Source: Clostridiales bacterium
Lineage (GTDB): Bacteria; Bacillota; Clostridia; Christensenellales; Aristaeellaceae
NCBI GenBank assembly: GCA_029012285.1
Contig: JAQXLU010000103.1
Coordinates: forward strand, 1-43,338
Direction of reading: 5' to 3'
DNA: 43,338 nt
Below the pieces are notes generated by a model. The model worked only from the letters and a program-made list of their open reading frames with translations, had not been told where the DNA came from and ran no database searches. Made by a program: the position numbers and the translations under genes. Shown piece after piece: positions 1 to 43,338 of this stretch. Every line of letters begins with the position of its first letter. Within the stretch, counting starts at the first letter, position 1.

Positions 1-1328
1 GCGGCATGGTGCGTCTCGTCGATGACGATGTAGTCGTAGTAATCAGCGGGCAGCTTGGTATGCAACGCCTGAGAATTCAGCGTCTGCACTGAAATGAACA
101 GGTGATCCAGCGATTCCGGCTTGTAGTTGCCCACGAAAAGCTCGCCGAAGTTGGCGTCCTTCAGCACACCGGCGAAGGTATCACGGCTCTGTTTGAGGAT
201 TTCCTCACGGTGGGCGATGAACAGCAGCCGGTTCGCCTTGCCCACATTCTGCTTGCAGAAGCGCTTGTAGTCCAGCGCAGCGATGACTGTTTTTCCGGTG
301 CCGGTGGCGGCAACCACCAGATTCCGGTACAAGCCGCGAACTTCGCGTTCCGCCAGCAGCCTGTCGAGAATCTCCTGCTGATAGGGGTACGGACGGATGT
401 CAAACAGGAATTGCGGACGATTTCCCTGGTACTTCTCAGCCTTCAAGGCCTGGTTCAGGCGGTCGCGCTCCGCTTCGTTGTAGTACTCGAAATCACTGGA
501 ATGCCAGTAAACATCGAAAGTCGCAGCGATTTTCCTAATGGTTTGAGGTTGGTCTCGAGCTGCAATTTTTACATTCCATTCAAGACCACTTGAAATAGCT
601 GCATTAGTCAAATTCGAAGAGCCTACATACGCTGTGGTAAAGCCTGTATCCCGGTAGAATATATACGCCTTAGCATGGAGGCGAGAATGTTTCGTATCAT
701 AGCAAACCTTAATCTGCGTATTAGGCAATGCAGCAAGTTCTGCAATGGCCTTAATATCTGTTGCACCCATATAGGGTGTCGTAATAACTCGCAGTTCACC
801 GCCCCGATGGACGAATTCCTCTATCTCACTAATGATCCGTATAACACCGCTCCACTTAATGAAAGAAACAAGCATATCAATACGATCAGCAGATGCAATC
901 TCCTTTTTCAGCTCTGAGAGCATCTGTGGCTCATGGACTGCGGCTGTGAAAAGGCTGCTCATCGCCAATGAAGTCTCCGGGCGAGTCATATCGGACGCGC
1001 GCTTTCCCAATGCCAGCATGGGATCCTGCGCCTTCAACAACGCTAACAGCTGCTCCGCCTTTTCATCGACCGCCAAAGACGGCTCGGAATCCTCAACCAG
1101 CAGCTTCACCATGCGGTTGACCAGCGCAATCTGCGCTTGCACATCCAGCTTGCTCTCCTGCATCCGCTCCAGCACGGCGCGGGTGACCTCTGCCACATAA
1201 CGGGACAGCACCTCTGCCGCCTCCGCCTCGTCAATGGGCGCAACAGACTGCCGCTCATCCGGAATAGCGGCGAGCTCGCGCCGGAGAGCGGTGGTGATCA
1301 GCTGTTCATACAAGCCAGATTGAAGCAT
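1..1328 (-). CDS. PLD-nuclease/DEAD-like helicase fusion, 3' end outside window
   Basis: Predicted superfamily 2 helicase with an N-terminal phospholipase-D-like (HKD) nuclease domain. I translated the minus strand from the ATG at 1328, which follows a GGAG site. Residues 1-120 are helical. The HKD module has HAKAYIFYR near residue 218 and GSSNLTNAA near 236. A Walker A motif (AATGTGKT) follows near residue 342 and a DETHH box near 437, where the window ends. The order HKD domain then helicase matches the family that often ends in a DUF3427 domain, but that end is not visible here. The HTH gene lies 12 bases upstream, so the two are probably co-transcribed. Such helicases are common in mobile and defence-rich regions. 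A role in DNA processing or defence is inference. Confidence 0.85.
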   Translation of the reverse strand, partial: MLQSGLYEQLITTALRRELAAIPDERQSVAPIDEAEAAEVLSRYVAEVTRAVLERMQESKLDVQAQIALVNRMVKLLVEDSEPSLAVDEKAEQLLALLKAQDPMLALGKRASDMTRPETSLAMSSLFTAAVHEPQMLSELKKEIASADRIDMLVSFIKWSGVIRIISEIEEFVHRGGELRVITTPYMGATDIKAIAELAALPNTQIKVCYDTKHSRLHAKAYIFYRDTGFTTAYVGSSNLTNAAISSGLEWNVKIAARDQPQTIRKIAATFDVYWHSSDFEYYNEAERDRLNQALKAEKYQGNRPQFLFDIRPYPYQQEILDRLLAEREVRGLYRNLVVAATGTGKTVIAALDYKRFCKQNVGKANRLLFIAHREEILKQSRDTFAGVLKDANFGELFVGNYKPESLDHLFISVQTLNSQALHTKLPADYYDYIVIDETHHA

Positions 1329-1340
1329 GATGGCGTCTCC

Positions 1341-1916
1341 TTACGTATGAAGTGAAATGGGGGCTTCCTTGGTTAGTCCCATGTAAAACATGCGAGCACG
1401 GATGCTCTCCACAGGACGATTCATTTGCTCTGCGATTTCTTCGGCTGAGCAGCCGCTGGCATGCAGCTCATTGAGGCGTTTTACGTCCGTCAATGTCCAC
1501 GGCGGAAGGAGGGGCGGTTCATCATCTTCGTTTCTCTTTTCCAACAAATCGAGACGCTCCAACCGACGGTGGATCGCCCATGACGACCTTTTGAGAAGTT
1601 TGGCAATCTCGTTCTTTGTGGCACCGTTTTCCCAAAGATCCCATAGCTGCGCTTCTTCTTCGCGCGACCAGGCTTCGCCTGCTCGCTCACGGCCGGCAGT
1701 TTTCTTACGCTCCGGTTTATGCGCCGCTTGTTCTGTTTCGGCTGGCGTAATCTGCATATTGGACTCACACTCTTGCAGCGCTACCAGCGCTTTGTGCAGA
1801 GCGCGCAGCACCGCAGGTTCATGGCACACATGATCCTCCGGCAGCAGCTCACCCGTAATCGGGTTAATGCCGTCCATCAGCGTTTCAAGCAAGGTATAGG
1901 CATCCTTCGCATTCAT
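1341..1916 (-). CDS. Small protein with two HTH/Myb-like domains, partner of the helicase
   Basis: A 191-residue protein with a good ribosome binding site (GGAGG). The N-terminus (AYTLLETLMDGINPITGELL) resembles a short module I recall from small proteins of Clostridia linked to RecQ-type or other helicases. A charged linker (residues 65-80) leads to two putative DNA-binding helical units. The first is around residues 82-120 (WSREEEAQLWDLWENGATKNEIA) and the second around 138-180 (WTLTDVKRLNELHASGCSAE). Both have the tryptophan-start and trihelical look of SANT/Myb or sigma-70 region 4-like domains. It sits directly upstream of the helicase and behind its own promoter, so it may recruit the helicase to DNA or control the pair. 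No enzymatic motif is visible. Confidence 0.75.
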   Translation of the reverse strand: MNAKDAYTLLETLMDGINPITGELLPEDHVCHEPAVLRALHKALVALQECESNMQITPAETEQAAHKPERKKTAGRERAGEAWSREEEAQLWDLWENGATKNEIAKLLKRSSWAIHRRLERLDLLEKRNEDDEPPLLPPWTLTDVKRLNELHASGCSAEEIAEQMNRPVESIRARMFYMGLTKEAPISLHT

Positions 1917-1992
1917 GGCAGAACCTCCGGCTTACTTCAGACGGGCAAAATGTGACGTTAACGGATCCCCAAACTAGTTTCCTTTATTGTCC

Positions 1993-2021
1993 ATTATACC
2001 GTTCCGCATAGAAAACATCAA
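1993..2021 (-). promoter_or_regulatory. Sigma-A promoter for the HTH-helicase pair
   Basis: On the minus strand TTGATG (2016-2021) is followed after 17 bases by TATAAT (1993-1998). The promoter starts a few bases past the stop codon of the helicase-loader gene, so the HTH-helicase pair can be transcribed separately from the replication genes. Confidence 0.7.
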
Positions 2022-2025
2022 GCCG

Positions 2026-2520
2026 TTATTTCGCTTGTAGACCATTCGGTGTGATACCACTCTGCAGCATAAAGCTTGGCCTCCCCGTACCGATCCCCTC
2101 AAACGCAGGATTCACTAGCAGGCTATCCAGCGTCAGCGCGCCATTATCCTCGTTGCGCAGATGCTTCGTTGCCTCAGCAATGTACTTCCGCTTGGTCTCT
2201 CGGCGGTCATGCTCCCTCTGCTGTTCTGGCGTGACAGACATACCGCTTGCCAGCATCATGTCGAAAGTCGTATCTGGCGTGGCAGCGGCATAATGGATCT
2301 CCCGGCACTTCTCGCGGATCTCCGCTACCGTGGGCAGCCACTTCGACTGGGATACCAGCTGCATCACTGCCAGCATCACAATGTCTGACGGTATGTCCTG
2401 CAGCGTCACCGTCCATGTGCACAGCAGCATATACTTTTCGTCCTGGCTCATTGTCTTGAAGGCATAGCTGTAATTGGCTTTCATGATGGCCAACAGCTGA
2501 TTCACGTCCTGCGTCGTCAT
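2026..2520 (-). CDS. Phage-type replicative helicase loader/inhibitor-like protein
   Basis: A 164-residue protein. Residues 1-70 form the compact helical domain typical of phage helicase loaders of the SPP1 G39P type (VNQLLAIMKANYSYAF, then a region with W and alternating hydrophobics, then KWLPTVAEIREKC). The second half is charged and disordered. Its start overlaps the stop codon of the replication initiator gene by four bases (ATGA), so translation is probably coupled. In phages this pair recruits the host replicative helicase to the origin. The assignment rests on domain pattern, length and the initiator neighbour; sequence similarity was not computed. Confidence 0.65.
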   Translation of the reverse strand: MTTQDVNQLLAIMKANYSYAFKTMSQDEKYMLLCTWTVTLQDIPSDIVMLAVMQLVSQSKWLPTVAEIREKCREIHYAAATPDTTFDMMLASGMSVTPEQQREHDRRETKRKYIAEATKHLRNEDNGALTLDSLLVNPAFEGIGTGRPSFMLQSGITPNGLQAK

Positions 2521-3119
2521 GCGTTACCCTCCTCCCAAGGAAGCGGAACAAAACCGCTGCATACAGGTGGTGCGTTCAGATCGACAAAGCCCCTACCTTG
2601 GCTTACACCTGCGCCTGCCTGCATTCGAGTATGATTTATATTATTAACTTTAGGATATGGGGGCATCGTTGGGTGCATTTTTGTACCCAACATGGCATCT
2701 TGCTCCGTATACACGGGTACAGCGCTGGGCGCAGGGTTAGGTACATGATTGGGTGCATTGCTGGATGCACTGTTGGGTACATTTTTACACCCAACGGTGA
2801 GATAATTGAGTTTATAGGCCGGGTTGCGCTTGTTCTTCACGCCCGGCTGGAAGTCGAGGACACCGCGCTGCTTGAGCGTATTGCGCAGCGCCTCGATAGC
2901 CCGCTTATCAAGGCAGCAGTACAAATTCAGCTCGCCATTCGATACCTGGATGAAGCCATCTGGCCACTCGTATTCCTGGGTCTGCTCGTTGTACACCGCG
3001 CGATCGTTGGCGATGTAGAACAGAGCGATCCAGAGCATACGCTCGCGCAGGGACAGGCTATAATCACGGGCATATCGCATGATGGAGTTGAATTCGCTGA
3101 CGAAGTTTACCTTGCTCAT
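2517..3119 (-). CDS. Phage-type replication initiator with winged-helix N-terminus
   Basis: A 200-residue protein starting MSKVNFVSEFNSIMRYARDY behind a GGAG site. Residues 1-105 look like the winged-helix DNA-binding domain of phage replisome organisers: an early helix, LSLRERMLWIALFYIAND, then a recognition region LNLYCCLDKRAIEALRNTLK. Residues 110-140 are a Pro/Asn-rich four-residue repeat (VPN, APN, VPN, APS, VPV) encoded by the DNA iterons described separately. The C-terminus is low in complexity. The layout, an initiator gene carrying its own origin repeats followed by a helicase loader, is that of many phages and some integrative elements. No capsid or integrase gene is in view, so this is a fragment or a remnant. 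Confidence 0.7.
   Translation of the reverse strand: MSKVNFVSEFNSIMRYARDYSLSLRERMLWIALFYIANDRAVYNEQTQEYEWPDGFIQVSNGELNLYCCLDKRAIEALRNTLKQRGVLDFQPGVKNKRNPAYKLNYLTVGCKNVPNSASSNAPNHVPNPAPSAVPVYTEQDAMLGTKMHPTMPPYPKVNNINHTRMQAGAGVSQGRGFVDLNAPPVCSGFVPLPWEEGNA
2668..2795. repeat. Iteron-like array, probable replication origin of the element
   Basis: On the plus strand six 12-base units run head to tail from 2715 to 2786: GGGTACAGCGCT, GGGCGCAGGGTT, AGGTACATGATT, GGGTGCATTGCT, GGATGCACTGTT, GGGTACATTTTT. The array is bracketed by two 24-base inverted repeats (2668-2691 and 2772-2795), each made of GTTGGGT and ACCCAAC arms around a 10-base A/T-rich centre. The period is a multiple of three, so the initiator frame is kept. 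Phage origins inside initiator genes (lambda O is the classic case) look like this. Confidence 0.65.
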
Positions 3120-3143
3120 GGGGGACTCCTTTCAAAATTCTTC

Positions 3144-3158
3144 TCGTCAAAATGACGA
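3144..3158. promoter_or_regulatory. Inverted repeat in the leader of the replication genes
   Basis: TCGTCA and TGACGA arms around AAA, 25 bases upstream of the initiator start codon. It could be an operator or a short RNA hairpin near the ribosome binding site. It resembles operator half-sites in size, but no regulator gene is in the window. Confidence 0.4.
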
Positions 3159-3185
3159 AATTTGATTTTTGCAACAAAAAACTTC

Positions 3186-3200
3186 TGACCGAGTCGGTCA
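3186..3200. promoter_or_regulatory. 15-base palindromic operator candidate
   Basis: TGACCGA, G, TCGGTCA is a perfect odd-length palindrome of the kind bound by TetR-like dimers. It lies 67 bases upstream of the initiator start, where a promoter for the replication genes is expected. I could not find a convincing -35/-10 pair here. The rest of 3120-3406 holds no gene I can support. Confidence 0.45.
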
Positions 3201-3356
3201 TAAGCCGAAAAATGCCCATTTTGGGGGTAAAACAGGGCAAAAACCGGGGTATTAGCAATTTCGTTGGTTTCATAACTAAATAGCAATATCTGATCATCGG
3301 AGGTCAATAATCGAGAAGGAAACGATACATTCGCATCCCACATTTTTGAGTGCTCC

Positions 3357-3401
3357 GGGAAAAGGAAAAGAGCTCTCTAACCCTTGTTAGAAAGCTCTTT
3401 T
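3357..3401 (-). terminator. Intrinsic terminator after tRNA-Ala
   Basis: On the minus strand AAAGAGCTTTCTAAC pairs with GTTAGAGAGCTCTTT around an AAGG loop, followed by a T-rich tail. It begins six bases after the tRNA 3' end and ends tRNA transcription before the mobile-element genes. Confidence 0.85.
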
Positions 3402-3406
3402 TGGAG

Positions 3407-3479
3407 TGGAGCATACCGGATTCGAACCGGTGACCTCTACAATGCGAATGTAGCGCGCTACCAACTGTGCTAATGCCCC
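3407..3479 (-). tRNA. tRNA-Ala (CGC)
   Basis: A 73-base cloverleaf on the minus strand. The acceptor arms GGGGCAT and ATGCTCC pair with one G-U pair at position 3-70, the classic alanine identity element. The D arm carries AGTTGGTA, the anticodon stem is CTACA/TGTAG with loop TTCGCAT (anticodon CGC), and the T arm contains GGTTCGAATCC. The discriminator base is A. CCA is not encoded. It shares a promoter with the truncated copy upstream. Confidence 0.92.
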
Positions 3480-3554
3480 AAATTTTGTATTGTTTTTTGT
3501 GCAAGTTCACCAACTTGCGGGGTGGTGCCGGGGATGCGCAAGAGGTAGTTCGTT

Positions 3555-3576
3555 CTACCAACTGTGCTATAGCCCC
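3555..3576 (-). pseudogene. Truncated tRNA 5' half, remnant of an alanine-type tRNA
   Basis: GGGGCTATAGCACAGTTGG and three further bases repeat the acceptor and D-arm part of the intact tRNA-Ala, with the two bases after GGGGC changed. After the D loop the similarity stops: no anticodon stem, no GTTCGAATC T loop and no matching 3' acceptor follow in the next 70 bases. It lies between the tRNA promoter and the intact tRNA, so it would still be transcribed. It is best read as the broken 5' part of a former tRNA gene. Confidence 0.7.
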
Positions 3577-3653
3577 ATATATAGATTGAACTCCGTGCCA
3601 TCGCCCCACCGTTCGCCGCTCAGCCGCAGGTGTTTCCCTCAAGCACAGGGATT

Positions 3654-3682
3654 ATTATAGCACATTTATCATCCGGATGCAA
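3654..3682 (-). promoter_or_regulatory. Sigma-A promoter of the tRNA unit
   Basis: On the minus strand TTGCAT (3677-3682), a 17-base spacer and a perfect TATAAT (3654-3659). Transcription would start near 3647, run through the truncated tRNA copy and then the intact tRNA-Ala. Confidence 0.8.
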
Positions 3683-3729
3683 CCCCCTTTTTCACATTTT
3701 CTCGCAACGGACGTGGCAGGTGGCGCCTG

Positions 3730-3762
3730 GCGGTCAACGGGCGGCGCCGCTTGATTGACCGC
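3730..3762. other. Stem-loop downstream of thymidine kinase
   Basis: GCGGTCAA and TTGACCGC form an eight-base stem around a G+C-rich loop, 23 bases after the tdk stop codon. It lacks a T tail, so its role as a terminator is uncertain. Confidence 0.3.
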
Positions 3763-3784
3763 ATCCACCGCCACGCCCGTCCTG

Positions 3785-4363
3785 TCAATCAGCGTGGCCC
3801 CAGCGCTGCGCGTCCCCCAGGTCGCCGGCGTGGAAGTGCTTGCGGCACAGGCTGACGTACTGGCTCGAGCCGCCCAGGAGGATCTGGTCGCCCTCCTTGA
3901 CCACCTTGCCGTTCACCACACGGGCGTTGCAGATGGCCTTGCGGCCGCACCAGCAGATGGTCTTGACCTCCTCGATGGAATCCGCCCAGGCCATCAGCCA
4001 CATGCTGCCCTCGAAGAAGTTCTCCTGGAAGTCGGTGCGCAGGCCGTAGCAGATCACCGGGATGTCCAATTCATCCACGATGCGGACCAGCAGCTGTACC
4101 CGCTCCTTGGACAGAAACTGCGCCTCGTCCACAATCACGCAGTCGTAGCCGCGCACATCCTCCAGGGAGATGTCCTCGACAAAAAGGCACTCGGTCTCCA
4201 GCCCGCAGCGGGACTTCACCGTGGATGCGCCGTCGCGGTTCTCCAGCTTGGGCTTGAGCATGAGCACCTTCTGCCCCCGCTCCATGTAGTTGTACTGCAC
4301 CATGATGGCGTTGGCGGTTTTGCTGGAGCCCATCGCCCCGTAGCGGTAGTAGAGCTTTGCCAT
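3785..4363 (-). CDS. tdk: Thymidine kinase
   Basis: Phosphorylates thymidine with ATP in the nucleotide salvage pathway; cytosolic and usually tetrameric. The 192-residue length is normal for the bacterial family. Walker A is seen near residue 10 (GAMGSSKT) and Walker B near residues 76-81 (CVIVDEAQF, the D-E-A-Q signature). A lasso loop with zinc ligands is marked by CWCGRKA and a late Cys (SLCRKHF). The ATG at 4363 is chosen because it follows GAGG at proper spacing; an upstream in-frame start would add an uncharacteristic extension. The gene is alone on its strand between a tRNA unit and polC. Confidence 0.95.
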   Translation of the reverse strand: MAKLYYRYGAMGSSKTANAIMVQYNYMERGQKVLMLKPKLENRDGASTVKSRCGLETECLFVEDISLEDVRGYDCVIVDEAQFLSKERVQLLVRIVDELDIPVICYGLRTDFQENFFEGSMWLMAWADSIEEVKTICWCGRKAICNARVVNGKVVKEGDQILLGGSSQYVSLCRKHFHAGDLGDAQRWGHAD

Positions 4364-4393
4364 GGAAGCACCTCGTTCCGTCGTGATGCTGGT

Positions 4394-4402
4394 ATCATAC
4401 CA
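4394..4402 (-). promoter_or_regulatory. Extended -10 promoter of tdk
   Basis: Minus strand TG-G-TATGAT, about 30 bases upstream of the tdk start codon. There is no good -35 box, but the TG extension can compensate. Confidence 0.5.
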
Positions 4403-4465
4403 CATTTCCGCCGGAATGGGAAGCCCCCGTGGCAAATCAGGCCGGGCGGCCACATCCCGCGCGCA

Positions 4466-4592
4466 CCCTCAGTCGCCCGAAGGTGACAGCTCCCCCCCAC
4501 GAAGGTGTCTGAGAAGGGGCACCGCGATCCGTCCACCAGCCAAAAGGCGCCCTCCCCGAGGGAGCTGCTTCTCGTAGCGGAGACTGAGGAAG
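4466..4592. repeat. Palindromic repeat family 1, copy A
   Basis: Begins CCCTCAGTCGC and ends GACTGAGGAAG, the imperfect terminal inverted repeats of this family. The centre holds CCAGCCAAAAGGCGCCCTCC, the reverse complement of the core of copy C (11041-11220). No reading frame is present. It fills most of the space between tdk and the polC promoter (4364-4616). Confidence 0.75.
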
Positions 4593-4617
4593 TGACCCTC
4601 CCCCCGAAAAACGCCCG

Positions 4618-4646
4618 TTGACCCCTCGTCACAGATGGAGTATAAT
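4618..4646 (+). promoter_or_regulatory. Sigma-A promoter of polC
   Basis: TTGACC, a 17-base spacer and a perfect TATAAT. The predicted start near 4653 gives a leader of about 64 bases that ends with AAAGGAGG before the start codon. It lies 25 bases beyond repeat copy A. Confidence 0.85.
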
Positions 4647-4716
4647 AGATCATCCGACCAAACAGGGCGGCTCGCAGGGGCTGCCCTTTGTCAACCGTGC
4701 AAAAGGAGGCGCTTGG

Positions 4717-7700
4717 ATGAGCTACGAGGATCTGCTGGGACAAATCTACGCTGAGCTTCCCCACCTCAAGGGGCAGCTGAAGGCGCCCAAGGTGGTCTAC
4801 GTCCGGGCGCAGGACAAGGTGTATATCACCTTTGAATCGGATGTGCTGGTGGAGGAAGCGTCCTTTTTGAAGATGGAGCGTATCCTGCGGCGGCTGTTTC
4901 CGCAAAAGCCCCTGGCGCTGCGGGTGGTATCGCCGGGCCTGAAGGAGGATTTCCAGGAAAACATCAGCGCCTACAAGCCCGTGCTGATGGACTTTTTGAA
5001 GCGCAATTATCCCGCGTCGGTCAGCTGGATGAATCAGATCGACTGGCGCTGCCTGGACGACCGCATCGTACTGACCTTCCCCGACCCGTTCAGCATGACC
5101 TACATGGCCAAGCAGAACGTGGCGGCGCGTTTGTCCCAGGCGGTGAAGGACATCTTCTCCCTGGAGCTGCCGGTGGAATTGACCGTGGCGGGCGATCAGG
5201 AGAAGCGCCTGGCGGAGATTCGCGAGGAACGGGCGAGGGAGCAAGCCGTCGCCATCACCGCCCAGGAGTTGGCTCAGCGCTACGGCGGGGAGGTCTCCGC
5301 GAAGAAGATAGAGCCGGAAAAGAAGGAGCGCAAGGCGCGCGAGAAGAAATCCGACGCAGAACGTGCCGAGGAAGCCGCCCGGGCCGCCGCTATCCAGGAG
5401 GCCGCCAGGAAGAAGGAGGAAGGCGCCGCCCCCGTGCCGACCATGACCAACACCGCCATCGGCAAGCCCATCATGGGCCGCGCCATCGCAGACAGGCCCA
5501 TCGAAATGAAGGAGCTGACCAGCGACGCAGGCTTGGTGGTGGTGCAGGGCGACATCTTCAAGATGGAAACCAAGGAGCTCAAGGGCGGCGAAATGCTGCT
5601 GGTGACCTTTGCCATCACCGATTACACATCCTCCATCCTGTGCAAAAACTTCTTCCGCTACCGCAAAAACCAGTTTGGCCGCAAGCGCAATGAGGACGAG
5701 CCCCTCCCGCCCATCACCGAGGAGGAACGCAGGGCCGTCATGGACAAGGTCAACCAGATCAAGGTGGGCATGAACGTCAAGGTGCGCGGCGAATGCATGT
5801 ATGACAACTTCGCCCGGGAGCTGTCCATCTCCGTGCGCGACATGGTGCCCATGGAGCGCGTGGAGCGCCAGGACACGGCGGAGGAAAAGCGCATCGAGCT
5901 GCACATGCACACCAACATGTCCACCATGGACGCCATGACCCCCGCAGGCGACCTCATCAAACGGGCCATCCAGTGGGGGCATCCGGCGGTGGCGATCACC
6001 GACCATGGCGTGGTGCAGGCCTTCCCGGCGGCCTTCAACGCGGTGAAGAAGCAGCCCATCAAGCTCATCCCCGGCTGCGAGGGGTATATGATTGACGAGA
6101 AGGCGGTGGTCGCCAATCCCGACGGCCGCTCGCTGGACGACCCCATCATCGTGCTGGACTTTGAGTCCACCGGCCTGAACACCGCCACCGACCGGGTGAT
6201 CGAAATCGGCGCGGTGAAGCTGGTGGGCGGAACGGTGGTGGATTCCCTCTCCATCCTGGTCAACCCGAAAACGCCCCTGAAGGAGAAAATCGTCAAGCTC
6301 ACCGGCATCACCGACATGATGCTCGCGGACAAGGAAACCGCGGAAACCGCCATCCCCCGGCTGATGGACTTCATCGGGGACGCGCCCATCGCCGCCCACA
6401 ACGCGGCCTTTGACGCATCGCTGCTCAAATCTGAGCTCAAGCGGCTGGGCCGCAGCTTCTCCGCCCCGGTGATCGACACGCTGACCCTCGCCCGCAAAAT
6501 GTACCCGGACATGAAGAGCTTCAAGCTATCCAGCGTTTGCAAGCAGCTGCAGGTGAGCCTTAAAAACGCCCATCGCGCCGTGCACGACGCCACCGCCACC
6601 GCCCTGTGCCTGGCGAAGATGCTCAAGGCGCTCCAGGAGGAAAAGGGCTTCACCACCGTGGCTGACCTCAACCAGCTCAAGGGCGGCGCCATCGGCGAGA
6701 GCTACCATGTGATTCTGCTCGTCAAGACGCAAAGCGGCCTGGTCAATCTGAACCGGCTGGTCACCATCGGCCACCTGGATTACTTCCGCCGCAGGCCCCA
6801 CATGCCCAAGCAGAAGATTCAGGAGCTGCGGGAGGGCCTCATCATCGGCAGCGCCTGCGAGGCAGGCGAATTGTTCCAGGCCGTACTGGCCAACGAGCCC
6901 TGGGAGAAGCTGAAGGAGATCGCCTCCTGGTATGACTACCTGGAGATTCAGCCCATCGGCAACAACTACTTCATGGTCAGGGAGGGGCGCATCCCGGATG
7001 AGGAGGGGCTGCGCGACCTCAACCGGATCATCGTCAAATTGGGCGAGGAGCTGGGGATTCCCGTCGTCGCCACCGGGGACGTGCACTTCCTGGACCCCCA
7101 TCACGCCAAGAACCGCGCCATCATCCAGGCCGGCATGGGCTACGAGGATGCAGACAATCAGGCGCCCCTCTACTTCAAGACCACCGACGAAATGCTGGAG
7201 GAGTTTGCCTACCTCGGGCCGGAGAAATGCCACGAGGTCGTCATTGACAACCCCCGCAGGATTGCCGATCAGGTGGAGAAGCTCCAGCTCTTCCCCATCC
7301 ACCCCAAGGGCGAGGACACCTTCCAGCCCCTGTGGGAGGACGCGGCGGACAACATCCAGAGCATGACCTGGAGCCGCGCCAAGGAGATGTACGGCGAGGA
7401 ATTGCCGGAAATCGTCACCGCGCGGATTGAGAAGGAGCTGAAATCCATCATCGGCTACGGCTTCGCCACGCTGTACAACATCGCGCAGAAGCTGGTCAAA
7501 AAATCCAACGACGACGGCTACCTGGTGGGCTCCCGCGGCTCGGTGGGGTCCTCCTTTGTGGCGCATATGTGCGGCATCACCGAGGTGAACGCCCTGCCGC
7601 CCCATTACCGCTGCGTGCATTGCCGCAAGGGCTTCTTCGATGTGGACAAGGCCACCTACAAGATGGGCGTTGACCTGCCCGACCGGGATTGTCCCATCTG

Positions 7701-9198
7701 CGGGCGCAACCTGGGCAAGGATGGCTTCGACATCCCCTTTGAGGTGTTCCTGGGCTTTGAGGGCGACAAGGTGCCCGATATTGACCTCAACTTCTCCGGC
7801 GAATATCAGAACCGCGCCCACCATTATGTGGAGGAGCTCTTCGGCAAGGATCACGTGTTCCGCGCCGGCACGATCTCCGGCTTGGCGGAAAAGACCGCCT
7901 ACGGCTATGTGGCCAAGTACTTTGAGGAGCGCGGCATCCAGGTGGGCAACACGGAGAAGGAACGGCTGGCAGCGGGCTGCGAGGGCGTGAAAAAGACCAC
8001 CGGCCAGCATCCGGGCGGCATGGTCGTCGTGCCCAAGGAGTACGACATCTGCCAGTTCACCGCCGTGCAGCACCCGGCGGACGACCTGGAATCCGACTTC
8101 ACCACCACCCACTTCGACTTCAACTCCATGCACGACATCCTGGTCAAGCTGGACTGCCTGGGGCATGTCGACCCGACGGTTTTGCACATGCTGGCGGAAA
8201 TCACCGACACCCCCACCGAGGCCGTCCCGCTGGACGACAAGCCGGTGCGCTCCCTCTTTTCCTCCCCCGAGGCGCTGGGGGTCACGGCGGAGGACATCGA
8301 CTGCTCCACCGGTACGCTGGGCATCCCGGAATTCGGCACCGCCTTCGTCCGCGGCATGCTGGATGATACCAAGCCCTCCACCATGGAGGAGCTGGTGCGC
8401 ATCTCCGGTTTGAGCCACGGCACGGACGTTTGGCTGGGCAACGCGCAGGATCTGGTGCGCTCCGGCACGGCCAAGCTGAGCGAGTGCGTCTGCTGCCGCG
8501 ACGACATCATGAATTACCTCATCGACAAGGGCGTCGCCCCGAAAATGGCCTTCACCACCATGGAGTCCGTCCGCAAGGGCAAGGGCCTCAAGCCCGAAAT
8601 GGAGCAGGCCATGCTGGACGCCCATGTGCCCGAATGGTTCATGGATTCCTGCAAGAAGATCAAGTACATGTTCCCCAAGGGGCACGCGGTGGCCTACGTC
8701 ATGAGCAGCCTGCGCGTGGCCTGGTACAAGGTGCACCGCCCGCTGGCCTACTACGCGGCCTATTTCACGCTGCGCGGCAAGGGCTTTGACGCCTGCACGA
8801 TGATTGCCGACCCGGACACCATCCGCCAGAAGATTCGCGACATCAAGAATGACCCCAACGCCACGGCGGCGGACGGCGACGCGATGACCTCCCTGGAGCT
8901 GGTGCTGGAAATGAACATGCGCGGCTTTCGGTTTTTGCCGTGCGATTTGTACAAGTCCCATGTGACGCGATTCCTGATGGAGGATGAGAAGTCGCTGCGC
9001 GTACCGTTTACGAGCCTGGGCGGCTTGGGGGAAAGCGTGGCGGAGAGTATTATCAGGGAGAGGGAGAAGGGCCCGTTCCTGTCCATTGAGGATTTGAAGG
9101 ATCGGGCGAAGGTGCCCACGTCGATTATTGAGATGCTGCGCACGCATGGTTCTCTGGAGGGCATGAGCGAAACAAGCCAGGTGAGCATGTTCTTCTAA
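4717..9198 (+). CDS. polC: DNA polymerase III, PolC-type alpha subunit
   Basis: The main replicative DNA polymerase of low-G+C Gram-positives and relatives, with built-in 3'-5' proofreading. The protein has 1493 residues, slightly above the usual 1430-1460. In order: N-terminal domain (1-200); Lys/Glu/Ala-rich linker (200-250); OB fold (about 280-390); PHP domain starting at HMHTNMSTMDAM (near 392); DEDD exonuclease inserted in the PHP domain (VLDFESTGLNTATDRVIEIG near 478); polymerase core with four Cys in CVHC and CPIC (963-990), and the catalytic PDIDLNFSG near residue 1019. The start at 4717 is set by AAAGGAGG eight bases upstream. It is transcribed alone; the 3' side is occupied by a repeat. 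Confidence 0.97.
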   Translation: MSYEDLLGQIYAELPHLKGQLKAPKVVYVRAQDKVYITFESDVLVEEASFLKMERILRRLFPQKPLALRVVSPGLKEDFQENISAYKPVLMDFLKRNYPASVSWMNQIDWRCLDDRIVLTFPDPFSMTYMAKQNVAARLSQAVKDIFSLELPVELTVAGDQEKRLAEIREERAREQAVAITAQELAQRYGGEVSAKKIEPEKKERKAREKKSDAERAEEAARAAAIQEAARKKEEGAAPVPTMTNTAIGKPIMGRAIADRPIEMKELTSDAGLVVVQGDIFKMETKELKGGEMLLVTFAITDYTSSILCKNFFRYRKNQFGRKRNEDEPLPPITEEERRAVMDKVNQIKVGMNVKVRGECMYDNFARELSISVRDMVPMERVERQDTAEEKRIELHMHTNMSTMDAMTPAGDLIKRAIQWGHPAVAITDHGVVQAFPAAFNAVKKQPIKLIPGCEGYMIDEKAVVANPDGRSLDDPIIVLDFESTGLNTATDRVIEIGAVKLVGGTVVDSLSILVNPKTPLKEKIVKLTGITDMMLADKETAETAIPRLMDFIGDAPIAAHNAAFDASLLKSELKRLGRSFSAPVIDTLTLARKMYPDMKSFKLSSVCKQLQVSLKNAHRAVHDATATALCLAKMLKALQEEKGFTTVADLNQLKGGAIGESYHVILLVKTQSGLVNLNRLVTIGHLDYFRRRPHMPKQKIQELREGLIIGSACEAGELFQAVLANEPWEKLKEIASWYDYLEIQPIGNNYFMVREGRIPDEEGLRDLNRIIVKLGEELGIPVVATGDVHFLDPHHAKNRAIIQAGMGYEDADNQAPLYFKTTDEMLEEFAYLGPEKCHEVVIDNPRRIADQVEKLQLFPIHPKGEDTFQPLWEDAADNIQSMTWSRAKEMYGEELPEIVTARIEKELKSIIGYGFATLYNIAQKLVKKSNDDGYLVGSRGSVGSSFVAHMCGITEVNALPPHYRCVHCRKGFFDVDKATYKMGVDLPDRDCPICGRNLGKDGFDIPFEVFLGFEGDKVPDIDLNFSGEYQNRAHHYVEELFGKDHVFRAGTISGLAEKTAYGYVAKYFEERGIQVGNTEKERLAAGCEGVKKTTGQHPGGMVVVPKEYDICQFTAVQHPADDLESDFTTTHFDFNSMHDILVKLDCLGHVDPTVLHMLAEITDTPTEAVPLDDKPVRSLFSSPEALGVTAEDIDCSTGTLGIPEFGTAFVRGMLDDTKPSTMEELVRISGLSHGTDVWLGNAQDLVRSGTAKLSECVCCRDDIMNYLIDKGVAPKMAFTTMESVRKGKGLKPEMEQAMLDAHVPEWFMDSCKKIKYMFPKGHAVAYVMSSLRVAWYKVHRPLAYYAAYFTLRGKGFDACTMIADPDTIRQKIRDIKNDPNATAADGDAMTSLELVLEMNMRGFRFLPCDLYKSHVTRFLMEDEKSLRVPFTSLGGLGESVAESIIREREKGPFLSIEDLKDRAKVPTSIIEMLRTHGSLEGMSETSQVSMFF

Positions 9199-9205
9199 CC
9201 TCCCC

Positions 9206-9394
9206 CTCGCGAAGCGAAAAAAGGGCAAGGAGCCGTTCAACATCACTTGATGCTTTGCCTTCGGCACCTGCCCACTGGGCAGCCGCATCTGCACGATGCC
9301 CTCCCCGTCGGAGACCCCGGTCTGCAGCCCGAAAACGCTCCGCGCGCTTTCGCGAATCCACAGACTCGCGAAACAGCCCACCCAGCCCCACAAG
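9206..9394. repeat. Modular palindromic repeat family 2, copy 1
   Basis: Starts CTCGCGAAGCGAAAA eight bases after the polC stop codon. It contains a module shared with copy 2 (AACATCACTTGATGCTTTGC, CTGCCCACTGGGCAGCCGC) and ends with the family signature: a hairpin of TTCGCGAATC and GACTCGCGAA, then ACAGCCCACCCAGCCCC. No gene is seen in 9199-9583. Confidence 0.75.
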
Positions 9395-9467
9395 AACCCG
9401 ACACAGCTCCATACTCCCGCAAGGTGGATGGGAGCCACATAGCGCCATGACAGCTGGCGCAAGGTTA

Positions 9468-9572
9468 CCCCTCAGTCGCCTTACGGCGCCTGAGGGAGTA
9501 TCCCTCCGAGTGCCGACGGAATTTGCTCCCCATGGATATGCACCCAAAAGCGCCCTCCCCCTTTCGGGAAAG
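9468..9572. repeat. Palindromic repeat family 1, copy B (degenerate)
   Basis: Begins CCCTCAGTCGCC followed by TTACGGCGCCTGAGGGAG, and later shows CAAAAGCGCCCTCCCC, like the core of copy A. The far terminal repeat is not recognisable, so this copy is eroded. It lies directly 3' of purB. Confidence 0.55.
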
Positions 9573-9583
9573 GACGCGATTGG

Positions 9584-10999
9584 TCACAGATTGATTTGGG
9601 CGCTATCGCCCTTTACGCCAGAAAGGAGTGGACGCACCTTGCTGAGCAGCGCGGTTACCTGCTCGGGGCAGCGGCCGATGTACTTTTCCGGGGTGAGCAG
9701 CTCGGACATTTCCTCCTCGGTCATGCCGAAGGCGGGCTCCTCCTCCAGCAGGGACAGGAGATTGCAGGGCAGGCCCTCCTTCATGCGGGCGGTGGCCTCC
9801 ATGGAGCAGCGGCGAATCACCTCGTGCAGCTCCTGGCGGTTGCCGCCCCGCTTGACGGCCTCCATCAGCAGGTTCTCCGTGGCGATGAAGGGCAGGTACT
9901 CCCGCACGGTGCGCTCGATGATCTTCTCATTCACCCGCAGTCCGTCGGTGACGTTCTGTGCCAGGCGGAGGATCGCATCGGCGCACAGGAAGCCCTCAGG
10001 CATAGAAATGCGGCGATTGGCGCTGTCGTCCAGGGTACGCTCCAGCCACTGGGTGGAGGCGGTCATGGCGGCGTTGGAAGCATCCGCCATCAGGTAGCGC
10101 GCCAGGGAGCAGATGCGCTCCGAGCGCATGGGGTTGCGCTTGTATGCCATGGCGGAGGAACCGATCTGGTTCTTCTCGAAGGGCTCCTCAAGCTGGCGGT
10201 CGTGCTGCAGGAGGCGGATGTCATTGGCCATGCGGTAGCAGCTCTGGGCGATGGAGGACAGCGCGTTGAGGATGCGGCTGTCCAGCTTGCGCGGATAGGT
10301 CTGCCCGCACACGTCGAAGCAGCGCTCAAAGCCGAAATCCGCCGCTATCAGACGGTTCATCTCGTCGATTTTGGCCGTGTCGCCCTCAAAGAGCTCGACA
10401 AAGCTGGCCTCCGTGCCGGTGGTGCCCCGGCAGCCCAGGAAACGCAGCTGGGAGAGGGCAAAGTCGATTTCCTCCAGGTCGGTCAGGAAGTCCTGCATCC
10501 ACAGCGTGGCGCGCTTGCCCACCGTCACCAGCTGCGCCGGCTGATAGTGGGTGTAGCCCAGGGTCGGCAGGGCCTTGTATTTGTCAGCGAAATCCGCCAG
10601 GTTGGCGATCACCTTCAGCAGCTCGCCCCGCAGATAGCGCAGCGCGTCCCGGTAGAGGATCACGTCCGCGTTGTCGGTCACGTAGCAGCTGGTCGCCCCC
10701 AGGTGGATGATGCCCGCCGCGCCGGGGGCTACCTGGCCGTAGGCGTAGACATGGGCCATCACGTCATGGCGGACTTCCTTTTCGCGCTGGGCGGCGCAGT
10801 CAAAGTCGATGTCCGTCACATGGGCGGCAAGCTCGGCCACCTGGGCCTGAGTTACAGGCAGACCCAGGGCATGCTCCGCCCGGGCCAGCGAAACCCACAG
10901 CTGCCGCCAGGTTTCGATGCGCTTCTGCGCGGAAAACAGGTGCAGCATGTACTTGGACGCATACCGGGAGGATAGGGGGGATTCGTACTGGTCAATCAT
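9584..10999 (-). CDS. purB: Adenylosuccinate lyase
   Basis: Splits SAICAR to AICAR in purine synthesis and adenylosuccinate to AMP, releasing fumarate each time. The 471-residue protein shows the fumarase/aspartase-superfamily signature GSSAMAYKRNPMRSE (about residues 285-300), with the flexible loop serines. HLGATSCYVTDNAD and the TLGYTHYQPAQ histidine region are also seen. The start at 10999 (MIDQYESPL) follows GAAAGG; a longer in-frame start would lie inside unlike sequence. It is the last gene of the pur operon, but a 180-base palindromic repeat separates it from purA, so expression may partly depend on read-through past that structure. Confidence 0.95.
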   Translation of the reverse strand: MIDQYESPLSSRYASKYMLHLFSAQKRIETWRQLWVSLARAEHALGLPVTQAQVAELAAHVTDIDFDCAAQREKEVRHDVMAHVYAYGQVAPGAAGIIHLGATSCYVTDNADVILYRDALRYLRGELLKVIANLADFADKYKALPTLGYTHYQPAQLVTVGKRATLWMQDFLTDLEEIDFALSQLRFLGCRGTTGTEASFVELFEGDTAKIDEMNRLIAADFGFERCFDVCGQTYPRKLDSRILNALSSIAQSCYRMANDIRLLQHDRQLEEPFEKNQIGSSAMAYKRNPMRSERICSLARYLMADASNAAMTASTQWLERTLDDSANRRISMPEGFLCADAILRLAQNVTDGLRVNEKIIERTVREYLPFIATENLLMEAVKRGGNRQELHEVIRRCSMEATARMKEGLPCNLLSLLEEEPAFGMTEEEMSELLTPEKYIGRCPEQVTALLSKVRPLLSGVKGDSAQINL

Positions 11000-11040
11000 C
11001 GTTGTCAACCTTTCTATGGAGGGGAACGCCCTCGGTGGAA

Positions 11041-11220
11041 CTCCCTCAGTCAGCCGCAATCGGCTACCAGCTCCCTCGGGGAACTCCCTCAGTCAGCCGC
11101 AAACGGCTGCCAGCTCCCTCGGGGAGGGAGCCTTTTGGCTGGCTTCCTTATTGCGGTCTGGAGAACAGAAACCAAGGCTCCCTCCGGGAGGGAGCTGTCG
11201 CCTTTAGGCGACTGAGGGAG
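11041..11220. repeat. Palindromic repeat family 1, copy C (most complete)
   Basis: Terminal inverted repeats CTCCCTCAGTC and GACTGAGGGAG bound a 180-base element. The left side contains a tandem duplication of 43 bases (11039-11081 and 11082-11124, three differences at most). The core GGGAGCCTTTTGGCTGGC is the reverse complement of the core of copy A. It has no coding capacity, like a MITE. It is inserted in the middle of the purine operon between purA and purB. Confidence 0.85.
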
Positions 11221-11273
11221 AATGCGCGACAAACACCCTCCGTCAGCTCCTTCAAAAAGACGTGTTTACTGGC

Positions 11274-12551
11274 TTACCACCGCCGGATGTAGGCATCCCG
11301 TTCCGCGCCCACGGACACATAGCGAATCGGGCAGCCGATGGCATTTTCCACATATTCCACATAGGCGCGGGCCTGAGCAGGCAGCTCCTCCCAGGTACGC
11401 ACGCCGGAAATATCCTTCTGCCAGCCCTCCATATAGGTCAGGATAGGCTTCGCGTCCGCCAGCGCGACGGGGAAGGGGAAGCTGTCAGTGGCCTTGCCGT
11501 CCACCTCATACTGGGTGCACACCGGAATCTTCTTCATCGTGGAAAGCACGTCCAGCTTGGTCAGGGCGATTTCCGTCGCGCCCTGTACCTGTACGCCGTA
11601 GCGGGTGGCAACGAGGTCAATCGGGCCGACGCGGCGGGGACGGCCGGTTTTCGCGCCGTATTCCGCGCCCGCCTCGCGCAGCTGCTCCGCCTCCGGGCCG
11701 AACATCTCGCACACGAAGGGCCCCTCGCCCACGCAGGTGGAATAAGCCTTCACCACGCCCACCACGCGGCCGATTTTTGCCGAGGGCAGTCCGCTGCCGA
11801 TGGGCGCGAAGGCTGCCGTGGTGTTGGAGGAGGTGGTGTAGGGGTGAATGCCGTAGTCCAGGTCGCGCAGTGCGCCCAGCTGGGCCTCAAAGAGGATGGA
11901 CTTGCCCTCTGCCTGGGCCTGACGCAGCAGCGCGCCCGTGTCGCACACAAAGGGCTTGATCTTCTCGCAGTAGTTCGCCAGCCAGGCGTCGATTTCCTCC
12001 ATGGTGATGGGGGCGGCGCCGTATACCCGATTCAGGGTGAGGTTCTTCCATTCCAGCAGGTCGCTCAGGTGGGCGCGCAGGTGCTCGGGATAGAAGAGCT
12101 CGCCCGCCAGCACGGTCTTTTTGGCGTACTTGTCGGCATAGAAGGGTGCGATGCCCTGCTTGGTGGAGCCGAACTGCTTGTCCGCCAGGCGCTTTTCCTC
12201 CAATTCGTCCAGCATGCGGTGCCAGGGCAGCAGCAACGACGCCCGGTCGCTGATGCGCAGCTTGTCGGGGGTGATCGCCACGCCCTGGGCGGTCACCTGC
12301 TCCATTTCCTTCCACAGGTTTTCCGGGTCAAGGGCCACGCCGTTGCCCAGGATGTTCATCACGCCCGAGCGGAATACCCCCGAGGGCAGCAGGTGCAGCG
12401 CGAATTTGCCATACTCGTTGATGACGGTATGCCCCGCGTTGCCGCCGCCCTGGTAGCGAACCACCACGTCGTAGTCCTCTGTGAGCAGATCGACCATGCG
12501 GCCCTTGCCCTCATCGCCCCAGTTGATGCCCACGATTGCACAATGTTCCAT
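11274..12551 (-). CDS. purA: Adenylosuccinate synthetase
   Basis: Joins IMP and aspartate with GTP to make adenylosuccinate, the first step from IMP to AMP. The 425-residue length is typical. The N-terminal phosphate loop reads GINWGDEGKGR (residues 8-18), where the family usually ends GKGK. GGGNAGHTV follows near residue 36, and the C-terminal region carries GRPRRVGPIDLVATRY. The start codon lies 13 bases after the carB stop. Together with purB, in the same operon, it gives the complete IMP to AMP branch. Confidence 0.96.
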   Translation of the reverse strand: MEHCAIVGINWGDEGKGRMVDLLTEDYDVVVRYQGGGNAGHTVINEYGKFALHLLPSGVFRSGVMNILGNGVALDPENLWKEMEQVTAQGVAITPDKLRISDRASLLLPWHRMLDELEEKRLADKQFGSTKQGIAPFYADKYAKKTVLAGELFYPEHLRAHLSDLLEWKNLTLNRVYGAAPITMEEIDAWLANYCEKIKPFVCDTGALLRQAQAEGKSILFEAQLGALRDLDYGIHPYTTSSNTTAAFAPIGSGLPSAKIGRVVGVVKAYSTCVGEGPFVCEMFGPEAEQLREAGAEYGAKTGRPRRVGPIDLVATRYGVQVQGATEIALTKLDVLSTMKKIPVCTQYEVDGKATDSFPFPVALADAKPILTYMEGWQKDISGVRTWEELPAQARAYVEYVENAIGCPIRYVSVGAERDAYIRRW

Positions 12552-12564
12552 ATCCTACGCCCCT

Positions 12565-15500
12565 TTACGCATTGATGGTTGAGATGCTGGGCACCACGTC
12601 CTCCAGCACGTCCAGGAGGATGCGCACCGTATCCAGCGAGGTAAAGATGGTCACGCCGTTTTCCACCGCGCACCGGCGGATGGCCACGCCGTCCTCATAG
12701 TGCACGCCGGAGAGGATGGCGCGGGTGTTGATGATGTAGCTGACATACCCCGCACGGATGGAGTGGAGGATCTCGTCGCTCCCCTCGGAGAGCTTGCCCC
12801 GGATGCGCGTGCGGATGCCGTGCTGCTTGAGGTAATTCGCCGTGCCGATGGTGGCCTCGATGTTGAAGCCCAGTTCGTAGAAGCGGCGCACCAGGGGGAG
12901 GGCCTCCTCCTTGTCCTCGTCCGCCAGGGTCACGATGACCGTGCCGTACTGCTTCATCTTCACGCCCGAGGCCTGCAGCGCCTTGTACAGCGCCCGGTGC
13001 AGGCTGTCGTCATAGCCGATGGCCTCGCCCGTGGATTTCATCTCCGGGGAGAGGTAGGCGTCCATGCCGTCCAGCTTGGCGAAGGAGAACGCCGGCGCCT
13101 TGACGTAGAAGCGCTTGCGGTCCGCCGGGCGCATGTCGGTGATCCCCTGATCCCGCAGGGACTGGCCCAGCATCACCCTGGTGGCGATGGACACCAGCGG
13201 GTAGCCCGTCGATTTGGACAGGAAGGGCACGCTGCGGCTGGCCCGCGGGTTCACCTCGATGATGAACACATGGTCCTCCCCATCCACGATGAACTGGATG
13301 TTGAACAGCCCCACGATGCCCACGCCCAGGCCGAGCCGGGTGGTATAATCGGCAATGGTGTCCCGCACCTTTTCAGAAATGCTGATGGGCGGGTAGATGC
13401 TGGTGGAGTCGCCGGAATGTACGCCGGTGCGTTCCACCAGCTCCATGATGCCGGGGAGGAACACCTCCTTGCCGTCGCAGATGGCGTCCACCTCAACCTC
13501 CTTGCCGATGTGGTATTTGTCCACCAGCACGGGCTTGTCCGCGTCCACCTCCACGGCGGTTTTGAGGTAGTGGCGCAGCATTTTCTCGTTGGCAACGATT
13601 TCCATCGCCCGTCCGCCCAGCACGAAGCTGGGCCGCACCAGCACCGGGTAGCCCAGCCGGGCCGCGGCCTTCACGCCGTCCTCCACGTTGGTGACGGCCT
13701 CCCCCGCCGGATGGGGGATGTGCAGCGAGAGCAGCACCTGCTCAAAGGCGTTGCGGTCCTCGGCCCGGTCGATGGCCTCGCAGTCCGTGCCGATGAGCTT
13801 CACGCCCCGCGCGCTCAGCCCGGCAGCCAGGTTCACGGCGGTCTGGCCGCCCAGGGTGGCAATCACGCCCAGGGGCTGCTCCATCTCGACGATGTTGGTC
13901 ACATCCTCCAGGGTCAGCGGCTCAAAGTAGAGCTTGTCGGCGGTGGTGTAGTCGGTGGAGACGGTCTCCGGGTTGTTGTTGATGACGATGGCCTCATACC
14001 CCGCCTCGCGGATGGCCCGGACGGCATGGACGGTGGAGTAGTCAAACTCCACGCCCTGCCCGATGCGGATGGGCCCCGAGCCCAGGACGATCACCTTCTG
14101 GCGGTCGGACACGATGGACTCGTTCTCCGTCTCGTAGGTGGAGTAGAAATAGGGCACATAGCTGTCGAACTCGCCTGCGCAGGTGTCGATCATCTTGTAC
14201 ACCGGGCGGATGGCATGCGCCTTGCGCAGCTGGTACACATCGTCCTCGGTCATGTGCCAGAGGGTGCCGATGTACTTGTCCGAAAAGCCCATGCGCTTGG
14301 CCTGGCGCAGCAATGCCGCGTCGCCGGGCGCGGCCTCCATCTCCCTTTCAAAATCGACGATGTGCTTGATCTTGTCCAGGAAGAACATGTCGATCTGGGT
14401 GATGTTGCAAATGCGGCTGTGGTCAACGCCCTGCCACATCAGCTGGGCGATGGCGTAGATGCGGTCGTCCGTGCCCTCGCGGATGTAGTCCATCAGCTGC
14501 TCGGTGGTCATGTTCCTGGTGTCGAACTTGGGGCTGTGCAAATGGCAGTAGCCGCTCTCCAGGGAGCGGATGGCCTTGAGCAGGCTTTCCTCCATCGTGC
14601 GGCCGACGCTCATCACCTCGCCCGTGGCCTTCATCTGGGTGGACAGCCGGTTAGAGGCCAGGGTGAACTTGTCAAAGGGGAAGCGGGGGAGCTTCGTTAC
14701 CACATAATCGAGGGAGGGCTCGAAGCAGGCGGGGGTGTTGGCCAGCATGATTTCGTCCAGGTTCATGCCCACGGCGATCTTTGCCGACACCCGGGCGATG
14801 GGATAGCCGCTGGCCTTGCTCGCCAGCGCGGAGGAGCGGCTGACCCGGGGGTTGACCTCAATCACATAATACCGGAAGGACTGGGGGTCAAGGGCAAACT
14901 GCACGTTGCAGCCGCCCTTCACGCCCAGGGCGCGGATGATCTTCAGCGCGCTGTCCCGCAGCATGTGGTATTCCTTGTTGGTGAGGGTCTGGCAGGGGGC
15001 CACCACGATGGAATCCCCCGTGTGGATGCCCACCGGGTCCAGGTTCTCCATCGAGCAGACGGTGATGGCGGTGTCGTTGGCGTCCCGCATGACCTCAAAC
15101 TCGATCTCCTTGTAGCCCTTGATGCTCTTTTCCACCAGCACCTGATGCACCGGGGAGAGCGCCAGGGCGTTTTTCATCATCGCGCGCAGCTCGTTTTCGT
15201 CCCCCGCGAAGCCGCCACCCGTGCCGCCCAGGGTGAAGGCGGGCCGCAGGATGACCGGGTAGCCGATTTCCTCTGCCACCGTCACCGCTTCTTCGATGGA
15301 ATAGGTGATGCGGGAGGGCGCGACCGGCTCACCGATGCGCTGGCACAGCTCCTTGAACTTTTCCCGATCCTCGGCGGTGTCGATGCTTTCCGCGTCCGTG
15401 CCCAGCAGCTCAATCTCGCATTCGTCCAGCACGCCCTTGCGGGCCAGCTGCATGGCCAGGTTGAGGCCGGTCTGTCCGCCGATGCCGGGGACGATGGCAT

Positions 15501-15750
15501 CCGGGCGCTCATAGCGGCAGATGCGGGCCACGTATTCGAGGGTGAGCGGCTCCATGTAGACCTTGTCTGCCACGGAGGTATCGGTCATGATGGTGGCCGG
15601 GTTGGAGTTGACCAGGATGACCTCGTAGCCCTCCTCCCGCAATGCCAGGCAGGCCTGCGTGCCCGCGTAGTCGAACTCGGCAGCCTGCCCGATCACGATG
15701 GGGCCGGAGCCGATCACCATCACCTTGTGGATGTCCGTGCGCTTAGGCAT
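12565..15750 (-). CDS. carB: Carbamoyl phosphate synthase large subunit
   Basis: Makes carbamoyl phosphate from bicarbonate, ammonia and two ATP for pyrimidine and arginine synthesis. The 1061-residue protein has the usual duplicated build. The first ATP-grasp half begins [20 protein letters not shown], the second begins [20 protein letters not shown] near residue 550. A C-terminal MGS-like allosteric domain (from about residue 930) has a glycine-rich [12 protein letters not shown] stretch. Its start overlaps the carA stop by eight bases, which fits coupled synthesis of the two subunits in equal amounts. It is embedded between purine genes. Confidence 0.97.
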
Positions 15751-16837
15751 GCTGCTTCGCCTCCTCCATCATGGCAATGAAACGGTCAAAGAGGTGGGGA
15801 CTGTCCTGCGGGCCGGGGGCGCTTTCGGGGTGGTACTGCACGCTGAAGACCCGCTCTGCGGGGCAGGACAGGCCCTCCACCGTGCCGTCGAGCAGGTTCA
15901 CATGGGTCAGGGTCAGGCCGGTGCCGGCAAGGCTGTCCAGATCCACGGCGTAGGAGTGATTCTGGCTGGTCATTTCAATGTGCCCGGTGGACAGATCCTT
16001 CACCGGATGGTTGCCGCCCCGATGCCCGAACTTGAGCTTGTAGGTTTTCGCCCCATAGGCCAGGGCGATCATCTGATGCCCCAGGCAGATGCCGAACATG
16101 GGGAATCTCCCCCGCAGCGCGCGGATGAGCGCCACCACGCCCTGCACGTCCTCCGGGTCGCCCGGGCCGTTGGAGAGGAACACTCCGTCCGGGTTCATGA
16201 AGGCGATCTCCTCGGCGGAGATCGTGGGGGGCACAATGGTCACGTTGCAGGCGCGGGCGTTGAGGCTGCGCACGATGTTGAGCTTCATGCCGCAGTCCAC
16301 CGCCACCACGTTATAGCGGGGGTTGGCGGTGCGGCTGTACCAGCGCTTGCGGCAGCTGACGCGGCTGACCTGGTCATGGGGGACGGGGGTATTGGCGATG
16401 ATGCGCAGCGCCTCGTCCACGGGGGTGGCGATGTCCGTGAGGATGGCCCGGCGGCTGCCCTTATCCCGGATGGAACGGGTCAGCATGCGGGTATCCACGC
16501 CAGTCAGGCCCGGGATGCCGTTTTCCTCCAGCAGCTCATGCAGGGTTCTGGTGGCGCGGAAGTTGGAGGGCATATCGTTGTAGTCCCGCACGATCAGCCC
16601 GGACAGCGCCGGCCCACGGCTTTCAAAGTCCTCGTCGGTGATGCCGTAGTTGCCGATGAGCGGGTAGGTCATCACCACAAACTGATCGGTGTAGCTGGGG
16701 TCGCTGACCAGCTCCTGATACCCGGTCATGGAGGTGTTGAACACCGTTTCGCACACCCTTTGCACCTTCGCGCCAAAGCCGTAGCCCGGATAGACGCTGC
16801 CGTCCTCCAGGATCAGCTGCCTGTCAAACTGCTTCAT
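15743..16837 (-). CDS. carA: Carbamoyl phosphate synthase small subunit
   Basis: Glutaminase subunit that hydrolyses glutamine and channels ammonia to CarB. 364 residues, normal length. The C-terminal class I amidotransferase domain contains the nucleophile in [20 protein letters not shown] and the His/Glu partners in [23 protein letters not shown] marks the oxyanion region. The N-terminal CPSase domain starts [20 protein letters not shown]. The start follows an AGGGTCTGGC stretch at usable spacing. It overlaps carB by eight bases and follows purC by 23 bases. Confidence 0.96.
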
Positions 16838-16860
16838 GCCAGACCCTCCGTTTTCACGCC

Positions 16861-17574
16861 TTATTTGTGGTCATTGAGCCGCCGCATGATTTCCTGATAC
16901 GCTTCCTCCACGCCGCCCATGTCCCGGCGGAAGCGGTCCTTGTCCAGCTTCTCATGGGTGGCGCTGTCCCACAGCCGGCAGGTGTCGGGGCTGATTTCAT
17001 CCGCCAGGATGATGGTGCCGTCGCTCGTCCGGCCGAAGTCCAGCTTGAAGTCCACCAGCGTCACGCCCGCCTCCGCCCAGAAGGCGCGCAGGAAGTCGTT
17101 CACCGCAAGGGCGTAGCGGCGGATGGTGGCGATTTCCTCCTCCGTTGCCAAACCGATGGCCAGGGCGTGGTCGTCGTTGAGCAGCGGATCGCCCAGCTCG
17201 TCGTTCGTGTAGGAGAACTCCACCGTGGGGCGGGCAAAAACGACGCCCTCCTCCACGCCGTAGCGCTTGGAGAAGGTGCCTGCGGCGATGTTGCGCACAA
17301 TGACCTCCAGGGGCACGATCTGCACGCGGCACACCAGGGTTTCGCGCTCGCTGAGCTCCTGCACATAGTGGGTGGGCACGCCAGCGGCAGCCAGGCGGGC
17401 CATTAGGCGGTTGCTCATCTGGTTGTTGATCACGCCCTTGCCGGTGATGGTGCCCTTCTTCAGCCCGTTGAATGCGGTGGCATCGTCCTTGTAGGAGACG
17501 ATGAGCAGCTCGGGGTCGTCGGTGGCATAGACGCGCTTGGCCTTGCCTTCGTAGAGTTGTTCACGCTTTTCCAT
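16861..17574 (-). CDS. purC: SAICAR synthase
   Basis: Condenses CAIR with aspartate and ATP to give SAICAR, step 8 of purine synthesis. The 237-residue length fits the bacterial enzyme. Seen: the N-terminal nucleotide loop [20 protein letters not shown] (residues 9-28), [11 protein letters not shown], the [18 protein letters not shown] segment and [10 protein letters not shown], followed by [14 protein letters not shown], which binds magnesium-ATP. A strong GGAGG precedes the ATG. It follows guaA after 32 bases in the same operon, and its product is the substrate of PurB at the operon end. Confidence 0.96.
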
Positions 17575-17606
17575 GGTTCATTCCTCCTGCATCTGTTCGC
17601 TTCTGT

Positions 17607-19135
<1,529 letters not shown>

Positions 19136-19139
<4 letters not shown>

Positions 19140-20572
19140 TTGCTTGACCTCCTTGTCAATGGCTGCTCGAATTTATTTTTGCCCTGTTCCTCGGGGATGG
19201 GGATGGGATATTGACCGGTGAAGCACCCGTCGCAGAAGCGGCAGCCCTCGTCCCCGGCCAGACGGTGCGCGTCCTGCACGCTCAGGTACGCCAGGGAATC
19301 CGCCCCGATATACCGGGCAATGGCCTCCACGTCCGGCAAGCGGCAGGCGATGAGGTTCTCCTGGCTGTCCACGTCCGTGCCGAAGTAGCAGGGGTGGCGG
19401 AAGGGCGGCGAGGAGATGCGCATGTGCACCTCCCTCGCTCCGGCCTCACGCAGCAGCCCCACGATGCGGGCGCTGGTGGTGCCGCGCACGATGGAATCGT
19501 CAATCAGCACCACCCGCTTGTCGCGCACCGTATCGGCAATCACGTTCAGCTTGATGCGCACCGCGTTCTCCCGCATGCGTTGGTTGGGCGCGATGTAGCT
19601 GCGGCCCACGTAGCGGTTCTTGACGAAGCCTACGCCGTAGGGGATGCCGCTCTCCTGGGAAAAGCCGATGGCCGCGTCCAGCCCGGAATCCGGCACGCCG
19701 ATCACCACGTCCGCCTTGGCGGGGCTCGCCTTGGCCAGGTACATCCCGGCCCGCTTCCGCGCCGCGTACACCGACGCGCCCCCGATCACCGAATCCGGCC
19801 TGGCGAAGTAGATGTACTCAAACAGGCACAGCGAGGCAGCCCGTCCGCAGTGGCGGCGGTCGGAGCGAACCCCGTCCGCGCCGATGATGAGCACCTCGCC
19901 GGGCTCGACCTCCCGGATGAAGCGTGCGCCCACCGCCGACAGCGCGCAGGATTCGGACGCGACCACATACGCGCCCTCGGCCGTCTGCCCGTAGCACAGC
20001 GGGCGGAAGCCGTTCTTGTCCCGGAAGGCGATGAGCTTGGTGGCCGTCATCAGCACACAGGCGTAGGCCCCCTGGATGCGCGGCATGGCCTGGGCCACGG
20101 CCTCCTCGGTGGAGGGGGCCCGCAGCCGTTCGGACACGATGGTGTAGGCGATGGATTCCGTGTCCGTCGTGCCGTGGAAGATACCGCCCCGCATTTCGTG
20201 CTCGCTCCGTAGCGAGTTGGCGTTGACCAGATTGCCGTTGTGGCACAGGGCCATGTTGCCCTTGATGTGGCAGACCACTACGGGCTGGATGTTATTGGGG
20301 TTTTTGCCGCCGGTGGTGGAATAGCGCACATGGCCCACGGCGATGCTGCCCTGGCCCAGCTCCTCCAGGGCGGCGCGATTGAACACGTCTCCCACCAGGC
20401 CGTCGGCGCGGTGCTGGCGGAACACGCCGTCGTCGCTCAGCGCGATGCCGCAGCTTTCCTGCCCCCGGTGCTGAAGGGCGTACAGCCCGTAGTAGACCAT
20501 CTCCGCCACGTCCGTCCGCTCCGGCGACCACACCCCGAATACGCCGCATTCTTCGTGCAGCATGTCGAACAT
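19136..20572 (-). CDS. purF: Amidophosphoribosyltransferase
   Basis: First committed step of purine synthesis: PRPP plus glutamine gives phosphoribosylamine. 478 residues. A short propeptide MFDMLHEE precedes CGVFG, whose Cys becomes the N-terminal nucleophile after processing. The PRPP site is VVLIDDSIVRGTTSARI near residue 350. Cysteines in RHPCYFG and in CRFCDGC match the 4Fe-4S ligands of the oxygen-labile B. subtilis type, which fits an anaerobe. The ATG at 20572 follows a GGGGGG site; starting three codons later would lose that spacing. First gene of the seven-gene operon. Confidence 0.96.
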
Positions 20573-20615
20573 TCAAATCCCCCCTGTTTACAGGTGTTTG
20601 AGTGCCCCCAATGGT

Positions 20616-20654
20616 AAAGGGGATCACAGCACATTTGCCGTGACCCCCTTGTCA
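20616..20654 (-). promoter_or_regulatory. purF leader: ANTAR-type hexaloop hairpin overlapping a terminator-like hairpin
   Basis: On the RNA strand TGAC and GTCA close the six-base loop AAGGGG (20641-20654), with A at loop position 1 and G at 4. The same bases begin a larger hairpin: AAGGGGGTCACGGCA (20636-20650) pairs over 15 positions with TGCTGTGATCCCCTT (20617-20631) around the loop AATG. It is followed by only three T residues in a row. The two folds exclude each other. Transcription should start about five bases upstream of the first hairpin. Confidence 0.6.
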
Positions 20655-20665
20655 ACAACGGTACA

Positions 20666-20694
20666 ATTATATGCGCGCGGCATATCGTTGTCAA
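20666..20694 (-). promoter_or_regulatory. Consensus sigma-A promoter of the purF operon
   Basis: Minus strand TTGACA (20689-20694), a 17-base spacer and TATAAT (20666-20671): a full match to consensus. The predicted start is near 20659, giving a leader of about 87 bases. A promoter this strong usually needs tight control; the PurBox-like pair upstream and the leader hairpins supply candidates. Confidence 0.92.
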
Positions 20695-20728
20695 CAGGTG
20701 ATTTAAATTTTGACGGTTTTTTGTGTGG

Positions 20729-20773
20729 GAATGTGAACATTCGATGGGCAGAGCCGGGTTAATGTTCGTTGTT
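20729..20773. promoter_or_regulatory. PurBox-like inverted pair (PurR operator candidate)
   Basis: On the purF sense strand AACAACGAACATT (20761-20773) matches 11 of 13 positions of the B. subtilis PurR box AWWWCCGAACWWT. The opposite strand carries GAATGTGAACATT (20729-20741), which keeps the GAACATT core but not the CC. The two cores face each other with 19 bases between them and end 35 bases upstream of the -35 box. Bacillota PurR operators are built as such inverted pairs. Confidence 0.65.
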
Positions 20774-20798
20774 TTGGGGGAATAGGGGGACGGGTGCG

Positions 20799-21032
20799 CT
20801 TGTTGGGGCTGGGTGAGCTGTTTCACGAATCCGGGGGATTCGCGAAAGGCGCGCGGAGTGCTTTGCGCCTGCGGGCGCGGAGGAAGGGGCGCTGCCCCTT
20901 CACCCTGGCAGGGCCTTCGCGGCCCTGCACCCCGCAAGGGGCATCACGCAGATGCGGCTGCCCAGTGGGCAGTTGCCGAAGGCAAAGCATCAAGTGATGT
21001 TGAATAGCCCCTTGACCCGTTTTTTTGCGGGG
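20799..21032. repeat. Modular palindromic repeat family 2, copy 2 (inverted relative to copies 1 and 3)
   Basis: Read on the minus strand it starts CCCCGCAAAAAAACGGGTC five bases after the asnB stop codon. It holds the ACTTGATGCTTTGCC and CTGCCCACTGGGCAG module of copy 1, then the GGGTGAAGGGGCAGCGCCCC and CGCAGGCGCAAAGCA module of copy 3. It ends with the TTCGCGAATC hairpin and CACCCAGCCCCAACAAG. Together with the purF control region it fills 20573-21037; no gene is seen there. Confidence 0.8.
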
Positions 21033-21037
21033 ATTGG

Positions 21038-22618
21038 TTATTGGCCGCTGGCGCCATAGTTCGACAAGACACGCGCAGAGGGATCATTCACATCGCAGCC
21101 AGGCCATGTCTTGTTCGGCATCCAGAAATCCACAACCATCTCGCTCTGCCCAGGATAATACCGCTCAAACAGCTCCCGATACAGCAAGCTCTCCTTGGTG
21201 AACGGCCTTGCATGCGTATACCGCATCGCCTTCTCAGCCGCCTCCTCATCCGTGTAGGCCGCCTCCGCAGCCGCCTTCAAATCATCCACCATGGAGTGCC
21301 CCACCGCATCGGAGAACGCAGCCTTCTGCCGCCACAGGATGGCCTCGGGCAGAATCTGATCCGCCGCAAAGGCCTTGCGGATCAGGTACTTGCCCATGTT
21401 GTGCCGGTTCATCTTCAGCACGGGGTCAATGCTCATGGCGTAGCGCACAAAGGCCAGGTCGCCAAAGGGCACGCGGGCCTCCAGGGAGTTGACGGAGATG
21501 CACCGGTCGGCCCGCAGCACGTCGTACATGTGCAATTCGCGGATGCGCTTCTCCGCCTCATGCTGGAAGGCGGCTGCATCCGGCGCAAAGTCAGTGTACT
21601 TGTAGCCGAACAGCTCGTCGGAGATTTCGCCCGTCAGCAGCACCCGCACGTCGGTATGCTCGTGAATGTACTTGCATACAAGATACATGCCGATGCTGGC
21701 GCGGATGGTGGTGATGTCGTAGGTGCCCAGCAGCGCCACCACGGTGGGCAACGCCTCCAGCACATCCTCCTTGGTGATGATGACCTCCGTGTGGTCGCTG
21801 CCGATGTAATCGGCCACCATGCGGGCGTATTTGAGGTCAATGGCGTCCACATCCATGCCGATGGCGAAGGTGCGGATGGGCTTCTTCAATTCCCGCTGGG
21901 CAATGGCGCACACCAGGGAGGAATCCAATCCGCCGGAGAGCAGGAAGCCCAGGGGCGCATCCGCGTCCAGGCGCTTGCGCACGCCCTCCACCAGCAAATC
22001 GTGGAGCTTTGCGCACACGGTATCCTCATCAGCCAGCACATACTGGCTGACCTGGGCCGGGTCAGCATACTGGACGAACTCGCCCTCCGCCCAGTAATGC
22101 CCGGGCGGGAAGGGCAGCACCTTCTCGCACAGGCCGATCAGGTTCTTCGCCTCGCTGGCGAAGGCCATGCCGCCGTCGGGGAGCACGCCGTAGTACAGCG
22201 GACGGATGCCGATGGGGTCGCGCGCCGCGATGAGGCTGTTCCGCTGGCTGTCGTAGAGGATGAGCGCGAACTCCGCGTCCAGGGCCTTGAACATGTCCAG
22301 GCCGTATTCGCGGTAGAGGGGCAAAAGGATCTCGCAGTCGGATTGGCTGGCAAACTCGTATTTTGCCATCAGCCGGTCGCGCACCGGGCGGAAGCCGTAC
22401 AATTCGCCGTTGCACACCACCCGATCCTCGCCCAGGTGGAAGGGCTGCATGCCGCGCTCGTCCAATCCCATGATTGCCAGGCGGTGGAAGCCCAAATAGC
22501 CGCAGGGAATCTCCTCCAGGCGGCTCATGTCCGGCCCGCGGGAGATGGTGCGATTAAAGCATCCCTCCAGAACGGTCTTGTCAACTTGCAGGGACGAAAT
22601 ACCTAAGATGGAACACAT
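21038..22618 (-). CDS. asnB: Asparagine synthetase (glutamine-hydrolysing)
   Basis: Makes asparagine from aspartate, ATP and glutamine-derived ammonia. 526 residues, close to E. coli AsnB (554). The N-terminal Ntn amidotransferase domain needs removal of Met to expose Cys2 (MCSILGISS); RGPD and GFHRLAIMG line the glutamine site. The synthetase domain starts with the PP-loop LLSGGLDSSLVCAIA near residue 230. EARVPFGDLAFVRYAM matches the conserved C-terminal segment. The start follows AAAGGAG. It is divergently transcribed from glnA and faces away from the purine operon only by a repeat and control region. Confidence 0.96.
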   Translation of the reverse strand: MCSILGISSLQVDKTVLEGCFNRTISRGPDMSRLEEIPCGYLGFHRLAIMGLDERGMQPFHLGEDRVVCNGELYGFRPVRDRLMAKYEFASQSDCEILLPLYREYGLDMFKALDAEFALILYDSQRNSLIAARDPIGIRPLYYGVLPDGGMAFASEAKNLIGLCEKVLPFPPGHYWAEGEFVQYADPAQVSQYVLADEDTVCAKLHDLLVEGVRKRLDADAPLGFLLSGGLDSSLVCAIAQRELKKPIRTFAIGMDVDAIDLKYARMVADYIGSDHTEVIITKEDVLEALPTVVALLGTYDITTIRASIGMYLVCKYIHEHTDVRVLLTGEISDELFGYKYTDFAPDAAAFQHEAEKRIRELHMYDVLRADRCISVNSLEARVPFGDLAFVRYAMSIDPVLKMNRHNMGKYLIRKAFAADQILPEAILWRQKAAFSDAVGHSMVDDLKAAAEAAYTDEEAAEKAMRYTHARPFTKESLLYRELFERYYPGQSEMVVDFWMPNKTWPGCDVNDPSARVLSNYGASGQ

Positions 22619-22663
22619 GGGGACGCTCCTTTCTCCCGTTGCCGGGGTTCAAATTTTGCGTGC

Positions 22664-22693
22664 ATTCTATCATCAGCCACGATGCGCTGTCAA
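22664..22693 (-). promoter_or_regulatory. Sigma-A promoter of asnB
   Basis: Minus strand TTGACA (22688-22693), an 18-base spacer and TAGAAT (22664-22669). The leader is short (about 38 bases) and contains a small CCCG-GCAA-CGGG hairpin, but no hexaloop hairpin of the glnA kind. Confidence 0.8.
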
Positions 22694-22819
22694 CCACAAA
22701 TTTCTCAGGAAACAGGCGTGATTTGCAGGATTCTATATAGGAAAATGCAAAATTTTGCGTCCTCCCGGCGCAAAACAGGCAAATACAGGAGAAAAACAAT
22801 TTGCCCCTGCAAAACCCCC

Positions 22820-22848
22820 TTGACAAGGGCCATGCCCGGTGCTATGAT
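22820..22848 (+). promoter_or_regulatory. Sigma-A promoter of the glnA operon
   Basis: TTGACA, a 17-base spacer and TATGAT. The predicted start near 22855 places the leader hairpin at the very 5' end of the transcript. Between this and the asnB promoter, AAATTTTGCGT occurs twice (22651-22661 and near 22752) as a direct repeat of unknown meaning. Confidence 0.87.
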
Positions 22849-22855
22849 TTTTCCC

Positions 22856-22910
22856 GACAGAGCAAGGGTGCTGTGCCGATGAGGTACAATCCTGCTCTGT
22901 CTTTGATTTT
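22856..22910 (+). promoter_or_regulatory. glnA leader: ANTAR-type hexaloop hairpin versus long terminator-like hairpin
   Basis: Long fold: GACAGAGCA (22856-22864) pairs with TGCTCTGTC (22893-22901), then GGGT with ATCC and TGTGCC with GGTACA around the loop GATGA, giving 19 pairs with a few bulged bases, followed by TTTGATTTT. Alternative fold: AGC and GCT (extended by CA/TG after one G-G mismatch) close the hexaloop AAGGGT (22864-22869), with A at position 1 and G at 4. The alternative uses the same 5' bases, so only one fold can exist at a time. Confidence 0.6.
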
Positions 22911-22934
22911 GCAAGGCAAATGGAGGGAGCTTTT

Positions 22935-24266
22935 ATGAGCAAGTACACCAGGGACGATATTATCCGCATGGTCAAGGAAAACGACGTGGAATTCATCCGC
23001 ATGCAGTTTACCGATATCTTCGGCCAGCTCAAGAATGTGGCGATCACCGCCAGCCAGATCGAAAAGGCAGTCGACAACAAGATCATGATCGACGGCAGCT
23101 CCATTGAGGGCTTTGTGCGCATCAACGAGAGCGACCAGTGCCTGCATCCCGACCTGGACTCCTTCACCATCCTGCCCTGGCGTCCCCAGCACGGCAAGGT
23201 GGCCCGACTGATCTGCGATGTGTTCAACCCCGATGGCACACCCTTTGTGGGCGACCCCCGCGGCGTACTCAAGAAGGTGCTCAAGAAGGCCGCCGATATG
23301 GGCTACTCCTTCAACGTCGGCCCGGAATGTGAGTTCTTCCTCTTCCAGACCGATGAGAAGGGCCGCCCCACCACCGAAACCTCCGACGAGGCCGGCTACT
23401 TCGACCTGGGCCCCCTCGACCATGGCGAATCCACCCGCCGCGAAATCTGCATGACCCTGGAGCAGATGGGCTTTGAAATCGAAGCCTCCCACCATGAGGT
23501 GGCTGCCGGTCAGCACGAGATCGACTTCAAGTATGCCGACGCTCTGACCGCCGCCGACAACATCATGACCTTCAAGCTGGCGGTCAAGACCCTCGCCCAG
23601 AAGAACGGTTTGCACGCAACCTTCATGCCCAAGCCCGTGTTTGGCATCAACGGCAGCGGCATGCACACCAACATGAGCTTGTTCAAGGACGGCGTGAACG
23701 TCTTTGCCGATCCCACCGACAAGCGCGGATTGAGCAAGGAAGCCTACGCCTTCATCGCGGGTATCCTGACCCACATCAAGGGCATGACCGCCATCACCAA
23801 TCCCCTGGTGAACAGCTACAAGCGCCTGGTGCCCGGCTATGAAGCCCCCTGCTACCTGGCCTGGAGCGCCAGCAACCGCTCCGCGCTCATCCGCATCCCC
23901 GCGGCCCGCGGCCAGGCCACCCGCGTGGAGCTGCGCTGCCCCGACCCCGCCTGCAACCCCTACCTGTCCCTGGCGGTGTGCCTGGCCGCCGGTCTGGACG
24001 GCATCGAGAAGGGCCTCACCCCGCCGGCGGAGATCACCGAGAACATCTTCGCCATGGACGCGGCCACCCGCAAGGCCAACGGCATCGACAGCCTGCCCGG
24101 TACGCTGAAGGAGGCCATCGAGTGCATGAAGGCGGACGCGCTGGTCTGCGATGCCCTGGGCGAGCACGTCACGGCCCAGTACGTTGCGGGCAAGGAAAAG
24201 GAATGGGACGCCTTCCGCACCCATGTCAGCGCCTGGGAGATTGACCGCTACCTCGTGACCTACTGA
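22935..24266 (+). CDS. glnA: Glutamine synthetase, class I-alpha
   Basis: Fixes ammonium onto glutamate with ATP; cytosolic dodecamer. 443 residues, the size of the Bacillota I-alpha type. Seen: the beta-grasp N-terminus with [17 protein letters not shown], which keeps the arginine used for glutamine feedback in B. subtilis; the magnesium ligands in GPECEFFLF and [12 protein letters not shown]; the ATP region [17 protein letters not shown]; and the glutamate flap region [10 protein letters not shown]. The adenylylation loop of the I-beta type is absent, so control by GlnE is not expected. The start at 22935 follows GGAGG. First gene of glnA-regulator-gltB-gltD-pyrG-dapL. Confidence 0.97.
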
Positions 24267-24284
24267 TGAACGAAGCCCACTCCA

Positions 24285-24315
24285 GCGTGTGTATTTAATA
24301 TGAAGGAACGCACGC
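24285..24315 (+). other. Hairpin between glnA and the ANTAR regulator gene
   Basis: GCGTGTGT pairs with ACGCACGC over eight positions around a 15-base A/T-rich loop. No T run follows, so it is more likely a processing or stability element than a full terminator. It could lower regulator output relative to GlnA. Confidence 0.5.
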
Positions 24316-24342
24316 GAACAGGAAAAGAGAGTGTGATGACCG

Positions 24343-24864
24343 ATGGTAAAGATCATCGTCGCTTTTCCCAGTGAGGAGCGATGTGCACAGTATTCCGCCG
24401 CGCTGGAGGAAGCGGGCTATCCGGTGTTCCGCACCTGCCAGTCCGGGAGCGAGGTGAAGCGCACGCTGAACCAGTGCCACGACGGCATTGTCATCTGCGC
24501 CTGCCGCATGCCGGACTGCACCGCCGAGCAGCTGGCCTGGGACATCCACGACAACGCGATGATCCTGGTCACCGGCCGGCCGGATCAGCTGGAATTGTGC
24601 GAATCCCCCGATTTGTTCCGCCTGGCCTCCCCCTTCACGAGAGGTGAATTGTCAAGCGCCGTGTCCATGCTGGTGCAGATGCATCAGATGAAGCTCCCCC
24701 GGCGCAGCAAAGCAGAGAACGAAACCATTGCCCAGGCCAAGGTGCTCCTGATGGAGCGCCACGGCATGACCGAGCCCGAGGCTCACCATTACCTGCAGCA
24801 GCATGCCATGAACCGGGGCATGAAGCTGACAGAATACGCCAGCAAGGTGCTGGAAAGTCGATAA
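24343..24864 (+). CDS. ANTAR-domain antitermination regulator with degenerate receiver (NitR-like)
   Basis: RNA-binding antiterminator candidate, 173 residues. The C-terminal ANTAR domain (about 118-173) is clear: IAQAKVLLMERHGMTEPEA, then LQQHAMNRGMKLTEYASKVL, with the three-helix pattern and conserved Ala/Lys/aromatic positions. The N-terminal domain (1-115) has a receiver-like fold pattern but lacks the acidic pair after strand 1 (IIVAFPSEE), has Ala where the phosphoacceptor Asp should be (VICACRMPD), and has SPF in place of the usual KPF. Phosphorylation is therefore unlikely. The ribosome binding site is weak. In Clostridium a regulator of this type, NitR, sits between glnA and the glutamate synthase genes, as here. 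Confidence 0.85.
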   Translation: MVKIIVAFPSEERCAQYSAALEEAGYPVFRTCQSGSEVKRTLNQCHDGIVICACRMPDCTAEQLAWDIHDNAMILVTGRPDQLELCESPDLFRLASPFTRGELSSAVSMLVQMHQMKLPRRSKAENETIAQAKVLLMERHGMTEPEAHHYLQQHAMNRGMKLTEYASKVLESR

Positions 24865-24882
24865 TATATGGAGGCGCTCGCC

Positions 24883-27800
24883 ATGACCACTGCCTATCCG
24901 CTCTATGATCCAATGATGGAACACGAATCCTGCGGTGTCGGAGCTGTGGTCGACCTGGCGGGCGCCCCTTCGTATCGCACCGTTTCGGACGCGCTGACCA
25001 TCGTCGAGCGCCTGGCCCACCGCGCCGGACATGACGCCCTGGGCACCACCGGCGACGGCGTAGGCATCCTCACCCAGCTGCCCCATGACCTCTTTGCTGC
25101 CTGGGCTGCTCAGACCGGCGTGGCCCTGGGGGACAGAGGCGATTACGGCGTGGCCATGTGCTTTTTACCCGGGGATGAAATCGCTGCGGACAACGCCTGC
25201 CGCATCTTCGCCCAGGTGACCCGGGCGGAAAAGCTGGCGCTGCTGGGCTGGCGGGATGTGCCCGTCCACCCGGAAATGCTGGGCGCGGGCGCGCGGCGCT
25301 CCATGCCCTGCATCCGCCAGTGCTTCATCGCCCGACCGGCGGATTGTGCCCGAGGGCTGGAATTCGACCGCAGGCTTTATCTGCTGCGCCGCCAGTTTGA
25401 GCATCAGCAGACGGATACCTTCGTGTGCTCCCTGTCCAGCCGCACCATCGTCTACAAGGGCATGATGCTGGTCGGCCAGCTGCGCACCTTCTACGACGAT
25501 TTGCAGTCCCCCCTGTACCGTTCCCGCCTGGCGATGGTACATTCCCGCTTTTCCACCAACACCAATCCAAGCTGGGCCAAGGCCCATCCCCACCGGCTGC
25601 TTCTGCACAATGGCGAAATCAACACCATCCGCGGCAATGCAGACCGCATGCACGCCCGGGAGGAAACCATGCGCAGCCCCGTGATGGGCGACGCGCTCAA
25701 GAAGGTGTTCCCCGTCGTGATGGCGGATGGCTCCGACTCCCAAATGCTGGACAACACCCTGGAATTCCTGCTCATGAACGGCCTGCCCCTGCCCCTGGCC
25801 GGGATGATTCTCCTCCCCGAGCCCTGGCAGGGCAAGCAGAGAACCCCCTGGACGGATATGTACCGCTACTGGGCTGCCATGATGGAGCCCTGGGACGGCC
25901 CGGCCGCCGTGCTCTATTCCGACGGCGACACGGTCTGCGCGTCCCTGGACCGCAACGGCTTGCGCCCGCTGCGCTGCGCCCTGACCGACGAGAACCGGCT
26001 CATCCTGTCCTCCGAGGCGGGGGTGCTCCACGAGGAGAGCAGCCGCATCGTGCGGCGCTGGCGGCTCAAGGCGGGCGGTATCCTGCTGGCCAATCTGACC
26101 AATGGCGAATTGCTGGACAGCGAGGACGTCAAGGACTTTTACGCCAAGGCCCTTCCCTATGGGGAATGGATGCAGGGCGCGCTTCGCCTGTCCGACCTGC
26201 CCCCGGCCGCTCCCCAGGCGGCGGAGATGTCCATAGCCGAGCGAACCCAGCTGTGCAAAGCCTTCGGCTATGCCTACGAGGACGTGCAGGACGTTATCCT
26301 CCCCATGGCGCAAACGGGCGCGGAGCCCATCGTGTCCATGGGCGCGGACGAGCCCATGGCAGTGCTGTCCAAGGCACATCCGCCGCTGTACAGCTACTTC
26401 AAGCAGCGCTTCGCCCAGGTGACCAACCCGCCCATCGACGCGCTGCGGGAGAAAATCAAAACCGATTGTACCATTTATATAGGAGACGACGGCAATCTGC
26501 TCGATCCCACGGCGGACAACGCCACGGTGATTGAGCTCCCCGGCCCGGTGCTCACCGCGGATGATCTGGCCCGGCTGCGCCAGATGCGCCATCCGGCCTT
26601 CCGGGTGCGGACGATCTCCATCCTCTACCGCAAGGACGGCAAGCTGGAGGACGCGCTGCACACCCTCTACGCCGCTTGTGACGCGGCGGATCGCGAGGGC
26701 TTCAACATCCTCATCCTCTCCGACCGGGGGGTTGACGAGCAGCACATGGCCATCCCGTCCCTGCTGGCGGTCTCGGCCCTGGAGCAGCACCTGGTGCGCA
26801 CCAAGCGGCGCACGGCCATCTCCGTGCTGCTGGAAAGCGGCGAGCCCCGCAATGTGCACCAGCTGGCAATGCTGCTGGCCTACGGCGCGCGGGCGGTGAA
26901 CCCCTACCTGGCCCATGCTTGCATCGGCACGCAGGAGGGGGTCAACAACTTCAACCGCGCCCTGACCGACGGCGTGCTCAAGATCGCCTCCAAGATGGGC
27001 GTATCCACCCTCCAGGCCTATCAGAGCGCCCAGCTCTTTGAGGCCCTGGGCCTGGATGAGGACTTTGTGGAGCACTGCTTCACCAACACGCCCTGCCGCA
27101 TAGGCGGCGCGGGGCTCCCCCGCATCGAGGCGGATGCCCGCTACCACCATGACCGGGCCTTTTGCCATCCGGAGGATGCGTCCCTGGACAGCGTGGGCGT
27201 GCATCGGCTGCGCAAGGGAGCAAACGCCGAGGAGCACCTGTACACGCCGGAAGTCATCCACATGCTGCAGCAGGCGGTCTGGACGGATGATTTCCAGCTC
27301 TTTGGCCGCTACGCTGACCGCATTGTGAACGACGGCCCCCGCACCATCCGCTCCCTGCTGGATTTTGCCTACGACCGCTGCACCCCCATCCCCCTGGAGG
27401 AGGTGGAGGCTGTTAGCAGCATCGTCAGGCGCTTCAAGACCGGGGCGATGTCCTACGGCTCCATCTCCAAGGAGGCCCACGAGTGCATGGCCATCGCCAT
27501 GAACCGCCTGGGCGGCAAGTCCAACAGCGGCGAGGGCGGCGAATTGCCCGAGCGCTTCGGCACGGAGCTGAATTCCGCCATCAAACAGGTGGCCAGCGGC
27601 ATGTTCGGCGTGACGCGGGAATACCTGCAAAGCGCCAGCGAAATTCAAATCAAGATGGCCCAGGGCGCGAAGCCCGGCGAGGGCGGACATCTCCCGGGCC
27701 GCAAGGTCAGCGCGGAGGTCGCCCGGACCCGCTGCTCCACCAAGGGCATCTCCCTCATCTCCCCCCCGCCCCATCACGACATCTATTCCATTGAGGACCT

Positions 27801-29166
27801 GGCCCAGCTCATCTACGACCTTCAGTGCGCCAACGAAGAAGCCCATGTGACGGTGAAGCTGGTCTCCACCACGGGCGTTGGCACCATCGCCAGTGGCGTG
27901 GCGAAGGCTGGGGCCCATGGCATCCTGATTTCCGGCGGCGAGGGCGGTACTGGCGCGGCGCCGCTGAGCAGCGTGCATCACGCGGGTCTGCCCTGGGAGC
28001 TGGGCTTGGCCGAGGCGCATCAAACCCTGTGCCGCAACGGGCTGCGCCAGTGCGTCCGCCTGGAAACCGACGGCAAATTGATGTCCGGCCGGGATGTGGC
28101 CGTGGCGCTGCTGCTGGGCGCGGAGGAATTCGGCTTTGCCACCGCGCCGCTGATCACCATGGGCTGCCGGATGATGCGCGTGTGCCACCTGGGCACTTGC
28201 CCCTTTGGCATCGCGACCCAGAACCCCGAGCTGCGCAAGCGCTTCATCGGCAAGCCCGAATATGTGGAGCGCTTCATGCGCTTCGTGGCCGAGCAGCTGC
28301 GCGGCATCATGGCCAGGCTCGGCGCGCATACCGTGGACGAGCTGGTCGGCCGGGCTGATCTGCTCACGGTGCGCGAGGGCTGCCCCATCAACCTCCAGGG
28401 CGTGACCGGCTTTGGCTGCAACATCCACTTCCGGGAGGAAGCGGCCTACAACTTCCACCTGGAACGTCGCGCGGACGTGAACCTCACGGGTGACCATGCC
28501 GCGCTTTTGACCACCGACCGGACCTTCGGCACGCTGCTCAAGGGCAGCGTCACGGTGGAGGCCACGGGCTGCGGCGGACAATCCTTCGGTGCGTTCCTGC
28601 CCCAGGGACAGACGCTTCTGCTGCGTGGCGAGTGCAACGACTACCTGGGCAAGGGCCTCTCCGGCGGCGTGATTGCCGTCTGCCCGCCCACCCAGGGCGT
28701 GTGGCACGCCCAGGACGCGCTCATCGGCAACGTGGCGCTCTACGGCGCGACCAGCGGCATCTGCTGCATCGCCGGTATGGCGGGCGAGCGCTTCTGCGTG
28801 CGCAACTCCGGCGCCAGCGCGGTGGTGGAGGGCGTGGGCGACCACGGCTGCGAATACATGACCGGCGGCCGGGCGGTCATTCTGGGTGAAATCGGGGAGA
28901 ACTTCGCGGCGGGCATGTCCGGCGGCGTGGCCTATGTGCTGGATGACGGCACGGCGAGCCGCCGCATCAACAGCCAGCTGGTGGAGGTCTGCCCCGTCAC
29001 CGGGGATTACGCCCGTGAGCTCAAGGAACTGCTGACCACCCATGTGGCCCTCACCGCATCCCCCAGGGCGAAGGACATCCTGGATCGCTTTGAGGACGTG
29101 CTGCCCCGTTTCCTGATGGTGATTCCCACCGAATACCGCCGCGTGCTGGAAGGAGGAGAAGCGTAA
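24883..29166 (+). CDS. gltB: Glutamate synthase large subunit
   Basis: Transfers the amide of glutamine to 2-oxoglutarate, giving two glutamates. 1427 residues. A 16-residue propeptide precedes CGVGAVVDLAG, whose Cys17 becomes the nucleophile. Order: glutaminase domain (17-about 400), central domain, FMN-binding synthase domain (about 830-1150) with YGSISKEAHECMAIAMNRLG and GGEGGTGAAPLSS, the 3Fe-4S cysteines in GCRMMRVCHLGTCPFGIATQ near 1093-1106, and the C-terminal GXGXG beta-helix from about 1190. I choose ATG 24883 because GGAGG lies eight bases ahead of it; an in-frame ATG five codons earlier overlaps that site. It overlaps gltD by one base. Confidence 0.97.
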   Translation: MTTAYPLYDPMMEHESCGVGAVVDLAGAPSYRTVSDALTIVERLAHRAGHDALGTTGDGVGILTQLPHDLFAAWAAQTGVALGDRGDYGVAMCFLPGDEIAADNACRIFAQVTRAEKLALLGWRDVPVHPEMLGAGARRSMPCIRQCFIARPADCARGLEFDRRLYLLRRQFEHQQTDTFVCSLSSRTIVYKGMMLVGQLRTFYDDLQSPLYRSRLAMVHSRFSTNTNPSWAKAHPHRLLLHNGEINTIRGNADRMHAREETMRSPVMGDALKKVFPVVMADGSDSQMLDNTLEFLLMNGLPLPLAGMILLPEPWQGKQRTPWTDMYRYWAAMMEPWDGPAAVLYSDGDTVCASLDRNGLRPLRCALTDENRLILSSEAGVLHEESSRIVRRWRLKAGGILLANLTNGELLDSEDVKDFYAKALPYGEWMQGALRLSDLPPAAPQAAEMSIAERTQLCKAFGYAYEDVQDVILPMAQTGAEPIVSMGADEPMAVLSKAHPPLYSYFKQRFAQVTNPPIDALREKIKTDCTIYIGDDGNLLDPTADNATVIELPGPVLTADDLARLRQMRHPAFRVRTISILYRKDGKLEDALHTLYAACDAADREGFNILILSDRGVDEQHMAIPSLLAVSALEQHLVRTKRRTAISVLLESGEPRNVHQLAMLLAYGARAVNPYLAHACIGTQEGVNNFNRALTDGVLKIASKMGVSTLQAYQSAQLFEALGLDEDFVEHCFTNTPCRIGGAGLPRIEADARYHHDRAFCHPEDASLDSVGVHRLRKGANAEEHLYTPEVIHMLQQAVWTDDFQLFGRYADRIVNDGPRTIRSLLDFAYDRCTPIPLEEVEAVSSIVRRFKTGAMSYGSISKEAHECMAIAMNRLGGKSNSGEGGELPERFGTELNSAIKQVASGMFGVTREYLQSASEIQIKMAQGAKPGEGGHLPGRKVSAEVARTRCSTKGISLISPPPHHDIYSIEDLAQLIYDLQCANEEAHVTVKLVSTTGVGTIASGVAKAGAHGILISGGEGGTGAAPLSSVHHAGLPWELGLAEAHQTLCRNGLRQCVRLETDGKLMSGRDVAVALLLGAEEFGFATAPLITMGCRMMRVCHLGTCPFGIATQNPELRKRFIGKPEYVERFMRFVAEQLRGIMARLGAHTVDELVGRADLLTVREGCPINLQGVTGFGCNIHFREEAAYNFHLERRADVNLTGDHAALLTTDRTFGTLLKGSVTVEATGCGGQSFGAFLPQGQTLLLRGECNDYLGKGLSGGVIAVCPPTQGVWHAQDALIGNVALYGATSGICCIAGMAGERFCVRNSGASAVVEGVGDHGCEYMTGGRAVILGEIGENFAAGMSGGVAYVLDDGTASRRINSQLVEVCPVTGDYARELKELLTTHVALTASPRAKDILDRFEDVLPRFLMVIPTEYRRVLEGGEA

Positions 29167-30554
29167 TGGGCAAGCCCACCGGATTCATGGAAGTCCCCCG
29201 GGTGGAGAACCCCCTGCGGGACGCGACATCCCGCGTGAACGACTTTTCCGACCTGCACGATTCCCTTTCCGATAGCGAGCGGGCCTGCCAGGCTTCCCGC
29301 TGCATGAGCTGCGGCGTACCCTTTTGCCAGAGCGACTACGGCTGCCCGCTGCACAACCTCATTCCCGAATGGAACGATCTGCTCTACCGGGGCGACGTCC
29401 GCGCCGCCTTTGACCGGCTGGTGAAAACCGCCCCCTTCCCGGAGTTCACCGGGCGGGTGTGCCCCGCGCTGTGCGAGAAGGCCTGCAATCTGGCTGACGA
29501 CGGCGTGACCAACCGGGACAACGAGCTTTACCTGATTGAGGAAGGCTTCCGCAACGGTTGGGTGCAGCCGAGCGCCCCGGTAAAGCGCACCGGCTGGTGC
29601 GTCGCGGTGATTGGCAGCGGCCCGGCGGGTCTGGCGGCGGCGGAGCTGCTCAACAGCCTGGGCCATACCGTGACCGTGTTTGAACAGGCGGACCGCGCCG
29701 GGGGACTGCTGACCTACGGCATCCCCCAGATGAAGCTGCCCAAGGACGTCGTGGCGCGCCGCATCGAGCTGATGCAGCAAGAAGGGGTGACCTTCTGCCT
29801 GGGCAAGCGCGCCGATGCGACGCTGCTGCCCGATTACGACGCGGTGATCCTCTGCGGCGGCAGCCGTCAGCCCCGCACGCTGAATGTGCCGGGCGAAAAG
29901 GCTCCTGGCGTGCATTTCGCCGTGGATTACCTCACCGCCGCTACCCGCGCGGTGCTCTCCGGCGGCGTGCCGGCCCTTTCCGCTCAGGGCAAGCAGGTGA
30001 TTGTGGTTGGCGGTGGCGACACGGGCAACGATTGCGTGGGCACGGCGCTGCGCCAGGGCTGCCAATCGGTGCTCCAGCTGGAGGTTGCGCCCGCCCCGCC
30101 CCAGGGCCGCGCGGCGAACAACCCCTGGCCCCTGTGGCCCCGCGTGCTGCGCACCGATTACGGCCAGACGGAAGCCATCGCCCTGCAGGGCAGCGACCCG
30201 CGGCTGTTTCAAACCACAGTCAAACAGGTGCTGACGGATAAACAGGGTGCGGTGCGAGCCGTCGAAATCATCCGGGTGGACGAGAAATTCGCGCCCATCC
30301 CCGGCACGGAAAGGACACTGCCCTGCCAGCTGCTGCTGATTGCCGCAGGCTTTGTGGGGTGCGAAATCGCCACCGCCCGGGATTTCTCCCTGACGCTGAA
30401 TCAGCGGGGCGTGCCGGAAACAGGCAGCGGCCATTGCATCGGCGGCAAGCTCTTTGCGGCGGGGGATTTCCGCACGGGCCAGTCCCTGGTGGTGCGGGCC
30501 ATCGCCGACGGCCGCGCCGCTGCCCGGGAAGTGGACCAATATCTGATGAGGTGA
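29166..30554 (+). CDS. gltD: Glutamate synthase small subunit
   Basis: FAD protein that passes electrons from NAD(P)H through Fe-S clusters to GltB. 462 residues. The N-terminal cluster-binding region shows [19 protein letters not shown] and [11 protein letters not shown]. The FAD fold begins [20 protein letters not shown] near residue 140. The NAD(P)H fold shows [19 protein letters not shown] near residue 278. The gene begins at TAATG, sharing one base with the gltB stop, so the subunits are translationally coupled. Confidence 0.97.
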
Positions 30555-30559
30555 CGGGT

Positions 30560-32176
30560 ATGACCAAGTATATTTTCGTGACTGGCGGCGTGGTATCGGG
30601 CCTGGGCAAAGGCATCACCGCCGCGTCCCTGGGGCGGCTGCTCAAGGCGCGGGGCTTGCGGGTCGCCGCGCAGAAGCTTGACCCCTACATCAACGTCGAC
30701 CCCGGCACCATGAGCCCCTACCAGCACGGCGAGGTGTTCGTCACCGAGGACGGCGCGGAAACCGACCTCGACCTGGGCCACTACGAGCGCTTCATCGACG
30801 AGGATCTGAACCGCTTCTCCAATTTAACCACCGGCAAAGTGTACGCCAACGTCATCAGCCGGGAACGCCAGGGCGGCTTCCTGGGCGGCACGGTGCAGAC
30901 CATCCCCCACATCACCGATGAAATCAAGCATTTCATCTACGCCGTGGGACAAAAGACCGATGCGGATGTGGTTATCACCGAGATCGGCGGCACCATTGGC
31001 GACATCGAGAGCCAGCCCTTCATCGAGGCCATCCGCCAGGTGGGCCGCGAGGCAGGCCGCGGGAACGCGCTGTACATCCACGTCACCCTGGTGCCCTATT
31101 TGAAGGCCTCGGGCGAGCACAAGTCGAAGCCCACCCAACATTCCGTCAAGGAGCTGCAGGGCATGGGCGTGACCCCGGACATCATCGTGCTGCGTTCGGA
31201 CGAGCCCATCACGGACAGCGCCATTTTCCGCAAGATTGCCAGCTTCTGCAACGTCGCGCCGGATTGCGTGATCGAAAACCGCACCCTGCAAAGCCTCTAC
31301 GAGTGCCCGCTGATGCTGGAGGAGGCCAATCTCTCCGGCATCGTGTGCCGGGAGCTGGGCATCGACGCGCCCGCCCCCGACCTGGCCGAGTGGCGCGCCA
31401 TGGTGGAGCGCATCCGCCATCAGAGCCGCCGCGTGGTGATCGGGCTGGTGGGCAAGTACGTGCAGCTCCACGACGCCTACCTGTCGGTGGTGGAGGCGCT
31501 GCGCCACGCGGGTTACGCGCTGGACGCGAAGGTGGATATCCGCTGGATTGACTCGGAAACCATCACCCCCGAAAGCGTCCAGGAGGTGCTCTCGGGGCTG
31601 CATGGCATCATCGTGCCCGGCGGCTTTGGCAACCGGGGCATCGAGGGAATGATCCTCTCCGCCCAGTACGCCCGGGAAAACCACATCCCCTATTTCGGTA
31701 TCTGCCTGGGCATGCAGATCGCGGTCATTGAAGCCGCGCGCCACATGGCGGGGCTGGAGAACGCCAATTCCCACGAGTTTGACGAGTGCACCCCCTACCC
31801 GGTGATCGACTTCATGCCCGGCCAGTCCGACGCGATTGACAAGGGCGGCACGCTCCGCCTGGGTAGCTATCCCTGCCAGATCAAGCCCGGCACGACGATG
31901 GAAGCATGCTACGGCGCGGCGTCCATCGCCGAGCGCCACCGCCATCGCTATGAGGTGAACAACGATTACCGCGCCGCCCTGGAGCAAGCCGGGCTGACGC
32001 TCAGCGGCCTGTCCCCGGACGGGCGGCTGGTGGAGGCGGCGGAGTTGACGCAGGAGGCCTTCTACCTGGGCGTGCAGTTCCATCCGGAATTCAAGTCCCG
32101 GCCCAACAAGGCGCATCCCCTCTTCCGCGGCTTCGTGGCCGCGGCGGCGGACGTGGCTGCCAGGGAGGTGCAGTGA
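30560..32176 (+). CDS. pyrG: CTP synthase
   Basis: Converts UTP to CTP with ATP and glutamine. 538 residues, normal. The synthetase domain begins [20 protein letters not shown] and contains [20 protein letters not shown]. The class I amidotransferase domain has [14 protein letters not shown] with the catalytic Cys, and [17 protein letters not shown] with the His/Glu pair. Begins five bases after the gltD stop. Its presence inside a nitrogen-assimilation operon ties pyrimidine output to glutamine supply. Confidence 0.97.
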
Positions 32177-33384
32177 TGCTTAAGCCCAATGCGCATTACG
32201 CGGATCTGAAGGATTCCTACCTATTTTATAATATCGCGCAGAAAACAAAGGCCTTCACCGCCGAAAACCCAGATAAGCCACTGCTCCGCATGGGCATCGG
32301 CGATGTGTCCCGCCCGTTGTGCGACGCTGTGATTTCAGCCCTGCACGAGGCCGTGGAGGATCAGGCGACGCCGGGACGCTTCCACGGCTATATGCCCGAA
32401 TGCGGTGCGCCTGTCCTGCGCCAGACCATCGCCGCCCACTATGCCCGCCGGGGCGTGACGCTCTCCCCCGAGGAGGTGTTCGTGTCCTCCGGCGCGTCGG
32501 ATGAGCTGGGCGACATCCTGGACCTGTTCGACCGTGACAGCGCCGCGCTGGTCATTGAGCCCGCCTATCCCGCCTATGTGGACGCCAACGTCATGGCGGG
32601 GCGGCGCATCGTGCATCTGTCCTCCGGCATTGAGAACGGCTTCCTGCCTGCCCCGAACGAGGACATCGACGCGGACATCCTCTACATCTGCTCGCCCAAC
32701 AACCCCACCGGCGCGGTGTTCAGCCGGGAACAGCTGCAAGCCTGGATTGACTTTGCCAACCGCCGGGGCGCGGTGATCCTCTTCGACGCGGCTTACGAGG
32801 CCTTCATCGAGGACGACGCACTGCCCCACAGCATCTTCGAGCTGCCCGGCAGCCGGAATTGCGCCATCGAAATCTGCTCCCTGTCCAAGACGGCGGGCTT
32901 CACCGGCACCCGGCTGGGCTACACGGTGATCCCCCTGGAGCTGGAACGCCAGGGCATGCGCTTCAACGCCATGTGGGTGCGCAACCGCACCACCAAGACC
33001 AACGGCGTGTCCTACATCATCCAGAAGGGCGCATCGGCAGTGTTCACCGAGGAAGGGCAGCGGCAGATTCACGAGAACATCCGGATATACAAAGAGAATG
33101 CCCGGGTGCTAATGGACGCGCTGGATGCGCTGGGCATTTGGTATTGCGGCGGACGGAATGCGCCGTATATCTGGATGAAGTGTCCTGATGGGATGGATAG
33201 CTGGACATTTTTTGATAAGCTGCTGAGGGAGATCCAGGTGGTCGGCACGCCGGGCGAGGGCTTTGGCGCATGCGGGGAAGGGTATTTCCGGTTTTCGACG
33301 TTTGCCAGTCCCGAGGATACCCGGGAAGCCGCCAAACGCCTAACCACCCTCCTCTCGCGAAGCGAAAACGGGTCAAGGGACTAA
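32176..33384 (+). CDS. dapL: LL-diaminopimelate aminotransferase
   Basis: PLP enzyme making LL-diaminopimelate directly from tetrahydrodipicolinate with glutamate as amino donor, for lysine and peptidoglycan synthesis. 402 residues. Seen: ICSPNNPTGAVFSREQL, then FDAAYEAFI and the lysine site CSLSKTAGFTGTRLGYT, which is the DapL form of the motif. The start at 32176 shares one base with the pyrG stop and follows GGAGG. A general aspartate-type aminotransferase role cannot be excluded. The last ten codons (after LTTL) lie within a copy of repeat family 2, so the natural C-terminus was probably replaced when the repeat arrived. Confidence 0.9.
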   Translation: MLKPNAHYADLKDSYLFYNIAQKTKAFTAENPDKPLLRMGIGDVSRPLCDAVISALHEAVEDQATPGRFHGYMPECGAPVLRQTIAAHYARRGVTLSPEEVFVSSGASDELGDILDLFDRDSAALVIEPAYPAYVDANVMAGRRIVHLSSGIENGFLPAPNEDIDADILYICSPNNPTGAVFSREQLQAWIDFANRRGAVILFDAAYEAFIEDDALPHSIFELPGSRNCAIEICSLSKTAGFTGTRLGYTVIPLELERQGMRFNAMWVRNRTTKTNGVSYIIQKGASAVFTEEGQRQIHENIRIYKENARVLMDALDALGIWYCGGRNAPYIWMKCPDGMDSWTFFDKLLREIQVVGTPGEGFGACGEGYFRFSTFASPEDTREAAKRLTTLLSRSENGSRD

Positions 33385-33536
33385 GTCCCTTGCAGGGTCC
33401 AGGGACAGCGTCCCTGGCAGGGTGAAGGGGCAGCGCCCCTTCCTCCGCGCCCGGAGGCGCAAAGCAGCCCCGCGCGCCTTTCGCGAATCGAATGATTCGC
33501 GAAACAGCCCACCCAGCCCCAACAAGGCTCCCCTTT
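33354..33536. repeat. Modular palindromic repeat family 2, copy 3
   Basis: Starts CTCGCGAAGCGAAAACGGGT inside the 3' end of dapL. A chain of small palindromes follows: GGGACTAAGTCCC, GGGACAGCGTCCC and GGGGCAGCGCCCC. It then has the CGGAGGCGCAAAGCA part shared with copy 2 and the end hairpin TTCGCGAATC-GAAT-GATTCGCGAA followed by ACAGCCCACCCAGCCCC. The remaining bases to the amt gene are its leader. Confidence 0.82.
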
Positions 33537-33586
33537 CGCCACCACGATTCACCCGTCATCCAAAGCATATCAACCAAATACCAAAA

Positions 33587-33635
33587 GGACAAGGGTGTCC
33601 GCCAAGTGCCAAAAGCACCGCGGACGCCCTTTTCA
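33587..33635 (+). promoter_or_regulatory. amt leader: ANTAR-type hexaloop hairpin overlapping an intrinsic terminator
   Basis: GGAC and GTCC close the hexaloop AAGGGT (33587-33600). The same loop begins the 5' arm of a 12-pair stem, AAGGGTGTCCGC (33591-33602) with GCGGACGCCCTT (33620-33631), capped by a GTGC-CAAAA-GCAC inner hairpin and followed by TTTT and A/T-rich sequence. The folds exclude each other. I could not place a promoter for this leader with confidence; it may be reached by read-through from dapL or by a weak local start. Confidence 0.65.
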
Positions 33636-33667
33636 TATAGATGACAACAATACAGGAGGGATTTTCC

Positions 33668-35383
33668 ATGAGTGAAGTATGGAGCGTATGGTTTCTGATC
33701 GGCGCCGCCCTGGTTTTCTGGATGCAGGCGGGCTTTGCGATGGTGGAGGCAGGCTTCACCCGGGCAAAGAACACCGGCAACATCATTATGAAGAACCTGA
33801 TGGACTTCTGCATCGGCACGGTGGTGTTCATCGTCATCGGCTTTAGTCTGCTGCTGGGCGAGGACGTGCTGGGCCTTATCGGCAAGCCGGGCTTCGACCT
33901 GTTCACCGCCTATGAGAACTTCGACTTCTCCGGCTTTGTGTTCAACCTGGTGTTCTGCGCCACCACGGCGACCATCGTGTCCGGCGCGATGGCGGAGCGC
34001 ACCAAGTTCCTGTCCTACTGCATCTATTCCGGCGTGATCTCCGCGCTGATCTACCCCATCGAGGCACACTGGATCTGGGGCGGCGGCTGGCTGGCCCAGC
34101 TGGGCTTCCATGATTTTGCGGGCTCCTGCGCCATCCATATGGTGGGCGGCATCTCCGCGCTCATCGGCGCGAAGATCCTGGGCCCGCGCATCGGCAAGTT
34201 CCATCGCGACGCCTCCGGCAAGGTGGATAAGGTGCATGCCTTCCCCGGCCATAGCATTGCGCTGGGCGCGCTGGGCGTGTTCATCCTGTGGCTGGGCTGG
34301 TATGGCTTCAACGGCGCGGCGGCGACCTCCGTGGCGCAGCTGGGCTCCATCTTCCTGACCACCACCGTCGCGCCCGCTGTGGCCACCGTGGTGTGCATGA
34401 TTTTCACCTGGGTCAAGTACGGCAAGCCCGACGTTTCCATGTGCCTGAACGCCTCCCTGGCGGGCCTGGTGGCCATCACCGCCCCCTGTGACGTGACCGA
34501 CTGCTTCGGCGCGATCGCCATCGGCGCGGTGGCGGGCGTGCTGGTGATCTTCGGCGTGTGGCTGCTGGACTACAAGCTCCACATCGACGACCCCGTGGGC
34601 GCTGTGGCTGTGCACTGCCTGAACGGTATCTGGGGCACGCTGGCGGTGGGCCTGTTCGCCACCAGCACCGCGCCGGGCTACGCCATCGCCAATGCCGCAG
34701 GCAAGACGCTGACGGGCTTGTTCTACGGCGGCGGCTTTGAGCTGCTGGGCTTGCAGCTGCTGGGCTTTGGCAGCGTGGCGCTGTGGACGGCGGTGACCAT
34801 CACCATCACCTTCCTGGTGATCAAGAAGTGCATCGGCTTGCGGGTCAGCCGGGAGGAGGAAATCACCGGCCTGGATGCGACCGAGCATGGTCTGCCCTCC
34901 GCCTACGCAGGCTTCGCGATGCTGCCTGAATCCGTTGCGGACAGCGCGCCTGTGGTCGTCTCCGGCGATGTGCCCGTGGCGGAATCCATCCCCGTGAAGA
35001 AGATGCCCACCTTCGAGGACGGCACTGCACCCAAGATGACCAAGATCGAGATCATCTGCAAGGAGGCCCGTCTGGAAGCCCTCAAGAATGCCATGACCAC
35101 CATTGGCATCAACGGCATGACCGTGTCCCATGTGATGGGCTGCGGCGTGCAGAAGGGTAAGCCCGAATACTACCGCGGCGTGCAGGTGGAAGCCACCCTC
35201 CTGCCCAAGGTGCAGGTGGACATCGTGGTCAGCAAGGTGCCCGTGCGCACGGTGATCGACACCGCCAAGAAGGTGCTCTACACCGGCCACATCGGCGACG
35301 GCAAGATCTTCGTCTACGACGTGGAGAACGTGGTGAAGGTCCGCACCGGCGAGGAAGGCTACGACGCGCTGCAGGACGAATAA
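33668..35383 (+). CDS. Ammonium transporter fused to a PII signalling domain
   Basis: Membrane ammonium channel (residues 1 to about 405, eleven predicted spans) joined by a linker to a full PII/GlnK domain (from about residue 457, MTKIEIICKEARLEALK). The Amt part keeps the two pore histidines in DFAGSCAIHMVGG and DDPVGAVAVHCLNGI. The PII part keeps MGCGVQKGKPEYYRG, the LPKVQVDIVV strand and the HIGDGKIFVYDVENVV ATP-binding segment. The residue matching Tyr51 of E. coli GlnB is Val (YRGVQVEATLLPK), so uridylylation there is impossible. Start chosen from AGGAGGG. In most bacteria GlnK is separate and plugs the trimer; here it is tethered. Confidence 0.95.
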   Translation: MSEVWSVWFLIGAALVFWMQAGFAMVEAGFTRAKNTGNIIMKNLMDFCIGTVVFIVIGFSLLLGEDVLGLIGKPGFDLFTAYENFDFSGFVFNLVFCATTATIVSGAMAERTKFLSYCIYSGVISALIYPIEAHWIWGGGWLAQLGFHDFAGSCAIHMVGGISALIGAKILGPRIGKFHRDASGKVDKVHAFPGHSIALGALGVFILWLGWYGFNGAAATSVAQLGSIFLTTTVAPAVATVVCMIFTWVKYGKPDVSMCLNASLAGLVAITAPCDVTDCFGAIAIGAVAGVLVIFGVWLLDYKLHIDDPVGAVAVHCLNGIWGTLAVGLFATSTAPGYAIANAAGKTLTGLFYGGGFELLGLQLLGFGSVALWTAVTITITFLVIKKCIGLRVSREEEITGLDATEHGLPSAYAGFAMLPESVADSAPVVVSGDVPVAESIPVKKMPTFEDGTAPKMTKIEIICKEARLEALKNAMTTIGINGMTVSHVMGCGVQKGKPEYYRGVQVEATLLPKVQVDIVVSKVPVRTVIDTAKKVLYTGHIGDGKIFVYDVENVVKVRTGEEGYDALQDE

Positions 35384-35399
35384 GCACATAAGCGCAAAG

Positions 35400-35427
35400 G
35401 GCGGCAGGGAAATTATCCCCTGCCGCC
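35400..35427 (+). terminator. Strong hairpin after the amt gene
   Basis: GGCGGCAGGG and CCCTGCCGCC form a ten-pair stem around an A/T-rich loop, 16 bases after the stop codon. No clear T tail is present, so termination may be partial or factor-dependent. Confidence 0.6.
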
Positions 35428-35539
35428 TGATTGCGTTGAAAACAGCGCAAAATCGCAGAAAGAAGCGACCTTCTGCCTGAAAAAATGCAGTTTTCTCGCC
35501 CTTGCGGCGCAAAAGGGGCTTCCCATACGCGGCTTTTTG

Positions 35540-35548
35540 TGATACAAT
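35540..35548 (+). promoter_or_regulatory. Extended -10 promoter of efp
   Basis: TG-A-TACAAT, with no matching -35 box. The predicted start near 35555 gives a leader of about 125 bases that ends with GGAGG before the efp start codon. No other structure in 35428-35681 stands out. Confidence 0.55.
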
Positions 35549-35681
35549 GTACGGTGGAAGTCGGTCTGATTGGCTGACTGTGCCGGCGCCCGCACGGGAT
35601 GGCCGGAATCGGATGCGCCCGCCGGCTGCGACAGGCGTGTGTTTTAGATTCGATATTCATTATCAATGGAGGAATTGATTC

Positions 35682-36242
35682 ATGATTACTGCTGGCGATT
35701 TCCGGAAGGGTATTACCATCGAGTGGGACGGCGGTGTGTGGAACATCGTCGATTTCCAGCACGTCAAGCCCGGCAAGGGCGCTGCCTTCGTGCGCACCAA
35801 GATCAAGAACATCATGACCGGCGCGGTGGTGGAGCGTTCTTTCAACCCCACCGACAAGATGCCCCGCGCCATCATCGAGACCAAGGAAATGCAGTACGTC
35901 TACAATGACGGCGAGATGTACTACTTCATGGACGTGGAAACCTACGACCAGATCCCCCTGTCCCTGGATCAGGTGGAGGACGCCGTGCCCTTCGTCAAGG
36001 AAGGCACCAATGTGACCATGCGCTTCTTCAAGGGCTCCCCCTTCTCCGTGGAAGCGCCCAACTTCGTCACCCTGGAGGTGACCGATACCGAGCCCGGCTT
36101 CAAGGGCGACACCGCCTCCAACACCTACAAGCCCGCCACCCTGGAGACCGGCTACTCCCTGCAGGTGCCGCTGTTCATCAACACCGGCGATCTGATCCGC
36201 ATCGACACCCGCACCGGCGAGTACATGGAGCGCGCGAAGTAA
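35682..36242 (+). CDS. efp: Elongation factor P
   Basis: Relieves ribosome stalling on proline runs. 186 residues, standard. Three beta-barrel domains: KOW-like (1-65), then two OB folds. The loop [14 protein letters not shown] holds the lysine at about position 32 that carries the modification in other bacteria. No modifying enzyme gene (EpmA, EarP or YmfI type) is in view. The C-terminal signature region [14 protein letters not shown] is intact. The start follows GGAGG. Flanked by hairpins on both sides, so probably transcribed alone. Confidence 0.97.
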
Positions 36243-36311
36243 TTTTGCCCCATGGCATGCGGGGCGCATCCGCCCATGGCGACCGCGTGCGAGCTTCACG
36301 CAATGCATTTT

Positions 36312-36343
36312 CTGCCCGGCGGAATCGTTCTGCCGGGCAGTTT
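36312..36343 (+). terminator. Terminator after efp
   Basis: CTGCCCGGC and GCCGGGCAG form a nine-pair stem followed by TTT. Confidence 0.65.
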
Positions 36344-36370
36344 GCATAACAGGAGACCCAGCGGTATATC
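36342..36370 (+). promoter_or_regulatory. Candidate promoter of the zinc-ribbon gene
   Basis: TTGCAT, a 17-base spacer and TATATC (part of TATATCAT). The -35 box shares two bases with the tail of the efp terminator. Confidence 0.45.
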
Positions 36371-36446
36371 ATAGGGAAAGCAGCGCTTCACCCCGCAACA
36401 ACAATAGCGCAGGCGGAGGTCCCGTCCTGCAAAGGAGGAAATGGCA

Positions 36447-36875
36447 ATGAGCAAGCTCACTGACCGCATCAATTACCTCAAGGGCATGGCTGCCGGCATG
36501 AAGCTCAACATGGACAAGGACGCCAATCAGCTCATGCTGGAGATGCTCTCCGCCATGGGCGAAATGGCCGAGGAAATGGCTGCCATGTCCGAAGCGCACA
36601 ACGACCTGAATGAGTACGTGGAGTCCATCGATGACGATCTGGCGGACCTGGAGGAAACGCTCTTCGGGGATGACGATGACGATGACGACGATGATGATGA
36701 GGACGACGACGATGACGACGGTGAGGCGCTGTCGGACGACGACCTGATCACCTACGCCTGCCCGCATTGCGGGTTTGAGATTGAGTTCCATGCCTCGGAT
36801 GTGGATTTTGATGAGGATTATCTGTGCCCCGAGTGCCAGAAGCCCATCTTCCCCGAGCTGGACGAGGACGACTGA
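36447..36875 (+). CDS. CD1247-type protein with acidic linker and C-terminal zinc ribbon
   Basis: A 142-residue protein of a family found across Clostridia, named after a C. difficile locus; its function is unknown to me. Residues 1-70 are an amphipathic helical domain (LTDRINYLKGMAAGMKLNMD, then MGEMAEEMAAMSEAHNDL), ending ESIDDDLADLEETLFG. A run of about 20 acidic residues follows, ten of them Asp in an unbroken row. The C-terminal ribbon has Cys pairs CPHCG and CPECQ. I choose the ATG at 36447 because the one at 36441 is only two bases from AAAGGAGG. It follows efp, as a single gene with its own terminator. Confidence 0.85.
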   Translation: MSKLTDRINYLKGMAAGMKLNMDKDANQLMLEMLSAMGEMAEEMAAMSEAHNDLNEYVESIDDDLADLEETLFGDDDDDDDDDDEDDDDDDGEALSDDDLITYACPHCGFEIEFHASDVDFDEDYLCPECQKPIFPELDEDD

Positions 36876-36881
36876 CCTATC

Positions 36882-36926
36882 AAACCGCCCGTGCCGGAGC
36901 GAGCAATGCCGGCACGGGCGGTTTTT
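36882..36926. terminator. Strong terminator between convergent genes
   Basis: AAACCGCCCGTGCCGG pairs with CCGGCACGGGCGGTTT over 16 positions and runs into TTTTT on the plus strand. The A-rich other side makes it usable in both directions, serving the convergent glycosidase gene too. Confidence 0.92.
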
Positions 36927-36942
36927 CATTGTTTACAGCGCG

Positions 36943-39177
36943 TTACCCCAGCAGCCCGCTGGGCAGGCTCACCCCGTCCATCATGCCCGCGGGAGTGTTC
37001 GCCACCTCTACGCGCAGCAGCGTTGCCCCCTCTGCCAGGCGGAACACATACGGCCCCCACAGGCGCGTGCCAATGGGCTTGCCGTCCGCCGACACCCGGG
37101 CAATCTCGTGCACCTCGCCCAGGTCGATGCACGTCCCCGGGGCGAAATCCACCGCTGCCTCGTAGACCACGCTGCCGGAGTAAACCTCCCAGCCCGGCAA
37201 TGTCTCCCAGCCCGGCAGACGCCCCTCCCCATCGGGGGCAAGGGTCGCCGTTACGCCGTCCGCCCGGGTGAGATGCCACAGGGCGGGCCGCACCTTCACA
37301 GGGATGGCGGCCTCGGTGCAGGTTGCATCCACCGGGGCTTCCGCCGGGTCGACGCACAGGATGAGGCTCTCCCGCGCGGGCAAATGCACCGGATAGGCGC
37401 CGTTCACCCGGGCCGCATCGGTGATGCTGCCGTCCCAGGCGTTCCACCAGCGGGCGCGCCCGGCCACGGGGATGCGCACCGAGGTGGCAATCACCCCGCC
37501 GCCCTCGTTGACCAGCAGGTAGAAGTGCACGCCCTCCTTGACCACATGGCTGACGCGCAGATCGGGGCAGGCCCTCTCCGCCACCAGATCCCGGGGAAGC
37601 GGTGTTTGCACAAAGGGGGACAGCAGCGCTGCTTGCGCCGCCGTGAGGGGCACATCGCCGGGGAGCACATGGGTGTAGCGCTGCCTGGCGATGCACAGCG
37701 CGCCGCCGTCCACGCGGCAGTCGGACAGCAGCTCGCATTCCAGGTAGTTGAATTCGAGCTGCTGCTCGTACAGGGGGGCAACGCTGTCCACGGGCATGCG
37801 GTCGCCCTCGCAGAGCACCGCGATGCGCGCTTGATTCACGCTGTCAGTCATCAGCCAGGACAGGCGGCGCATGTAGGTGGAAATCTGATGGTATTCCGGC
37901 CACCAGGCGTTGTGGGGGCCCGCGTCCGGCGGACGCTCATCGCCGCGCCCATCCCGGATGGAATAGTAGAAAGCGTGGGGGAAGAGCAGGTTCACCCCGC
38001 GCACAAAGAGGTAGTCCATGTACCACTTCATGTCGGCGGGGGTCATGGCCCACTGGGAGATGCTCGGGCCGCAGCAGCCGAAGCACTCGTTGGCGTTGCG
38101 GCGGCGCAGGCGATGGCGCGCGCTGTCCGCGGAGCACTTGGCCAGCACGCTTTCCTCGCCCGCCAGCCCCCGTTCAACATCCACAAAGCGCCACACCACG
38201 TCCTGCCCGGGAAGCTGAAAGGGCTTCAACAGACCGATGTCATACCCCTTGGCCGGATGTCCGGTCAGCGCCACGCCGTGGGACGCGCACCAGCTGGCCA
38301 GGGGCTGATAATAGGTGCGCACCATGCGCTGGTTGACGCGCTGGCGGTAGTGGCGGCGCACATCCTCCCGGCCCTTGAGGAAGAGGAAGGGCAGCAGCGC
38401 CGGATCGCCGAATTCCGCCAGGAAGCCCTGCGTCCAGGCAAGTGCGTCCGGGCGGGCGTTGCGGCCCTTGATGTCCGGCTCGTCGGTGAACATGGCGATA
38501 ACGGTCTTGCCAAAGTGGTCGTGCAGCACCTCATAGTAGCGCTCGTGGGTGATGCGAATGAAGGCCTGCACGGCCTCGGGGTTGAGCAGATCAGCGGAGC
38601 GGGGCGCGCGGGCCTCGCCGTCGTCCTCCTCCTCATGGATGCCGCGGATGGTGCCGCCGGAGAAACCCTCCCGGAAAACGAGCAGCATCCGTCCATCCCG
38701 GGGCGCGGCGTATGCGCCCTCCGCCGGGTCAAGCAGCGTCACGTCCGAGACGGTATCCCCCGTGACACGACCTGCGCAGGCCGCAACGATGTCAGGCGTG
38801 GCGGGCACGGCATCGTGATGCTGCTCCATCCACAGGCAGCGGGAGGCCCAGGCGGGGTTTTCCGCCGCCACCAGGCCGTGGGCCGCGCCGGAGGGGTACA
38901 TGGCCTCGTCGTAGAGCACCACCCGCATGCCGCGCCGGGCGGCCTCGTCCACCGCATGGCGGACGTAATGCATGTAGCAAGTGGACAAATAGGGGATGCT
39001 CCCCGGCAACCCCTTGCGCGGGTGCAGCACGAAGCCCGCGACCCCATGCGCCTGGAAATCCTCGATTTGCCGGGTGATTTCCGCCTCGGTCAGCGTGTCG
39101 TTCCAGAACCAGAAGGGCATGGGGGAGTATTCGTCCGCCGGGGCAAGGAATGCCTGGCGCAGCTTTTCGTAGGACAT
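36943..39177 (-). CDS. GH106-like glycoside hydrolase (putative alpha-L-rhamnosidase family)
   Basis: A 744-residue cytosolic protein without signal peptide. The N-terminus (MPFWFWNDTLTEAEITRQIE, then GVAGFVLHPRKGLP) matches the (beta/alpha)8 start seen in GH106-like proteins of Bacillota. AMFTDEPDIKG near residue 225 carries a Glu in the position expected of a catalytic acid; NECFGCCGPSISQWAMTPAD and LFPHAFYYSIRDGR follow. The C-terminal third is beta-rich, ending in a galactose-binding-like domain. It is shorter than classical GH106 enzymes (about 900-1100), so activity on rhamnosides is only a family-level guess. The start follows GGAGG. It diverges from a serine hydrolase gene through overlapping promoters, which suggests a shared role in glycan or glycoside use. 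Confidence 0.7.
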   Translation of the reverse strand: MSYEKLRQAFLAPADEYSPMPFWFWNDTLTEAEITRQIEDFQAHGVAGFVLHPRKGLPGSIPYLSTCYMHYVRHAVDEAARRGMRVVLYDEAMYPSGAAHGLVAAENPAWASRCLWMEQHHDAVPATPDIVAACAGRVTGDTVSDVTLLDPAEGAYAAPRDGRMLLVFREGFSGGTIRGIHEEEDDGEARAPRSADLLNPEAVQAFIRITHERYYEVLHDHFGKTVIAMFTDEPDIKGRNARPDALAWTQGFLAEFGDPALLPFLFLKGREDVRRHYRQRVNQRMVRTYYQPLASWCASHGVALTGHPAKGYDIGLLKPFQLPGQDVVWRFVDVERGLAGEESVLAKCSADSARHRLRRRNANECFGCCGPSISQWAMTPADMKWYMDYLFVRGVNLLFPHAFYYSIRDGRGDERPPDAGPHNAWWPEYHQISTYMRRLSWLMTDSVNQARIAVLCEGDRMPVDSVAPLYEQQLEFNYLECELLSDCRVDGGALCIARQRYTHVLPGDVPLTAAQAALLSPFVQTPLPRDLVAERACPDLRVSHVVKEGVHFYLLVNEGGGVIATSVRIPVAGRARWWNAWDGSITDAARVNGAYPVHLPARESLILCVDPAEAPVDATCTEAAIPVKVRPALWHLTRADGVTATLAPDGEGRLPGWETLPGWEVYSGSVVYEAAVDFAPGTCIDLGEVHEIARVSADGKPIGTRLWGPYVFRLAEGATLLRVEVANTPAGMMDGVSLPSGLLG

Positions 39178-39211
39178 CGCTTCATCCTCCGTGAGCGTTA
39201 TGGTATTTCCT

Positions 39212-39240
39212 ATTATACACCCATGCGGATGGTTGCGCAA
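39212..39240 (-). promoter_or_regulatory. Sigma-A promoter of the glycosidase gene (shares its -35 with the divergent promoter)
   Basis: Minus strand TTGCGC (39235-39240), a 17-base spacer and TATAAT (39212-39217). The -35 is one half of the palindrome TTGCGCAA. Confidence 0.82.
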
Positions 39241-39261
39241 TCGGTGCAAAAGGACTATAAT
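39233..39261 (+). promoter_or_regulatory. Sigma-A promoter of the serine hydrolase gene (shares its -35 with the divergent promoter)
   Basis: TTGCGC (39233-39238), a 17-base spacer and TATAAT (39256-39261). Six-base overlap less two with the opposite -35: both use the palindrome TTGCGCAA at 39233-39240. Confidence 0.82.
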
Positions 39262-39304
39262 GGAGAAAACATCCGCACGCAGGAAAGCGCAGGGAGGGTT
39301 TACC

Positions 39305-40477
39305 ATGCAGCTACAAGCCACAGTCAGCAAAATCATCGAAACCGCGGTGGAAAACCGCGAGTGCGCCGGGGCCAGCGTCCTCATCCGCCGAAAGGGCCAG
39401 GAGGTGCTCTACGCCCAGGCCGGTATGGCGGATATTGAGACGGGCCGCCCCATCGCCCGGGACAACATCTTCCGCCTGTACAGCCAGACCAAGCCCATCA
39501 CCGCCGCGGCCGTGATGCTGCTGGCAGAGCGCGGCCTCATCGACCTGATGGACGGCGTGGACCAATACCTGCCCGGCTTCCGGAACCCGAAGGTGGTGGA
39601 CCATCGCGGCTGCATCACCAAGGCCAACCGCGCGCCCTTCCTCATGGAGCTGCTGGGCATGACCGCCGGGCTGGCCTATCCCGACGCCGACCCCGCTGGA
39701 CAGTACGCCGCCCGGGTCTTTGAGGACGCCCATGCGCAGATTCGCGCGGGCGGCGGCATTCCCACGGTGGAATTCATGAACCGCCTGGGCGAGCAGCCCC
39801 TGGCCTTCCAGCCGGGAACGCACTGGCGCTATTCCACCTGCGCGGACGTGCTGGGCGCGGTGGTGGAGGTGGTCTCCGGCAAGCGCTTTGGGGACTTCCT
39901 GCGCGACGAGCTCTTCACCCCCCTCAAGATGGTGGACACCGCCTTCTATGTGCCGGATCACAAGCGGGAGCGCTTCGTCACCTGTTACGAGCGGGGCGAA
40001 AATGGCCTCACCCCCTGGCTGGGCATGAACCTGGCCTGCGGCGAGTACAGCCGCGACCCCGCCTTTGAATCCGGCGGCGCGGGATTGGTATCCACCCTGG
40101 AGGATTACAGCCACTTTGCTGACATGATGCTGGGCGGCGGCGTGTGGCAGGGCAAGCGCATCCTCAGCCCGCAGAGCGTGGCCTTCCTCACCGCGCCCCA
40201 GCTGACCGATGAGATCCGCCGCGAAATGTGGGACAGCCTGCGCGGCTACTCCTACGGCAAGCTGTGCCGGGTGTGCGTGGATGCCGGGCAGGTGGCGGGG
40301 CTGGCCCGCCCCGGCGAGTATGGTTGGGATGGCTGGCTGGGCAGCTATTACGCCAATTTCCCGGGCGAAGGCATGACCATCCTCTCCATGCAGAACACCA
40401 CCAACGCAGGCACCACGCCGATGGTCCGCAATGTGCGCAACGCCGTGCTGGCCGCGCTGAGCCGAGGTGAATGTTGA
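39305..40477 (+). CDS. Beta-lactamase-family serine hydrolase (class C/esterase VIII-like)
   Basis: A 390-residue hydrolase of the serine beta-lactamase/penicillin-binding-protein fold. The nucleophile motif is SQTK (in FRLYSQTKPITAAAVMLLAE, near residue 61). The Tyr motif is YST (HWRYSTCADVLGAVVEVVSG), where many relatives have YSN. The third motif region is YGWDGWLGSYYANFPGEG, without the KTG of true beta-lactamases, which favours an esterase or peptidase. No signal peptide is seen, so it acts in the cytosol. The start follows GGGAGGG. The divergent glycosidase suggests removal of acyl groups from a glycan or glycoside, which is inference. Confidence 0.85.
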   Translation: MQLQATVSKIIETAVENRECAGASVLIRRKGQEVLYAQAGMADIETGRPIARDNIFRLYSQTKPITAAAVMLLAERGLIDLMDGVDQYLPGFRNPKVVDHRGCITKANRAPFLMELLGMTAGLAYPDADPAGQYAARVFEDAHAQIRAGGGIPTVEFMNRLGEQPLAFQPGTHWRYSTCADVLGAVVEVVSGKRFGDFLRDELFTPLKMVDTAFYVPDHKRERFVTCYERGENGLTPWLGMNLACGEYSRDPAFESGGAGLVSTLEDYSHFADMMLGGGVWQGKRILSPQSVAFLTAPQLTDEIRREMWDSLRGYSYGKLCRVCVDAGQVAGLARPGEYGWDGWLGSYYANFPGEGMTILSMQNTTNAGTTPMVRNVRNAVLAALSRGEC

Positions 40478-40492
40478 TTTTTCGCGTTAGCG

Positions 40493-40522
40493 TTGACTAA
40501 TCCCCCGGGCCCATGCTACACT
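40493..40522 (+). promoter_or_regulatory. Sigma-A promoter of mntP
   Basis: TTGACT, an 18-base spacer and TACACT. The predicted start near 40529 is two bases before the riboswitch P1 stem. Confidence 0.7.
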
Positions 40523-40528
40523 ACCCAT

Positions 40529-40710
40529 GCGTAAGGGAGTAGTCAGCACGCGCAATAGGCGTGCGGCGGCGTCAACACAATGGGGGATGTCCCTCTGGCG
40601 CCGCGCTGCTTGTCCAAAGGACAAACCATGACGAGACTTACCCGTGTTTTCTGTCCCAGGGGGCGTATTTGCCTCCGCGCACAGGAAGAAGCGGGTGTGG
40701 TCTCGTTTTT
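40529..40710 (+). promoter_or_regulatory. yybP-ykoY manganese riboswitch with terminator platform
   Basis: The aptamer shows the family's conserved parts: AAGGGAGTAG at the 5' side, GGCGTCAACACAATG in the middle, and GAGACTTACC at the 3' side. P1 is GTAAG (40531-40535) with CTTAC (40637-40641). Downstream, CGAGAC (40632-40637) and ACCCG (40640-40644) can instead pair with GTCTCG (40700-40705) and CGGGT (40692-40696), followed by TTTTT. Inside that fold GGGGGC and GCCTCC pair. P1 and the terminator compete for the same bases, so Mn2+ binding should allow read-through into mntP. Confidence 0.85.
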
Positions 40711-40744
40711 CTGTGCATACCCTATTTCACAGGAGGAAATACAT

Positions 40745-41305
40745 ATGGGCTTCATCGAGCTTCTTCTCATTGCCGTCAGCATGAGCATGGACGCCTTTGC
40801 GGTGTCCATCTGCAAGGGACTATCCGTGCGCCGCGTCACGGCGAAGCAGTGCCTGGCGGTGGGCGTATGGTTCGGCGGCTTCCAGGGATTGATGCCGATG
40901 ATCGGCTTTGTGCTCACCAGCCTGTTCGCGTCCCTGATTACCTCCATCAGCCACTGGATTGCCTTCGGGCTGCTCGTGTTCATCGGTGGCAACATGATCC
41001 GCGAAGCCCTGGACAAGGACGTGGAGGAGGTGGATGATTCCTTCTCCTTCATGACCATGCTGACGTTGGCGGTGGCAACCTCCATCGACGCGCTGGCCAT
41101 GGGCGTGACCCTCAACCTCGAGGGCGCGAACATCCTCCTGGCCGCGCCGCTGATCGCTGTCACCACCGCAGTGCTTTCGCCCATCGGCCTCAAGGTGGGC
41201 AACGCCTTCGGCACGCGCTACAAGAACAAGGCGGAATTCGTTGGCGGCCTGGTGCTGGTGGGCCTGGGCGTGAAGATTCTGCTGGAGGGGCTGGGGGTGC
41301 TGTGA
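40745..41305 (+). CDS. mntP: Manganese efflux pump MntP
   Basis: Membrane exporter that removes excess Mn2+. 186 residues and six predicted spans, the usual size. The two internal repeats each carry the acidic signature: SMSMDAFAVSICKGL near residue 12 and TSIDALAMGV near residue 120. The start follows AGGAGGAAATACAT. The leader is a Mn2+ riboswitch, which confirms the substrate independently of protein similarity. Transcribed alone, ending at a hairpin with T tail. Confidence 0.96.
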   Translation: MGFIELLLIAVSMSMDAFAVSICKGLSVRRVTAKQCLAVGVWFGGFQGLMPMIGFVLTSLFASLITSISHWIAFGLLVFIGGNMIREALDKDVEEVDDSFSFMTMLTLAVATSIDALAMGVTLNLEGANILLAAPLIAVTTAVLSPIGLKVGNAFGTRYKNKAEFVGGLVLVGLGVKILLEGLGVL

Positions 41306-41340
41306 GCCCTGTTGCTGCATGGGGAGTAATTCCCTTCGCT

Positions 41341-41364
41341 CGCCTGTCAGGCGGGCCTTTTTTG
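41341..41364 (+). terminator. Terminator after mntP
   Basis: CGCCT and AGGCG around GTC, then GGCC and six T residues. Confidence 0.75.
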
Positions 41365-41413
41365 TATACAAGCCTGGGGTGAAGAGATGGGTCGAGAATC
41401 GCAAAAAAATTTC

Positions 41414-41425
41414 GGAAACGTTTCC
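41414..41425. promoter_or_regulatory. LacI-family operator candidate
   Basis: GGAAACGTTTCC, a perfect 12-base palindrome with the central CG typical of LacI/MalR/CcpA-type operators. It lies nine bases upstream of the transporter promoter's -35 box, a place from which either activation or repression is possible. Confidence 0.65.
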
Positions 41426-41433
41426 AATACCCC

Positions 41434-41462
41434 TTGCATGATGGAGAAAAAGGTGCTATACT
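41434..41462 (+). promoter_or_regulatory. Sigma-A promoter of the maltodextrin transporter genes
   Basis: TTGCAT, a 17-base spacer and TATACT. The leader of about 70 bases ends with AAGGAGGATATTTACC. Confidence 0.8.
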
Positions 41463-41540
41463 AACCATAACGATAGGGGGATTCCCTATCCATAGTACAA
41501 GCGGGGATGACCCGCAAATCACATAAGGAGGATATTTACC

Positions 41541-42749
41541 ATGAAGAAGATCCTTTCTCTGGTACTCGCTGCGGCGATGCTGCTGTCCCTGTGCAGCTTC
41601 GCTTCTGCCGAGGGCTTTGACGGCCAGATCAAGATCTGGGTGGCTGAGGCGACCGTTGAGTTCACCAAGGCTCAGGTCGAGGCCTTCAAGGCTGCACATC
41701 CCGAGTACGCGGGCATGACCGTTGCCGTTGAGCCCGTGGGCGAGGGCGACGCCGCTTCCAACATGCTGACCGACGTGGAGGCCGGTGCTGACCTGTTCGT
41801 GTTCGCCCAGGACCAGCTGGCTCGCCTGGTGGCTGCCGGCGCGCTGGAAATGGTCGAGGAGAACAATGCCGAGCTGGTCAAGGCGCAGAACGACGGCGGT
41901 GCTGTGGCTGCTGTGACCCTGGGCGAGACCATGTACGCCTACCCCATGACCTCCGATAACGGCTACTTCCTGTACTACGACAAGTCCGTCGTGACCGACA
42001 CCTCCACCCTGGAGGCCGTGCTGGATGCCTGCGCTGCCGCTGGCAAGAACTTCTATATGGACGTTCGCTCCGGCTGGTACCAGACCGCTTTCTTCTTCGG
42101 CGCTGGCGCGACGCTGACCTATGGCACCGATGACGCGGGCACCATCAACAGCATCGACTGCACCTACGCCTCCGAGAATGGCGTGAAGGCCCTGAAGTCC
42201 ATCATCAAGATGGTCAATCATCCCGCCTTCGTGAACGGCTCCTCCGTGGACAACGCCACCAACCTGGGCGCGATCGTGGATGGCACCTGGGATTCCGCCA
42301 ACGCGCAGAAGGTGCTGGGCGAGAACTACGCCGCCACCAAGCTGCCCACCGTGGACGGCTATCAGATGGGCGGCTTCGGCGGCTTCAAGATGCTGGGCGT
42401 GAAGCCCCAGGTGGACGAGGCCAAGCTGGCTGCCTGCGACGCGCTGGCTGCTTACCTGGCTTCCGGCAAGGTGCAGACCGCCCGCTTCGAGGCTGTGGGC
42501 TGGGGCCCCTCCAACATCGAGGCTCAGAAGTCCGAGGCTGTGCAGGCTGACGTGGCGCTGTCCGCTCTGGCTGACCAGCTGCAGTATTGCATCGGCCAGG
42601 GTCAGTATCCTGGCGACTATTGGACCCTGGCTACCGCCCTGGGCGACGACGTGATTGCCGACAAGTACGACAACGCCACCGACGAAGAGCTGCTGGCTGT
42701 GCTGCAGAACTTCCAGGAGACTGCCGGTTCCTATGTGACCGCTCAGTAA
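41541..42749 (+). CDS. MalE-like maltose/maltodextrin ABC transporter substrate-binding protein
   Basis: Extracellular sugar-binding protein, 402 residues. The signal peptide is MKKILSLVLAAAMLLSLCSF with probable cleavage after ASA. A Cys at residue 18 sits in LSLC, which lacks the small residue before Cys needed for a standard lipobox, so lipid anchoring is doubtful. The mature part has the family 1 binding fold: IKIWVAEATVEF, an acidic surface, GETMYAYPMTSDNGYFLYYD (the hinge/cleft region of MalE) and aromatic residues in SGWYQTAFFFGAG. Sugar specificity is inferred from MalE likeness and the MalF-like gene next door. Codon use is strongly biased, which suggests high expression. Confidence 0.88.
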   Translation: MKKILSLVLAAAMLLSLCSFASAEGFDGQIKIWVAEATVEFTKAQVEAFKAAHPEYAGMTVAVEPVGEGDAASNMLTDVEAGADLFVFAQDQLARLVAAGALEMVEENNAELVKAQNDGGAVAAVTLGETMYAYPMTSDNGYFLYYDKSVVTDTSTLEAVLDACAAAGKNFYMDVRSGWYQTAFFFGAGATLTYGTDDAGTINSIDCTYASENGVKALKSIIKMVNHPAFVNGSSVDNATNLGAIVDGTWDSANAQKVLGENYAATKLPTVDGYQMGGFGGFKMLGVKPQVDEAKLAACDALAAYLASGKVQTARFEAVGWGPSNIEAQKSEAVQADVALSALADQLQYCIGQGQYPGDYWTLATALGDDVIADKYDNATDEELLAVLQNFQETAGSYVTAQ

Positions 42750-42762
42750 TCCGAACCTCCGG

Positions 42763-42792
42763 GGCTGGGGCATATGCCCCAGCCTCTTTTTT
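42763..42792 (+). terminator. Intercistronic hairpin with T tail between malE-like and malF-like genes
   Basis: GGCTGGGGC and GCCCCAGCC around ATAT, then TCTTTTTT. Such partial terminators after binding-protein genes lower expression of the permease genes relative to the binding protein. Confidence 0.85.
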
Positions 42793-42862
42793 CGGTATTC
42801 CCGGCGCGGCAGGGGCCGCCTTATACATCACGACGCAAAATGCAAACGGGGTTGGTGAAAGC

Positions 42863-43338
42863 ATGACGGAACTGGATTTTCTCCGGCTGAGCAAACCGGC
42901 CAAGGCAGGCTACAAGCTGCTTGCATTCTTCAAAAGCATCCCCCTGCGGCTGTGGGGAGGCCTGAAGGGGCTTTTCCTGGGGCTTTGGGGCATTGTGAAG
43001 AAGCTGGGGCTGGAGTGCAAGGATATTGTTGATACCTTCCGCACCGGCGACTGGAAAACCCGCGTGTCCTTCCTGGTGATGGGCTTCGGCTCCTTCGCAA
43101 GGGGGCAGTACATGCGCGGCATTCTGTTCTTCCTTTTCCAGACGGTGTTCAACCTGTACATTCTCTTCTTCGGCGGGGCATACCTGGCGAAGATGGGCAC
43201 CCTGGGCACTGTGGAAACCGCCAAGGTCGGCCGCGTGACCCAGTATGGCGACAACTCCTTCCTCATCCTCCTTTACGGTATTCTGACCATCTTCTTCATC
43301 CTGGCCTTCATCTATACCTGGCGGGTGAACATCCGTCA
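42863..43338 (+). CDS. MalF-like ABC transporter permease, 3' end outside window
   Basis: Start of a sugar ABC transporter membrane protein. 158 full codons are visible. It begins MTELDFLRLSKPAKAGYKLL, then an amphipathic region, a segment with SFLVMGFGSFARGQYMRGIL that recurs in maltodextrin MalF proteins of Bacillota, a first span LFFLFQTVFNLYILFFGGAY, a short loop and a second span FLILLYGILTIFFILAFIYT. The ribosome binding site (GGTG) is weak. It belongs to the operon of the upstream binding protein. The left strand of the pair MalG and any ATPase would lie beyond the window. Confidence 0.85.
   Translation, partial: MTELDFLRLSKPAKAGYKLLAFFKSIPLRLWGGLKGLFLGLWGIVKKLGLECKDIVDTFRTGDWKTRVSFLVMGFGSFARGQYMRGILFFLFQTVFNLYILFFGGAYLAKMGTLGTVETAKVGRVTQYGDNSFLILLYGILTIFFILAFIYTWRVNIR

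Follow-up and report, generated by a model that had tools for sequence, protein, structure and literature searches.

A predicted nitrogen/glutamine regulon of an ANTAR antiterminator that would use one hexaloop at each terminator

RESULTS

Three leaders in the window, the whole stretch of 43,338 nucleotides of a Clostridiales bacterium that we analyzed, each carry one small hexaloop hairpin overlapping an intrinsic terminator, and they very likely belong to a nitrogen/glutamine regulon in which an ANTAR protein antiterminates through just one hexaloop at each terminator. A shared ANTAR antitermination regulon of purF, glnA, and amt had been proposed in a first-pass annotation of this DNA, and it is now supported by sequence-level evidence, namely, covariation, loop conservation, overlapping terminators, and co-occurrence with ANTAR genes.

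Genes and leaders of the window

The glnA gene (22920..24266, plus strand; Pfam Gln-synt_C/N) encodes a type I glutamine synthetase and is followed by the gene of a pseudo-receiver/ANTAR protein (24343..24864, plus strand; PF03861 and alignments), the proposed antiterminator. In line 3' of it on the plus strand are two open reading frames that we take, from their sequences, to be gltB (24868-29166) and gltD (29166-30554) and that served as queries under those names, and then pyrG (30560-32176), identified by Pfam. The minus strand (12565..20572) carries purF (19136-20572), guaA, the SAICAR synthetase gene, and carA, all identified by Pfam, and a 1061-aa open reading frame after carA (12565-15750) that, from its length and the gene order, is presumably carB. 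The "pyrimidine" genes of the first-pass annotation are carA, downstream in the purF gene string, and pyrG, in the glnA gene string. The amt gene (33641..35383, plus strand; Pfam Ammonium_transp and P-II) encodes a transporter with a fused C-terminal PII (GlnK-like) domain.

All three hairpins claimed for these leaders are present, each on a stem of 3 bp or more and with a loop that has A at position 1 and G at position 4. In the purF leader, the hexaloop TGAC[AAGGGG]GTCA (20641..20654, minus strand; loop-closing C at 20651; 20.4 bits with model R2, described below) is separated by 12 nt, taking the inner 3-bp stem as its edge, from the -10 box of a promoter TTGACA-17-TATAAT (20666..20694, minus strand), which was read from the sequence and the element alignment. 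The glnA hexaloop AGC[AAGGGT]GCT (22861..22872, plus strand; closing C at 22863) also lies 12 nt after the -10 box, here of a sigma-70-type promoter TTGACA-17-TATGAT (22820..22848, plus strand) that was aligned with 57 other elements. The amt hexaloop is GGAC[AAGGGT]GTCC (33587..33600, plus strand; closing C at 33590); no upstream -10 box passing our rule was found for this copy.

An overlap with a larger terminator-like hairpin had been claimed as well, and ungapped stems and the folding energies of the leaders revealed it in all three: in purF with a stem of 15 bp and -26.3 kcal/mol (20612..20650, minus strand; arms 20650-20617), in glnA with 9 bp and -28.6 kcal/mol (22856..22909, plus strand, including the U-rich tail; 38 bits with model R1), and in amt with 12 bp, a T tail, and -29.8 kcal/mol (33591..33637, plus strand). 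Judged by sequence and folding only, hexaloop and terminator are mutually exclusive in the target RNA. The weak points that had been conceded for the proposal are correct: the small glnA stem has 3 bp and then a G.G mismatch, the purF tail is TTT only, and each leader has a single hexaloop. We scanned the window on both strands for CANNGNNG hexaloops whose stem has 3 bp or more; between genes, only the purF, glnA, and amt hairpins combined a T-rich tail with an overlapping stem of 9 bp or more. The same scan also returned an intragenic case with a 9-bp overlapping stem at 13923. Among the Rfam covariance models, tRNA was the sole match in the window; positions 22750-22960 gave no match at an E value of ≤1, and neither did 20 related loci match any model.

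The hairpin recurs and covaries in relatives

We collected 75 curated elements from relatives, each consisting of an intrinsic terminator and a single overlapping hexaloop hairpin, C[AARGGN]G; they are the subset of 85 intergenic core-motif rows for which an assigned gene or a recognizable protein start was required and are not an unbiased census. In these relatives the element also precedes gdh, GSIII, asnB, glmS, guaA, gltB, gltD, and an aminotransferase gene. One asnB element (L078) is 327 nt from asnB; a row antisense to amt (L040) is false, and one labelled gltB (L055) is a glnA-type leader. Chance was judged an unlikely source of the hairpins: the AAGGG loop overlapped a terminator in 19/91 cases and nine permuted loops did so in 10/491 (Fisher p = 5e-10), in a control of 43 loci (663 kb) from which glnA leaders were left out, except L020, which was retained inadvertently. 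The claimed hairpins are far above chance, and the hairpin recurs across the family and the class, with a near-constant A1/A2/G4 loop and an overlapping terminator.

Covariation in relatives had been named beforehand as one of two tests that could refute the proposal, and compensatory stem changes were indeed found before nitrogen genes. A first alignment that included the long-loop amt leaders misplaced 3' arms and was replaced by alignment A2. In 27 aligned leaders, picked for stems of at least 3 bp, 98.8% of the hexaloop cells and 84.0% of the terminator cells were paired, the latter with 27 double-change cells, and 0/500 shuffles reached the paired percentage or the covariation score. A second set came from a model that ignores pairing: its 36 sites comprised 28 distinct 18-mers, which were 78.0% paired over 6 bp, compared to 32.7 to 51.2% when slid, with 29 double-change cells, and none of 500 shuffles reached the paired percentage, the double-change cells, or the covariation score. 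For changed pairs and pair types, which are two of five measures of covariation, the alignments do not beat shuffling (191/500 shuffles in the 27 leaders, 330/500 in a 58-row set, and 238 and 450/500 in the 28 18-mers).

These alignments also bear on the idea that a DNA-binding repressor recognizes the motif as a palindromic DNA operator at about +5 to +17, the terminator being incidental. Its spacing to the -10 box is what one would expect of a promoter-overlapping operator. However, the second stem pair is G.U in 26/58 and 12/28 rows, which is tolerated by RNA but not by a DNA palindrome, letters of the hairpin are paired in the terminator as well, which covaries, and the amt sites lie about 7 nt further down. 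Moreover, six class leaders (L197, L200, L203, L205, L206, and L210) have, at some distance from the promoter, a further hexaloop that likewise comes with a terminator, and the sites track ANTAR, an RNA-binding domain. An operator is therefore highly improbable, and we read the motif as an RNA element.

One hexaloop at a fixed distance from the promoter

The gap from the -10 box to the hairpin was 11 to 12 nt in 44/61 non-amt elements (median of 19 nt in amt elements), which would place the hairpin at the 5' end of the transcript. Two hexaloop hairpins with a short linker, as in dual-hexaloop targets, were not found. Since characterized ANTAR targets are described as dual (PMC3369931, PMC8164766), the first hairpin of a classical element might have degenerated or been overlooked. 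But in none of the 75 elements did we find an upstream A1/G4 hexaloop of 3 bp or more that separates the hairpin from the -10 box, and 11 to 12 nt are too short for one; downstream, an A1/G4 hexaloop of any type was present in 3/75, compared to 10.7 expected from shuffles, and a core-type loop in 0/75. A hidden dual element is hardly credible in the face of these counts. The single hexaloop, which the first-pass annotation had feared to be a weakness, is the conserved design of these leaders.

Site models and gene context

Model R1, shaped on glnA terminators, found amt and purF leaders poorly, and its weak scores caught other terminators; 21 of the 40 regions taken around its matches supplied rows for the 75 elements. 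Therefore, R2 was built on promoter and hexaloop, as a sequence-only model trained on rows that had been chosen by their stem and terminator. The R2 consensus contains the letters of the inner 3 stem pairs, so that some inner pairing of its matches is to be expected; neither outer pairs nor terminators enter the model. Among the matches listed, R2 gave 47 further sites, 32 of which combine a stem of 3 bp or more with an overlapping terminator that scores at least 17. Nitrogen/glutamine genes followed 29 of these 32 full sites (GSIII, gdh, amt, gltB, glmS, pyrG, amidotransferases, and the ANTAR gene), as opposed to 0/14 readable sites without this combination. The three others precede no resolved gene (L192), a PPDK-type gene (L199), and the gene of ATP synthase a (L207); L192 had been considered a GSIII leader, but there is no GSIII in its 4 kb, and it was counted as non-nitrogen. 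The family census covered 20 new R2 matches, mostly reaching the hexaloop, and, among the matches listed, 11 further ones outside the loci already taken, with E values up to ~9e-4; in none of these 11 did a stem of 3 bp or more coincide with a terminator score of 17, and no recognized nitrogen gene accompanied any of them. A match in the genome of the window itself, on C20, is a bare promoter.

The ANTAR protein and its co-occurrence with the element

The ANTAR regulator reported between glnA and gltB is real: the protein encoded at 24343-24864 scored 60.9 bits against PF03861 (cutoff, 27.3; E value in the genome search, 4.0e-17), and its ANTAR domain is the only one found in the assembly, which is ~95% complete. 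The counterparts of EutV K149, E160, and M172 (K133, E144, and M156), counted by eye along the profile alignment, are invariant in 27 aligned relatives, and that of EutV Y164 is His148 in 27/27 proteins, as in AmiR; the window protein has lost those of R142/K143 and R168. Thus, by alignment, key residues of the EutV G4 pocket are kept, with Y164 as His. In the receiver, the phospho-acceptor Asp is absent: VIMDVKMP of Rv1626 aligns to VICACRMP, and the profile aligned to EutV has Ala at this position. The alignments thus identify a degenerate receiver, i.e., a pseudo-receiver.

The element was present in 43/64 glnA genes with a downstream ANTAR gene, compared to 1/19 without. Of the 21 genes in the former group that lack the strict element, 8 are distant glnA genes (40 to 48% identity), and some others have weaker versions. 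In the family, ANTAR was found in 42/44 genomes with R2 sites (E ≤ 1e-5) versus 44/106 others, a comparison with some circularity, since most of the R2 training rows came from genomes with ANTAR. The class-level test is free of this circularity, and there ANTAR was found in 16/17 site-bearing genomes (15/16 without the genome of the window) versus 180/374 others.

An attenuator worked by another factor, such as glutamine synthetase, an RNA-binding protein, or a small molecule, with ANTAR merely sharing the glnA operon, has to be weighed against this. ANTAR binding to the leaders is predicted only, and no ANTAR was found despite strong sites in G039 (83% complete) and G109 (68% complete) of the family and in G192 of the class, nor in G059 (87% complete), which together with G039 supplied two of the three purF elements. 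But the loop retains A1 and G4, the ANTAR determinants named in PMC3369931 and PMC8934654, the co-occurrence is class wide and also seen away from the neighbors of the ANTAR gene, and orthologous glnA genes (81 to 84% identical) in genomes without a detected ANTAR (L117-L119) lack the element. We consider another factor unlikely and retain the ANTAR protein as the candidate regulator.

DISCUSSION

The ANTAR protein encoded after glnA would be a nitrogen-responsive antiterminator. Its target transcripts would start a few nucleotides before the hairpin of at least 3 bp with the AARGGN loop. Without ANTAR action, parts of the hairpin (either the loop together with the 3' half or else the 5' half) would pair with downstream RNA to form the terminator, and transcription would end after ~50 to 60 nt. 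An active ANTAR dimer would clamp the single hexaloop as the hairpin leaves RNA polymerase and block the terminator, and readthrough would allow transcription of glnA-ANTAR-gltBD-pyrG, amt, and purF-guaA-SAICAR synthetase-carAB. We infer the transcription start sites, the RNA-protein contact, and antitermination itself. By analogy with NitR, activation would occur under nitrogen limitation, and control may be exerted by protein contact or a ligand rather than by phosphorylation, with GlnA or the Amt PII domain as candidates.

With the EutV-type antiterminators of eut, nasF, and amiE leaders, the system shares the A1/G4 hexaloop on at least 3 bp, the ANTAR output domain, and the overlap of the hexaloop with the 5' side of an intrinsic terminator; like the AC/GU pairs of eutP, the purF and amt hairpins have a closing C-G with A-U below. 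In contrast, eut has two hexaloops spaced 5 to 12 nt, both needed in vivo according to PMC3369931, whereas here there is one per terminator, a few nucleotides from the inferred start and usually at a fixed distance to the -10 box, the loop is narrowed to AARGGN, and the receiver is a pseudo-receiver. AmiR also has a pseudo-receiver without a phospho-acceptor (PMC8934654) and His at the G4-stacking position but responds to AmiC. NitR of Clostridium saccharobutylicum, as described in a review (PMC6316151), is likewise an ANTAR protein that activates GS/GOGAT genes, which it induces through antitermination when nitrogen is limiting; the present regulon further includes amidotransferases (purF, guaA, pyrG, asnB, and glmS), gdh, and GSIII. 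Ramesh et al. (2012) predicted ANTAR nitrogen regulons in Desulfotomaculum and Pelobacter, also with elements before glutamate/glutamine synthase, ammonium transporter, and PII genes (PMC3369931), but single-hexaloop sites were beyond the scope of that search, which required two hexaloops. ANTAR nitrogen regulons and NitR are thus already known; new, as far as the leaders reveal it, is the single-hexaloop, promoter-locked antiterminator variant.

We tentatively go one step further: it is quite possible that ANTAR antiterminators with one promoter-locked hexaloop control nearly all glutamine-making and many glutamine-using entry genes. The hairpin at about +5 to +17 would be the first structure out of RNA polymerase, and the ANTAR dimer would be loaded during or just after promoter escape, perhaps aided by a promoter-proximal pause. 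A first "catching" hexaloop, for which a need has been proposed, would then be dispensable. One pseudo-receiver ANTAR protein could thereby serve GSI, GSIII, GOGAT, GDH, Amt, PurF, GuaA, PyrG, AsnB, and GlmS in a large part of the class (probably Clostridia).

The description of the EutV-RNA structure redefined the minimal ANTAR site as one hexaloop and left a question unanswered, to which the single-hexaloop leaders are relevant. With single-hexaloop sites and overlapping terminators across the family and beyond, nature seems to antiterminate with one. The system would be a minimal RNA switch, and the site model may be used for annotating nitrogen regulons of uncultured bacteria. For the organisms themselves, the findings suggest that glutamine-using biosynthesis, of purines, CTP, asparagine, and amino sugars, is tied to the nitrogen status at the level of RNA.

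Gene strings and hexaloop leaders in the window

Glutamine-centred gene strings lie on both strands of the window. On the minus strand, purF, guaA, the SAICAR synthetase gene, carA and a 1,061-aa ORF that, from gene order, is presumably carB form one string, and asnB lies apart from it; on the plus strand, glnA, an ANTAR gene, two genes that we take, from sequence and order, to be gltB and gltD, pyrG and an aminotransferase gene form another. Also on the plus strand, at 33641 to 35383, an ammonium transporter (amt) and a PII (GlnK-like) domain are joined into a single protein. The leaders of purF, glnA and amt each contain a single hexaloop hairpin overlapping a terminator-like hairpin, and a scan of the window found these three to be its only intergenic sites of this type in which the overlapping stem reaches 9 bp or more.

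At guaA, the Shine-Dalgarno sequence is located within the loop of a hexaloop hairpin with a 5-bp stem, TTGAC[AAGGAG]GTCAA (19144 to 19159, minus strand). This hairpin has A at loop position 1 and G at position 4 (A1/G4) and resembles that of the purF leader closely in sequence; either chance or a role as a translational ANTAR site could account for it. A GC-rich intergenic repeat occurs near purF/asnB (20799 to 20940), upstream of amt (33387 to 33526) and around 9.3 kb (9217 to 9394), with matches of 74 to 144 bp at 82 to 91% identity, and similar stretches were seen by eye in L049, a locus of the same genome.

The element in relatives

An ANTAR match was found in 86 of 150 genomes drawn from the host's family. 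The loci analysed comprised 40 with ANTAR genes (40 genomes), 40 regions around matches of a first covariance model, 40 regions chosen mostly for glnA of other types and for remote ANTAR genes, and 31 regions around matches of a second model (R2). The order asnB<->glnA-ANTAR-gltB-gltD-pyrG was frequent among these loci. Of 36 glnA leaders (one genome, G129, entered twice), 30 carry the hexaloop C[AAGGGN]G on a stem of 3 bp or more. Under strict criteria, hexaloop plus terminator, the element preceded 43 of 64 glnA genes with an ANTAR gene downstream vs 1 of 19 without. The single exception, L053 of genome G036, seems to be a glnA divided between contigs, since contig C52 of that genome carries the remaining glnA followed by ANTAR. 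The element was absent from the orthologous glnA (81 to 84% identical) of three genomes without detected ANTAR (L117 to L119).

Among the 75 curated elements, 38 rows lie upstream of glnA (one of them false), 14 upstream of amt, four each before an aminotransferase gene and asnB, three before purF and two before glmS-type genes that similarity had labelled purF; guaA, pyrG and gltD are also represented. The row named gltB in fact holds a glnA-type leader. Six further rows carry no assigned gene; we read three of them as glnA, two as amt and one as a GNAT-type acetyltransferase. In the 74 elements where it was measured, the distance between the -10 box and the inner 3-bp stem was 11 to 12 nt for 44 of the 61 rows other than amt (10 to 14 nt for 51) and 6 to 24 nt, median 19, for amt. 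The transcript should therefore start only a few nucleotides 5' of the hairpin, as reckoned from the -10 box. In none of the 75 elements was an A1/G4 hexaloop found in the stretch separating the -10 box from the hairpin. A second A1/G4 hexaloop downstream was found in 3, fewer than the 10.7 expected from shuffles, and none of the core type (C[AARGGN]G).

Could the overlap of hexaloop and terminator be due to chance? Across 43 loci (663 kb, with leaders of glnA left out save L020, which slipped through), a terminator overlapped 19 of 91 hexaloops with loop AAGGG and 10 of 491 whose loops were one of nine permutations of AAGGG (P = 5e-10).

Sites found with the second model

R2 describes the sequence from the -35 box to the hexaloop and models neither base pairs nor terminator. 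We read its 31 new family matches (E up to ~9e-4) and all 16 in class genomes outside the family; a site was called full when its stem reached 3 bp or more and was accompanied by an overlapping hairpin, T-rich at its tail, with a score of 17 or more on our own scale. Genes behind the sites were identified with Pfam for 10 representatives and, for most others, by tblastn with these and the window proteins. Seventeen of the 31 family sites were full, and 16 of these precede GSIII (6), gdh (4), pyrG (2), glmS, gltB, amt or an ANTAR gene, no gene being resolved behind the seventeenth (L192); a recognised nitrogen gene lay behind none of the 14 others. In the class, 15 of 16 were full, the remaining one (L204) being cut off. 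Six of the 15 lie before GSIII, three before amt, two before gdh, two before amidotransferase genes and one each before a PPDK-type gene and a gene for an ATP synthase subunit. Among 28 distinct 18-mers from the first 36 sites, pairing was 78.0% vs 32.7 to 51.2% in slid controls; the 29 double-change cells and the covariation score both exceeded all 500 shuffles, and two other covariation measures were not above them.

A promoter-locked hexaloop with a strong terminator precedes the ATP synthase a-subunit gene (L207) and the PPDK-type gene (L199) in class genomes. L192 (1010 to 1130), from genome G140, is a full unit of promoter, hexaloop and terminator with nearly the letters of the leader of GSIII in that genome (L189); neither GSIII nor any other nitrogen gene was recognised across the 4 kb read, and the unit is possibly an orphan RNA. 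The second ANTAR gene of genome G031 (L180) has its own promoter-locked hexaloop leader, which suggests that it is autoregulated.

ANTAR matches were found in 196 of 391 class genomes: in 16 of 17 with an R2 site vs 180 of 374 others (P = 1e-4), or 15 of 16 with the window's own genome left out (P = 2e-4). Site and ANTAR gene were 1.8 to 6.9 kb apart on the same contig in four class genomes (G311, G523, G227 and G422).

Six class leaders, of GSIII, amt and amidotransferase genes (L197, L200, L203, L205, L206 and L210), have a second hexaloop 61 to 131 nt downstream, each hexaloop with its own overlapping terminator. These would be stacked attenuators and, with that spacing, differ from the dual ANTAR motif, whose linker is short.

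The ANTAR protein

The ANTAR protein of the window (173 aa) combines a receiver-like domain with an ANTAR domain. K133, E144, H148, Q152 and M156 are invariant across 27 aligned relatives, taken from 63 ANTAR ORFs; these residues align with K149, E160, Y164, R168 and M172 of EutV, a known antiterminator acting on dual-hexaloop leaders. A structural study (PMC8934654) describes K149, E160, Y164 and M172 of EutV around the hexaloop and its G4. AmiR, like the window protein, has His at the Tyr164 position. Proteins L099, L124, L125 and L127, which are more distant, keep eight residues before the ANTAR domain (alignment A4, columns 132 to 139) that 21 of the 27 proteins lack, so those 21 may have a shorter coiled coil. 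Because Ala occupies the phospho-acceptor position of the receiver-like domain, a kinase is probably not the source of the signal. The PII domain fused to the ammonium transporter is a possible sensor for the ANTAR protein.

A proposed single-hexaloop switch

The default state of the leaders would most likely be termination, and an ANTAR dimer on the hexaloop would most likely cause antitermination. A dimer holding a single hexaloop agrees with the structural work, which has the dimer touching one hexaloop at a time (PMC8934654). Already known are dual-hexaloop nitrogen regulons under ANTAR control (PMC3369931), dual-motif definitions of ANTAR targets (PMC8164766) and NitR (review PMC6316151). 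In the literature searched, with subscription papers mostly outside it, "single hexaloop" together with ANTAR returned PMC8934654 only, and the titles and abstract openings of the matches listed mention no further work on single-hexaloop antiterminators or this regulon. The single-hexaloop family described here goes against the expectation from the literature on ANTAR antitermination; we conjecture that promoter-locked placement of the hexaloop is how the timing is solved.
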